Shown here one piece after another: positions 1-64,000 of a stretch of 64,000 bases of DNA. The DNA lies in NCBI RefSeq assembly GCF_018143015.1, contig NC_054741.1, forward strand, positions 53,335,048 through 53,399,047. The letters run 5' to 3'. A program made the translations under genes and the position numbers. This DNA comes from Lytechinus variegatus. Its lineage: Eukaryota; Echinodermata; Echinoidea; Temnopleuroida; Toxopneustidae. The notes below the pieces were generated by a model that did not search any database, was not told the origin of the DNA, and saw only the letters and a program-made list of their open reading frames with translations. The first letter of the stretch is position 1, and every line of letters begins with the position of its first letter.

Positions 1-1614
1 GCACAATAGTACATTGTATTTTCTCTCTACCATCAAAGATCAAACTGTGACCCATAATGGTCAGTAAAAGTAACTTTAGAACCATGGTTTATGCTGATTC
101 TATGCACTGAATTACCGGAGCTTATTAGCTATACAAACAGGTATTTCTCATGCAGATGTTTTTCATATTACACATCAGTCTAAGCACATTCATATGCATG
201 AAATTCAGTAGGGAAATCACATTTGTTGAGCAATGCCCGTGTTAGCTGGAAAAGTCTGCTGTGAATAGGTATACTTTTTCCTGTGGTGTCTTTGTTAGCT
301 GTATAATGTATATACATGATTTTTTTTTTTCAATTTAAATGCCAGCACAGGTCAATTAGTTTGTGTGGGCTAGACTGGCCCATACCGGCTTCTATTGTTG
401 TGAACCTACATACTTTTCAGCATATGAACAAATCTTTTGGCACTGAAAAAAATTCCTGTCTCCTTACATCTAACTTAGTGTAACAGCATAGATATGGCAG
501 CCTCTGCCTGTACTATTATGATAAAGCTTGACCAAACTGTATGATTTGTTGATAAAAAATGTGTTTTCAATTTTTTGTTATTTTGATGATGTGAATATCC
601 GTGGGAGTACTTCTGCCAAAGTAATAGAATATACAAGTAGCTGTATGTAAGAAAAGTGTAGGCAGTCTGTTGTGAATAATACAACATTGCTTGATAATAT
701 CAGGAGGAAGTACTGGCTAGAAGCAAGGTGTTACATTGCATTAAAAACAGTTTGTGTTGTCAAACAAATGGAATGGTCCTTGTTTTGATAAAATTTGTAA
801 CCACATCTACACTTTGTTGAATTGGCAAGACTGCTAAATTTTGATTGGTATGTAAAAGAGCACTTTGATGGAGGCAGTTGAATAAATGATTTCATATCAA
901 AGTTATTAGTATTTATTTTTGTATTTATGTATAGTATTTTTTTTTTTTGTTCACAAGTACATTTATCCTTTCACAATACATTTCATACATTCATATCCGT
1001 TCTACTAGTGAGTTTGATAGTATGATAAAGCTTTCTATTCTCTGCAGATATATTCTGAAAATGTCATATTTGAAAAAAAATATACCCCAATGTTAACTGG
1101 CAATTTGAAAAAATAGGTCATCGTGTATTTATCATGTTATAAATGGGATAGCAGTGATATGTTGATTTCTGTCCTTGATTGCGCAGTGGATTACAAGGAT
1201 CATTGCACTGTAAGTTTGGTCAGGTTATTTGGTGAGCTTCATTTATCATTTTACGAATCCACACCTTTATGCTCATGAAACTTGACCCATCTTACATGGT
1301 CTCATTTTAAAGCCTACCCCCCGTCCCTATTTTTTTTTTACTCTGAGCCTGAATGTGCCTATGTGTTGGAAGAAAGTTACATGTAGTATTGATTGTACAG
1401 TCAACCTTGCAGAAGTTAAATGGTTGCCATTGAATGTTTTTAAAGTCATCCCACTGATCTTAAACCTTCACAGGTGGAAAAAATTAAGTCCAAACTTTTT
1501 ATTTAATTCCTGGATTTGACTTAGGCAAGGTTGACATGCAATAACACAGGTCAGCTTTGGTTGATGCTTTCAGTAGGTGCTGGTTTGGTGTGTGATCATG
1601 TAGAAACTAACAAG
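1..1614. other. No gene recognised; AT-rich flank
   Basis: No exon, domain or repeat family is recognisable on either strand. An AATAAA at 881-886 on the plus strand could be the polyadenylation signal of a plus-strand gene entering from the left, but no coding sequence supports this. Poly-T runs occur near 320-330 and 940-948. Confidence 0.4.
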
Positions 1615-1716
1615 GGGCCACAACACAAAGCTTAGCAATGATCATAGATCATCTTTCTACAATTGATTGTATTGACTACAATGTAGATTAATAGCTAACC
1701 TTTGCGTTATGGGACC
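1615..1716. mobile_element. Short TIR element (MITE-like), GTAACACAAAG type
   Basis: The ends are inverted repeats of each other: the left end reads GGCCACAACACAAAGCTTAG and the right end reads CTTTGCGTTATGGGACC. A second copy lies at 27508-27612 and shares the internal TTGATTG(T/C)ATTGAC segment. No coding capacity. The boundary is approximate. Confidence 0.55.
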
Positions 1717-1781
1717 ATGGTGTGCAAGGGGCAGCAATACAAGAAGATTTTGCAAAGGGCCAATTACCAATGAATGTGTAT

Positions 1782-2024
1782 CACTAGTGTACCTACGGGG
1801 GGGGGGGGGGGGGGGGTTGCCCCCCTGACGAGTCACAACCCACACAAAAGACATCCCTGCCCCCCCCCCCCTCCTGACGAGCTTGAAGACCCTTATTTTT
1901 TTGTTTGTCAAATTTCTTCTGGTAGGATTGAAAAGCTTATTTGATTGAAGACCTTTTTTTTTGGCTTGTAAATTTTTTTCTGGTACAGTTGAAGACCTTG
2001 CCCCCCCCCCCTGGTATGCCACTG
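1782..2024. mobile_element. hAT-like non-autonomous element with 8-bp target duplication
   Basis: The element runs from CACTAGTGTACC to GGTATGCCACTG, an imperfect TIR of the CAGTGGCATACC type. It is flanked by a perfect 8-bp direct repeat, ATGTGTAT, at 1774-1781 and 2025-2032. Eight-base duplications are the hallmark of hAT transposition. The inside consists of long G and C runs and a GAAGACCTT repeat and encodes nothing. Assignment to hAT is inferred from TIR and TSD only. Confidence 0.7.
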
Positions 2025-2032
2025 ATGTGTAT

Positions 2033-4383
2033 ATACAGCCATTCAAAGACTAACAAAATACTTTGATGAATAATTTGCAGTTAACAAATTGTTCTAGTGC
2101 CCTTATCCATTAAAATCATTAGTTTTCCAGGGGAGGGAAAAGGGAATCAATTTTTGCCAAATCATGCAAAATACACCTACCCCATATTGCCACAACTTTT
2201 CTCAACTGCCACCAAAATCAAGACACATGTCACCATAATTATCATCATCAATTCCATCACTATGACCAGCATGATCATCATCCATCACCATCATTTAGAT
2301 AACACCATCATGTATCATGTGCAGAACACACTGACCATGCAAACGATTTTTGGCTTTTTTTTTAAACATCAAATTGGGGGGAGGGGGGGGGGGCTTAATG
2401 TGGCCCAAGCAGTTCCTTGTGATCCCTAATAAAATGGATCATTGATTCATAATTGCCATCTATCAGAACTATTGTCCCCATCACAATCATCAACACCCTA
2501 ATCATCACTATCCTGCACTGTCATAGTAATCCAGGGTTCGTATGGATTCAGGTGGGTGTTTCATAAACCTGTTCGAATGATGCAAGCAAATTTACATGTA
2601 TGAGCGACTGGTGATGTTTTCTTGTGGTACAAGTAAATGATACACACTAGATTTTCAATGGTGTTGACGAAGTTCCTAAGAAATGATCACCAGTTTGTCG
2701 TCAAGTCGCTTGTAACTTACAGCTTTATAAAACACCTACCAGGACCCATTGGATTTTTTTCTTTTTGTCCTGAATTCATTGCTGGGTCTGTAAAGCTGTA
2801 TTTAGTAAGAACATTATAAAAAATTAAAAATGACAGGTCTTACTTTGAAGAGTCATTTTGAATAGCAGGAAATTTTGAAAACATCCTGTGTTACATATGG
2901 GCAGCAAGTTGTTTTTCAACTGTAACACGCTCCTCATTATCATTACTTCTATATTATACAAACAGATAAACCGACCAATCATTTCAATTTTATGTGTATA
3001 TTTGTACATTTATAAATTTAATGCACCATGTTTACATGTATAGCATCGTCTTATTTACACTTTACAATAAATACCAGTTGCCATAAAAAGAATACTTGTA
3101 TACATTTCAGAATACTTTGTTATAATTGGTGAAAAACATTTTGCTTGATAAAAGTGGCAAGTTATGGATATTATTTGGCTTAGTTGTTACAAAAGAAAAA
3201 CCCTGATTAAACACCGCAAAATCTATGTGACAAGATTATTTGCAGCAAGTCTGACATCATATTGCAAAAAAAGATAAATACAAATATATGAAAATAATAT
3301 GTACATGTACTTCATAATATATATTGAAATAGACTTATGAAATATCCATGAAAGAACATAAGGGGAAAAAAGGAATAACAGTTCAGATTCACAGGTAACA
3401 TGAATTGGAAAGCTGTTTGTATTTATAAGACACATGTAGGCCCTACATGTAAAGATATCCGTTTGAACTTAGAACCAAATTGTTCCATAAATTCTTTACA
3501 CCTCAAGAACAATACCAGCTGCCATGAAAAGGCAAAGTCATCAACATACTTTACCTAATTATAAAATTCTAATGCTGATTGATAATATCTAGTAATGATA
3601 TTTGGTTTACATTAGTTGAAAGATCTTGACAGTATACCATTTGGCCAACTTGTATACCTGAGATAAAACTACAAAATTTACATGGCAAGAGAAACAAGAG
3701 TATCTGTGGTAAGTCTTCCATCATCAAGCTGAAATGAGGAAATTCATAATAGGTGAGAGAAACAAAGCAGTAAATACACTGTACTGCATGTATTGTTCAT
3801 TAAAAAATATAATGAAAATGTAGATTTCCTGATTTCAGCAATTTTGCTACCTTTTTTCCATGTACATGTATGAGCATAAGTTGTACTTGCACCCCCCCCC
3901 CAATCTAAGACTGATGAATGATTCTTGCATCACTGTGTCCTATGACTTAATTTGAGTTGTTCTGAAGCGATATGTTGAAAAATCACAAGTCTTTACACAA
4001 AAAGAATATTCTCAAAGTAACTTGGCAGTTTTGCCAACTACCACATGGCTAATCAATCATAATAAAGGTTCTCATGGTACTACAATGAAAATTGTATCAA
4101 AATTACAAAGATCCATATTATGCAAGTCATTTTTAACTCTTACATGTAGCTGAATTTTGCCCATGATGTCATGCAGATTTCTATAGTCCTACTGTACATT
4201 ATTTCTTATTTGGACAAAGATTGGTACATGTTATAAATATCTATTAATAACTATAAGAGAATTACCATTACCGGAATGTAAAAAGAACACTGCAACTTAT
4301 ACAAAAAAGGTGAAAAAAGTATCACAGAAAATGAGTCCAGCAAATTCATGTAGAGAGAACACAAAAACGTTATAGTTTGTGAA
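2033..4383. other. Gene-free AT-rich stretch downstream of the P2X7-like gene
   Basis: No exon is recognisable. The part nearest 4383 should contain the 3' UTR of the minus-strand P2X7-like gene. ACATGTA words recur here (about 3034, 3304, 3434, 3449, 3862 and 4142). CATCAT-type simple sequence occurs at 2237-2300 and a G-run at 2377-2394. Confidence 0.4.
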
Positions 4384-6456
4384 TCAAATTTCCAGCCGTC
4401 TCAGCACAGTACCTCGATAGATGTTATTTCCATCTGGATATGTATTCTTGATGATGGCCTGGACGCAAGCAGGGAGCTGTACTCTGATGTCTTTGCCCAA
4501 GATGCCCCAGCACCACCTAACAAATTGGCGATAGGCAACATATCGATATTTCCTGTATGTACGTGTAAGCAATAGTGAAAAAAAGAAATGTTATAAAAAC
4601 ATTTTACAGATTCATTGGCCAGAATTGCAAAAAACCTGTATGCTAAATTAGTTTGAAAATCCCTGATTAATGTAAGCCTAGATCCATCTGTAATTCTAGG
4701 CTAATAATTTGTTGATAAAAGAATAGCATGAACAAACAGCAATCAAATATATGTACAACCATTTAGTAAATCTAGTTACAAAAAAAAAAGATCAATGTAC
4801 ATGTAAGCCTATTCACGTATAATTCTACAATAAAAAATTATGAACTATCAAATTTATACAACCATTTCATGTACTCCATCCCTATCAAAAGTCATGGGAA
4901 ATATTAACAGGCAACGGTACAGGTATCTGCTGCTCTACAATTCAGGTACATGTACAGAAGCTGCTGACTCCCATGTAAATCTATTTCGTGTTCTCTGGCT
5001 CATGGATGGTGATCTTAGAGGCTGTTTATATTCAGACTCAAACAAGATTAAAAAATTAAATATTGAGACATAGATCTACACGTAGATATAATTAGTTTAT
5101 CTAATCAATATACATATTTTGATTTTTTAACTTACTCATTGTTTCGAGCACCAAATGCTCTTGCCTGCCTTCGCCACCTTTCCGTGAAATGTTGCCATGC
5201 AATGTACAATGTTACGGGGTTGAGTATGGCTGGATAAAAATCCCGAGCTTGGGTGATGCACTCCACGCCTTCCCCCTCTTTTGCCACCTCTGCAATTTCT
5301 CTGCAGCAGAGACAGTCTCCAACATTGAACGACGGTAAAATCTCGCAATGGCCGCACTGACACCTGTATATAAATAGGCAAGCACACACGAAAAAAAGTA
5401 AATAAACAAATTAAACATCACATTGACTTGACATACCGGTAGCGCATTTACACTAAAAATAGTATCAAAACTGCCCAATGGCAATAAGTCAGAAGAGAGA
5501 AACATGGTTATTGACTGAGACAAACTATACTTGCCCAAACCATGGCATGGTACAAGTCAGTTCCCCCATGTCTGCGCGGTCTCCCAAGTCTGCCTACCCA
5601 CGTATCTGCGCGATTCTAGTAAAAGAAGATACGCAACGAGCACGAACTTTACACAGGCAATACATAGACAGGTATTCATTAAAAAAAAATCCGACTCAAA
5701 ATGGTGGAAAAATAATTAATTCAGGGCATTTAATGTGATGGCCTAAAAATGCAGCTTTTGTCATTAAAAATCCCAGAATCGTGTGCAAAAAGAATGAGTG
5801 CGCAGACATGGGGCCTTGACTTGAGGTACCATTTTTTTCATTCTGAAAATTTTTTTCAAGAAAATCTCATATTTGCTTTCATTTTTTAATGAGAAATTTG
5901 GTACACTTACTCGTAATAATATAAGGAACACTATTAACCAAAAGATTTTGTGAAATAAAAGAAATTCATGTTAAATCTTCACTCAAATTGTTAGGTGTGC
6001 AGACTTGGGGCCCAATGAATAATGACCATCATACAATCAAACTCAAAGTTCAAAGTAACTTCAAAATATCAAAGCAATTTGATGTTGGAGACAGACAGAC
6101 CAAATCCTAGTTCACTTGGCTGCAACTATCAAGAAAAAATTATAGGCATGGTGATAGAGTGAAACTTACCAGTTATCGGTATTCCTTGGGTCGAGACGAG
6201 TAATGTCTCTGTTTCCACGAAAGCCCACACCATCACCGAGAGGTATCGCACCCGGTTCCGGCGGCTGCACAGGCTCTGGTTCGTGCTGGTAAGGTTGCGG
6301 AATTTGATCTCGTTCATCAACGAGTCTTTCCTCTTCTTCTCCTTCAAGCTCTCCTACTTCCCCATCATCATCGTCATCGCTGTCATTATAATCACTTTCG
6401 TCACTGATGTCAATGTCCATATCCAAAAATTCAATTTCCTCATCAACAGCCGTCAT
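4384..6456 (-). CDS. P2X7-type C-terminal (zinc-binding) domain protein, three exons
   Basis: Exons join at 6456-6170, 5363-5136 and 4552-4384 (287+228+169 = 684 nt, 227 residues, stop included). All junctions are GT-AG and in phase: CTG|GTAAGT, acag|GTGTCAG, GA|GTAAGT, acag|GAAATAT. Residues 1-75 are very acidic (DEEIEFLDMDIDISDES, then an Asp/Glu run), then Pro-rich. From about residue 93 the domain begins with the spliced W-C-x-C-G-x-C, followed by DCLCCREI, ECITQ, and VAYRQFVRWCWGILGKDI to the end. This Cys spacing and the AYRQFVRW block are characteristic of the intracellular C-terminal domain of P2X7 receptors, a zinc-binding cysteine-rich module. The channel part is absent, so it cannot be an ion channel. 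Stand-alone proteins of this type are known in many aquatic invertebrates. Their role is unknown; DNA or protein interaction is only speculation. The start is the first ATG and gives a full acidic leader. Confidence 0.85.
5553..5823. mobile_element. MITE-like fold-back in intron 1 of the P2X7-like gene
   Basis: The left end AAGTCAGTTCCCCCATGTCTG and the right end CAGACATGGGGCCTTGACTT are inverted repeats of about 23 bp with few mismatches, both next to a GGTAC word. The interior has no coding capacity. A related fragment, GCAGACTTGGGGCCCA, is at about 5999-6014. Confidence 0.55.
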
Positions 6457-6545
6457 TTTGCTCGCAATACCGTACCAGCGGCACCGGTTGAGACAAAATC
6501 AAAGTACCGTACACGCAAAGTGAATGGATGTGAGGATTTCTGCTG

Positions 6546-6592
6546 CAGCTGGCAGCTAGCTCAGCTGATCACCGATCTATTGTGTGACGTCA
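6546..6592 (-). promoter_or_regulatory. CRE and E-box cluster upstream of the P2X7-like gene
   Basis: A perfect palindromic cAMP-response element, TGACGTCA, lies at 6585-6592, about 130 bp upstream of the start codon at 6456. Two CAGCTG E-boxes lie at 6546-6551 and 6562-6567. The surrounding 6460-6610 is richer in G+C than the flanks, as expected for a proximal promoter. No TATA box is evident. The assignment is by motif and position only. Confidence 0.5.
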
Positions 6593-6811
6593 CTCAAACT
6601 GGAGCTCACCGGAGGACGGGACGAAGGCAGAAATATGGCATGAAAATAAATCATTTTTGAGAGCTGATTTCTGCAAACTCTAATCATTATTTTGAAAAGT
6701 GAAGTTATGAATCTGATTAAAAATACTTCCCCTTTACAATAATGACTGCGAAAACTGATTCTAAAATACTTTAGATTCTTCGTATGTCTCCTTTAAGATA
6801 AGTTGTATACA

Positions 6812-7753
6812 CAGAGCGTCGATCGGTCGCGGGGGGGGGGGGGAGGGGGAAAAGATATCGTTTTGCCTCCCCCCAAAATAATTCCGCATGTGCAACTAAA
6901 AAATAGAATAAGATTGTAATGCTACAGTGAAATCAGCAAGCGAGATTGACATACCAACTCGATTTTCATTTAAAATTGTGCTCAAAATGTCTTCTTTTCA
7001 GTTGAGAATATATAAATTTTCAGCTCGTGCTTCGCACTCGCATGATTTCTGTACCAAAAACCCATACTTTTCATCATTAAATAGGTGAATAGAATGTCCC
7101 GTTTTCAGTTCTAAACCTCAAAAGAACTCCCGCTTCGATTTGCAATAATCTTTTGTTGGATATAATATATCTTGTTCTTTAGTAAAAGCGTCCATTAAAC
7201 TCCTTTTTTCCAGATCGAAATATCAAAATTTCTTCTAGATACCCATCTTAATCATTGGTACCAAAAATGCTTAGAATATCAAGCTATCAGGTCAGAATAC
7301 AAAGAAATTTCAGCTCGCTCTCTAGTGAGATACATACTGATCTATCCTCATGAGTTACTAAAACAAACCTAAACAGTTAAATTTTTCCTGTTTTCATGTC
7401 ATACTTAAAAATTTCAGCTCGCGCTTCGCGCTCGCATTGTTGGTGAGGGTGATATATATATGTGTGTATACATCATGCTTAATAAACAGATCACTATGTT
7501 CATGGTCCAGACAATTTTTTGTCATTTTTTTTTTCTTTCGTATTAGTTTAGATTAGGCTTACTTTTAACACAAATTGAAATTTCAGTACACTACAACAAT
7601 GAAGGAATTTCCAAGAACTCCATGCATATCAACCACTCTCAAATGTCCTAACTTGTGATTTTAGTGGGGGTATTGTTGAAAGATCCCCATCCAAATGATC
7701 ATTTGTGTCGATCATCCCCCCCCCCCAACCAAGAATACCGATCGACACCCATG
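6812..7753. mobile_element. hAT-like non-autonomous element, GTCGATC-ended
   Basis: The ends CAGAGCGTCGATCGG and CCGATCGACACCCATG are inverted repeats, with G-run and C-run subterminal tracts. The inside carries the recurring word CAGCTCGCGCTTCGCGCTCG at about 7020 (decayed) and 7411. The same interior, inverted, is in the element at 16197-17065. No clear target duplication is seen here. Confidence 0.5.
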
Positions 7754-8012
7754 CGAGCTACAATTTAATCACACAGTCTTTCAAGCGCATCGACTCACTA
7801 TAACACCACACCCATTATAATATTGATTGTATCACCACTACAGACAATCATATCAGTTAAGAAAACTACTTTTGTTCCATATTGAAATAGGTCGCCTCTT
7901 TAAACAAGCGTCAAAAATCATTGATAAGTGCACGTGTCATCATTCCACAGTATTATAAGAACCGATTGCACGTTGACAGCTCTTATCCAGATAAAATCGT
8001 ATACACTTAATG

Positions 8013-8160
8013 TTGGGCAACATACTGTCCACTGTATTAGGAAATGTATGTTGGTAAAAAATATACATATTCTGGGCAACTATCATCCAATAATTAGTTG
8101 TTTTTTTACCCAATTTGGAAAGATTTTAACGAATAGCTGCGTGGATAGTATGTTGCCCAG
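8013..8160. mobile_element. Small fold-back element
   Basis: TTGGGCAACATACTGTCCAC at 8013 and its inverted copy GTGGATAGTATGTTGCCCAG ending at 8160 form 20-bp terminal inverted repeats with two mismatches. The interior is non-coding. Confidence 0.55.
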
Positions 8161-9664
8161 TGATGTTTAAAAATTGGGTCTTTTTTTGCAAAACCTTTTA
8201 AGAGTACATATGAAGACAATGATGCTCTGTGTATGTAGTTAAGTATTCAACTTTATTCCCATGAAAAGATGCACTTACAATATATTTTTAAAGATCAAAT
8301 CTATCCAATAAGTTCATTTGAATGAATACATGTATAGTAAACCGTGGAATGAATATAGTAAACAGTGAAAAAAAGTCCTGTGAGAGTTAATATTCTGGCC
8401 CCAAAATGGAACATTTTATAAAGCAGGGTTCCAGGATTTTTCAAAAGGGGAGGACAGAATTTCCCGAGGAAAAAAGGTCTTCGCTCTGAAGGAAGGGGGG
8501 GGGGGTGCGGGGGCACGGGTCGACTGTGCCCCTCCGTCCATTGGATCAGCCAGTGATTTTCAGTATGTTTTTTGGAGATCTCGAGAACAAGATGCGTATC
8601 TCTGTAGAAGCGCTATTATACTCTGGGAAATTTAGATCGGGGGGGGGGGGGGGTAAAACCCAAATGACAGGACATTCTACAGAGATTTTTTTTAATCATT
8701 AAATAACTTAAGTATAACAGTTCAATCAATCTAGCTTATCTGTCGAATAATGTGTAATATCTCTACGGTATCAACTGTTTCTTCATCAAATTTCCTTGTT
8801 GCTTTTCACATACTCTTGTTGCATTTTACATTGAATTTGCCGTTTCTTTTGACATTATTTTAACCTATTTCTAATCTAAATCAATGTTTTTAATTTACTC
8901 ATAGTAATGTGCTCTATAGAATCTATACAACCATGACATGTTTTTATCTAATTCAATCACATTTGGCTTATTGACCTTAACAAACCATTTATTTTCCTTT
9001 ATTTTTTCATCTTATCGACCATTTGTTTGTGTATTTTGATATAAAAAATAATAGAAAACTAATGAATTATGTTATTTTATCAGTCGCAGTGGGCATTTTT
9101 TTAATGTTAAGTTAACCCATTATATGTGTCTTACCTTTGTATACTTTTACAATTTCTTTCAAGCTTTTGTCAATTAAACATTTTGAGCCTGTGAGCTGCC
9201 TGTTTAATTTTCAATAAGCCAATTCAATTCAATATCATCAAATTGAGAAAACGAAAGTAATTGAGAAAAAGGAAAATAATATATTATATCAATACATCTC
9301 TGAAGTAAGTTGATATTAATATTAACATGATTATCAGAACTTAAGTAAAATTCTGTAAAAACACAATTGAGTCCAATAATCTTGAATTGCCTCGAGTGTG
9401 TCTTCTGTAGGCTACTCTTTGTATTCGAGGATTAATTAGCTGGAAATGAAATGAAATATATGGGAAAATCATGATGATCGGACTATTTAGTTTGATTTGT
9501 GAAAAAAATACTGACTGAAAAAACAACTAAAAACTTATGACAAGAAATCATGAAAAGAGCTTTATAAGTGTATGTATGGTAATATAGAGCAAAAAAACCT
9601 TTCTACTGTTACGGAAATAGAGTAGGTCATTGGTTTATATATCATTAGATATCTCATTGAGCTA

Positions 9665-9815
9665 CAATGTCTCACCTACGACATAGTATGTATAAGAAGA
9701 GATTAGCTTGACTCATAACGTCTTAACTACGATCAAATAGAGATTAGTTTGACATAATCGTGGCCCTGAATGTCCCACCTACGATGGGCTACGATGTAAG
9801 AAGAGGAATGAATGA
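9665..9815 (-). pseudogene. Decayed tandem copies of gene A exon 3 end and donor
   Basis: On the minus strand, the last bases of gene A exon 3 plus its donor (CCTCTTCTTATATCGGAGGT, then AAGACATTC) recur in degenerate form at about 9782-9815 (CCTCTTCTTACATCG, then GTAGGTGGGACATTC) and at about 9668-9712 (ATCTCTTCTTATACAT, then GTAGGTGAGACATTG), with a weaker copy between. The copies contain stops, so they are not usable exons. Donor-like GTGGGA/GTGAGA sequences persist. Confidence 0.55.
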
Positions 9816-9854
9816 ATGTTATACTTATAGGATATATGACACGGAATGTCTTAC

Positions 9855-9916
9855 CTCCGATATAAGAAGAGGTCTGCTCGACCCAGAACGTTGAGAAATC
9901 TTTCACAAAGGTCGCC
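9855..9916 (-). CDS. Gene A exon 3 (end of Reeler domain)
   Basis: Acceptor tattttag|GGCGACC and donor GGAG|GTAAGAC bound a 62-nt exon. With the last two bases of exon 2 it reads V-A-T-F-V-K-D-F-S-T-F-W-V, the conserved final strand of Reeler domains. Confidence 0.8.
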
Positions 9917-12900
9917 CTAAAATAGAACAAGTACATTCTCCAAATAATTCTTTTACAAACGCATGAATATGTAAAATTATATTTTTGTCGCTTGCATGAC
10001 ATTAATTAACCACCCGCCCACAAATTCAAGAAAATTGAAAAATAATGCAAGGATAAATGAAATTTGATGTACGGCAATATCCATATCAATATTTCATTGA
10101 TAAAGCTGTCACTTATATCAGTTATCACTATCTATTACTGTTTTCTGCAAATGCACGTGTAGACAGTCATAATTTGTCAACGACTCAAAATTTGCGGTCT
10201 ATGTAAAAACTAAGCGAGTGTTCATTGTTTTTGGCCATCTTAATGATCTACACTAAACCCGGGCTTTTACGCCCGTCCTATACCCACTATTTTCTGACTA
10301 TTTGAAATTAACTACTAAAGGATTCAAAAATAAACATTGAGGTGATCAAAATGTATATTACAAATGTATAGTAAGAAATTTTGGCAATAACCAAGCAATC
10401 ATGGCTTACAGTGTGAGATTTAATGACTGAAAAATGTGTTTTCAGCGTACACCCTTATAAATAAATAATAATAACGTTTTATTTACCCAGGGTATAGCCA
10501 CTTCAGTTAGGAAACTGCTCTACCAGCGGGCCCTGCATAACACAACATGTTATTATTACCCTTCTCCAACCTAAATGCTGAGCGCCTAGCAAGAAGGAAG
10601 AAGGTCCCATTTTTATAAGTCTTTGGTCTGACTCGGCCGAGGATCGAACCCACGACCTCCCGTTCATGACGTGGACGCTCTACCGCTGAGCCACCATGCC
10701 CTTATGTAGTGTAAACGCTTATTATGATTAGATCAAACACTCAAAGATTAGCATTTTAAAGCAAACTGTTTTCACATCATCAGTTCTACACTATTTTTCA
10801 ACCACGATTAGAAATGAAACAGAGGTGACTTCAGTTTGAAAAGGATATAGTTTGGTCAAACAGCTTTATTCACATGTTGTTCCCACTTACTTGCATCATT
10901 TACATTCCCTTTTGGAGGCCTATTCATCTTTCTATTCAATTTGTTTAGTCTGGTTTTTGCTTTGTCAATTTTTTTCGGCTACGAAAATTTTTCCTCTGCA
11001 AAATTGCCCCTACTTAATTTTGGAAAATCCTGGATCCGCCCCTGCCATTGTTCTTTCTTCCACCTTCGTGAGTTTCCTGATTTGAACTTACACAACATAA
11101 ACGTCGCCAGGATTTGAATCTTGTGGTGCTGTCCACGTGAACGTGTTGGTGGCCCCTTTATCATTCCCATTTGCATGTGTAACGGCGTCAGGGTTCCCGT
11201 TACATGATATGGTCCTGAAATTAGCAGTATTCTCCACTGTCCATGTACCGACGACACCATCGCTGTCCTTTCTACGCATCTGCATCAGAATTCCTTTGAA
11301 TCCCGACGAAACAGTCGATGTGTCAGTGACAGTGACTGTAACAATAAATTAAGTTTGAAGAATAAAAATCACCATCCGAATATCTTAGGGACTATGAGAA
11401 TTTAGAGTCCATGATTCCCAACAATGTATGCTTACCTTTATGATTAGCAACTCGTTATGTTAGCAAGTTACCAGAGGTATTGGCATATTATTTAAACTGA
11501 AATATTGTCTTTCCGAAAGATCACTATTTATGTTGTACAAATCTTTTATTTTCTCGCATATAACATATTGCAATATATTGTGTGCGCGCGCGCGCGTGTG
11601 TGTGTGTGGGGGGGGGGGGGGTGGGGGAATAGCAATAAAACGAAAATAGAATCAAAAGCAGGCCCTCAGCATTTTTTTCAAACTCGCATTTTTTTTAGCA
11701 CATACTGATCATATTTTTCTATCAATGAAATATTAAAAATTCATGACATTCATACTTTCCAAACTGCGATTTTTATGTACAAATTCTCAACCAAATCTAC
11801 ACTCTTTCATTAAGATAATACAATAGCAACACTCTTTCATATCCTACACATCACTCATCAAACATTTACTTATAAACAAACCCGAAAATTAGCGCAGAAA
11901 ACGGTCAGACATCACTGCCCAAATATTTGGAAAGATTTGCCCAATAATATCAAACTCACTATCTTTTCTTTCAAAGCGTCATTAAAACATTATCTTTTAT
12001 CCAAATATTCTTAAATATCACACCTGCACTTTCACCCACTTGCACACACACGCACATACAATCTCTCCTCTTTATCCTTTACTGATGATTTGTAAAGACA
12101 GATTTTTCTTCTAGACTTATAAGCAATATAATTGGTTTCCATGTAGCCCTTTTCCCTTATGGCTGCTATTACTCAAGCATTTATTTTGCGTATATAGTTT
12201 GCCACTGCATATTTGTTTTACTTCGTCTCATGCATACATTGTATTTATGCATAAATTTTGTTATTACTCTGTTGTAAATTTATCACATTGCAATGTACTT
12301 TAATGTCATACTACGATTATGTTTATGTATTGTAAATTTATTTTGACTTTACAATATTAAAAAAATGCAGAAACCCCTGAAAAAATCACAATAGGTGGGT
12401 CTTCATCAGCTCGAGCTTGAAGAATAGCACGCTAATGTGGGATCAGAGAAATAAGCCCGAAGTCAGTGGGAGTGTGCGATCCCGTCTTCACCAGCTCGAG
12501 CTCGAGTTTAAGCCCGAAACTGGAGCATGCGCGCTTCAAAGGAACAAGCGCGCGGTTTTAAAATTTTACCGCGCCAACATTCGGACCGTCTGCGTAAGAT
12601 CGTATCTCTGTGGCGTACGTACACAGAACGTGTGCGTACACGTACACGTGTGTTTTGTTGTTTGTAAGAGCGGAAATTGATTGTTGCAGTGCATGGTGGT
12701 ATCGATAAACCCGAAATTTGAGCTCGAGCTGGTGAAGACGCGAAAAGAATAGCGCGCTATTTTGCGAATTAGCTCGCTATTCTGAAAATAAGTCCAAGAT
12801 TTTGGTGGTTTATTTTTCGATCAGAATAGCGCGCTATTTCCGTCTTCATTGCAAAATTAGCTCGCTATTCTCTGATCGGGCTAATTCACTGGATCGGATC

Positions 12901-15036
12901 AGGAATAGCGCGCTATTCTTCAAGCTCGAGCTGGTGAAGACGCACCTTATGTGCCGAACATTTTCAAGGAACAGAATTGTTTTGGTTATGCAGTTTACAA
13001 CTGATGTCAGATCCTCACATAAATTTTCAATGTTTCTTTCATATGGATATTTTGAACAATATAGGCACATTTTTTTTTTTACTGGTTACTTTCATAAATG
13101 ACCTTTTTATTGATGAATATCACACAACTCATATATACAAATTAATCAATTATTAATAAAAAAATAATCAAATATTAATTGAAAATTAATTAATAAGAAA
13201 CCAATAAAGGATAACCATGATAACCATTTTTTAGCGAACAAGATGCAAGGGTAACACAGATATGAACATAAAAGTCGAACAAATACATGTAAGAAACATG
13301 ATTGTAAAGAGATTAAAAAAAAATCATGAAGAAAGTACATTCTTGAAAGAGGATAATGATAAGCCAGTAAATTCATTGCACAACAATGATATTGAAGAAA
13401 TCATCAATGTTAAGGTGGTGTCACACCTTGGCGTTTTAGACAGCGTATGCCCGACGTATCAACATTTCTCTAAAACGTCGGCATACGCTGAACTTTGATT
13501 TTTTTTCAACTCTGGGCGTATACTTAGCGTATTCATAACGAGTTGGACGTATACATAACGTATTAGTAACTTATATCGAACGCTTCGTTAACTTATAAGT
13601 AACGTATTCCAACGAATGCTTAGCGTATTGCTGGCGTACACAACTTATGCCCTACGATAGCCTAACTTACGCATAGCGCGCGGCAGCGTATTGCTGACGA
13701 ACACGTGTCGTAGCCTATAAAAAGGCTGCCGCTCGACTATTCAAATCATAACCGCACGATATATCACCTATCAACACCACCGCCATGCCGAAGAAAACTC
13801 CTGTGAACCCCACCTTTATATACCAATTCCTATAAACATGATAAACGTTGTCAATACGCCATTATACGGTAGCTGTAAGTTATAAACACATTCAGTAAGT
13901 TTTGTGGTCGTCCGGAGCACGTCTTCATACGTCAATATACGTTGGAGTTAAGTTACACATACGTTCAAAGCACGTTACTCATAGGTTAGAAGTAAGTTTA
14001 CACTGGACATTATCTCGACGTACATCGACTTATGAGTAACTTACGAGTAACGTGTGTCAACGTGTATCAACGATCGCGTAACTTGCCTACAACTTGTGGC
14101 CCGCGTATGCGGGACGTATGAGCCATACGCTGGCATACGTCGAAAAATTTTGTGCTTGCACAAAATTTTTCGACGACCTCGCCGTATGACGACGTATACC
14201 TGCGTGTTTTAGCGTACTCTTAACGTATGCAAAACTTACCCGTAACGTATTCGACGTACGCCAGCGTATTCGCCAAATTCCTCATACGTCGGGCATACGC
14301 TGTCTAAAACGCCAAGGTGTGACAGCGCCTTTAAAATCATATACATTTGATTATGCTTCTACATTGTAATGGTCATAAATCTAACCGAGCAGCTTAATCA
14401 TTGTGAAGTAAAACAGACATTTGGCTGTAACAAAGAAGATGGGGAAAAGTGGGTAACAGATACACTGTAAAAACTGTGGTGTTAAAACTGACACCAATTG
14501 TGTTAATAGAGGACCACACCTTGATGTGTTAAATTAACACCCTAGAGATTGAACATAACACAAGAGTGTAAATGTAACAACCATAGGTGTTGTAATAACA
14601 CCTATAGGTGTAAAACTAACACCACCAATTTAACACCGGTGTAAAATAACTGGTGTGGTCCTCTTGCACCGGTTAACACTACAGTTTTTGCTGTGTAGAC
14701 AGAGAAAGGGGGCGAGAGAGAAAGAGAGAGAGAGAGAGGGGGGGGGTGGGTGAATGTCAGTGGAGCAATGTTGACGAACGAGGTCGTGATCTCCCCCCCC
14801 CCCACAAATACCCCATCCATAAAAAAGCTTGAAAATTGTGACCCACCAGATAAGGTCCCTCCAGGTGGGTACTTATCACTTGATATCGTAATGGAATAAG
14901 GACTATCCTCGGTCTGTGGCAACACGGAGTGACCAGGCACCATGGTGTCACATCTTGAAACAGGAGCGCCAGATGGATATCCGCTGGTCTCTATGGCAAC
15001 CAAGAAGACGAAGGCTACTGTCCTTGCAATCTTCAT
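9855..15036 (-). CDS. Gene A: secreted Reeler-domain protein (3' end not found)
   Basis: Three coding exons join at 15036-14847, 11335-11092 and 9916-9855, with donors CTG|GTGGGT, TTGT|GTAAGT and GAG|GTAAGA and phases 1, 2, 1. Residues 1-19 (MKIARTVAFVFLVAIETSG) are a signal peptide. The Reeler domain starts at YPSGAP and shows its usual marks: C-x-x-M-x-P-x-H, SPYSI, YPPGG, FKGILMQMRRKD, VGTW, ISC, AVTHANG, FTWTAP, and ATFVKDFSTFWV. Reeler domains occur in reelin, FRRS1/SDR2 ferric reductases and insect immune proteins such as noduler/Hdd11. No DOMON or cytochrome b561 exon is visible, so it is not an evident FRRS1. Exons 2 and 3 match gene B in length (244 and 62 nt) and phase, so the two are tandem paralogues. 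EGF exons and the tail were not found: the gene may be truncated, or its last exons are diverged. Confidence 0.8.
10452..10702 (-). mobile_element. tRNA-derived SINE in gene A intron 2
   Basis: On the minus strand the head reads like a tRNA: an A-box TGGCTCAGCGG (10693-10683) and a B-box GGTTCGATCC (10650-10641), an RNA polymerase III internal promoter. A non-tRNA body follows and the element ends in a TAA/TTATT-type tail at about 10452-10475. The acceptor stem does not close and the element runs on for about 180 bp, so it is a SINE rather than a tRNA gene. Confidence 0.75.
11092..11335 (-). CDS. Gene A exon 2 (core of Reeler domain)
   Basis: Acceptor attgttacag|TCACTG and donor TTGT|GTAAGT bound a 244-nt exon that opens V-T-V-T-D-T-S. 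It carries the GFKGILMQMRRKD, VGTW and VTHANGNDKGAT blocks. Length and phase match gene B exon 2 exactly. Confidence 0.85.
11579..11623. repeat. (GT/GC)n and poly-G microsatellite
   Basis: A TGTGCGCGCGCG tract runs into (TG)n and then into a run of more than ten G, within gene A intron 1. Confidence 0.8.
11830..12362 (+). mobile_element. LINE 3' fragment (C-terminal remnant plus 3' UTR)
   Basis: From about 11890 to 12014 the plus strand reads AQKTVRHHCPNIWKDLPN, ending FKASLKHYLLSKYS and stop. This is the C-terminus typical of CR1/L2-type LINE ORF2 (compare GPKFWNSL and KRKLKLYLL in the element at 43-46 kb). About 350 bp of AT-rich 3' UTR follows, ending in an AATATTAAAAAAAT tail. It is 5'-truncated, as usual for LINEs. 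Confidence 0.7.
12393..12947. mobile_element. TIR element built of AGCGCGCTATTC words
   Basis: The ends AGGTGGGTCTTCATCAGCTC and GAGCTGGTGAAGACGCACCT are inverted repeats that continue through CGAGCTTGAAGAATAGC to about 40 bp. The interior repeats AGCGCGCTATT and AGCTCGCTATTC words and the same CTTCACCAGCTCGAGCT block several times. No protein is encoded. Confidence 0.65.
13410..14334. mobile_element. Long TIR element with TTAA flanks, made of CGTAT/ATACG words
   Basis: The outer ends TTAAGGTGGTGTCACACC and GGTGTGACAGCGCCTTTAA continue inward as GCGTTTTAGACAGCGTATGC and its inverse, giving TIRs of about 45 bp. TTAA occurs at both edges, compatible with a TTAA target duplication (Kolobok or piggyBac style; inference). 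The interior is dense in CGTA, ACGTAT and TTACG words and has no open frame for a transposase. Confidence 0.65.
14461..14697. mobile_element. TACACTGYAAAAACT MITE, copy 1
   Basis: TACACTGTAAAAACTGTGG at the left and CTACAGTTTTTGCTGTGTA at the right are inverted repeats. The interior repeats GGTGTTA / TAACACC. Related elements lie at 17094-17340 and 27043-27283. This copy lies in gene A intron 1. Confidence 0.7.
14698..14846. repeat. (GA)n / poly-G / poly-C simple sequence
   Basis: A (GA)n tract of about 45 bp runs into a G8 tract, with a C11 tract near 14793-14803. It lies between the MITE and exon 1 of gene A. Confidence 0.7.
14847..15036 (-). CDS. Gene A exon 1 (signal peptide and start of Reeler)
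   Basis: The ATG at 15036 opens a 190-nt exon with a signal peptide, then YPSGAPVSRCDTMVPGH and SPYSITIS, ending at a CTG|GTGGGT donor in phase 1. The paralogous exon of gene B has the same layout and end phase. Confidence 0.85.
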
Positions 15037-15235
15037 GTTGGGCTTTGAATTGGAATGCGATCATTATCAGAATTATGCTATTATTCTATGATTATTTTTA
15101 TTATTATTATGTTATTATTGTTATCATTATAATTATTATATCTATTATTATCAATATTATTGCATTGTATATTTAAAAAAAAATACTGAAAAAAGCAGCC
15201 GAAATGCTGAATTACAATCAGTTCTATTGCACAAA

Positions 15236-15752
15236 ATATGGCCATTTCTTTAGTACCCAAATTAAAATCTGGGTCATATCGAATTGTTGAAATAGCAAAT
15301 GCAGAATTCTATAACAACTTTGATATCAGCCATTCTAGTCGAATGATTTCAGTAGCTTAAAAACTTTATTGTAAATTTGCTATAACATCAATTATAATGA
15401 AATGGATCAATTCTCTGTCAAATTACTCACCTGAGAAAATGAAAACGAACTGTGATCAACGTTATTGAGTCTGAATCCCAGTCATCTGAATTCATATGGC
15501 CATTTCTTTAGTACCCAAATTAAAACCTGGGTCATATCGAGTTGTTGAAATAGCAAATGCAGAATTTCTATAACAACTTTGATATCAGCCATTCTAGTCG
15601 AATGATTTCAGTAGCTTAAAAACTTTATTGTAAATTTGCTATAACATCAATTTTAATGAAATGGATCAATTCTCTGTCAAATTACTCACCTGAGAAAATG
15701 AAAACGAACTCTGATCAACGTTATTGAGTCTGATTCCCAGTCATCTGAATTC
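15236..15752. repeat. 258-bp tandem duplication upstream of gene A
   Basis: Two units, about 15236-15493 and 15494-15752, are nearly identical. They start ATATGGCCATTTCTTTAGTA and end GTCATCTGAATTC, offset 258 bp, with only a handful of substitutions and one single-base indel visible. Each unit carries, on the minus strand, TTTTCTCAG|GTGAGTAA, a strong splice donor. Confidence 0.85.
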
Positions 15753-15779
15753 GGATTAACCGATTGGTCTACTTTTATA
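15690..15779 (-). promoter_or_regulatory. Predicted TATA promoter and 5' UTR exon of gene A
   Basis: On the minus strand TATAAAAG lies at 15779-15772. About 30 bp downstream is TTCAGATGACTGG, a plausible start (about 15745). A CTCAG|GTGAGT donor follows at 15690/15689. This is a normal layout for a short non-coding first exon. The duplicated unit at 15236-15493 has the same exon and donor but CATATGAA where the TATA box would be. The acceptor joining to the ATG exon (possibly ccaattcaaag just before 15036) is weak. Inference. Confidence 0.5.
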
Positions 15780-16196
15780 TCTATGATAACGGGTGATTAT
15801 GTTAACCTTCAATAGCATGTGTTTGCATTACCTATTGTTTTGATGGATCAATATCGATTTAGGATATCATAATGAAATTATTAATTTTAAGTGCTGGCCT
15901 TAATGAAAAACGAGACAAAACCGACTTCAACCGGAATTTCTCTTATCACGACCAAGACAAAGGTTGTTTTGGTCTGGGGAATGGTCGGAGGTAAGGTCAT
16001 AGTAGTGCCTTTCTGGCCAAAGTTACTCCGACCTTCCTTCGACCAAGCTACACCTACTGGTTTCCAGGAGTGTCTTGAGAATATGAACCACTGCTTAGCA
16101 CTCACATTTCAGACTTCTTGCCAGAAATGCAGAAGAAATATGCATATGAGGTCATTAACATAGACATATTCCGTAATCAGTTTGCATGGGTAATAC
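15780..16196. other. Intergenic, no gene recognised
   Basis: Nothing coding is recognisable. The segment near 16148-16175 (ATGAGGTCATTAACATAGACATATTCCG) resembles 17432-17463 beyond the next two elements, suggesting an old repeat. Confidence 0.35.
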
Positions 16197-17065
16197 CAGG
16201 GGGTCGATCCATTTTTCAGATGGGGGGGGGGGCAAAATCATTAACGTTCCAAAGGCGCTGGATCGTACAAGACACCCACATATACACAAGCACATACCCA
16301 CGCACCCTCTCTCTCTCTCTCTCACACACACACAAATATATATGACTCATGAGACACAGACAGGTCGTATCTCACCAACAAATTAATGCGAGCGCGAAGC
16401 GCGAGCTGATTTTTTTTTTAGTATACTGGCAGAAAACAAGCGTGCCTGTTTAGAACTGTTTGTAGTAACTCATGAGGATACATATCTCATTACACAGATA
16501 GTACGAGTGCCGAGAGTGAGCTAAAATTTCTTTATATTCTAACCTGAAAGCTTGATATTCTAAGCATTTTTGGTACCAATGATTAAGATTGGTATCTAAA
16601 AGAAGAATAGATGCGAGCGCGAAGCGCGAGCTGAAAATTTAGATTTTTCGATCTGGAAAAAATGACAGTTTAATGGACGTTTTCGATAGAGAACAAGATA
16701 TATATCCAAGAAATGATGAATGCAAATCGAAGCAGGAGTTCTTTTGAGGCTTTAAAGTGAAAATGGGACATTTGCATTCTCCTATTTAATCATGAGAAGT
16801 ATGAGTTTTTGCTACAGAAATGATGCGAGCGCGAAGCGCGAGCTGAAAATTTTTTATATTCCAAGCAGAAAAGCAGGCATTTTGAGCACGATTTTAAATA
16901 AAGAACGAGTTGTGTATCTCATTCTCGCTTGCTGAACATTACAATCTTGTTTTTTTTTTTGGCCACATTCGGAATTATTGGGGGGCAAAATGATGTTTGC
17001 CCCCAAATATTTCTATTGGTGGGGCGATCGCCCCCCTGCCCCCCCCCCCAGGATCGACGCCTCTG
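16197..17065. mobile_element. hAT-like non-autonomous element, GTCGATC-ended
   Basis: The ends CAGGGGGTCGATCC and GGATCGACGCCTCTG are inverted repeats. An 8-bp flanking repeat, GGTAATAC (16189-16196) versus GGTAACAC (17066-17073), has one mismatch. The interior holds three copies of GCGAGCGCGAAGCGCGAGCT (about 16389, 16614 and 16825) and (CT)n/(CA)n simple sequence at 16303-16335. No transposase frame. Confidence 0.65.
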
Positions 17066-17093
17066 GGTAACACTAATTGTACGCCTCAAGCAC

Positions 17094-17340
17094 TACACTG
17101 CATACACGGCAGTGTTTATTTCACACCAGCCTGGATCTATATAGAAACACACCAGAGAAGTGTTGAAACAAAACCGGTTTGGCGTTATGCTAACACCGGA
17201 TAGACCTTAAAGCAACACCAATTAATGTTAAAACAGTATCGGTTTGATTTTAAACTGGTGTTGTTTCAACACTTCCCTGGCGTGTTCCGATATAAATACC
17301 AGGCCGGTGTTAAATTAACACTGGCGTTTTTTGCAGTGTA
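17094..17340. mobile_element. TACACTGC MITE, copy 2
   Basis: TACACTGCATACACGGCAGTG at the left pairs with CTGGCGTTTTTTGCAGTGTA at the right. The interior has paired ACACCAG / CTGGTGT and AGAAGTGTTGAAAC / GTTTCAACACTTC arms, as in the copy at 27043. Confidence 0.65.
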
Positions 17341-19044
17341 CCCACATGCCAAGCGGCATCGAAATCGGACTATGAAAAGGGTTTGAATAGTTCACCTTTG
17401 TTCTTATGAGCTAATCAGAATAAAATCTGCAAATGAGGTCATTAAAATGCACATATTCCATCGTCACGTCTTTGCATGGTTTTCATCTGCACTATACTTG
17501 CAGAACGGCATCAAAATCGGAGTTTGCTTTCTTGGTCTGGTTCACCTTTTGGGGGTGAAATTGTTGATGAGAGACACCCATCCATCCACCCATCCATCAA
17601 TCATCCATCCATCCGTTCAAGCGAAAAGATTCAAGAGATTCAAGATTTTTGTAAAACATGTAATCGCATTATTTACTTGATGTTATATTATTTCTGCATT
17701 TAATAAAATATATCATTTACAATAATTTATCAACCCAGAGTTGAAAAATCAAGTAAAAATAAAATAATCCGAAAACAACATGCACTGTTATAACTGTAGA
17801 CATCCATATTAACGTTTTCCTTATTACAATGGCAAAATGCACATAAAAATAAAATGTGCTGACTTTTACCATGAAATTTTGTCATATCTATTTTAACACA
17901 ATGGCAAAAATATAGGTCATCACGAACACCAAAGATCAATAAATTCAAATTCAAACCCAAATTCATTTATTTACCACCTCTAAAAACCGAAAAAGATACA
18001 GTTCATTAATATGAAATCAATAAAATAATTCCCTAATAATAGAGTAAAATAACAATGAATTTAGGCTATTTAACATTCATTACTGAAAATCTTGCAATTA
18101 AATTTTTTAGCAGAAACAAAGATACACATATGCCTTTTGAATCAATTCATATTCACTATCATATTCAATAATGAAAATTCAATGAATTTATCGTCATTTA
18201 GATTGAAACATAAGCTTACCTTTAGCATGGACTGCTTCATACAAACAACTAAATCAAAATAAAATTTTATAACTACTTGGCAATTGCTTTAAGCTGAGCA
18301 ACGATTCTCTATTTCAGTGTCTGCCGTGTAATTCTCACATAAATCCTTGACAAGGTATTTTACCACTCATTAATAAAATCAGTTGAAGTAAATTCTGACT
18401 TGCAATAACCCTTCTTCTGAAGGTCAATGATATAAATCAATGTGAAAGTAAAATAATCCAAGAACATAAATTACTATCCAATACGTTACACTGACCATCA
18501 GAGAGTTCAGTAAAGCGGAAACCAAATCGAATCAGTTTATATCTATTTTAGCTCGTACTATTTGTAAGAAAGAACAAATTTCAGTCAATTTGAATTGTTC
18601 CGTTTATTTCTCATGATTTCCTTTTTATCTCAATAAGTATTTTGGTATACAAAACCAGGGGGAAGTAATACGATGAATGAATTCTTACGTAAACCTCATC
18701 TTGATACTGATACAGTTTATAGCAGTGATCCTCTCTTTTATGAAGTGTATCTGAAGTCATTATTTTTCTTTTGTTATATAAAACATTTTTATATCAATCT
18801 TATATTGTTTTTAATATCGAAAAAATTGTAATTATATGTTTTACTCATAATTCATGTATCTTTTATTGTGCATTACACAATCATTTGTTCTCCTCTCCTC
18901 AAATCCGTGTTTCTACAACATGTTTATCTTAACATTTATATATATCTTCCTCTTTTCTTTTATCTTTCTATCTTTATTTCTACCTATATTTCTTTTTCTT
19001 TTACTTCTTTCTTTCTAGTATATTATTGATATTCATTAATTTGA
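17341..19044. other. AT-rich intergenic region between genes B and A
   Basis: No gene recognised. It contains a (CATC)n microsatellite at about 17577-17615. The part nearest 19044 should include the 3' UTR of gene B on the minus strand. Confidence 0.4.
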
Positions 19045-19184
19045 TTACAAGAATGTGATTAAAACCATAACTGCGGTCATCATCAGATGCAGACTGCATA
19101 GCAATTGCCTGCCTTTCCCTGTCGTTGATGATCTGTCTGTTAATAACACGGTCCCACTTATTGATTCTGTCGTGGATGGCAGAT
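19045..19184 (-). CDS. Gene B exon 6 (stalk and GPI-type C-terminus)
   Basis: Acceptor ttttattttag|ATCTGCC. The phase-1 reading gives D-L-P-S-T-T-E-S, then SSTTGKGRQ, a hydrophobic end and TAA at 19047-19045. The other two frames have longer open readings but do not fit the phase of exon 5. Confidence 0.8.
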
Positions 19185-22100
19185 CTAAAATAAAAGTGAA
19201 AAATATATGAAACATTTTCCTCCATAACACTCAATAGGAAATAAATGTTTATTATTATGTAGAGTTATTCAATGTAGGTAATATACATGCATCACTTACT
19301 CTAAAAATGAACGTAGATACAATTAAACACAGACAGATAAATTATGCAACCCCAATTTCTTTTCAGTGGAGGTGTTAAAAGAATATCAATTTTGCTGTTT
19401 AGTCAACAATGAACAAAGAATAAACGTGAACATATATCGAACGTAACATTGAAGGTATATCATAACACCTCAAACAAAATTAATATTATGCACACTACAA
19501 GTACAACTATTCGTAATACCCCCATCTACAAAGAAAGGTAACTAGGAGGTTCATTATGATAAAACTGTCGATCACGAAATATAAAATAAGAAGCCTGAAC
19601 ACTTCCAATTGTGGTAAAAATGAATAGTGAAAAAATAGGTGGATAATAATTTAAATTTAGTTCAATGAAATTGAAAATAACGGAGAATTTTAATTGGCAC
19701 TTTAACAAATTTTGTAAAGTCAACTGTAACTCTTTATATTAGCTTCAGGGAACGTCCCCTGGCAAACTGACTTTGTGCTGGTATGGGAAAAGGGTTTATA
19801 GGGAGGCATCACTTTACCTGGTTGGCACGTAGCTCCAGTATAATTGAAAGGACAGTTACACATGTAAGTTGCATTATCCGCAGAGTTCGTACAGTTTCCT
19901 CCATTAAGACACGGATTCGAATCACAGGGGTTTACTGGCACGGACAGAAAATTAATGTTAACATTAAGGGGATAAAACAGGGGAACATGCAAATTAATCT
20001 TGAAATAAAAAATATTCCTTAAGCTTTCATGAGGAAAAAAAAATCAAATCGACCTCAATTTCTGGAATTATGTCAACTCGGGCTAAATATATAATGCAGT
20101 CCTCTTCTTTTTACAGTTATTTTCATTTTTAAAATATATTTTTAGAGGCAACCTATTCTCTTTCTATTTTAATGAGACAATGGAAAAAAGCTCTTGCAAA
20201 AGTCGTTCTAGACTTTCCTTGAAAATTTCAAATAAAATTTTAAATAAATTTTTTTCTTCCATTTCAGTACATTTTTCATAAACATAAATTCATACATAAA
20301 TCAATTTGTTATAAAAAAATATAAGTAAGTACATATTGGGTGTAAGGAAGAAGGCATATACCCTAAAAGCTTAGGCTTGTGGCGGGATACGCCTGACGAC
20401 AAAAATACAATACAATACAAAGGAAAGGGCAGAGAAAAGAAAAGGAAAGGGAACAAGAGAGGGAGACGTGAGCGGGGAGGTGGGCATGAATTACTAAATA
20501 AAATAGAATGCTCAACAAAATATCAGTGGGGGCAAAGTATAAAACGACAACAATTTGTCCATGGTTCATGTTATGTTTGAAGTCAAAAGGAGACGTAAGA
20601 TCGGAAATATTTATATGTATAACGACAGAAGCAATTTTTTTCATTTTATACTTAAAGCTGGTTGTCGACAAAGATTTTTTTTTTATGTAATCCGGAATTT
20701 CTTTCCATATTTTGGGGCCAGTATAACGAATGTTGTGTTGGAAGATTATTTTTCTATGTTTGGGAATGAATATTTGATCGGGTAGCAAAATGATGTGTGT
20801 TGGAAACATGTGTAAATGAAGCGCGAAATTTTTGTGGAATTTGAGAATTTAAACATCTGTAAAGAAAATGACATTGTTGAAGTTTGTTGATGTCTTCTAA
20901 TTTCAACAATTTTAGGGAAGAAACAAATTCGTGGTATTTGCTGGTGGTATATTGACGTCTGGAGAAATAATACGTAAATTTTATTTTGAAGGGAACATAT
21001 TTTTTTAAGATGGGTTTGATATTTGTTAGCCCAGACTAAATTACAGCAATAAAAATATGGCAGGATTAAAGAGCAATACAATGTACGTAATATAGTTTTA
21101 GGCAAGTAAAAACTTAGACGATATATTATTCCAATATTTTTTGCAACTTTGTTCTCAATTTCATTTATGTGATGTATCCATGTTAAATTACTATCATTGA
21201 TAACGCCAAGAAACCTAGTATTTTCAACTCTGGGAATTATTTGATTGTTAAGCTTCACCACTACATGATTAAGATCAATACGCCTTGTGGAGTTACGGAA
21301 TATAATGTGGTTGCATTTCTTATAGTTAATGGTAAGCTTGTTCGCACAAAACCATTTACAAACATTTGTTAGTTCAGTATTTACAGTTTCACATAAGTGA
21401 TAAAGATTTTTTATCAGAATAAACAATATTGGTATCGTCGGCATACATAAAAAAGCAAAGGAGATTTGACGAACGATAAATGTCATTAAAAAATAAAATA
21501 AACAAAAGTGGGCCAAGTAATGACCCTTGTGGTACTCCACATTCAATTGTCCTAAGTTCAGACTGAACGGAGTTATAAATGATTACGATTTGAGAGGTAA
21601 CTAGAAGAAAGGTCGAGGGCAGTTCCACGAATACCATAGTTATCTAGTTATGATATAAGTATTTTATGATTCATAGTGTCAAACGCTTTTGACAAGTCAA
21701 TAAATATCCCTATTGCAAATGAGTCGTGCTCAAAGAAGTCAATTACGGTATTTTTAATTCAACAAGAGCTAGTTCTGTTGAGTGGTCACTACGAAATCCG
21801 TACATAATAGAGTTAGGGCGCTAGTTAAGATGTGGTTTCAGGGTTCAGAATGATATATAATGTGTTTTTAGATTGACTTATTATAAATATTATCGAAGAA
21901 TGGGCGTCGCGTCAAATTTCATGACACCAATGACGTAGGCCTAATGTTTAATTCAAAACCATGAAAACGTTCTGCTAAGATTGTGTTTCATGAGTACTTA
22001 GCGTATATTTGAAATTTCAAGCTCCCCATGACGTATATTGTGATGATAAAAATTTATTTTTGTTTAATCATCAGAAGACAGTTTTTATGGTTCAACGATG

Positions 22101-25100
22101 ACCTTTACAGGCAGAAGTAACAGAAAGGAACTCACCAACCACAAAAACACAACTAACCTATTACTTAAAAAGCAACTTCTTCCTGAGCATAAATTAAATT
22201 GGGTATCAGAGGTCTATTCTAGGTACTTGGGTATAGATTTTTCTGTTAATCTAGTAAAAATGGTCGATCATAACTATACTGAAAAAATAAAGAGATAAAA
22301 CGTCAATTTGTTTCATGGTCTAAAAGAGCTTAACCGTTCTGGGAAGAATTACTGTAGTAAAATCTTTGTTGGTACCGACATTAAATTATTTATTGCTGTC
22401 ACTTCCAGAACCAAGTCAGGCAATAATGAAAGATATAAATCGTTCAAATGTGTCAACTGTATGATAAAGACGGGGTTAAAATTATAGATTTTTCATACAT
22501 GCTAAATCTCTGAAGATTTCAAGGATAAGACGATTTTTAAACGAGTCTGAAAACAGGTTTACTTTTCATATGTTCAATGTTTTCTTAAAATCAAACACAC
22601 AACCTTCACTTTGAAGTAGAAAAATGTAAGGCTCTTGTCAGCTGGTAAGGTTTGTTAGGTTTTCGAGCTGACCTTTGGGGTTGTTTTTTGTTTGATTCCT
22701 TTCCAGGCAACAATGGATATTAAAATAAGGTGGTTTCAAAATATTGTATATGAAAGATTCTCTGTTGAAATTTGGTATAGTGGCAAATATGAAATGTACT
22801 TTTTACATTGATAATGAAACAAATATGCATATATTTTGCCTTTGTACTTATTTTAAAGTAATATGGTCAAGAATAGAATCATGGATATTTCAAAATGCTC
22901 GAGAAGGTGATCGTATTAACGAATGAAAACAAATTGTTTGGATTTTGTGGTACAAATTATAATGTTCCTAACTGTATCACGGTGATCTTAAGAAAAGAGA
23001 TATATTTAGCCACATTGAGAACAGAGTTACCTTCATTTACTACAATTATGTCCGCTTTAAAACTTTATTATGAAATGGAAAAATATACATATGAAACAAA
23101 TTTCAGAACAAATAAGATCAGAAAGAAATGGTTTCGTACCAATGTTTATTTCTTTGATATAAGTATCAGATCTCTCATTTATCTTGCCAAATTTGTTTTG
23201 GCTGTGTCAATTTATTGTGTAATAAGTCAGTTTGACTATATGTCTATGTATTAGGAAATATGTATATAACATGTTTATTTACTGTTTGTCTGAAAAATGT
23301 AAATGTTTATTAAGTGTAATTATGCTTTTTGAAAATAAAGAGCTCTGTAGAAGGGGTGGCGGGGGACATATTACTTACATGTCATTTCACATGTTGATCC
23401 AGTAGTGAGTTCTGGACAATTACAGGTGAACATGTTTCCATTTTGATTGCAATCCCCACCGGAAAGACAGGGATTAGGGTTACAAGGGTCAGATGCTGGA
23501 TCACCTTTTGAAAATAAACATAAAATTTGAATAATGATAAAATCAATAATATTTTTCATCAGAGTCCAAATGATCTTACATTACATGATTTTATATCATT
23601 TACTTACATATTGCACAAGGATAAATGAGTCCATACTTTAAATTAATCATGATAATGGTATTGAATAATGATGGTGCAATAACGTTTTTTGTCATATTAT
23701 CAATCTTCTACGTGAGATGCAGTCTGTGAACATATCACCTCATATGAAATAGGAAACATGCACTGCCCAAGAGAATATTACATATTTGATACCATTTAAA
23801 ACCTCACTTTGATAAAAATGTATATATTCTTATATCAGACACTAACAATCTGACTAACAACTAAGTATTCCAACTCATACATTCACACATAATATGTGTG
23901 AATGTATGAGTTGGAATACTTAGTTGTTACAACATATTATGTTGGAGTTATCTTTCAATCAATTTACTAAATAGCAAATACACATTTCAGGTATAATTAA
24001 ATGAAATATCAATATATTTTTGTATACATACATATTAAATTGGTGCATGAGCATGGTGTGTGATCGTCATGTTTTATCCATACATCATATTTCAGCTTTA
24101 ACGTTTGAGGAAGGGAACTCACTTTGTGAGATACACCAGTTGAAAGAAAATACAACGACCCTATCAAACACTTAAACATTCGACAGTAACATGTCTTTTG
24201 TGTCTTAGATTGAGAATTTTCTATGATTTTTTTATTTACATGTTACTTACGTTCTATACTGTTTGTTCTCTCTGCCACCCAAAAGACGCTTCTCAACTGG
24301 ACAAATGTTGCCCTGAAAAAAAAAGACTATGCTGGTCATCTCAATATAAAGATGTACACGTCGGGATGTGAGCCTATCATGTTGTTGGATAACAGTTCTC
24401 ACGTCCATGGGAGATTCGACAGATAAGTAATGACCTCTACCAACCAAAGGTAAGTTTCATATATTCATGAACTATAATTTCATATTGCCACATATTTTTT
24501 TTCAATTTATAGAATCTAATGACCAAACCTCACTTTTATTTTTACAATATACAGTGGTAGGTTATGTTTCTCTGTCAATACTAGCGACCTATATTTATCA
24601 ATTCATACAAATATGATTTGCCGTTGAAGCATGTCATCGGGTAGGTCTAGTAAGTAACACATCAAGGCTAGTGGGTGATTTCTTGTTCGGTGTTTGGCAT
24701 TGGTGTTGGACTTTGGATTGCTTCCCCTAGCTCCAAAATCTATTCTGAGTTTGTAAAACTGATCCAGATCACATTATTGACATCTCAAAGAGTAGTGAGT
24801 GACTTTTCAGGACCACCTTCATTTTATGTTTGGTGTTATACTCGTGTAAAAATTGACCTAACACCAACACCAATAGGTAAACACTGAACTTGAAATCACC
24901 CAGTGTGGATTTTTGAAGATAAAGGTTGGATTATCCTTGACGTGACTTTGGCATTCATCATTGCCAATTCATTTAACAATGAAGTATATCATATTTTTTC
25001 AAAAAAAAAAAACTTCCAAAATCTCAGAGACGATCTTAGCTAATTGTTGAGATCGATATGAAGTACATATCCAGGGAACTCCTGAGTCCACAACGCGTTG

Positions 25101-28100
25101 TTACCGTCGCACCGTTGCAACGGTGCGACGGTAACATCTAGACATAATGTCCCTTATCTGGTGCTTATAGTGACAAAAAAAAAGAACGGGAAAAAGCGAA
25201 ACAGATTTGATACTTTACGTGAAATAGACAGCTCCGTTAGTTTCAGGAGGTGTCCAATTGAATTCAATAGTAGCTGCTTTGTCGTTATTATTAGCATGAG
25301 TTATGGCCGAATTAGCACCTTCGCAGGCCAGATATTTAAAATTAGTGGCGTCCCCATGCGACCATGTACCAATGATTTGGTCTCCATCGCTTGAAGTTTC
25401 TCGACGAGCTTGGATCAGAATACCCTTCAAAGCTGCAGAAGCGCTGTCCTTCGAAATTGTGACTAAAGAGAGAGAGAGAGGGGGGGGGGGGGGGGGGGGG
25501 GGGGCAGAGAGAAGAGACCGAACAGCGAGTAAAAATGCAAGTAGAGAACGAAATGCAAGTGGAGAACAATACTGACAACATTAAATAAAAAAGATTGGAT
25601 TTGGGGATATTGTAGACCCAATGATTTTTTTTTTCATTTTCTCGCTTTACGTGGATTGTATTTATTTCTCAACATGCCGGGTCAACATGGCAATACATCT
25701 TTCCTGTGACAATCATTTTTATGACAATACCATGCACTTCATTATCGCATTAAGAACAAGAGGTTTTGAACTGTAAGGTTTACACAGTTACTAATGTATT
25801 ATTAAAAATACAGACCAGTAAAAAAGGAGGTGTTTGAATGCGCTTGCTCACTCGCGCACATTAAAAAAAAAACGCCACAAGTTGTTGGTTTAGTTTTATT
25901 CATTCAATGATTGATTCATTGTAAATTTACTTTGTGGGAAAAGAATTGATATATTACATAAATATTCACTCAGATGCGGATGGATTATTCCATTCAGAGC
26001 AATTGATATATTGGCTTTATTCTTACCCATCTATTCGAACATCACACCAATGAATCATGCGTTTAACAAATTGAACATTATCATCAGTGCAGTTTTATTT
26101 AGATAAGGAATAACTTAAAGGGATTGGTTAACATTGGTTTGACTTTTAAAAAATCTGAGCGAGAAGGTCACACTTGCCACCTGTGTCTGTGATATGTTAC
26201 AAAAATGAAGCCCTGAAAAAAATGCATTCCAAAATCATTATTTAGTGCTTTAAAAATTGAAATATAAAGCGACCGGAAGCACCATCTTAATTTTATCCCA
26301 TACAGTTATGTGTACTATTTAGGCGTCAATAAGACGCTTATTTACAAAATCGGGTTTTGCCTTGTAGTTTTAGCTTTTCATTCTCAACAATGGTTGTTTT
26401 CAGGGTTTATTAGTTCTAATACATGCACTTGTACACATGATTCATCTTGGTTTGATTATTTCTTAAATCGGCTGCTCACAAAGTTAAACAATACCTTTAA
26501 TATTCTTAGTCTTGCTGTTTGTGTTATTTTTTTAATAATATGTAGATATTTCACAATGGCAAGAAAAAGAGTGTTAAAATTGCAGAAAAGAAAACATAGA
26601 ATAAAGTTCACAAAAGTGCAGTATTGATGGATCGTGAAAACCTGCACTTAAACCTAGTTTTGGAATGAGATCCCTGCCTTTATCGTTTTGGACTGTATCC
26701 GGTTGTATTCCTCATGCAGCTAACATAACGGAAACAAATATATGCAATGTCATAATACGATTGTTCGCTTCTAGCCATGTGAACATTAAGATAAAACATA
26801 GTGCCCAGTCGTTGACTATGACACTATATTTCCACTCTTTTTAAACCAAAATTTGAATAATCATTTGCTATGAAATGAGACTTCAAAATTTGGACTAGTT
26901 TAATAAGACAAATAATAATTATCCTTTATCTCTATCTTTCGTGTGGATGTTTAATTGGCTAGTGGTAAATGATTGTATTGTTTCCTGGGCTCGTACTACA
27001 AAGTGTTGCTACAGATTCAAACCAAACTCAAATTGATATTGATACACTGCAAAAACTCTGGTGTTGATTTAACACCAGCCCGGAATCTATATATGTCCAC
27101 ACCAGAGAAGTGTTAAACAATACAAGTTTCGTTTGGTCTAATACCAGATAGGTGTTTATACAACACCAGTTAGTATTAAAAACAGCATCGGTTTGATTAC
27201 AAACTGGTGTTGTTTCAATACTTCTCTGGTGTGGACATAATGATTCCAGGCTGATGATAAATCAACACGGGGTTTATGCAGTGTCATATCTCATAATTAC
27301 ACGTATTCAGATCAATCGCAACTCTATTATATGCAAGACGAGCACCGGGGGACCGTTTCATCAACATTTTTGTCCGACAAGTTGTCAGATCTGACATCTT
27401 TCCTTGATTCTGATTGGCTGAGAGGCACTGTTACTATAGTAACTGTCGGATAAAATGGGACTTGTCGGATAAAACGTCCGACACGTCCTTTCATGAAACG
27501 CTCCCCGGAAGCCCGTAACACAGAGCTTAGCAATCATCGTAGAGTAATATCTTTAAGATTGATTGCATTGACCAGAATGTAAAATCAAGCGTAACCTTTG
27601 TGTTATGGGACACAGCTGTTACCTCATACGTGATATCTGTTGGCATAATCAGGATGATGACACGACCAATGGCCTGTGCAGCTCCAAATATATATCACTG
27701 TCACAAAACCTCATCTCATAACTATATGTTTGTCACAACAACTCGTAGAACATCCCTCTCTGCCTATACTTTTGTACTCATCGAGCCATGCAAAACCATT
27801 ATCTTTCTTTATTTCGAGAACCAAGCTGCTTTGTATCCAGAAATGGTTATATATAACCATCAACGTATACTATAATTATATGCACCCGACCTTATTGCTA
27901 TTACTGGTATGAAATTTTCCCACCCGATCATGGTATTTCTTTTCCAAGATTGAACTAGGTATGGTAAGTAAACTATCAATGATAAAAGCAGGATTGTGTC
28001 TGAGGTTTATTTTTTTTATTTTAGAGTGACAAAAGAGAGAAAGAGGGGTGCTTACCGGTAATCTGCTGTCCTGGCGTATAGGCTGCATGACTTATTGACA

Positions 28101-28275
28101 TGGTATATGGACTATTCGATGTCTGGGGACTTGAAGAATGCTGTGGAGTCATATGACTGCAGGTTTGTATTGGAGCTCCACCTGGGTAGGCTTTGCTGTT
28201 GTGAACAAGACACACGATCATGACAACAATTTTCGAAATGACAAGCAAGTTAAAAGGTTTCGAGCTTCCCGCCAT
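19045..28275 (-). CDS. Gene B: GPI-anchored Reeler-EGF-EGF surface protein, six exons
   Basis: Exons at 28275-28056, 25462-25219, 24312-24251, 23504-23379, 19934-19818 and 19184-19045 join in frame (220+244+62+126+117+140 = 909 nt, 302 residues). All introns are GT-AG, with phases 1, 2, 1, 1, 1. Residues 1-29 form a signal peptide. Reeler spans about 30-173: YPGGAP, C-x-H-M-T-P-Q-H, SPYTMSIS, ALKGILIQARRE, IGTW, AITHANN, FNWTPP, ATFVQLRSVFWV. EGF1 (about 176-217, CLSGGDC to GSTCE) and EGF2 (about 218-256, CLNGGNC to GATCQ) each have six cysteines. The tail has a Ser/Thr stretch (LPSTTESISG, SSTTGKG), then a 19-residue hydrophobic end (LLCSLHLMMTAVMVLITFL), as in GPI signals; a single TM anchor is the alternative. 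Predicted location: outer cell surface. An in-frame ATG at 28311 would add 12 residues before the hydrophobic core; 28275 gives the better signal peptide. LINE fragments occupy intron 4. Confidence 0.85.
19818..19934 (-). CDS. Gene B exon 5 (EGF domain 2)
   Basis: Symmetric phase 1-1 exon of 117 nt between acceptor ccgtgccag|TAAACC and donor CCAG|GTAAAG. It reads NPCDSNPCLNGGNC, then TYMCNCPFNYTGATCQP: six cysteines with EGF spacing, N-glycosylation sequons NCT, NAT and NYT. Confidence 0.88.
20345..21830 (-). mobile_element. CR1/L2-like LINE fragment, degenerate
   Basis: On the minus strand, RT motifs appear in order: YGFRSDHSTELAL, FIDLSKAFDTMNH, CGVPQGSLLGPLLFILFFND and MYADDTN. A C-terminal part follows with CNHIIFRNS, TRFLGV, LILPYFYCCNLVWAN and GPKIWKEIPDYIKK. 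The frame is broken by shifts and stops (for example after KILIS near 21652). The 3' region around 20370-20410 ends in GTCGTCAGGCGTATCC and CCCTAAAAGC-type sequence. It lies in gene B intron 4 in the same orientation as the gene. Confidence 0.8.
22098..23347 (+). mobile_element. L1/Tx1-like LINE 3' fragment, degenerate
   Basis: The plus strand reads RYLGIDFSVNLVKMVDHNYT and IKRQFVSWSKRA, then after a frameshift TVLGRITVVKSLLVPTLNYL and LLSLPEPSQAIMKDI. It ends with NKLFGFCG, EIYLATLRTELPSF and LKLYYEMEKYTYETNF to a stop at 23254. This is the order of the RT thumb and C-terminal region of L1-group LINEs. Several frameshifts and stops make it inactive. It lies in gene B intron 4, opposite to the gene and to the neighbouring LINE. 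Confidence 0.75.
23379..23504 (-). CDS. Gene B exon 4 (EGF domain 1)
   Basis: Symmetric phase 1-1 exon of 126 nt, acceptor ttttcaaaag|GTGATCC, donor GACAT|GTAAGT. It reads DPCNPNPCLSGGDC, NMFTCNCPEL and TTGSTCEM: six cysteines. Confidence 0.88.
23855..23929. repeat. 75-bp perfect palindrome in gene B intron 3
   Basis: The left arm (23855-23891) begins TAACAACTAAGTATTCCAAC. The right arm (23893-23929) is its exact reverse complement, ending GGAATACTTAGTTGTTA, with one central base at 23892. No mismatch is seen in 37 bp. Confidence 0.95.
24251..24312 (-). CDS. Gene B exon 3 (end of Reeler domain)
   Basis: Acceptor ctttttttttcag|GGCAAC and donor GAAC|GTAAGT bound 62 nt. In the spliced frame it reads T-A-T-F-V-Q-L-R-S-V-F-W-V-A-E, matching gene A exon 3. 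Confidence 0.85.
24313..25098. other. Gene B intron 2, left part
   Basis: No coding or named repeat is recognised. The segment 24660-24900 (GTGGGTGATTTCTTGTTCGG to GAACTTGAAATCACCCA) has inverted ends and resembles a fold-back of about 230 bp. Confidence 0.4.
25099..25136. repeat. 38-bp GC-rich perfect palindrome in gene B intron 2
   Basis: TGTTACCGTCGCACCGTTG is followed immediately by its exact reverse complement with no spacer. A second short palindrome, CAACGCGTTG (25091-25100), overlaps its left edge. It lies about 85 bp inside the intron from the exon 2 donor. Confidence 0.95.
25219..25462 (-). CDS. Gene B exon 2 (core of Reeler domain)
   Basis: Acceptor ctctctttag|TCACAATT and donor TTCAC|GTAAAG bound 244 nt in phase 1 to 2. 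It carries LKGILIQARRETSSDGD, IIGTWSHGDATNF, ACEGANSAITHANNNDKAAT and FNWTPPETNG. Confidence 0.88.
25463..25504 (-). repeat. C25-(CT)n tract forming the exon 2 polypyrimidine tract
   Basis: The plus strand shows 25 consecutive G (25480-25504) next to (GA)6. On the sense strand this is C25 followed by (CT)n and TTTAG, ending at the exon 2 acceptor of gene B. Confidence 0.9.
25505..27042. other. Gene B intron 1, left part
   Basis: No gene recognised. A 105-residue plus-strand open frame at 26310-26627 has no recognisable motif. The segment 26110-26330 (AAAGGGATTGGTTAACATTGG onward, with GCGACCGGAAGCACCATC) looks like part of a dispersed repeat. Confidence 0.35.
27043..27283. mobile_element. 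TACACTGC MITE, copy 3
   Basis: The left end GATACACTGCAAAAACTCTG and the right end GGGGTTTATGCAGTGTC are inverted repeats, with internal ACACCAGAGAAGTGTT / AATACTTCTCTGGTGT arms. It has the same family layout as 17094-17340. Confidence 0.75.
27346..27508. mobile_element. GTTTCATGAAAGGA MITE, copy 1
   Basis: CCGGGGGACCGTTTCATCAAC and CTTTCATGAAACGCTCCCCGG are inverted ends. The interior has GTCCGACAAGTTGTCAGATC and TTGATTCTGATTGGCTGAGA. The copy at 33139-33299 is the same family in the opposite orientation. Confidence 0.75.
27508..27612. mobile_element. GTAACACAAAG MITE, copy 2
   Basis: The left AGCCCGTAACACAGAGCTTAG and right CCTTTGTGTTATGGGACAC ends are inverted. The interior TTGATTGCATTGAC matches the copy at 1615-1716. 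It directly abuts the preceding MITE. Confidence 0.65.
28056..28275 (-). CDS. Gene B exon 1 (signal peptide and start of Reeler)
   Basis: The ATG at 28275 opens a hydrophobic leader (NLLVISKIVVMIVCLV), then AYPGGAPIQTCSHMTPQH, SPYTMSIS and YTPGQQIT, ending at ACCG|GTAAGC in phase 1. Confidence 0.85.
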
Positions 28276-28311
28276 TTCCCCCTTCTTCCTATCCTCCAAT
28301 TGCGTAAACAA

Positions 28312-28770
28312 TCAAATTATTTTCTTAGGCCTTTCTCGTTAATCCCAGTTAACGTCTGATATGTTCTCTACAAAATCGGGAATAACCCCTGCGATTATCA
28401 CCAAAAAGTCTTTGTTGAAGATTCCACTGCACACAAATAAAATACAAACAACTCGCAGCATTGTGGTTGAGATAGTTTCCGCGTGACTCGTGTTATGAAG
28501 TATACTTCCATGGTTTTTCACAAAGTCATGCATGACTGTTCAAAGCCTTGATCTGTAGAGATGTACTGTACGTGCATGGTGCAGAACTCACTGTTTTGTT
28601 TGTACCTTTGTCGGGACCTTTGTGATTCTTATTCTGTGCATTGATCATTATGACACAATATCACTGTATTCACTGACAAGTATGCCATAGGCCTACCTTA
28701 TCACTGTCTACAGTAAAAAAGTGATCGTACACAACAGTCGATTATTCACCTCAAAAGCAAAATGTCGACT
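28312..28770. other. Upstream region of gene B
   Basis: The promoter of gene B is expected here on the minus strand. No convincing TATA box, known motif or repeat was identified. Confidence 0.35.
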
Positions 28771-29512
28771 GTTTTTGTCTCACCTGCATAGCAGAGTGAG
28801 ACTATAGGCGCCGCTTTTCCAACGGCGGCGGCGTCAACATCAAATCTTAACCTGAGGTTAAGTTTTTGAAATGACATCATAACTTAGAAAGTATATGGAC
28901 CTAGTTCATGAAACTTGGCCATAAGGTTAATCAAGTATTACTGAACATCCTATTAGAGTTTCATGTCACATGACCTAGGTCAAAGGTCATTTAGGGTCAG
29001 TGAACTTTGGCCGATTGGGGGTATCTGTTGAATTACAATCAAAACTTTAAAAGTTTTTGGATCTGATTCATGAAAATTGGACATAATAGTAATCAAGTAT
29101 CACTGAACATCCTGTGCAAGTTTCAGGTCACATGATCAAGGTCAAAGGTAATTTAGAGTCAATGAACTTTAGCCGAATCGGGGGTATTTGTTGAATTACC
29201 ATCATAACTTTAAAAGTATGTTGGTCTAATTCATAAAACTTGCACATAAGAGTAATCAAGTATCACTGAACATCCTGTGCGCATTTTATGTCACATGACC
29301 AAGGTCAATGAACTATGGCCATAATGGGGTATCTGTTGAATTACCATCCTATCTCTTTAAAGTGTATTGGTCTAGTTCATAAAACATGGAAATAAGAGTA
29401 ACCAAGTATCACTGAACATCTTGTGCGAGTTATAGTAGTTTTCAATGTCAGCACTGCTGCTATGTTGAATCGCGTGATGCAGGTGAGACGGCCAGAGGCA
29501 TTCCACTTGTTT
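28771..29512 (-). mobile_element. GTCTCACCTGC element with DR1 motifs, copy 1
   Basis: Read on the minus strand it runs from CAAGTGGAATGCCTCTGGCC to GGCGCCTATAGTCTCACTC. The tips pair as GTCTCACCTGC / GCAGGTGAGAC. Between them lie repeated units with GTTCAGTGATACTTG and TTCATGAA words. One intact AGGTCAAAGGTCA is at about 28977-28989. Non-coding. Confidence 0.75.
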
Positions 29513-30090
29513 TTTAGACTTGAATTTCTGTAGTACGTTTCAAATTCTCGATTAACTCTATCCAATAAGTGCTCATGGTCGACCGTTATTATTGACGGAG
29601 ATAGTTTTTGGGCAAAGTGCCCTCTCAAGCAAGATAATTATATACGAAATCCCCTCTCGCTCTCTCTTTCTCACATATACCTTTTTCTTAAAATGTTAAA
29701 TGATATTTTATTTCTTCCTCTTCAAAACATGAAAAATATTACCATATGTGTCAAACCATACATGAACCTTTTCCACCAGCATACACAGAAATAATAATGA
29801 AGTTATTACAAGCTAAATAAACAAAATTACTTAGCATTAATCAATAGAAATTGAAATTCAAATCTACCTGTTTTTCCCCTTCCATTCAAGGCATTCATGA
29901 ATGTCATTTCCGAAATAACACAGTTCTTACTCAAATTAAAAGGAAAATATAGCAGAGTCCTCATAATATTCCCCGTTTTATCTTCCCTCCTTCACGCCCC
30001 CCTTTCCCTCCCCTTAACAACCTAAAAACATACCACTTGCTTTTATCCACATATGCACGCATATCGGTAAAAGATTGTAGGGAGTGACGG
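29513..30090. other. Intergenic, no gene recognised
   Basis: AT-rich with (CT)n near 29652-29672. No gene or named repeat was seen. Confidence 0.4.
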
Positions 30091-30998
30091 TTGCACCACA
30101 AATTGTCGCCCCGCGACTATTTGTGCAAAATTTGACACCACATATTGTCACCCCTGCTCAAATTGTCGCCTCATGTATGCAGGCGACAATTTGTGGAGGA
30201 GGGACACCACAAATTGCCGCCAAATTTCACTTAACACTTAACAAACAAACAAGCATAATATAGATCATGTAGAGTTGAAAATGCAATTAGACCATTTGGC
30301 TATTAGACGTATTGGTCATTAGACCAAGTATATGTTAGACCAATTGCAAATTAGCCCAAATTATAAGTAGACCAATGGGTTAACCTCATGTGTTATTAGA
30401 CAAACTGAAAATTAGTCCAACTGTTGTTAGACCATGTGGATAAAAACATAATTTTCCATGGGCCCTGCTGCTGTTCTCTATCATTAGCCTCCCCGAAAGT
30501 AAATTGCCAGTTGGTCTAAACCCGATTTGACTACTGGCCGTATAGCCCTAGCCTATACATGGTCTAATTCCATATCGTCTACAACCAGTGTACCTTTGGT
30601 ATAATTGTCATTTTACCTATTTATCATTCCGTCTAATTTTCATTTGGTCTAATTTCTATTTGGTCTAATATCTAATTAGTCTAACACCACTTGGTCAATT
30701 CTTGTAACAGACTGGAAATATTTATTTGGGATTTAGACGAAAAGGCGATTAGGGCAGCTCCAAGGTAACGGAGTGACATTCATAAACAAACTTTAGCATT
30801 CAAACAAATTTATTACCTATATTTGAATCATTATTTGCAAATAAATAGTACCTGACAGTAGTCATGGTAGTTCCTGAAACCCACTTTTAGAAATATTAAC
30901 ATTTGTTTGAGCGATCCACTTAATGAAAGAGATATGAATATTCATAATCATGGTTACATAGTGACAGATTATGGACTTTTAGGATAAAACATATCACC

Positions 30999-32146
30999 CA
31001 GTGGCGTAACTACGGGGGGGGGGACATGGGGGGCACGTTCCCCCTCCCCCCTTCGGCTGGCAAAAAAAAACGGGGAAGAGGAGAAAAAGGGGGAGAAAGG
31101 AAGAGAAACGTAGTGGGGAAAAAAGAAATCATGTTCACTATAAATGTCATATTATATCATAATTATGTTATATTACATAAGAGGCATTTTTCATAACTTT
31201 ATGAAACATTATTTGCTCAGGGCCTATGTTTTTATTGTTCCTGGTGTGGCATAGACTGTTTAACGAGATATATAACCCTGTTGTACTAAACATCCCGTTT
31301 TCAAATCAATATACTGTACACCAAATATATTTTCTCGAAATTCGAGTTATTATTATTTCATGTACTGTAATTCGATTCTTTTTCATGACTATAATTAAAG
31401 TGATTGCCCTTTTTAAGGTCTTGATATAAAACATTTCCTGTCCGTACTAACGTTCGCATTAGTTCTTTGGTAAGATGTCTGCTCTTTATGAATTCCTAAA
31501 ATCAGTCCTTAAACTGTCTATTTTTCTGATCTCAATATCAAAAATTTTCAGCTCACGCTTCGCGCTCGCATCATTTGTTTAGTGAAATACGTACGGACTT
31601 AGTGAATTCCTGCAAACAAGCCTTAGAATGCCTCTCTTCAGGTCTGAATTTTCAGCTCGTGCTTCGCGCTCGCAGTATTTGATTGGTGAGATCATGATTA
31701 CCATGTCTACACAAAGTGATAAATGTGTTTAGATGTAATTCTAACAAAATCAGCAAAGTATGGTACTAGCAATAGATGATTATGCTGAGATATGAATACT
31801 CTTAATGGATTTCTAAATTATATTCCCTGTTTGGGGTCAATATATACAAAAAAATTCAGCTCGCGCTTCGCGCTCGCATTGTGTGTTTAGCGAGACAGGT
31901 ACGTATCATTATTTAAAAAAAAATGCTTATAATACCCCTTTTTAGGTCTGAATATCAAAAATTTTCAGCTCGCGCTTCGCGCTCGCATTATTTAATCAGT
32001 GAGATATATATCCGTTTAAAGGCACTGCATGTCCTTAAAATGTCTCTATTAGGTCAGCATACCTGGCAACTGAGCGCGCTCCCTAAGTGACTCGGAATTT
32101 TTGCTGGTGCCCCCCCCCCCATGCTGTGACCCACGGTACGCCACTG
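30999..32146. mobile_element. hAT-like element with perfect 8-bp TSD
   Basis: The TIRs are CAGTGGCGTA and TACGCCACTG. The flanking direct repeat ATATCACC (30991-30998 and 32147-32154) is perfect. Subterminal G and C runs and four internal copies of the GCTCRCGCTTCGCGCTCGCA word (about 31552, 31653, 31859 and 31967) relate it to 6812-7753 and 16197-17065. It has no transposase. Confidence 0.8.
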
Positions 32147-32154
32147 ATATCACC

Positions 32155-33138
32155 CAAACACTGTTGACTTTAAATGGTTATCACAAGTTAGTTATTTATT
32201 GGATTTCTGTTGTTCTATCTAATAATATTATTCATTACATTGGTGCACAATTTTGTTAATTACGACTTAAAACCAATACCCGGTTACGGAGTGAGGGTTA
32301 CAGAGTTACATCTGAAATATCAACACACAGGCAATGTAAAATAAACTTATATTTGAAATTTTCTTTGAATATGATGTAAAATGATTTACAAAGCAAGCAA
32401 TATTTCTACTGTTAAATTAAAATTAAGCAACAAAATAGGAATATGTAGTCCCATGTATAGAACGTTTTTATATGGCTTGGATTCTCCTATAAGGAGATGC
32501 ATAAGAAAGAAAAAAGTTGTGGCTGATTAATATGTTCCCCTTTTGTATTTATGAAATTCCATATGAGTTTTGATAGAAAAATTTGAAATAGAGCCGATAT
32601 ATTTTTTTTGACAAGGTACATTTTTCCTTGGAATTGTCCAATAAACCATTAGGCTATTCGACGATTCGGCAATTATACCGACCAACTATAGTCCTATACA
32701 TGATTACACATGGCAAGGTTGAAGTTAGATCAAACCATTACTAGAGTAAATGGGTTTAGCTTGTATGGTATTAGACGATCAGAAAATTTGACCATTTGAT
32801 ACTGCCAGGCCAGGTGGATATACCCCCCCAAAAACACCTATAATAATAATACACACATATTTACCGTTTTTCAACATGTTTTTATTAAGGATTTCATTCA
32901 AATGAATTACATAAACTCCAGATAAATAAAAAAAAATACAAATTTTCATTTTATATCAACAACGATATGCAAAAAAAATACATGTAAAGTTACCGAAAAC
33001 TGAAGCAAATAAGGACGGAATGAAATTCCTTAAAATTATACTTTTATATAAAAAAAAACAACATGCACACATACCCTCACCAACACAACACTCACCTCTA
33101 ACACAATGTACACTACCTTACCACAAACGACACACACC
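32155..33138. other. Interior of large element I, unassigned
   Basis: AT-rich sequence with TTAGACGA / CCATTAGGC words related to the rest of the large element. No gene. Confidence 0.4.
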
Positions 33139-33299
33139 AGGGGGGCGTTTCATGAAAGGACTTGTCGGACGTTTTATCCGACAAGTCCCATTTTATCCGA
33201 CAGTTACCATAGGAACAGTGCCTCTCAGCCAATCAAAATCATGGAAAGATGTCAGATCTGACAACTTGTCGGATGAAAATATTGATGAAACGCTCCCCA
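33139..33299. mobile_element. GTTTCATGAAAGGA MITE, copy 2
   Basis: GGGGGGCGTTTCATGAAAGG and GATGAAACGCTCCCC are inverted ends, with internal TTGTCGGACG and CAGATCTGACAACTTGTCGG. It is in inverse orientation to the copy at 27346-27508. Confidence 0.75.
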
Positions 33300-33414
33300 G
33301 GACGTACATACACTACACACCAGGCTGGTGGTTGAAGAAAATTTGTGTAATCATGGTAATAGTCGACATTTTGTTGTTCGAGGTGTTTTTTGCCGAGTTG
33401 GCACAGATATGCTT

Positions 33415-34023
33415 AAAGGACAAGTCCACCCCAACAAAAAGTTGATTTGAAAAAAAGGAGAAAAATCCAACAAGCAAAGCAATGAAAATTTCATCAAAAT
33501 CGAATGTAAAATAAGATAGCTATGACATTTTAAAGCTTCGCTTAATTTCACAAAACAGTTATATGCACATCCTGGTCGGTGTGCGAATTGGCAGACCGAT
33601 GACGTCACCCACTCACTATTTCTTTTGTATTTTATGATATGAAATATAAAATATTCCAATTTTCTCCTCCTTGTCAAGTGAAACAAAGTCGTATTTCTCC
33701 CTGAACATGTGCAATTACCATTATTTTAACAGTTTATGGTTAAATTAATTTAGTCCTTATTGTCAAATCTGTAAAAATGGAAATATTGTATTATTCAAGC
33801 CATAAAAAGCAAAAGAAATAGTGAGTGATGGACATCATCGACTTTCTCATTTACATATCGCTGAGTTGCGCATTGAACTGTTTTGTGAAAAATAAGCGAA
33901 ACTTAAAAATGTCATAACTTTTTTATTTTACATCCGATTTCTATGAAATTTGCAGCTTTATGTTTGTTTGATTTTTCTCTATCGATTCAAATCAACAATT
34001 TCCTGGGGTGGACTTGACCTTTA
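33415..34023. mobile_element. Long fold-back element, GGACAAGTCCACC type, copy 1
   Basis: The left AAAGGACAAGTCCACCCC and right GGGGTGGACTTGACCTTT ends begin inverted arms of about 150 bp that include TTGATTTGAA, ATCCAACAAGCA and CATTTTAAAGCTTCGCTTA and their inverses. A second copy is at 62153-62750. Non-coding. Confidence 0.8.
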
Positions 34024-34142
34024 AAGATTGAGACCGGCACGTGCAGCACAAATTGTCACGAGGCGACAATTTTGAGTAGGGGTGGCAATTTGTGGTGTCA
34101 AATTTTGCACAAATTGCCGCGGGCAACAATTTGTGGTGCAAC

Positions 34143-34549
34143 AGTGGCTAGTGCATATAGAACTGCATTATTAATTTATAATCATTTATTAGTATAAACA
34201 CTGAAATATTGACAGGAGCAGAAAAAAAACTTGTCAATTTACAAAGGCAAATCTATATAGGCCTATTTATATCATATAGAATAATGGAGCCTAATTGTTG
34301 AATTTTATCTCTAATAGACATCAAACTGCACTTGATGTTTTTTTTAGAATTGAATATATATATATACAGATATATATATATATATATATAATAGAAATGA
34401 ATAAACATACTGAAAGAGCAGTGTAGATATGTAAGTTGAAACTGAATGTAGATTGAGAAAGGTTGGAAAGAAAAAGAGACAGCATATACATTTCACATTG
34501 TTGTACATGTATAACAAAGAAGAAGTATTCCTTTAATTTATAATTGCAA
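34143..34549. repeat. AT-rich spacer with (TA)n microsatellite
   Basis: A (TA)n tract of about 35 bp lies at 34357-34391. Otherwise nothing is recognised. Confidence 0.7.
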
Positions 34550-35676
34550 CAAGTGGAATGCCTCTGGCGGTCTAACCTGCATCACGCGATTCAATATAGC
34601 AGCAGTGCTGACTTTGAAAACTACTGTAAAATAATTATTCACAAAAAACATATATAATATATAATTCATATACAATGATACAATACTACGTTCATTGACA
34701 TTTGACCTTGATCATGATGTGACCTAGAACTTGTCAGTGATACTTGGATTACCCCTATATCCACATTTTATACAACATATCTATAAACTTTGAAAGGTCA
34801 TGTGACCTGAAACTCGCACAAGATGTTCAGTGATACTTGGTTACTCTTATGTCCAAGTTTCATGAATCAGATCCATAAACTTTCAAAGTTATGATGGTAA
34901 TTCAACAGATACCCCCCACATGGCCAAAGTTCATTGACCTTTGTCGTTGGTCATGTGACCTGAAATGTGCACAGGATGTTCAGTGATACTTGATTACTCT
35001 TATGTCCAAGTTTTATGAACTAGACCAAAACAACTTTCAAAGTTATCATGGTAATTCAACAAATACCCCAATTTGGCCAAAGTTCGTTGACCTTAAATGA
35101 CCTTTGACCTTGATCATGTGACCTGAAATTTAGACAGCATGTGAAGTGTTACTTGATTACTTTTATGTCCAAGTTTTATGAACTAGACCAAAAAACTTTC
35201 AAAGTTATGATGGTAATTCAACAAATACCCCCAATTTGGCCAAAGTTCATTGACCCTAAATGACCTTTGACCTTGGTCATGTGACTCAAGACTCAAGCAG
35301 GATATTCAGCAATACTAGATTAATCTTATATCGAAGTTTCATGAACTAGGTCCATATATTTTCTAAGTTATGATGACATTTCAAAAACTTAGCCTTCGGT
35401 TAAGATTTTGATGTTGATTCCCCCAACATGGTCTAAGTTCATTGAACCTACATGACCTTTGACCTTGGTCATGTGACTCAAAAATCAGGCGGGATGTTCA
35501 GTAATACTTGTTTAACCTTATGGCCAAGTTTCATGAACTAGGTCTATATACTTTCTAAGTTATGCTATCATTTCAAAAACTTAACCTTCGGTTAAGATTT
35601 GGTGTTGACGCCGCCGCCGTCGCCGTCGGAAAAGCGGCGCCTTTAGTCTCACTCTGCTTCGCAGGTGAGACAAAAA
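34550..35676 (+). mobile_element. GTCTCACCTGC element with DR1 motifs, copy 2
   Basis: It begins CAAGTGGAATGCCTCTGGCG and ends CTCTGCTTCGCAGGTGAGAC. It contains about six tandem units of roughly 150-170 bp with TTCATGAACTAG, AAAGTTATGATGG and TTGGCCAAAGTTCATTGAC. Three units keep an intact TGACCTTTGACCT. A CCGCCGCCGTCGCCGTCGG tract lies near the right end. It is inverted relative to the copy at 28771. Confidence 0.8.
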
Positions 35677-35699
35677 TTGATTGTCGTTTTCAAAAGGCT

Positions 35700-35950
35700 C
35701 CAGCCTTACGCTGTTTTAAACGCTAGCAAATGGAACACACACAGAACACGTGCAGAAGAAATGTAAAGTGTGTCCGATGTGGTGGAGGGTCACATACACA
35801 CAGTGTGACAGAAAAACATGTTCGATGTGAAAAATTATGCGAAGAAATGTGTTCGATGCTATGGAAATCACTTGGCAGCTTACGAAGGAAGCCCTATGTA
35901 TAAATTAGCTCAAGAAATCTACTATACTAGGTTCAAGGACTTTCTTATAC
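35700..35950 (+). mobile_element. LINE ORF1 (gag-like) zinc-knuckle fragment
   Basis: The plus strand reads HTQNTCRRNVKCVRCGGGSH and VTEKHVRC, then after a frameshift KKCVRCYGNHLAAYEG. These are tandem CCHC-type zinc knuckles as in ORF1 proteins of jockey/CR1-type LINEs. Frameshifted and short, it is a dead fragment. Confidence 0.65.
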
Positions 35951-36084
35951 AGAGGCTCTCTTAAAGTGTCAAACAAATAGAAAGGTAGCTGTAGACCTAC
36001 TAGATAATGACACACACACACGTATACTGTATATATACATATAATCGATAATGGAACATGGCAATCTATCATCTAAAAAAGGGA

Positions 36085-36320
36085 AAATAATAATATAATA
36101 ATAATGATAATAATAATAATAATTATAAGCATTTATATAGCGCCATCGATCTAGAAATATTCTATCCCGAGGCGCGTTATTATTATTACCCCGGTCTTAG
36201 CTCGAGCTGCCTTACAGCGCTCTTGCATTCAAGGAATTAATCATGCCAGGTACCCATTCACCTCACCTTTGAGTGCAGCTCAATGTGGATAATTTTTTTG
36301 CTGAAGGAAATTACGCCATG
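36085..36320. mobile_element. SINE-like repeat with TATATAGCGCC block
   Basis: A (TAA)n tract precedes ATTTATATAGCGCCATCGAT, then CAGGTACCCATTCACCTCAC and GAGTGCAGCTCAATGTGGAT. The same ATTTATATAGYGC and CAGGTACCCATT blocks recur at 60725-61065. No clear A and B boxes are present, so the class is uncertain. Confidence 0.5.
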
Positions 36321-36840
36321 ACTGGGATCATCCGTGGCCAGGACCATCGTGATTTATTCCGATTTAATAAAACTAAACAAATAAGCGGACCTATTCCTTG
36401 GTGCAATTCAGAATGTAGAAAAGTAAATAGATGAATACGGCAAATATACATTTCTAAAATCTTTGTTGTTTAACGACTTGCAAATGTACAGAGAGTAAAA
36501 TTCAACTGCCCCCAAATTAATAAGAAACACGAAACACACCCATTGAAATATGTTTTGTGAAAAACTAAACGGATTTACTCTCACTATTAAAGTCTGGAAT
36601 AAATAAAACAGATGAATTCGAATTTTACCAAAAGAGAGAAAAAACACTTACCTGCATACCCTTGTCTTAAATGAAGGAAAATTGGATCATAAATGAGGAT
36701 AAAGATAATCCTAGTGAGTTATCCTCTTGTTTTACTAGTACTTCTCTAAACCTGTCTGAGTCTTGTAAGCAAAAAAATATCTATTATAGTACACATGGTA
36801 AAGGTAATATTGAAGAGTAACGCCGAACGAAATAGGATAC
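36321..36840. other. AT-rich spacer, no gene recognised
   Basis: No coding, RNA or repeat signal is recognised. Confidence 0.35.
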
Positions 36841-36859
36841 GATAAATGAGCTCTATACT

Positions 36860-37219
36860 TTATAGTGACATATAGTGACGCCGGACATCTCTAAGAGTGT
36901 CTCCTGGTTGAATTCTTTGATTGATCAATTTTCCTAACTGATCCCACAAATGTTCAATCGGGTTCATGTCTGGTGAACAAGCGGGCCATGGATCCAAGAG
37001 CTGAACATTGTGGTCATCCAGAAATCTTGGACAATGTCGCTCGAATGGGGATGCGCATTGTCATCCATGAAAAGAAACTGTTCGGATCAGCTAGGAAAAT
37101 CGGTCAATCAAAAAATTCAACCAGGAGACACTCTTCAAGATGTCCGGCGTTATCTCCGGGAAGAATGGAACATCACCTCAGAGCAAATTCGCCGACTTGT
37201 GACAAGCATGCGACGTTAG
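36860..37219. pseudogene. Rearranged Tc1/mariner transposase remnant
   Basis: On the minus strand, 37090-36880 reads FLFMDDNAHPH, then LLDPWPACSPDMNPIEHLW and DQLGKLINQRIQPGDTL, the C-terminal catalytic part of a Tc1-type DDE transposase. On the plus strand, 37083-37219 reads DQLGKSVNQKIQPGDTLQDV, then RRYLREEWNITSEQI and a stop. The two pieces meet head to head near 37080 and share the DQLGK to DVRR segment, so one is an inverted partial copy. Non-functional. Confidence 0.75.
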
Positions 37220-37224
37220 TGGCT

Positions 37225-39250
37225 TTCTAACCAGGCTACATCACACTACTTCTAGTTCATCAGTTACCATGGTTACCAACCAGCTATTCGAGGAACGAGG
37301 ACTGTTTGTATAACTGGAAGTGTCTGAATGCTAAAACTATTAGTATAGTAATCAAAGAAAATGAACATGTACGATATCTATATGCAAAAAATTATATATG
37401 AAATATCTTAAACGGAACAAAAATGTAATTGGCATTTTAATGTCTGGCATACTTTAAATAACTTTTGTCACATGATGTCATGCGGTAAATCGGAAACTGG
37501 GGTCAGTGAGGATACATATTCAGATATTATCCTTTGCTGATTAACGGTTAGAGTCTTCTTCGAGGCTGGTGATTATAGGTGAGTGACTTGCTGACCAGGC
37601 TAAGGCACTTGTAGTTCATCAGTTACCGGCCAGCTATTAGAGGAACGAGGATGTTTGTCTGGATGTAGCTGAATGTTAAAATTATTAGCATAATAATAAA
37701 AAATGTACGATGATCTGTACGTAAAACATTGTATATGAATTTTCTTAAGCGGAAAAAAATATATAATTAGCATTTTAATGTCTGGAATACTTTAAATATC
37801 TTCTGTCACATGATATCCTGAAGTAAATCGGATACCCGGGTCAATATGGATAGATGATCAGATGATCATATGATAACCTTTGTGGACCAAAGGTAGGAGA
37901 GAGTCTTCTTCGAGGCTGGTGATTAGACGTGAGTGGCTTGCTCACCAGGCTAGAACACTACTCATAGTTCATCAGTTACCGTTCAGCTATTCGAGGAACG
38001 AGGACTGTTTGGGTGACTGGAAGAACCTGAATGCTACAGTTATCAGCATGCTAATCAAAGAAAATGTACGATGATCTAAATGTAAAACATTTATATGAAA
38101 TGACATGAGGAGTAAAAGTATGATTGGCATTGTAATATCTAGCATACTTTTAATTGAACTTCTGTCACGTGATGTCATGCGGTAAATCGGATACTATGGT
38201 CCGTATGGATAGATGATCAGATGATATCCTTTGTTGTCCCAACGGTTGGAGACAGAGTGACCTGAAACTTACACAGGATGTTCACTGATGCTTGATAATA
38301 CTCTTATGTCCATGTTTCATGAACTTGATCCATACACTTTCATTTAAAAAACTTAGCCTTGGTTAAAATTTCCCCCAACATAATCTAAGTTCGTTTACCC
38401 TAAATGACCTTTAACCTTTGTCATGTGACCTGAACCTCACAAAGGATTTTCAGTGATACTTGATTACTCTTATGTCCCAGTTTCATGAACCAGATGCATC
38501 AACTTTCAACGCTATGATGAAAATCGACAAAATAAATACCCAAACATGGCATAGTTCATTGACTCTAAATGACCTTTGAGATTTGGCCTTGATCATGTGA
38601 CCTTACACTCTGGCAGGATGTTTAGTACTTGACTACCATTATGTCCACGTTTGATGAACTAGGCCTATATACCTCCTAAGATATGACATCAAAAACTTAA
38701 CCTTTGGTTAAGATTTGATGTTGATGCCACCGCCGCCGCCGCCGTCGGAAAAGCGGCACATAAGGTCTTGCTCTGCTATGCAAAAAACGATAAAAAGTAA
38801 GGGGAAAAAAGATTAAAATAGAAATGGAAAACGATAAATAGAGAGATTAAAGGTCTCCAGAATATTGCCCCGGCACTCACAACGGATTCCGCTAACCAAC
38901 AGGAATTCACAGGAAAATGAAGGAAATCAAAAGTATATATTTTTTTCATAAAAAAATGTATGGGTGTTTCGAGGAACGAGACTAAAATTATTACAATAAT
39001 AATCAAAGAAAATGTACGGTGATCTATACGTAACATATATGAAATCTCATAAAGAAATAATGGATATGGACAGATGATAAGAAAATATACTTTGCTGACC
39101 ACTGGTTGGAGAGAGTCTTCTTCGAGGCTGGTAATTAGAAATAAGTGGCTGCTGACCAGACTAAATCACTATTTATAGTTCATCGCCAGTTACCGTCGAG
39201 CTATTCGAGGAACGAGGACTGTTTGTGTGACTGGAAGTACCTGAATAGGA
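37225..39250. repeat. About 350-bp tandem repeat (satellite-like), interrupted
   Basis: GAGGAACGAGGA recurs at about 37290, 37640, 37992, 38971 (decayed) and 39205. GAGTCTTCTTCGAGGCTGGT recurs at about 37550, 37909 and 39114. Spacing is about 350 bp. The units also share AAAATGTACGATGATCTA and GGTAAATCGGATACT. The array is broken at about 38255-38790 by another element. Confidence 0.75.
38255..38790 (+). mobile_element. GTCTCACCTGC element with DR1 motifs, copy 3 (truncated)
   Basis: It starts abruptly at GTGACCTGAAACTTACACAGG without the CAAGTGGAATGCC end and finishes CGCCGTCGGAAAAGCGGCAC, then CTTGCTCTGCTATGC. The DR1-like words here are mutated (TGACCTTTAACCT). It lies inside the 350-bp array. 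Confidence 0.65.
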
Positions 39251-40257
39251 GTTTTATCTGATTCATAATTCATATTGTTAATCTAACTCTTTTATTTTCG
39301 CTGGCTGGGCTGAATGGCTTCCCATGGAAGCTGGTCCATGTTTTTGCCAGAGCTCCTGTGAGTTGTGTTCTGACCGGTCTTGCCCCTTAAACCGTCGGTG
39401 AACGGGCAGCAAGCAGGATGAGGCCAGGAATTCCTGCTAATGATTCAAAACTGTACTTATCACTATTATTATTGTTCAAATTGCACAGCACTTTCCGCCT
39501 TAATCTGGCAGAACAGAACAGATTTATTGTGATATTATGTTGATATTTTGTATAGAAATTGTGTCAAAATTTTCGAGTTATACCCATGGTATATGTATTC
39601 TTGTATGCGCACCTAATTGACGGGCCTCCAAGCTTAAGTGGCTTCCGAGTTGGCTAGGTTGTCGAACCGATTTAGTGGCTCAAAGCAAAGAAGCGCAATC
39701 TTTTACAGTACCTATTTAGTGTAACAAAGCTTGCGTGCGCTGGCGAAATTTCTTCGATCCAATTAATAACCTACATATTTCTAAAATCTCTCCTAAAATA
39801 TAAGGTATTATCTACGGAAATCAATAAAAATAAAGACGTTATACAGTGATATGATAAAATAATCTTGATTGGCACATACATTATTTTTGTTGATAAGAGC
39901 GCGGCTAAAAACCAACCTTCAACAACATTAATTAAAATGAAGTACGTGATAAAGAGTTGAACGTAAAGTGCACAATACAGTTGGATAAACAAAGTGCCGC
40001 TATATTGTACTTAAGTGAGTTTCAAGGAATGAGCAATATGTGCTCTATATAGAACTTTCATGCGACAAAATCAATTTAGTTTACGTTCACAGAGGTGGAT
40101 TCAAGACTGACCGGGGTGTTTAAAAAATTACCCCCAAAACGAATCTATCATCATTAACAATGTAAATATATAAAAGAAATACAGCATATGATTAAAATGT
40201 AATGTGACCGGAATCACAATTTTTTTCGAGATTGGGGGAGAAAGCGGAGGTATGCTA
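39251..40257. other. Spacer, no gene recognised
   Basis: Nothing coding. The GC-richer block 39300-39440 (GGCTTCCCATGGAAGCTGGTC onward) may be a dispersed repeat fragment, but I see no second copy in the window. Confidence 0.35.
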
Positions 40258-41758
40258 TTGCACCACAAATTGTTGCCCCGCGACAATTTGTGCAAACTTT
40301 GACACCACAAATTATCGCCCCATTACACTTAACACCTAACAAACATAATAGGTCATGTACTGTTGCAAATGCAATTGGCTATTATGCAATTGAATTGGAT
40401 TGAAGTTCGTCATTAGACAAGTAAACAGTGCGTCCCAAAAAACGAACCGAGGTTTATCAATGATTTATCATAACTTATTCACAAATACAATAGACAAATG
40501 ACCTACCATTGTAAAGCTTAGAATCTCCTCTTTTATCTGAAATTAGTTAGAATATTTCTCATTTACGCATGATGTGAGCAAAAAATAATTTTAAAAGGGA
40601 ATACCAAAAAGTCACAAAAACCACATTTACAAAAAGTTCAATATCCGCTCTTTAATTTGATACCTCAATTACAGAAAATGGTCGAGAAATAAGAATGTTC
40701 TGGTTATTTGAAACAAGGCTTAATTGATTCACAGTAATTTCAAAAAAATGAAGAGATTTTACAGCTAGCAAGCGTTCATACTTATTCGACAACTCCGTTT
40801 TGTTGACGATCAGCCATGCATTAAGTTCTTTTGTTACCGCACGAGAGCTTTTGAGGGAAACGTGAACGGTGAACACACGTTTTATTAAATGAAATTATGG
40901 AAATATTAAGCATTGATTCGAGGGATCATAACTTTTTTACTTCTTGACCAGTTTCCATGATTAAGGTATCAAAAAGAGCAGATGTTGAACTTCAGATACC
41001 CCCCGCAAAATGAGTTTTTGGCATCCTATCTTCGAATTGTTTTTGCTCAGTCATGCGTGAATGAGAAATAAAGATGAAAGAGGAGATTCTAAGCTTTACA
41101 TTGGTAGGTCAGTTGTCTATGTTATTTATGATTAAGTTATGATAAATGATCACTAAATCTCGGTTTCGTTTTTTTCTGGGACGCAGTGTATATGAGATCA
41201 ATTTGCTAATTCATCCAATTATTAGTAGACTAAATGGGTTTTGCCAATGTGTTATTAGACAAAAAAAAATTAGTCCAAAAGTTGTTAGACCTCGTGGATA
41301 TAAAAAACCGAATTTTCCACGGGCTCTGCTTCTGTTCTCTATATTAGCCTTCCCAAAATTAAATTTTCAGTTGGTCTAATAAACCCGATTTGACTAATGG
41401 CCGTTTAGCCTCATCCTTTCATGTAATTCCATTTCGTCTAAAACCAGTTTACCTTTTGGTCTAATTGTCTCTTAATTTGCCTATTTACCATTCCGTCTAA
41501 TTTTCATCTGGTCTAATATCTAATTGGTCTAACACCACTTGGGCAATTCCTGTAAAAGACTGAAAATATTTATTTGGGATTTAGACGAAAAGGCGGATTA
41601 GACCATTTGGCTATTTGATAATCTTCAATATGTGGTTCTAGGTCTATTTTTGCCGATACAAAATGACACAATATGCTTAAAAATTGAGACCGGCAGGGGT
41701 GACAATTTGTGGTGTCACATGTTGTACAGATTTCGTGGGGCTACAATTCGTGGTGCAA
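40258..41758. mobile_element. Large TIR element, CACCACAAATTGTCGCC ends, copy II
   Basis: The ends TTGCACCACAAATTGTTGCC and CTACAATTCGTGGTGCAA are inverted. The interior shares TTAGACCAAxTGGGTT, GTTGTTAGACC, TTTTCCAYGGGCYCTGC and AACACCACTTGG words with copy I. It contains the TIR element 40426-41188. Confidence 0.65.
40426..41188. mobile_element. Mariner-like non-autonomous element, CAGTGCGTCCC ends
   Basis: CAGTGCGTCCCAAAAAACGAA and TTTCTGGGACGCAGTG are inverted. The arms extend about 150 bp, including TGACCTACCATTGTAAAGCTT and its inverse AAGCTTTACATTGGTAGGTCA. No transposase is encoded. Insertion split copy II of the large element. Confidence 0.75.
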
Positions 41759-42375
41759 CATATGCCACAAAACAAAGTAACAATGGATTAGCTTAGAGTA
41801 TATGCAAAGATGAAAAATATTGGTTGCATGGCATACAGGGCTAAGGAAATAAAAAAGAAAAAAATGCTTCTTGCATCCTATAAGATTATTCCCGTGAAGA
41901 TATTTTTTCATTGCAAGCAATGCAGAGAAAAACAGATTAGAAAAAAGAGAAAATGTGAAAATAAGGACATATTCAATTCATGGGATACATTTTGGATTAT
42001 ATGAGAGTATTATGCAAAGGTTAATATAATACATATTGATGGCATGGAATGCAGGGAAAAAGAATCTCACATCGAGAAATATTATATTCTTGAAGAAAAC
42101 ATTATTTTTTTTTCATGTGCTATATTTTAGCCACTCGGGTTCTATAAAGAATCATTATAGGCATTATGATAGTTCTTCACTGAAGAAACGGCTTTGTAGG
42201 CTGATGTGGGTGTGTGTGAGAGAGAGGGGTTTGTGTGGCATGTATGTGAAAAAAATAGGGGGAAAGGGAGAGAACAGAGAGACAGGTGGGAGAAAAAAGC
42301 GAAGAACATTGTGTGGGCGTGTGTATATGAGTTTGCGTGTTAATGTGCAAAAGGAATTACGTGTGAATAAGTAGG
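41759..42375. other. Spacer, no gene recognised
   Basis: A-rich on the plus strand, with (GT)n/(GA)n-like simple sequence at about 42207-42290. No gene. Confidence 0.35.
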
Positions 42376-42699
42376 GGAAGGCGGGGGTAAGTTGAGCATA
42401 GGGGAAAGTTGAGCCACCGCCCCCAGGCCAATAATGAATGAGTCAAACATTGTGGTGGTGCCATGTATTGATGAACCATTGCACCACATGGAATGTCATC
42501 ATATGTAAGCTGACATCTAATCCCACAAATTTTGTATGACACCAAATCCTATTGATTTCATGTTGGCCTGCTGTTGATTCTAGATCTTTTCCACTATAAT
42601 TGGTGTAACAGTAGTTCTACAACTTTGATTTTCTTTATACGGCTATTTTTTTATAAACTGCACATACATTGATTTTTTGGAGTTATAATTTCCTCCTTA

Positions 42700-45600
42700 A
42701 TTATTTTAGGTGGTAACCGTGAGTTATTAAGACCTATGTCCCATACTGTTATCTTATTTGGTATTAGTTCTGTAATACACTGTAACGCATCTAAATATTC
42801 AATGTTTTACATAAAGTCATTAAGGAAAACCAGATTACATTTTCTTCCTGATTTGCATTTGTTTTTTATTTTCACTGTCAATTCCCCCTGCATTCCTTGT
42901 TGCGATCCAGCCTGGTATTTAGATTGTTACTTTCTTTCAGAAATTTACATATGCTCTCTTTTGTACACACATTTTTCAATGATCTGTAATAGCTCCATGG
43001 TCCAACCCATTTTGTACAAGCTATTTATGTTAATTTCACCTATTTCAATCCCAACTCTCAACCAGTTCTTTTAATGACCAATTGCCCCATTGATACTAAT
43101 GTTGCTTCTTTGGTAAACCACGATCCTGAAATTCTTTCTCCCCCATATCATAGTGTAGTAAATAGTATTAATCAACTTAACAACGAAATGCCTGAGTTCC
43201 AACTTGACACAGATGAAAATGATGTTTTTGTGAACAACTTGTCTTCTAACTATTATCTTTCAAGCCAATTATTTGAGAACACTTTTGCCAGGTGCCCAAG
43301 TTCACTCTCTCTTCTACACCACAATGTACGTAGCCTCAACAAAAACTTTGACCCATTCCAATTATTCATCAATGATTTAGATGTAAATTTTTCAATTATT
43401 GGACTTTGTGAAACCTGGTTCACTGACTCGCCCACATCAATTCATTCAATAGAAGGGTTCAAGCTTATTTGCAACAAATAGGGTAGGCAAATCAGGAGGC
43501 GGAGTCGCACTTTATATATCTGATGAGCTAGTTTTTGATACTAGACCTGAATTAACATACATGACTCAAGATATCGAATGTATTTTTGTTGAATTGAATT
43601 GTGATAAAAACATTATCATAGGTGAAATTTATAGACCTCCAAACGCTGATTCTTCACAATTTATATCTATACTCCAGTCTATATTGTCCTCACCTATCAT
43701 CAGTAACAAACCATGCTTTATTATGGGAGACTTTAATATCAACCTATTTCAATATCACCAACATTCAAATTACAGAGACTTTGTCGAGATTTTACTCACA
43801 CATTCATTCACTCCAGCCATCACGAGGCCCACTAGAGTTACTGATAACTCATCAACCCTAATAGATAATATCTTTACAAATATACATACTCCTTCCCTTT
43901 CTGGAATTATTGTCTCTGATTTATCTGATCATTTTCCAATATTTTCCTTCATATCAAACATGAAACATTCCCCCCCACCAACAAAATCTAAAAACAACGA
44001 TTTCGGATTTTATCTGAGAACAACATTAATAGATTTAAAGAAAGTCTTTCGGTTATTAGCTGGCAGCCGATACTTAATCTCGAAGATTCCAACCTAGCTT
44101 TTGATAAGTTTATTGATATATTCTTTGAATCACTTGATACCACCATACCCCTTCAATGCTCTGATCGTCGAAATTATAAGAAGATACCCAGATCACCCTG
44201 GATTTCCAAAGGTTTACTCAGGTCTATAAATAAGAAAAACAGATTATTCTATAAATACAAAGCAAATCCTAGCGAAACTAACAAAATGAGATACAAACTT
44301 TACAGGAATATGTTAACTTCTACTCTACGTATGGCAAAAGAACAATACTTTTCGAATCAATTTTCCTTATTTAGATCTAACATTGGTGGTACGTGGAAAA
44401 TAATTAATAAGGTTTTAAATAAAACAAATAATGATAATCATGATATTAACGACATCCAGTTTGAAGGCACATGCATTGACGATCAGACTAGCATTGCCAA
44501 TGCATTCAATTCATTTTTTATTAACATAGGACCCAATCTTGCAGAGAACATACCTACTCCCAAAACCCCTTTTCATTCTTTCCTACGTAATAAAATTGTT
44601 CATAGTTTATTTTTCCTTCCTGTTCAAGAAACTGAGGTTATCGACATTGTAAGCAACTTGAAGCTTAAGAAAAGCCCTGGATATGACGGTGTAACAAATG
44701 CCTTATTAAAAAAGGTCATTTGCCAAATAGTCTGTCCGTTAACACATATATTTAATTTATCTTTAACAACTGGCTCGGTTCCAAAGAAAATGAAGATTTC
44801 CAAGGTCATACCTATCTTTAAGAAAGGCAATAAACATGACATAGGAAATTATCGCCCTATATCTCTTTTAACCAGCTTTTCCAAGATACTAGAAAAAATT
44901 GTTTACTCTCGCCTCATTGATTTTTTAAATAGCAATACGTGCTTTCAGGTTCTCAGTTTTGGTTTCCGCAAACAACATTCAACAACACATGCACTCTTGT
45001 TATTTATCAATAAAATTGCTAGAGCTTTTGACAGCAAGTTACATACTGCGGGTATTTTTCTGGACCTCTCCAAGGCCTTCGATACCATTAACCATGATAT
45101 ATTGCTACACAAGTTGTCTCACTATGGAATTCGAGGAAAGGCCTTGGAGTGGTTCAGGGACTATCTTTACGATAGACAACAATATGTTTATATTAATGGT
45201 GTTGAATCAACTTCTCAAACCATTAGATGTGGAGTCCCACAAGGTTCGTTATTAGGCCCGCTCCTTTTTATTTTATATATCAATGATTTACAAAATTCCT
45301 CTTCGATGTTATCTTTTATTCTTTTTGCTGATGACTCCAATATTTTTTGCTCCCATCATAACCCCAATACTCTTTTAGATATCATTAATGCTGAACTAAC
45401 AGCTGTTTTCGATTGGATACAGGCCAATAAATTGTCCCTTAACGTTGATAAAACTAATTTTATGCTATTCAGCAACTCACTTTCCACTTTACCGGTAGTA
45501 GTATACTTATAAATAACAAAATCATCTCCCAGGTTAACTCTACCAAATTTTTAGGTATATACATCGACAGTAAGCTAACGTGGCAGGTACAGATTGATTC

Positions 45601-46632
45601 CTTATGTAAAATATTATCTCGTAACACTGGTGTGATAAACAAACTGAAACACTTTGTACCCTTTCATGTGTTACGTATACTTTATTCTGCTCTAATCTTG
45701 CCCTACTTCAATTACTGTATTTTAACATGGGGTAATAGCTCCAAAACCCTCTTGGATAAAATCAACATTGTCCAAAAGCGTGTTATAAGAATAATCAATA
45801 ACGCTGGATTTCGGGCCCATACAAACAACCTTTTTTATAATTGCAAAATCTTAAAAATATCTGATTTATATTTGTACAACCTTGGCATATTTATGTTCGA
45901 ACTCAAGAATGACAATTTACCAGATGCCTTTGCGCCATTATTTCAACGCAATTTCATTGTACATTCCCATTCAACTAGACAAGCTAATCATTACCATCTC
46001 CCACAAGCCCGAACCGTTTTTGCTAATAGCACCTTTACTACAACAGGACCCAAATTCTGGAACAGCCTTAATAAGGAACTGGTTGAAAGCCCATCTCTCA
46101 ATTGTTTCAAACGCAAGCTCAAGTTATACCTCTTGGAGAGGTACAATGCTGGATCGTACTGATGACTGCAATTAATTAATTAATTTTGTCTATTCTTTCG
46201 CTTCATATCCTTGACCCCCCCCCCCGTCTTTTTGGTCGTTTTCCAATTTCCTTTTATTTTGCTATTTTTTTTCTATTCGGTTTTTTTCTATTTCATCTTT
46301 TTCTGGTAACCTGATGCCATTCGATACCATTTGTGTAAAACAATCTACATAATAAATATGTATTCCGTTTCCACATTTGTTCGCTCAAAGTAACAACTTA
46401 TATTTTTCCCCCATTGGGAGCCTAATTTTTTACAAGCTCTGCTTTTTATTTAGGTTTCCTCACTTTTTTTTACATTTGTAGTGTACCATATGCATAAAAA
46501 AAAAACTTATGTTAGATACTTAATTTTATCATTGATACACTATGTTTATGACCACATTTGTTACGTATATTATATTTGTTTTAAAAGTGGAATCAATAAA
46601 TGAATGAATGAAATGAATGAATGAATGAATAA
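42700..46632 (+). mobile_element. CR1/L2-group LINE, nearly full ORF2 with three frameshifts
   Basis: The coding part is 43074-46162. The endonuclease (frames of 43074-43481 and 43483-44097) shows LHHNVRSLNKN, IIGLCETWF, GEIYRPPNAD, MGDFNINL and SDHFPIFSF. Reverse transcriptase (44100-45512) shows GNYRPISLL, FGFRKQHSTTHAL, GIFLDLSKAFDTINHD, GVPQGSLLGPLLFILYIND and FADDSN, with Phe for the usual Tyr in YADD. The C-terminal part (45500-46162) shows TKFLGIYIDSKLTW, LILPYFNYCIL and GPKFWNSLNKEL. Single-base shifts lie near 43478, 44010-44030 and 45490. Otherwise the protein is well preserved, so insertion was fairly recent. The 3' end is a (GAAT)n tail at about 46600-46631. The 5' limit is unknown. 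Confidence 0.85.
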
Positions 46633-47124
46633 CTCCTAACCCCATTACATTGTTTTCAACTTTGAAACAAAAAGTTCTTTTTCAGAGGGAAAAATACAAA
46701 TTTCAGCCAAAAAAGAAAAAAAAGGTGTGAAATAGATAAATGCTTTTTATACGCACACACCTTTAAATATAAAAAAAAGACATAAGAATAACATTGTTAG
46801 TCCAAGTATGGGTCTTCATTATTGTCATAGTTTCTTACATGATGGATGCATGAGAAATGTGTGAATGGGAAATTATCGCATTAAGTTAGGACTGGGGTAA
46901 GTTGACCAAACCAACATGGAGCAATATGGGCATGGTAATTCTTATGGTAATGTATGTAAAAACAAACCTTAAAAAGCCATCGATATGCAGGCAGAAAGGA
47001 ACAAATTTACACGACTGTTCTTTTCCTTTTAGAGGATGTTGGTATTTATAGAGAATTAGCAAGTGAAAAGACCTTAAATAAAAAAATTGAATGCTGGTTC
47101 TTCCCCCGTACATTTTTGACATTA

Positions 47125-47849
47125 TGCCCGGTTGACACTTGCACGCATTGTGGTGCCCGCATTGCCCCGCATTGATGCGTGCCAATGCGGGACACTTTAT
47201 GGCACGACTTTGCTATATCAGTTCACGCAATGTCCCGACACGTTCACGACATGTTTGCGCATTGTTTGCGCATAGTTCGCGCATAGTTCACGCAGTGTTC
47301 ATGTACTGTCCCGACATGCTTTCACCAAATATTCTCCACACCCTATTCTGTGACGTATCTAGCGCAAATTTAAATATTCAACGTTCATGTGTTGACACCC
47401 TCTACGTTCGTTCATGAGGACGACTCATACTGATCACGTGGTCTGAACTCACAATTTTGCGCATATCATTCGTGAACTATGCGTGAAGTAGGCTTGACCT
47501 ATGCGCAAAGTATGCGCGACCCTGTCGTGAACTAGTCGTGAACTGCGTGCCACTACCCCGGGGGTGTGCCTACTATTCTTTGCGCCACAAAATTTCTAAT
47601 TCGATGCCACGAAGTGGTACGCAGTGACACGACTAGGTTGCACATAGTTTACGAACAGTTCACGAATTTGTAATGCGTGCCAACATTTTCAACATGTTGA
47701 AAATGTTGGCACGCATTTCACGCACTGGCACGCACTGCCACGCACCTATCCGCAAGCTGGCACGCAAAGCTCGCGCATTGGCCCGCATGAGTGCGTGCCC
47801 ATGCGCAAACTATGCGGGAACCAGAATGCGTGCAAGTGTCAACCGGGCA
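47125..47849. mobile_element. TIR element built of GCGCAT / GCACGC words
   Basis: TGCCCGGTTGACACTTGCAC and GTGCAAGTGTCAACCGGGCA are perfect inverted ends, continuing GCATTGTGG / CCAGAATGC. TA lies next to each end. The interior repeats GTGCCAATGCG, TTCACGCA, GCGCATAGTT and CACGAACTAT words. Non-coding open frames only. Confidence 0.75.
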
Positions 47850-47925
47850 ATAGATTTTGTGGCTCAACTTAACCCAGAAAGTGGCTCAACCCACCTCACA
47901 GATGGGGCAAGTTGAGCCATTTGAC

Positions 47926-48297
47926 ATCTCTTTTTTCAAAGGAGACGACGGTTACTTTCAGTTTGGGGTAGAAAGTTTATATGGGTGAAAAATATTTCAG
48001 AAGAATTAAATTTTAAGGCAAGGTACTTATTTCTACAAGATAATTAATTATATCAATTCAAACAAACGTCATATACTTATAGAAAAAATCACTGTTAGGC
48101 CTTTTATTTATTGAGAGAGATATATGCTGCACCTGTTTATAATCATGCTAGCAATAAGACCATATAATTTGGCATCTGCAGTAGGTATCTCTTACTGATA
48201 AAAAATATTATTTTAATTATTGTTATTACTGTTACTATTACTGTAATGCCAACAATCATAATCATTTTTATTGTTATAATAACTAAACAAGTGGAAT
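47926..48297. other. AT-rich spacer
   Basis: ATT-rich simple sequence at 48210-48290. No gene. Confidence 0.4.
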
Positions 48298-49710
48298 GCC
48301 TCTGGCCGTCTCACCTGCATCACGCGGTTCAATATAGCAGCAGTGCTGACTTTGAATACTACTCTAACTCGCACAAGATGTTCAGTGATACATGGTTACT
48401 CTTGTGTCCACTTTTTATGAACTAGACCAATAAACTTACAGAGATTCACCAAAAACCCCAACATGGCCAAAGTTCATTGACCTTACATGACCTTTGACCT
48501 TGATCATGTGACCTGAAACTCAAACAGGATATTCAGTGATACTTGATTACTCTTATGTACAAGTTTCATGAATCAGATCCATAAACTTTCAAAGTTATGA
48601 TGGTAATTCAACAGATACACCCAATTCGGCCAAAGTTCATTGACCTTTGACCTTGGTCATGTGACCTGAAACGTGCACAGGATGTTCAGTGATACTTGAT
48701 TACTCTAATGTCCAAGTTTAATGAACTAGACCAATAAACTATCAAAGTTATGATGGTAATTCAACAGATACCCCTGATTCGGCCAAAGTTCATTGACCCT
48801 AAATGACCTTTGACCTTAATCATGAGACCTGAAACTTGCACAAAATTTTCAGTGATACTTGATTACTCTTATGTACAAGTTTCATGAATCAGATCCATAA
48901 ACTTTCAAAGTTATGATGGTAATTCAACAGATACACCCAATTCGGCCAAAGTTCATTGACCTTTGACCTTGGTCATGTGACCTGAAACGTGCACAGGATG
49001 TTCAGTGATACTTGATTACTCTAATGTCCAAGTTTAATGAACTAGACCAATAAACTATCAAAGTTATGATGGTAATTCAACAGATACCCCTGATTCGGCC
49101 AAAGTTCATTGACCCTAAATGACCTTTGACCTTAATCATGAGACCTGAAACTTGCACAAAATTTTCAGTGATGCTTGATTACTATTATGTCCAAGTTTCA
49201 TGAATCAGATCCATAAACTTTCAAAGTTATGATGGGAATTCAACAGATATCCCCAATTCGGCCAAAGTTCATTGACCCTAAATGACCTTTGACCTTGGTC
49301 ATGTGACGTGAAACTCATGCAGGATGTTCAGTGATACTTGATTAACCTTATGTCCAAGTTTCATGAACTAGGTCCATATATTTTCTAAGTTATGATGACA
49401 TTTCAAAAACTTAACCACAGGTTAAGATTTCAATGTTGATTCCTCCAACATGGTCTAAGTTCATTGACCCTAAATGACCTTTGACCTTGGTCATGTGACA
49501 TGAAACTCTAATAGGATGTTCAGTAATACTTGATTAACCTTATGGCCAAGTTTCATGAACTAGGTCCATATACTTTCTAAGTTATGATGTCATTTCAAAA
49601 ACTTAACCTCAGGTTAAGATTTGATGTTGACGCCGCCGCCGCCGCCGCCGCCGCCGCCGTCGGAAAAGCGGCGCCTATAGTCTCACTTTGCTTCGCAGGT
49701 GAGACAAAAA
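48298..49710 (+). mobile_element. GTCTCACCTGC element with DR1 motifs, copy 4 (longest)
   Basis: CAAGTGGAATGCCTCTGGCC opens the element and CTTCGCAGGTGAGAC closes it. The interior is about eight tandem units of roughly 150-170 bp. I count seven intact TGACCTTTGACCT words (near 48487, 48638, 48802, 48957, 49118, 49281 and 49475), most followed by GGTCATGTGACC or a variant. A two-unit block is duplicated with an offset of 316 bp (48671 versus 48987) with almost no differences. A (CCG)n tract lies at 49632-49660. Confidence 0.85.
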
Positions 49711-49900
49711 ATGATGAAGATGATTATGATTACCATCATCATTATGAGTTATATTTATGATAATCATCACTGTTGTTATACTTTGATCATAATCGATAAA
49801 AATGATCACTTTTTTATCATAAAATTAACATTATCATTTTTATAATAAAATTAACACTGTCATGATTATTGCTGCAATTAGTTTGTTATTACTGCCACAA
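49711..49900. repeat. ATT/ATC-rich simple sequence
   Basis: Repeated ATTATCAT and TGATGATTAT words. Nothing coding. Confidence 0.6.
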
Positions 49901-50194
49901 TAGGGAGTTTTCGCTTGGTGACGTATGAAGCATTCTAGTACAAAGTAAATGTATTGTAAATGACCTTCAAATAAAAAATGACAGCTGAGAAAAGAGCGGC
50001 AGTTTCGTCTTAAGTTTCAGAGCTGACGAACAATTGCAAATATGTCATTTGTACAGAATAAACGACAAAATTGCGGCTTTGATCCTCCAATTTTCGACCT
50101 AGACTTCTTTCATGGTCTTTTTCATGACGGGCGTTTGACAATATATATTTTTTGCTCTCGGATCCTCCGTACGTCGTCGTTCGAAAACTCCCTA
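49901..50194. mobile_element. MITE-like element, TAGGGAGTTTTCG ends
   Basis: TAGGGAGTTTTCGCTTGGTGACG at the left and CGTCGTTCGAAAACTCCCTA at the right are inverted repeats. No coding capacity. Confidence 0.7.
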
Positions 50195-51746
50195 TTTACT
50201 CCCGCAGACGCCACCACCACCACTAGCGTATTTTAGCACCCACTTCGCAGAGGCTTTGTGCAAAAACATTCAGAATCTATTAAAAATACCCGTCAAATCA
50301 CAATGGACAGATTAGAGGTCATTGTCGAAAGTTGGCCGACCGGGACAACACATCGTTTTGAGATTGGGATTGGGTAACAAATTGTAATTATGTCGTTTTT
50401 CCGGCGTCTACGACGACATTGCTATTTTGAATCACCGATTTTCGACAAAGGATGCTTTGTTATGAAGGGTTTTTGACAAACGTTCTCTGTGTTATAGAAA
50501 GCGTCTGCGAAGTGATTGTAAAATGCCCTTTTAGCACGTAGTTCACCACCACTCCTCCTCCTACTTCTAAAGAGATGAAGTTATAATACAACCACTTCTA
50601 CCTGCGGCGGCGCTAGAGTACTTTGTTGGTGGGGGCCAGAACAACAGAATGCGACGAATTTTTCTCACTTAAAAGGGGTATGATACGGTTACTGGATGCA
50701 TGCCTCTCTTACTAAAACTGTTTTCCTCCTGAAATGTTATTTATTTTCCCCTTCAGTTCTCCCTTCTTTTCTTTTCCTTTTCATTGCTATCACCATCATC
50801 ATTAAACCTCAATTTATTATTGCAAGCTCCCGTTCTGCAGCGTCAGAAGATGACAGTTCCAATCTTTAACTAAACCCGACTCAATTTCGCGTACGCACCG
50901 ACACTTGAACATTTAATGTAATAGGAAATTGAACATGAAATGAAATAGGAAAAAAATTGTGAATAGAAAAACAAAATCACGAATGCGTGCAATGCAAAAT
51001 GAAGATATAAAAACCAAAATTTTACGAGAAGTCGGCAATATTACACAAATCCCCCTATACCATGCATACACTTAGCCACAAATGAATAAATCATCTGAAC
51101 GTTTGCAGGGAACACTATCACAAAGGGACTGGAAATGAAGAAAACCACTGTGAATACAAGGAGGGGCAATGAATACCCAACACAAGAGGAACAGACTCCA
51201 GACTGACCCATCTATTACGTCATTACCAATTGGTGTGCTTGTATGGAATCTGTTTCGTTGATGTGGTTGTATCAATTAATAAGTAGGTAATAAATCATAT
51301 ATTAATGAGAGATATTAATGAAATTAGCTCTTATTAATGTAAGAAAAGATAATATAAGTGTTGCATGATATTATTGCATCTAGAAATGAAAGAGTGGTAT
51401 TATATCAAATACAAAGTGGCGTCTGAAGAAGAGGAGATGCAGAGAGTGATAGTTACAGGCCATAGAAAGATATATGTATATGGAGACAGAGAAAGCGAGA
51501 GAGAGAGAGGGAAGGGGGGGGGGGATCAGATAGCCCGAGTCTCAAGCCCCGATAATCCATGCACGTGCCGGTGAAGATCACACACGAAATAACCAAACAG
51601 ACCTTTACGGCAAGGAATGGCATGATGAACCCAATTAAAGTAATGGGAAAACATCGAAAAATGATGCCCTTCGTTAGACAGGTTAAGCGGAAAAAGAATA
51701 TCCCAAAATGATAAATTGGAGAATAATGTTCAACATGCGAACATAC
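50195..51746. other. Region downstream of the orphan EGF exon
   Basis: On the minus strand any further exons of the EGF gene should lie here. None is convincing. A hydrophobic reading at about 51240-51080 is discussed under rejected items. (GA)n with a G9 run is at 51484-51523. Confidence 0.35.
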
Positions 51747-51857
51747 CGACTGCGATGTCACAAAGTTGACCGGTATGGGAAATCGGACAAGCACAAATGA
51801 ACCCAGTCCCAGATGGTTGACAAGTCCCACCGTTCAGGCACGGCGAAGAACTGCAAG
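51747..51857 (-). CDS. Gene C: orphan EGF exon
   Basis: A symmetric phase 1-1 exon of 111 nt lies between acceptor tttcaacag|CTTGCAG and donor GTCG|GTATGT. It reads CSSSPCLNGGTCQPSGTG, then FICACPISHTGQLCDIAV: six cysteines with canonical EGF spacing and the CLNGGTC signature. Same strand, phase and style as the two EGF exons of gene B. No other exon of this gene could be found; upstream exons should be above 51858, where a 987-bp element is inserted, and may lie outside the window. Confidence 0.75.
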
Positions 51858-51944
51858 CTGTTGAAAGACATGTTACCGACTCAGTTTTAATGTTTTGGTT
51901 TTTAGTTCTAATTACTAATCCCTACCTTGCACTCTGGCAATATA

Positions 51945-52931
51945 CAGTGCGTATCAAAAAAAGTTTACACTTTGAAAAAGCCCTGGGAATGAAAAAAATA
52001 TACAACATGTGGGTAAATTTTTCACATATAATTTTGGGTTTGGGTCTCATCTATCCAATGAAAGTTAAAGTTTTGTCAGAATGCTACACTTGAGTGAGCG
52101 CTGTCCATTTTTGTAAAGCTCGCAGAAAGCTGTTTGCGCAGAAATGCTCATTTTCACCCTGTGTCAAGGGGGAAGGGCGAAATCAAACTTGCCCTGCGAA
52201 ACATTTCTCATACATTTCCCTTGCAATTTTAGTCAACTGAAATAAAACGGACACATTCAAGCATTCTGTAACAATTTTGCCACCCAAATTGAAATTTCAA
52301 CACTTAAAAAGCACAACCTTTACCATTTTAGTGCCAGCTGGATCTGAGGACATAACTGAATCTGAACAAAAGTTTATATCAGACATCTCCAGCATTTTTA
52401 CGAAGTTTTTATCATTGAAAGTGGGTTTACGTTTCATTTTTCATTTAATACTTATTTCTCCACACATTTTTCAAGCTCGATACTGATTAACAAAATGAAA
52501 ATAAAGCCTAAGCCATTCCATGTAAATCACAGCTCAGTGTAAAGCAAATATCGTCACGATGGCCTCGGTGTGTGGGGGAGTGGGGTGGGGCGCAACGCAC
52601 ACTTTGAAGTGCTTGTGGGAAAGGAAACAAGTCAAAAAGGTTAAAAGATATCTTTAAATTAATTTTACTATCTAAATTCCACTTTTTATTCATGTTTAAG
52701 TTCTACTTTTATTTGCATAACTATTTCAAAGTTCTGCGCAAATCATTTTTCACTAACTTTTCAAAAGTAAGTGGTGCTCACTCAAGCGGAAATATTTTTT
52801 GACAGTTATATCGTCATTTGCTTTAATGGATCTGTACTAATGCTAAAATGTGGAAAAATCTTCAGAATTTTACAAATGTATAATTTTACAGGATTTTTTC
52901 AAAGTGTAAACTCTTTTTTTGATACGCACTG
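51945..52931. mobile_element. Mariner-like non-autonomous element, CAGTGCGTATCAAAAA ends
   Basis: CAGTGCGTATCAAAAAAAGT and CTCTTTTTTTGATACGCACTG begin inverted arms of about 37 bp (through TTTACACTTTGAAAAA). TA dinucleotides flank both ends (51943-51944 and 52932-52933), fitting the TA target of Tc1/mariner. No transposase frame is present in 987 bp. Confidence 0.8.
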
Positions 52932-52933
52932 TA

Positions 52934-53900
52934 GAACTATACGCTTGGCGTATTATCTCTTTACTCAACGTCAGTATTATTTGCAGTGGATTTAAAATAG
53001 AACTTTGATAAAAAAGAGGAAACGGTGAAAAATGTGAACTTTTCACATTTCAAGTTTGAGGGTAAAATCTACTCATCGAAAAGTTGATTTGAAATGAATT
53101 AAGAAGAAAATCAATTCAGCATAATGCGAAAATTCTTTCAAAATTTGATGCAAAATAAAAAAAGTAACATTAAAAATTTACGCTAGATTTCACCAAAAAT
53201 TGTATTTATAACACGCGCGATATGCAGAAAAGACAAAGCTATATATTACGTTATCACTTTTTATTTCGTATTTTAGAATATAATTCATTTTTTCGCAAAT
53301 CTGAAAATAAAAAAGCTCTTCAAAGAATGACAATGGTTTAAAGCAATGTAAATTCCTCATGTTCAAAGAACAATCAAACTTCATTTCAAATTATAACGAG
53401 GAAAAAAAAATTATATTTGATCGTGAAATACAAACTTATTAGTGAGTGGGTGGTGCATGTTACCAGTTCCTTTATTTACATTCCACCTGAATATGGATTT
53501 TAAATGTTATTACCTTCTTATCTTACATCCAACTTTAGTAAAATTTTGTGATATTCTTGCTTGATTTTTCGCTCTTTACTTAAAACAAATGATAAGCGGA
53601 AATTGGAATGCAATGCCGAATAACTTACTTTCACCTTACTGGTTACATTTAGTTTTCGAAACCATCCTAATTAAGATCGATTAAAAATTGTACATTTTCA
53701 ATAAGTTTTTTTTAAACCAAATCCCATATTTGTTTTCTTTCCTAATCTTTCATCTGGAACCTTGTCCCTAACGTTCATGTCACCCTGCAAGAACCCTATA
53801 AAGAAACGATTTTTTAAACAGGGGGTGCTGATGTACATTTGACACGAAAAATATGGGGCGCCAAGTGTCCGCCAGTATATTCTGTGCAATTCAAGCAATT
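52934..53900. other. AT-rich spacer, no gene recognised
   Basis: Nothing coding or repeated was recognised on either strand. Confidence 0.4.
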
Positions 53901-53904
53901 CCGT

Positions 53905-54545
53905 ACACAAAATGTGTTTTTATTCAGACGAAAATCTTTTCGTCATGACGCTGTTTTATTTCGTACACGAAATTTATTTTGTGTCACACAAAATTAATTT
54001 TGTCTCAACGAAAAAAATTTCGTCTAGACGAAATGTAATTGCGTCCACAAACTTTTTTTGGCGTGCCATACTCCGTCCAATTCACGCCATTCCGTACACA
54101 AAAGTTTTTTTGTTCATATGAAAATGATTTCGTCATGATGCAATTTTATTTCGTATACGAAATTATTCTTGTCACACAAAATAAATTTTCGTCGAGACAA
54201 AATGTAATTTCGTCCACAAAATTTATTTCGTACACACGAAATGAATTTTGATCTAACGAAATGGCACCCCAAGTGTTCAAAGGAAAATTCTGTAGGAAAA
54301 TTTGTGTTTCACTCCAACGAAATTCATTTCGTCATGATGCAGTGTGATTTCGTATACGAAATTTATTTTGTGTCACACTTATAATCAATTTCGTCGAGAC
54401 GAAATAAAATTGCGTCCTCAAAATTCATTTCGTTGCGATGCGAATATCTATTCCGTCGATGAAATGATTTTGTGTCACATCACAAAAAATTCTGTCGACG
54501 AAATGATTTTGTGTCACATCACAAAAAATTCTGTCCATGTAAAAT
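53905..54545. repeat. Dense array of short palindromic words (TTCGTCGAGACGAA type)
   Basis: About 640 bp consists almost entirely of small inverted words about 20-25 bp apart: TTCGTCTAGACGAA, TTTCGTACACGAAA, TTTGTGTCACACAAA, TTTCGTCCACAAAATT, TTCGTCGAGACGAAAT and CTGTCGACGAAATG, alternating with TTTATTT or TTAATTT. No unit repeats exactly. The open frames across it are by-products of this pattern. Confidence 0.8.
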
Positions 54546-55170
54546 AATTCTGTCTCCTCTTTCTGGCAGGGAATATGAGATCGTCGCTGATTGGCTGCAC
54601 CTTGCTCAAGCCGATCTTCGATCGATCGATATCCGGCCGCGGGACGGTCACACTCACAGGTCGGCATGTTGGTGAACCTTTCCTGTTTAGCTTAGATTTC
54701 ACGTTATCATGGTTATTCATGCCAACAAGAGCTGCAAACAACTTCTCTAATTAGTAGAATGTGGACGGACATTGCATTCGTAAGTTCAGCTATGTTTGAA
54801 TTACGTTGAAAACAAAATGGGAAATCGTAGTGGTTGCCATACCTGCTACTTTCATTTGCAAGAAGCTGTGTACTGTAAAAAATTATAGTCCCATGTATTC
54901 AAGTTTGTGTACTGTAGTCAGACAAGGGGGGGGGGGGGATTGGTCTTTTCTGCACACCTAAAATGGTGAGGAATTATACAGGCTGAAGATATTTTGGCCT
55001 AGAACTTAGCAAATAATGTAAAATTCATACAGAGCAAAATGCTGAAAATTTCATTGAAATCAGATGACAAATATATTTTTTTTTAATTTGAAATAACAAA
55101 TTTATTCAACAGTTTGGGCATGTTGGGCGGGCTTGGCCGCAACTTGGCGCAAGTTTACCCAGCCTCACTA
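54546..55170. other. Spacer with GC-rich patch
   Basis: A GC-richer patch (54570-54670, GATCGATCGATATCC) has no recognisable gene. The segment at 55030-55110 (ATGCTGAAAATTTCATTGAAATC) is a decayed piece of the GGACAAGTCCACC fold-back family. Confidence 0.4.
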
Positions 55171-55737
55171 ACCTCGTACCCCGGGGCCGGGGCACTTGAA
55201 CAAAAAAGTGGTGGGGGTGTGCCGCAGGAGAGACAAAAACGGGGGCCTTGGGCTTGGAGCGGGAGTATTGTAAAAAGGAGGGTCCTCGGAACGGAGTTTG
55301 GAACTAAAATTTTGTGAAATGGGGGTCCTTGGAAGTTGGAACGGATCGATCGCCAGCGTGTGAGTACGTGCGTATGCATCCCTATGGAACGGGCATCCGT
55401 GATGCAGCTAGCGCAGCCTCCGCCGGGTGCGCTCGCTCAGAGACGATGGTCGGACAGCGCTCTGTGGCCGCTTTTCACCAAAATTGCAGCAGATCAATGC
55501 GACCGGAATGGCGTAACGAAAAATATGCGAAGCTTTGGAGCGAATTTCTTCTTTTTTCTAGATAAGAACAAAATGCTTTGCCTTGGAGCAGCTTTCTTTG
55601 TTTTTTTCTCAATAAGACAAAAATGCTATGCCTTGGCTTGGAACGGAAATTTGGGTGTAAAAATGGGGGTCCCCTCCGCGGCACATACCCACTATGCATT
55701 ATATACTGAGTGCCCCCCCCCCCCCGGCCTCGTACTA
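55171..55737. mobile_element. Element with CTCGTACCCCGGGGCCGG ends
   Basis: CTCGTACCCCGGGGCCGGGG at the left and CCCCCCCCCGGCCTCGTAC at the right suggest a mobile repeat with G/C-rich subterminal tracts and internal GGGGGTCC repeats (about 55320 and 55664). The ends look partly direct and partly inverted, so the class is uncertain. Confidence 0.4.
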
Positions 55738-55844
55738 GTGTGAGTGCCCTAGCCTAGGCTACTCCACTTACACGTATTGCGATGTTTCAGTCTTGATTCA
55801 GGCCTCTTCAAATTCAGCTCCTCTGTAATTATGCTCTCGCAGAC

Positions 55845-56010
55845 AAAGTCCGGAGGGGGCATTAAGCGTTCCACCTGTCCATTGATTTGCCTGCCTCCCC
55901 CCCACCCCCACTTGGTTTCAGTGCAATAAATTGAAATATATTTGATTGTTTTTTTTTTAAATTTAGGTGTGTTGGTAGATGACACTCTAGGCACCGTGCC
56001 TATTAATTCC
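55845..56010. repeat. Dispersed repeat AAGTCCGGAGGGGGCATTAA, copy 1
   Basis: The block GCAGACAAAGTCCGGAGGGG, then CTTGGTTTCAGTGCAATAA and TTTAGGTGTGTTGGTAGATG matches 63733-63905. The last part also matches 61180-61200 and 61310-61335. Confidence 0.7.
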
Positions 56011-58340
56011 TGTGTTAAAAAAGTGAGTGCACGCGAATTAAAAGTTGGACTTAAATTACTAGATTTTAACATGGAACTCCATTAAGAAAACTATTTTTAA
56101 TTAGTCCCTAGATACTACTTCTTTTCTTGGGGTATTGAAGCCTATTCGTCCAGAACTTGCTCAACTTTTGCGACTAGCCTTGTCGCCATAGGGTTGTACA
56201 CATCCTGTTTTATACTGATTGTCACGTGACACGGCAATGTGTGTGTGTGTGTGTCGTTAGGCTGTTTGGCCTGTATTCAAGGCGTTCTATCCGTTATGAT
56301 TTTATATTGAAGCAGAATACATCAGGTATAGGCCCATGTCAAGTCAAATCGATACAGGGATCGAGGAGGGGGGAGGGGTAGAGCAAAAAATTCCCAGTCA
56401 CATGGTATGAAAATGATATTTTTTAATGATTGTTCATGCATTAGGGCAAACCCCTGTGTGGCAGGAGCATGATGAGTAAAAAAAATGAAATAGTAGAAAG
56501 AAAGAGGCCGAAACATATGGCACGTGGGAATAAAGTTGCTTTATATGTTCAAGCGAATGAAGCAAGCGAGAAAAAACCTTTCGTGCAAATCTAAATTTGA
56601 GACAGATATCTTACCTTACACTTTTCCTAATTTTGGTTTCTTTAATTCCCTTCATTTTTTTATATCTTGGTTGTACGTAGAACATTCGGGGGGCATGCAC
56701 TGGGCATAACCCTGGCTTGTGTACCCAGTGCTAAATCAGCAGGTGGGTTTTGATATCTCTGGATCTTTAGCAATTTTAAAACTTTTATAGAAGGTCGCAT
56801 GTCATAAGGTGGTCCAATTTCGCGAACAGGGTAAAAATGGTCAAAAAATTATATTTTTGATATGCTATAGCTATTACCATTCTCTAAATAATGAAAAAGT
56901 TTTAAGTCTCGACTACTTTATTTCTCCTTAAAATGACTAATTAACAGCTAATTATTACATAGACATCAATGTAAATGTGAATTTTGAAATGTATTTTTCT
57001 CAAATTGGACCTGCTGCACATAAAATGGTGTCAAAGTTAATGCAACATTGGATCACCCTAGTAATTGCAGTTATAATCTTGAAACATCAATAATTAAATC
57101 TGTACAAAAAATATAATAATTATCTATTATTGTATGCATATTAATTATACTAATTAATTAACAGTATTTAATTTCACATTTTTGCCCCAAAATACCTGTC
57201 ACTGTATTTATATGCTTGGCAAAACAACAACATCATGGGTAGAATGTTTGTTGCAATGATACACAACATTTGTACTAAATTGAGATTACAAATTAGATAA
57301 TTAACAAAATTCTCCGGTTTACTAATTGATTAGGTTGCAGATCACAGCTGACATACACATGTATTCAATTGCTGCATATTTTCAAAATTGTCAAATTTTT
57401 GTGACATTTAGTTGTTCCCTGCTTTAAAACACCCAGAAATATGAGGATAACAGTCATATTACATATTATATTTAGTTGTAATTAGGTTTAATTAATATTT
57501 TATCATTTACCACATCCACCGGCTCCAAACCCTGTTACTTCAAACTTAATGTGCTATAGTTTTTGTTTGATATTGTATTGATCTAATTCATAGTAATATA
57601 TTTAGCCTATAGTTTTAGCTTCAAAATGAGATATTACTCAAAAATTGGTCAAGATGCTGTGATGTAGCAACATTTATCCATGGCACAGTGTGGAAATTGT
57701 TCATACGCCACCTTTTTGCATACCCAACTTATGAAATACGACCACAATGGATGAGAAAATCCCTGCAATCTGATTGGTTGAGAGCAATGCAAAATTTTAC
57801 TGGGCTGCATGAACGATATCCCGATAATCAAAACGCAACGATATCCACTGTAAACAAGCAATCGTCCGAAAAGGTCATTGTGATGTCATCGCGCATGTAC
57901 TGTTACCGTCACTTGTTTACGTCAAAATTTGAATTTCGATCAAAGCAGAATGAATCAAAGATGCAAAATGATCTGTAAGTACAAATACGGTACCGTAATT
58001 GTCATTGGGATTAAAACTGCCCACATACTCGTTAGTTGAGAAGTCCAGACATACATGTACGATCTAACGTTAGATCTATACTGCCCTGGGCTGGCTGTGC
58101 ACAGCGAAATATCCACTGCAGGCCCAGGCAGGCGCTGGCCCGGCGCGGCCCGCATACACACACACAGCTACATGTATTGGAGGTCGGAGGCTGCCTCAAC
58201 TGCTCAAGATATAGTCAATGCAAAGCTGTATCTGGCATTTTGGGTATAACAATATCTTTGTGGCAACATTATCCAGTTAAGCCCATATTTATGTTGTCCA
58301 GGGTTATCAAAGTGTCTGCGCTCTGCATTAGATTTTGGAA
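56011..58340. other. Long spacer, no gene recognised
   Basis: Mostly AT-rich. A (GT)n tract lies at 56239-56253. The GC-richer stretch 58080-58170 with CTAACGTTAGATC could be a promoter or first-exon region, but no coding exon supports this. No repeat copies were identified. Confidence 0.35.
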
Positions 58341-58343
58341 TTT

Positions 58344-58465
58344 TCATGCATCGATCCGGTAAATAAATCATGCGTCCAGTAAATAAATCATGCGTCCGGT
58401 AAAAAAAATCATGTGTCCGGTAAATTAAATTTACCGGACGCATGAAATTATCATGCATCCAGTAA
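58344..58465. repeat. Tandem ATCATGCGTCCGGTAAAT minisatellite with inverted unit
   Basis: Units of about 19-22 bp (AATCATGCGTCCGGTAAA and variants) occur at about 58347, 58366, 58387 and 58410. Next come AATTTACCGGACGCATGA in inverse orientation (58428-58445) and another direct unit, ATCATGCATCCAGTAAATC. Confidence 0.8.
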
Positions 58466-58689
58466 ATCATTAATTTTTGTGGTTTATTAAAAAAAAAATT
58501 CCATTCTATAAAACAGATGATGCATGGGTTTCTTTCGTGGGTCACTGTGTGCATGTGGTTACCTTGTACACAGAGTTCCTACTGACCCACTCTAACGCAT
58601 CATTTGTATATAGATGGCTACTATTTTTTATTAAATCGCGAGTGTAGACCTAAATGTAATTATAGAAAAACATTTCGTTAAGGTTTTTT

Positions 58690-58860
58690 ATTTTTTGACC
58701 CCCCCCATAAAAGAAGGAAAAACAATTATAAATGAAGTTATAATATACACCCCTTTAATGATTTCGCTTTTTCTTCTCTCTTTTCCCCTCCTTTTTTTTG
58801 GGGGGGGACCTTTTCGTTTATTTCCCAGTCTTCCCTTTCTCCCCCCCCCCTCTTTCTTTC
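58690..58860. repeat. Pyrimidine-rich simple sequence
   Basis: Runs of C and T (CTTTTTCTTCTCTCTTTTCC, poly-C, poly-G) without coding content. Confidence 0.6.
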
Positions 58861-58967
58861 CTTTTCTCTTATCTGGATTTTTTTTCCGGTGAAATCCACT
58901 AGGGATCAAGGGCCAGCCTGCATGCCCCTGCAGCGGTTTACGCCTCTGCCGTGGTATACGCATGATC

Positions 58968-59713
58968 TTAACCCTAAAAAGACTGAATCAGCCCCCCCCT
59001 CGACATTTTTCGTGATAAATCCGCCGCGCAAATCTTTTTGACCGCGTTGCTCGCTGACTTTTTACTTTCAAGTCTCGCACAACTTTTGAGACCAAAATTG
59101 TGACCCCCGGGTACACACTTTCGAAATTACGCAACATTTCGTTCGTGCATGCAGACCCAAAATTACTCAAAAACGTGAATTTGTGTACAAATCCAATACA
59201 AATAGTGTTTTTAGCCAAAATTCATAAATGTATTATTATTTTTCCTTTTACTGCTTAAAATCAATTTATTTTATCTTTTTCATGGTCAAAATAAAGTCCC
59301 TGACAATTTCCATTGAAAAAACAATGAAAAACAAAGTCGAAAAACAATGAAATACATAAGAAATTTAGAAAACAATAGAATACATAAGAAAATAAACATG
59401 ATGTTGAATTTTTTTTAAAATAAATTTGATCAGATGCCTATCTAGAGTAGGTGAAACAAAAATTAGCATTTCAGGGGCATTATTTTATTAATTAGAGCAA
59501 ACTAATGATTTTACGCAAAAATTAGCATAATTAATGAAACATGAGATTTTTTGCATAATTTGATGTGATAATTTGGTAGATTATGCCATGGGTAATGTGT
59601 GCCAATTTTCGTCGCGATCGCGCAATCGACGTCCGAGATCATAAGGGGGCGCTGAATCAGCCCCCTCCCCAGTCTTCTTAGGCATCGAAATAGCCCAGTC
59701 TATTTAGGGTTAA
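58968..59713. mobile_element. TIR element, TTAACCCTAAAWAGACTG ends
   Basis: TTAACCCTAAAAAGACTGAA at the left and AGTCTATTTAGGGTTAA at the right are inverted ends, next to AATCAGCCCCC blocks near both sides (58986 and 59653). TTAA lies at both tips. No transposase frame. Confidence 0.65.
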
Positions 59714-59749
59714 TCATGATTAAAACTAGAGGTAAATCCAAGATTTTCC

Positions 59750-60250
59750 AAAGTAGGGGGGGGGGGGGGTGGGGTGAATTTCTCAAGTACAATTAGACAA
59801 CTCCCAAAAAAGGTTCTCACTTAAAAAAAAACGGTCATTTTGTCTCACGTAAAGTGATGGTCACTAAAAATGAAAGTCATTTCGTTCGCGTGATATTCGG
59901 CAAGCTCCCCCAAAAAAATAAATAAGAAAAGGGAAAGTCATTTTGTCCATGTTATATTTGGCAACCCCCCCCAAAAAAAAAATTAAAATTAAAAAAAGGT
60001 TTTAACTGTAATAATGATCGAAGGTAATTTTGTCTTGCGTAAAATTTGACAAATGAAAAATAAGATTGTCACTAAAAAAATGAATGTAATTTTGACCCAC
60101 ATAAAATTTGGCAAGCCCCCCCCAAAAAAAAAATGAAAAGGTTTTAACAAGCAAAAAAAAGGCTAAAAAGAGAAAGAAGAGACAAGAATATGAACGAAAT
60201 ATATCCCCATTACAAATAATGCTGTGATCATCATGAGGGAGGGGTCGCAT
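59750..60250. repeat. Degenerate tandem repeat with TTTGGCAAGCCCCCC and A-runs
   Basis: GTCATTTTGTC or GTAATTTTG followed by CGTRAAATTTGGCAAG and C(6-8)A(7-10) recurs four to six times (about 59838, 59875, 59938, 60030 and 60089). The units range from about 40 to 90 bp. Confidence 0.65.
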
Positions 60251-60724
60251 AACTAATATAATTCCAAAATATTTACTATAAATCTCAATAGGGGGATCGT
60301 GTAGAAATGCTCACCAACAGTGAGCATTAATATAATCCATTTTAATTTCAACTAATTTTATAAAGTATTAAATGTCTTCCCACCAAATGAAAGTCATATC
60401 GCATAACTCCAATTTGTATTAAGGCGTACATTTACCAAAGTCTTGGGTTTGAAATCAGATTCAGAACAGCATTGTCCAACCGGCAACCCATATTTTGGGT
60501 AATGTCGCCTATGAGGTCCAAACATTAACATTAATCATTGGTACTAGGAGTGTGTGTGTGTATTTTGAGTTTTTGACAGACGTATATCAATCAGGTTTGA
60601 TTATTTACGTCTGGGACCGACCTTTAATGTCACAATCCGAAAGACGTGATCAGGGCTCGAACCTCTGCATCAATGTGTAACTTCCCCACAGCTTGGAGTG
60701 GGTGACACCATAGGAGTGGATGAC
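60251..60724. other. Spacer, no gene recognised
   Basis: GAGTGG(A/G)TGACACCATAG is directly repeated at about 60696 and 60715. Nothing else is recognised. Confidence 0.35.
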
Positions 60725-61065
60725 ACCATAGTAATAATAATAATAATATTCCACATATTTATATAGCGCTTAATGCATCGGAACGACGTCTCTAAGAGAC
60801 TAAGCGCTTTCCAGACTCAGTATTACCACGGTCATCAGAACCTTGTATGCCTGCGTACAATGTATGCACCTTCTCCACTCCCTGGGGAGCACTCCAACAA
60901 GAGTTCCAAGACTCAATTGCTAGGCATACTACATTATACATAGGCTTTCACATCCTACCAGGTACCCATTTAACACCTGGTGGAGAGTGGCAAAGTGGAT
61001 TAACGCCTTGCCAAAGGACGCTAGTCCATGGCGGGATTCGAACACACGACCCTCTGATAGTACAG
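60725..61065 (-). mobile_element. SINE-like element, 5'-truncated, with B-box
   Basis: (TAA)n and ATTTATATAGCGCTTAATG lie at the left and CAGGTACCCATTTAACACC in the middle. At the right end on the minus strand is GTGTGTTCGAATCCCGCCATG, a good RNA polymerase III B-box. No A-box is visible beyond it, where the sequence changes to another repeat. Confidence 0.6.
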
Positions 61066-61540
61066 GCCAAGTTTGAATTTGGAGTCGGCAGGTCAAAACA
61101 CATTAAATATGCAATTTAGTTTCCGCATGATAATGTCTTTTTTATGAGTTATGAAATATTCTACTTATTTGAACAAATTTGGGTGTGTAGGTAGATGATA
61201 CCAATACAGGCTAAGTTCGAATTCGGAATATGCTGGTCAAAGATCACAGCTCATTAAATATGCGAGTTGGATTCCTCACGATATCTTATCAAAAGTCATC
61301 AGATTTTTTAAAATTTGGGTGTGTTGGTAGATGATGATGCACAGCATTTATATAGTGCCATATATCTGTTAAAGACATTCCAAGGCGTATTGGAGGAGCC
61401 AGCCAATCTGGGTCGCCTACAAGGGTGCGCACACAGAACTGTGACCCGCAGGTATCTCCTCCCAATTACTGGTTGGGGGTATCCGGGTGGACCACTACAC
61501 TGGGTCATTAAATATGCGAGTTGGTTTCTTATAAAATAAC
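61066..61540. repeat. Dispersed repeat fragments (GGTGTGTWGGTAGATGAT)
   Basis: TTTGGGTGTGTAGGTAGATGA (61188) and TTTGGGTGTGTTGGTAGATGA (61314), with AGGCTAAGTTCGAATT and TTAAATATGCGAGTTGG, recur here and at 55970 and 63843. A TTTATATAGTGCC SINE-like piece (61349-61500) interrupts the copies. Confidence 0.6.
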
Positions 61541-61986
61541 ATCAATATGAAATAATCACGTAGGCCTTATATAAAAAGTGCAAAGGCAAGCAATTTTTTT
61601 TCTTACTTTTTTTGGAACTTTTATATATGTATTTAGGATGTATTTTGTCCTGAAAATTTAACATTCTAGGCACCGTTTGTGATCCTGAACAAGATGTGTG
61701 TGTTCTAGATAATTACTGAGAATGCCAAGCACGAACATAATTTTTAATAAGTGTTCTAGCATGATCCTGTTAAGGACTGTTTAACCATGAGGATGGTACA
61801 TATTTCAATAATGGGAATGCGAAGCACGAGCTGAAAATTGTTGACATTCCGACCTAAAAAAAATGGTCATTTGTTCTATGCACTAGATCATAAAATGATA
61901 GGTACGTAACTAAATAATTGATGCGAGTGCAAATTGGGAATTTGAGTGTGGCAAACTGATTCTGTTTGGTTCTGCTTGCGTAGACT
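61541..61986. other. Spacer with a decayed hAT-element piece
   Basis: GGGAATGCGAAGCACGAGCTG at 61822 is a decayed copy of the GCGAGCGCGAAGCGCGAGCTG word of the hAT-like elements. No gene. Confidence 0.4.
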
Positions 61987-63706
61987 GGGGCCCGTTTCTC
62001 AACACCGTTAAGTCTTCTAACTTCTTAACTAAATTGGAAATAGTTAGCTACCTGTTAGCGAACTGTTTCACGAATCCCTCTTTGCCAAGATCGGGGACAA
62101 CTTGACCAAATAGTTATGACATCTCCAAACCTGTCATAACTTACTTCTTTCTTAAGGGTCAAGTCCACCTCAGAAAAAATGTTGATTTGAATCAATGGAG
62201 AAAGACCAGACAAGCACAATGCTGAAAATTTCATCAAAATCGGATGTAAAATAATAAATTAATGACATTTCAAAGTTTCGCTTATTTGAACAAAATAGTT
62301 ATATTAACGAGCCAGTTACATTCAAATGAGAGAGTCGATGATGTCACTCACTATTTCTTTTGTTTTTTTATTGTTTGAATTATACAATATTTCATTTTTT
62401 ACAAATTTGACAATTAGGACCTCCTTGCCTGAAGCACAAAATGTTAAAATAATGTAATTCCACGTGTTCAGGGAGGAATGACACTTCATTTCACATGACA
62501 ATGACGAGAAATAAAAATAATTCATATTTCATATAATAGATTACAAAAGAAATAGTGAGTGATGTCATCAGTTTCTCATTTGCATATCGACCGAGATGTG
62601 CATAACTGTTTTGTGAAATGAAGCGAAACTTTAGAATGCCATAACTTTCTTATTTTACATGCAATTTTGATGAAATTTTCAGTGTTATGGTTGTTGAATT
62701 TTTCTCTTTTTATTCAAATAAAGTTTTTGTTGGAGTGGACTTGTCCTTTATGTAGTGATATCATGTGGATAGACTGTGACATTCAAATGAGCCTCGAAAT
62801 TTGAAAATTTTATTACGTAATAATTTAAAGAAAAATGAATTATATAGCAAACAAGTGGGATAAATCATTCAATAGTAATTGTAATGCACAGAAATTATAA
62901 CAAGTGTTAATTTAAGGTAGTAAAATAATTGAATTGACAAAGATTCTACCACTTCAGGTCATCCATAATTGGACTCGTTTTCAGACCCTTATCAAAATTT
63001 TAATAAATTCTTCCTCTAATATACGCATAGCATTCATAAAATTGTGCGTTTAGGTATCTAAAGAGTTTAACAATCCATGATAATATATTTTTTGATGATG
63101 TTTGGAATCCTGAAAATCTGTTTGATTATCATCATGTTAAAGGCAAAAAGAAGCTGCTGAAAACTGCTTATCTAAAAAAAAAAGAGCCAATGGAGTAAAT
63201 TAGAGAGTCAAAAGGGGGCCTAAGCTTTCGATCCTAGCAGAATCTTCGTCGGAGGCAAAATGACAAACATATAAAGTGGAACAACCATGATATAGACCAC
63301 AAACATCCAACAGCAACACTAGAAACCATCATGTTAGGAAGAAAGCCTTATGGTTTACTTACGTAAACTATTCAAATTTTATATCTTGGGATAAATATCT
63401 CAATGTCCACTTACATGTGATTTTTTTTATCATGATATGAATTAGTGTTAATTTCATTTCCTCAGAAATTTAATGCCCATGTCTGCATGTTTAAGTACTT
63501 TTTAAGCATATTTTGCCTCTATTTTTTGCAACTTTTGGAAAATTTGCTATTTTGTGACTAAGGCTACGTCTGGTATGTACTTTCCACCAATAGTATCAAT
63601 ATGATATTAATGGATTCTAGTTAATCCTTTTGGGTAATTTTGGAACTAATTCTGTGTTTGGTAGATAAATAGGACTAACTTGTCCAGGTGTTGAGAAACG
63701 GGCCCC
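61987..63706. mobile_element. TIR element GGGGCCCGTTTCTCAACACC with nested fold-back
   Basis: GGGGCCCGTTTCTCAACACC at the left and GGTGTTGAGAAACGGGCCCC at the right are exact inverted repeats of 20 bp. The fold-back 62153-62750 lies inside. The rest is AT-rich with no transposase frame. Confidence 0.75.
62153..62750. mobile_element. Long fold-back element, GGACAAGTCCACC type, copy 2
   Basis: The left AAGGGTCAAGTCCACCTC and right GGAGTGGACTTGTCCTTT ends open inverted arms. These include GCTGAAAATTTCATCAAAAT, CATTTCAAAGTTTCGCTT and their inverses, as in 33415-34023. Confidence 0.8.
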
Positions 63707-63732
63707 TGCTGATGAGTAGGCCTAGAGTTTTT

Positions 63733-63905
63733 ATGCCCCTGCAGATGAAGCCCGGAGGGGGCATTAAGTGTTGCCCCTGTCAGCCCCCCCCCCTTGGTTT
63801 CCGCGCAATAACTTGAAAAACATTCAATGGATTTAAAAAAATTTGGTGTGTAGGTAGATGTCACCAAAATACAGGCTAAGTTCACAGCTCATTATGCAAG
63901 TTGGT
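63733..63905. repeat. Dispersed repeat AAGCCCGGAGGGGGCATTAA, copy 2
   Basis: GCAGATGAAGCCCGGAGGGG, CTTGGTTTCCGCGCAATAA, TTTGGTGTGTAGGTAGATG and CAGGCTAAGTTCACAGCTC repeat the order seen at 55845-56010. Confidence 0.7.
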
Positions 63906-64000
63906 TCAAAATTTATTTTTTTGATTATATTTATATGCGTATTGATTTCTGCATGATATTAAGTTCAATCATATTGAATGGATTTCTGATCGCGTTAACT

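Follow-up and report, generated by a model that had tools for sequence, protein, structure and literature searches.

Structure of gene B

Gene B occupies positions 28275-19045 on the minus strand of the window (the whole stretch of DNA that was analysed, 64,000 nucleotides) and consists of six exons with a spliced length of 909 nt, corresponding to 302 codons and a stop (Table 1). All five introns have a GTAA donor and an AG acceptor, with the phases 1, 2, 1, 1 and 1, which bears out the claim of an earlier note that six minus-strand exons join into a 302-residue frame. The N-terminus is hydrophobic. A Pfam search on the spliced protein matched the Reeler domain (PF02014) at residues 39-167 over the full length of the profile (1-131 of 131, 1.9e-35, 122.7 bits against a cut-off of 21), which places the protein in this family, and, after the Reeler, two EGF stretches; the only further matches at E up to 1 were two weak EGF-type models and two at chance level. 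The architecture of one Reeler and two EGF domains, also proposed earlier, is supported by the domain search, and it is strengthened by the paralogues described below. The joining of the exons is more than chance, since the Reeler profile crosses three exons unbroken, the Reeler and both EGFs recur in the same order in gene F, and a homologue of the last exon occupies the corresponding position in gene D, as is probably also the case in gene E. Low acceptor scores were obtained for exons 4 and 5 (1.2 and 1.6), compared to 4.3-6.8 for the other three, and the acceptor of exon 6 ranks fourth of the 241 AGs between 19817 and 15060. Exon 6, near which AATAAA motifs lie at 18978 and 18867, is the least certain piece of the gene model.

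Table 1. Positions in the window of the exons of genes B and A and of a lone EGF exon.
Feature	Position	Strand	Content and phase
Gene B exon 1	28056..28275	-	start codon, signal peptide, Reeler start; ends phase 1
Gene B exon 2	25219..25462	-	Reeler core; ends phase 2
Gene B exon 3	24251..24312	-	Reeler end (ATFVQ..VFWVAE); ends phase 1
Gene B exon 4	23379..23504	-	EGF 1, phase 1-1
Gene B exon 5	19818..19934	-	EGF 2, phase 1-1
Gene B exon 6	19045..19184	-	Ser/Thr-rich stalk, candidate omega site S276 (or S275), hydrophobic C-terminus, stop
Gene A exon 1	14847..15036	-	phase 1
Gene A exon 2	11092..11335	-	phase 2
Gene A exon 3	9855..9916	-	phase 1
Gene A proposed last exon	9432..9439	-	two residues and stop; inferred from splice site and phase only
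Lone EGF exon	51747..51857	-	phase 1-1; between genes B and C

A cluster of Reeler genes with differing EGF numbers

While the earlier note treated gene B as a lone gene, it is actually one member of a clustered family in which the main difference is the EGF number. Within about 275 kb there are six Reeler genes, named A to F, and the Reeler-exon phases 1-2-1 are common to all of them. Gene A, inside the window and the immediate neighbour of gene B, is a Reeler-only paralogue of 167 residues as modelled, with the Reeler at 29-157. In genes B, D, E and F, the Reeler is followed by EGFs, and the complete order of a Reeler (phases 1-2-1), phase 1-1 EGF exons and a phase-1 last exon encoding a Ser/Thr-rich and hydrophobic tail is found in B, E and, with frame breaks, D. 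Gene E is open throughout and encodes 542 residues, comprising the Reeler, eight EGFs and the tail, whose exon is separated from the last EGF by a 540-bp intron. Gene D has the same arrangement with nine intact EGF exons, and its frame is broken in exon 1 and in one EGF exon. The family order is partial elsewhere, as gene A is without EGFs and no tail exon was found for genes C and F in a search that stopped short of the end of gene F. Gene B is the shortest EGF-bearing member seen of this family of Reeler, n EGFs and tail (n = 2 in B, 8 in E and 9 intact in D).

Downstream of the Reeler of gene F, we found EGFs matching both of those of gene B in the same order, with gene F EGF exons at 80% and 75% identity to exon 4 and at 66% and 71% identity to exon 5. 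A further EGF exon (240108-240212, HMM E=0.01) fits in phase between the Reeler and these B-like EGFs, and gene F probably has one extra EGF at this place. In gene C, 5 of the 17 EGF matches yield no complete exon; the lone EGF exon of Table 1, which lies between B and C, may belong to gene C as a distant exon, or may be an orphan. Outside the cluster, 19 Reeler core exons were listed. For eight of these 19, the flanking 1.5 kb or so in either direction, too short a stretch to exclude EGFs, gave no EGF or tail match, and none was present in the 10 kb downstream of one of these eight, the Reeler at C2:82.40 Mb (L041). The window itself contains no Rfam family at the gathering score and no tRNA. 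The codons of the mitochondrial genes are consistent with an echinoderm.

We then examined the splice phases of the EGF exons in a phase-free test of 59 EGF matches. A donor above threshold was present in 25 matches, and the best donor fits phase 1 in all 25; an acceptor above threshold was present in 21, of which 20 fit phase 1, the sole misfit being exon 5 of gene B, whose own acceptor is below threshold. A separate EGF-exon search admitted phase 1-1 exons only and so says nothing on phase. Wherever they can be judged, the EGF exons are phase 1-1. Since the Reeler block also ends in phase 1, the reading frame survives when EGF exons are gained, lost or skipped, which allows the length of the stalk to vary while the head and the anchor stay.

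Over exons 1-5, genes B and F are 57% identical, with a dN/dS of 0.39 (0.28-0.56), the Reeler alone giving 0.49 (0.32-0.73) and the two EGFs 0.18 (0.09-0.34). For the Reelers of B and C, the dN/dS is 0.30 (0.17-0.57), and the DNA around exon 1 of gene B is 87% identical to gene C. Compared with C and F, gene B looks to be under purifying selection, these pairwise values being silent on which branch was constrained. In a tree built from 11 Reeler core exons, from which three further loci with no core in the strand and frame cut were left out, only B with C (support 83/87) and a second pair (97/97) were resolved. The nearest paralogue differs among the parts of gene B, being gene C for the Reeler, gene F for the EGFs and gene D for the tail.

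The last exon and the C-terminal signal

The last exons of genes B and D match in a pairwise comparison at E=2e-7, with none of 2000 shuffles equally good. At the DNA level, 28 of 39 bases are identical at the exon start, and the likeness begins at the splice acceptor, upstream of which three 20-base blocks have 6, 7 and 3 identical bases. By letters, the tail of gene E is only marginally similar (77 of 2000 shuffles equally good against B, and 27 against D), and the DNA of its exon is unlike the others (14/39 and 12/39 bases). When the tails of B, D and E were combined into a profile, it recovered these same three among 13,339 ORFs, the next hit having E=0.8, and a genome-wide tblastn search with the last exons of B and D matched only these exons themselves.

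The C-terminal 19 residues of gene B have an average KD of 2.27 and are hydrophobic up to the final residue. GPI-anchored proteins have a signal peptide, a small-residue omega site, a hydrophilic spacer and a hydrophobic tail reaching the last residue. Both strands of 294 kb yielded 319 candidates for a phase-1 terminal exon, and 6 of them passed simple, home-made GPI rules; two of these six, the tails of genes B and E, include a Ser/Thr stalk. GPI anchoring of the gene B protein is plausible by these rules, which the homologous tail of gene D fails.

Relation to known proteins and proposed role

Gene B has a signal peptide and one Reeler in common with the insect Reelers of the noduler type, for which the earlier note also gives the name Hdd11, and with the crustacean PcReeler and LvReeler. 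Noduler has 168 residues and is almost only Reeler, according to a published account (PMC12113285). Gene A matches it in size and is mostly Reeler, that is, a Reeler-only protein of this type, whereas in gene B the Reeler takes up 39-167 of 302 residues and is followed by two EGF modules, a Ser/Thr stalk and a hydrophobic C-terminus.

An N-terminal Reeler, like that of gene B, is present in spondin-1 (F-spondin), whose domains include Spond_N and TSP1, and in FRRS1/SDR2, which also has DOMON and cytochrome b561 domains. Reelin resembles gene B in carrying EGF modules as well as a Reeler domain. Tandem six-cysteine EGF modules are shared with Notch/Delta-type arrays, and the best PDB sequence matches of gene B are Delta-like 1 and Notch1 via its EGF pair, a likeness general to EGFs. 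The Reeler profile of the cluster matches best, and weakly (E 0.05-0.09), the spondin-1 Reeler structures 2zou, 2zot and 3coo. With Pfam at E up to 1, the 302 residues of gene B matched no Spond_N, TSP1, DOMON, cytochrome b561, reelin repeat or other Notch or Delta domain; reelin is described as having 3461 residues and eight reelin repeats (PMC4882317). Among the open-access PMC papers that literature searches listed, none has a Reeler-EGF-GPI protein as its subject, as judged from titles and the opening lines of abstracts.

From its sequence, gene B is likely to be a genuine coding gene, the product of which would be a small glycoprotein of the cell surface. Behind its signal peptide, this protein would have a Reeler head, two EGFs as spacers and a short stalk of Ser/Thr, and the signal at its C-terminus would most likely be swapped for a GPI anchor. 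Such a protein would keep a head for recognition or adhesion at a distance from the cell surface, and the number of its EGF modules could vary through frame-safe exon gain, loss or skipping. The arthropod Reeler proteins covered by one published account are small defence proteins, which bind or inhibit bacteria (PMC12113285). By analogy, the head may bind microbial surface sugars or matrix, a weaker suggestion than that of the anchor, and the microbe-binding or adhesion role proposed in the earlier note would be equally tentative. More tentatively, and with a little less than even confidence, the cluster could encode lipid-anchored Reeler receptors whose heads stand at varying distances via 2 to 10 or more EGF modules, a number that would change as exons are duplicated without loss of frame and perhaps also as they are skipped. 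If so, the domain would have a new use at the surface in an echinoderm, as a cluster of cell-attached, EGF-spaced Reelers; we know of no named counterpart for a surface recognition system with the Reeler fold as its basis. The cluster would also be a clean case of exon shuffling, with a Reeler-only gene beside Reeler-EGF genes of shared splice phases, and the cluster offers a candidate set of receptors and a comparison of soluble with anchored forms.

It is possible, if short of probable, that gene B is as modelled and that its head functions in the extracellular matrix, in cell adhesion or in organising a skeleton, and not with microbes. The Reeler is described as an ECM-binding domain present in a snail shell-matrix protein (PMC9365450) and as occurring in red coral skeleton proteins (PMC7853314), and the nearest solved structures, by a weak match, are those of spondin-1. 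However, a gene cluster with variable spacers would be more usual in recognition families than among core matrix genes. We consider it rather unlikely that the tail forms an ordinary transmembrane segment, or that it is skipped, which would give a membrane-spanning or secreted protein and no GPI anchor. The failure of the tail of gene D under the GPI rules would fit this, as would the stops met on reading through the donors of gene B, after one full codon past exon 3 and after 32 past exon 5, but the hydrophobic stretch of B and E extends to the final residue without a charged end.

The mosaic of nearest paralogues, the two breaks in gene D and the incomplete EGF exons of gene C could also mean that gene B is an unexpressed chimeric remnant of tandem duplication. 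We regard this as improbable, since the frame of gene B is complete and its pairwise dN/dS lies well below 1, although the constrained branch is not told by these values. Compared with the anchored Reeler-EGF protein, it is also highly improbable that exons 1-3 encode a Reeler-only protein and that exons 4-6 belong to a separate transcript. The adjoining gene A is Reeler-only, the acceptor of exon 4 is weak, and an ATG frame inside intron 3 (23695-23608) could provide an alternative first exon for exons 4-6. Against such a split, D, E and F likewise have phase 1-1 EGF exons after their Reeler exons, and paralogues of the two EGF exons of gene B lie in the same order in F.

Gene model of gene B and the joining of its parts

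The six minus-strand exons that the earlier note had assigned to gene B, the Reeler-EGF gene under study, were recovered at the same positions and, when joined, give 909 nt, that is, 302 codons and a stop. The introns (2593, 906, 746, 3444 and 633 bp) are all GT-AG, with phases 1, 2, 1, 1 and 1. A Pfam search of the spliced protein (E up to 1) returned both predicted domain types, with the Reeler domain covering the full profile at residues 39-167 (E 1.9e-35) and EGF matched in two stretches (E 2.2e-10); the other matches were two weak EGF-type models below cut-offs and two at chance level. Among PDB sequences, the top matches are to EGF modules of the Delta/Notch type, and there are four N-glycosylation sequons (residues 142, 231, 238 and 248). 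The gene model is well supported.

The Reeler exons are joined securely because of the Reeler profile, and their joining to the EGF exons is based on the general order common to genes B, D, E and F together with splice phase. When phase was left free, a donor above threshold was found for 25 of 59 EGF matches, the best one being phase 1 in all 25, and an acceptor above threshold for 21 of 59, with a fitting phase in 20; the sole misfit is exon 5 of gene B, where the acceptor of the gene model lies just below threshold. Across exons 1-5, genes B and F are 57% identical with a dN/dS of 0.39 (bootstrap 0.28-0.56); the value is 0.49 (0.32-0.73) for the Reeler part by itself, 0.18 (0.09-0.34) for the EGF pair, and 0.27 (0.14-0.51) for the gene B pair against its second copy in gene F. 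The Reeler parts of genes B and C give 0.30 (0.17-0.57), and silent sites are saturated between B and A. Counting against the joining are the weak acceptors of exons 4 and 5 (1.2 and 1.6 on our own scale) and an ATG frame in intron 3, a candidate alternative first exon. Intron 4 holds a broken reverse transcriptase remnant (FIDLSKAFDTMNH, YADDTNIVYS), which we take, by motif, to be of the non-LTR type.

A cluster of Reeler genes

A Reeler search of the whole assembly (869.6 Mb, 33 contigs) with a limit of E 1 gave at least 36 matches, among them at least 25 Reeler-core exons (E up to 1.5e-4), of which at least six lie within one 220-kb stretch of contig C2, where the window spans 53335048-53399047. 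Gene B is a member of a Reeler cluster rather than a solitary gene, and 294 kb of the cluster region was read (see table).

Features of the Reeler cluster and its surroundings (window coordinates, continued outwards beyond 64,000)
Feature	Position	Strand	Content
Gene A	15036-9432	minus	Reeler only, no EGF exon found; exon phases as in gene B
Gene B	28275-19045	minus	Reeler, two EGF, tail
Alternative first exon (candidate)	23695-23608		ATG frame
Reverse transcriptase remnant	20746-21758	minus	
Gene C	from 153627	minus	Reeler, followed by EGF matches as far as 94398
Gene D	from about 172830, to 159728	minus	Reeler, EGF exons, tail exon
Gene D tail exon	159894-159728	minus	
Gene E	195484-178782	minus	542 residues, frame open throughout; Reeler, 8 EGF, tail
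Gene E tail	178897-178782	minus	
Gene F	from 211649	plus	Reeler, then EGF series up to limit of region read
Gene F, probable EGF after Reeler	240108-240212	plus	
Gene F, EGF exon series	241210-283476	plus	
Lone EGF exon	51747-51857	minus	phase 1-1
Hydrophobic frame	49843-49962	minus	hydrophobic C-terminus
Tandem arrays, ~163-bp unit	28875-29431, 34796-35375, 48465-49397		
Acidic open frame	~6170-6456	minus	

Gene A would encode 167 residues, provided that its proposed last exon is right. The Reeler of gene C is 85% identical to that of gene B and is followed by 17 EGF matches, five of them without a complete exon; no tail exon for this gene was found in the 294 kb read. Gene D has a broken EGF exon besides nine intact ones of phase 1-1, and its frame breaks, one in exon 1 and another in an EGF exon near 168055, are due to either decay or assembly error. 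In gene F, the Reeler is probably followed by a single EGF that has no close counterpart in gene B; the next EGFs are 80% and 66% identical to gene B's two, this pair recurs once downstream, and some exons of the long series occur as near-identical repeats spaced by ~640 bp (253.5-257.5 kb). Within the window lies a lone EGF exon and, 1.8 kb past it, a frame that ends in a hydrophobic C-terminus and passes our simple, home-made GPI rule; the two might be the distal end of gene C, or chance.

The terminal exon and the probable GPI anchor

At the outset, exon 6 was the least certain piece of the gene B model. Its acceptor ranks fourth among the 241 AGs between 19817 and 15060, and in genome-wide tblastn searches exon 6 (E up to 1) and the gene D tail (E up to 10) each matched itself alone. 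The latter came from scanning hydrophobic phase-1 terminal exons past the last EGF of gene D; it is 37% identical to exon 6 over 41 residues (pairwise E=2e-7), a match equalled by 0 of 2000 shuffles. The likeness in DNA sets in at the acceptor: identity is 28 of 39 bases at the start of the exon, as against 6, 7 and 3 of 20 in the three blocks upstream. A terminal exon common to genes B and D is well supported by these comparisons.

A separate scan of both strands of the 294 kb for phase-1 terminal exons behind a good acceptor gave 319 candidates, six of which pass the simple GPI rule; a Ser/Thr-rich stalk is present in two of the six, exon 6 of gene B and the tail of gene E, which a 540-bp intron separates from the last EGF exon. 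The gene E tail has an STTGxG motif in common with exon 6, its likeness by letters alone is marginal (equalled by 77 of 2000 shuffles in the comparison with B and by 27 of 2000 in that with D), and its exon DNA is not alike to the B and D tails. Gene E probably also has a terminal exon of this type. A profile of the three tails, run against 13,339 ORFs, necessarily matched the three from which it was built, and no further ORF scored below E=0.8; hence no such tail was seen for genes C or F. As to the GPI anchor proposed in the earlier note, the gene B and gene E tails pass the simple rule and that of gene D fails it. Judged from sequence, an anchor is predicted as likely for the gene B and gene E proteins.

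Origin, possible function and other features

EGF exons that keep phase 1-1 leave the frame unaltered, and phase 1 is also where the Reeler block stops, so that EGF number is free to change: there are none in gene A, two in B, eight in E, nine intact in D, and more in C and F. The best matches of gene B's parts lie in different genes (Reeler in C, EGFs in F, tail in D), which makes it look like a mosaic; the tree built from the short Reeler core is mostly unresolved. Gene B, whose architecture is distinct from that of every named Reeler family tested, belongs to a clustered family.

Its parts suggest a secreted protein, probably glycosylated and probably kept on the cell surface, its Reeler head carried on EGF spacers. 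Insect and crustacean Reeler proteins are reported to bind bacteria or polysaccharides, promote nodules or inhibit Vibrio (PMC12113285), and a sponge study describes a gene with a Reeler domain whose expression shifts upon exposure to microbial molecules (PMC6208332). The matrices of snail shell (PMC9365450) and of coral skeleton (PMC7853314) also contain Reeler proteins. Microbe recognition at the surface may rank slightly ahead of a matrix or adhesion role.

A motif resembling CCTTTGACCTTGGTCATGTGACC recurs, in either orientation, across the ~163-bp tandem arrays. Elsewhere in the window, an acidic open frame begins with MTAVDEEIEFLDMDIDISDESDYNDSDDDDD and runs to a donor-like GTAAGT. COX1 lies on a separate contig of 15,693 bp (C33) and has 12 internal TGA codons. 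At conserved COX1 positions, AAA stands at an expected Asn in 4 of 4 cases and AGA at an expected Ser in 4 of 4 (e.g., FPRMNNMSFW). This codon usage, most naturally read as that of an echinoderm, is the one of NCBI table 9, the mitochondrial code of echinoderms and flatworms.
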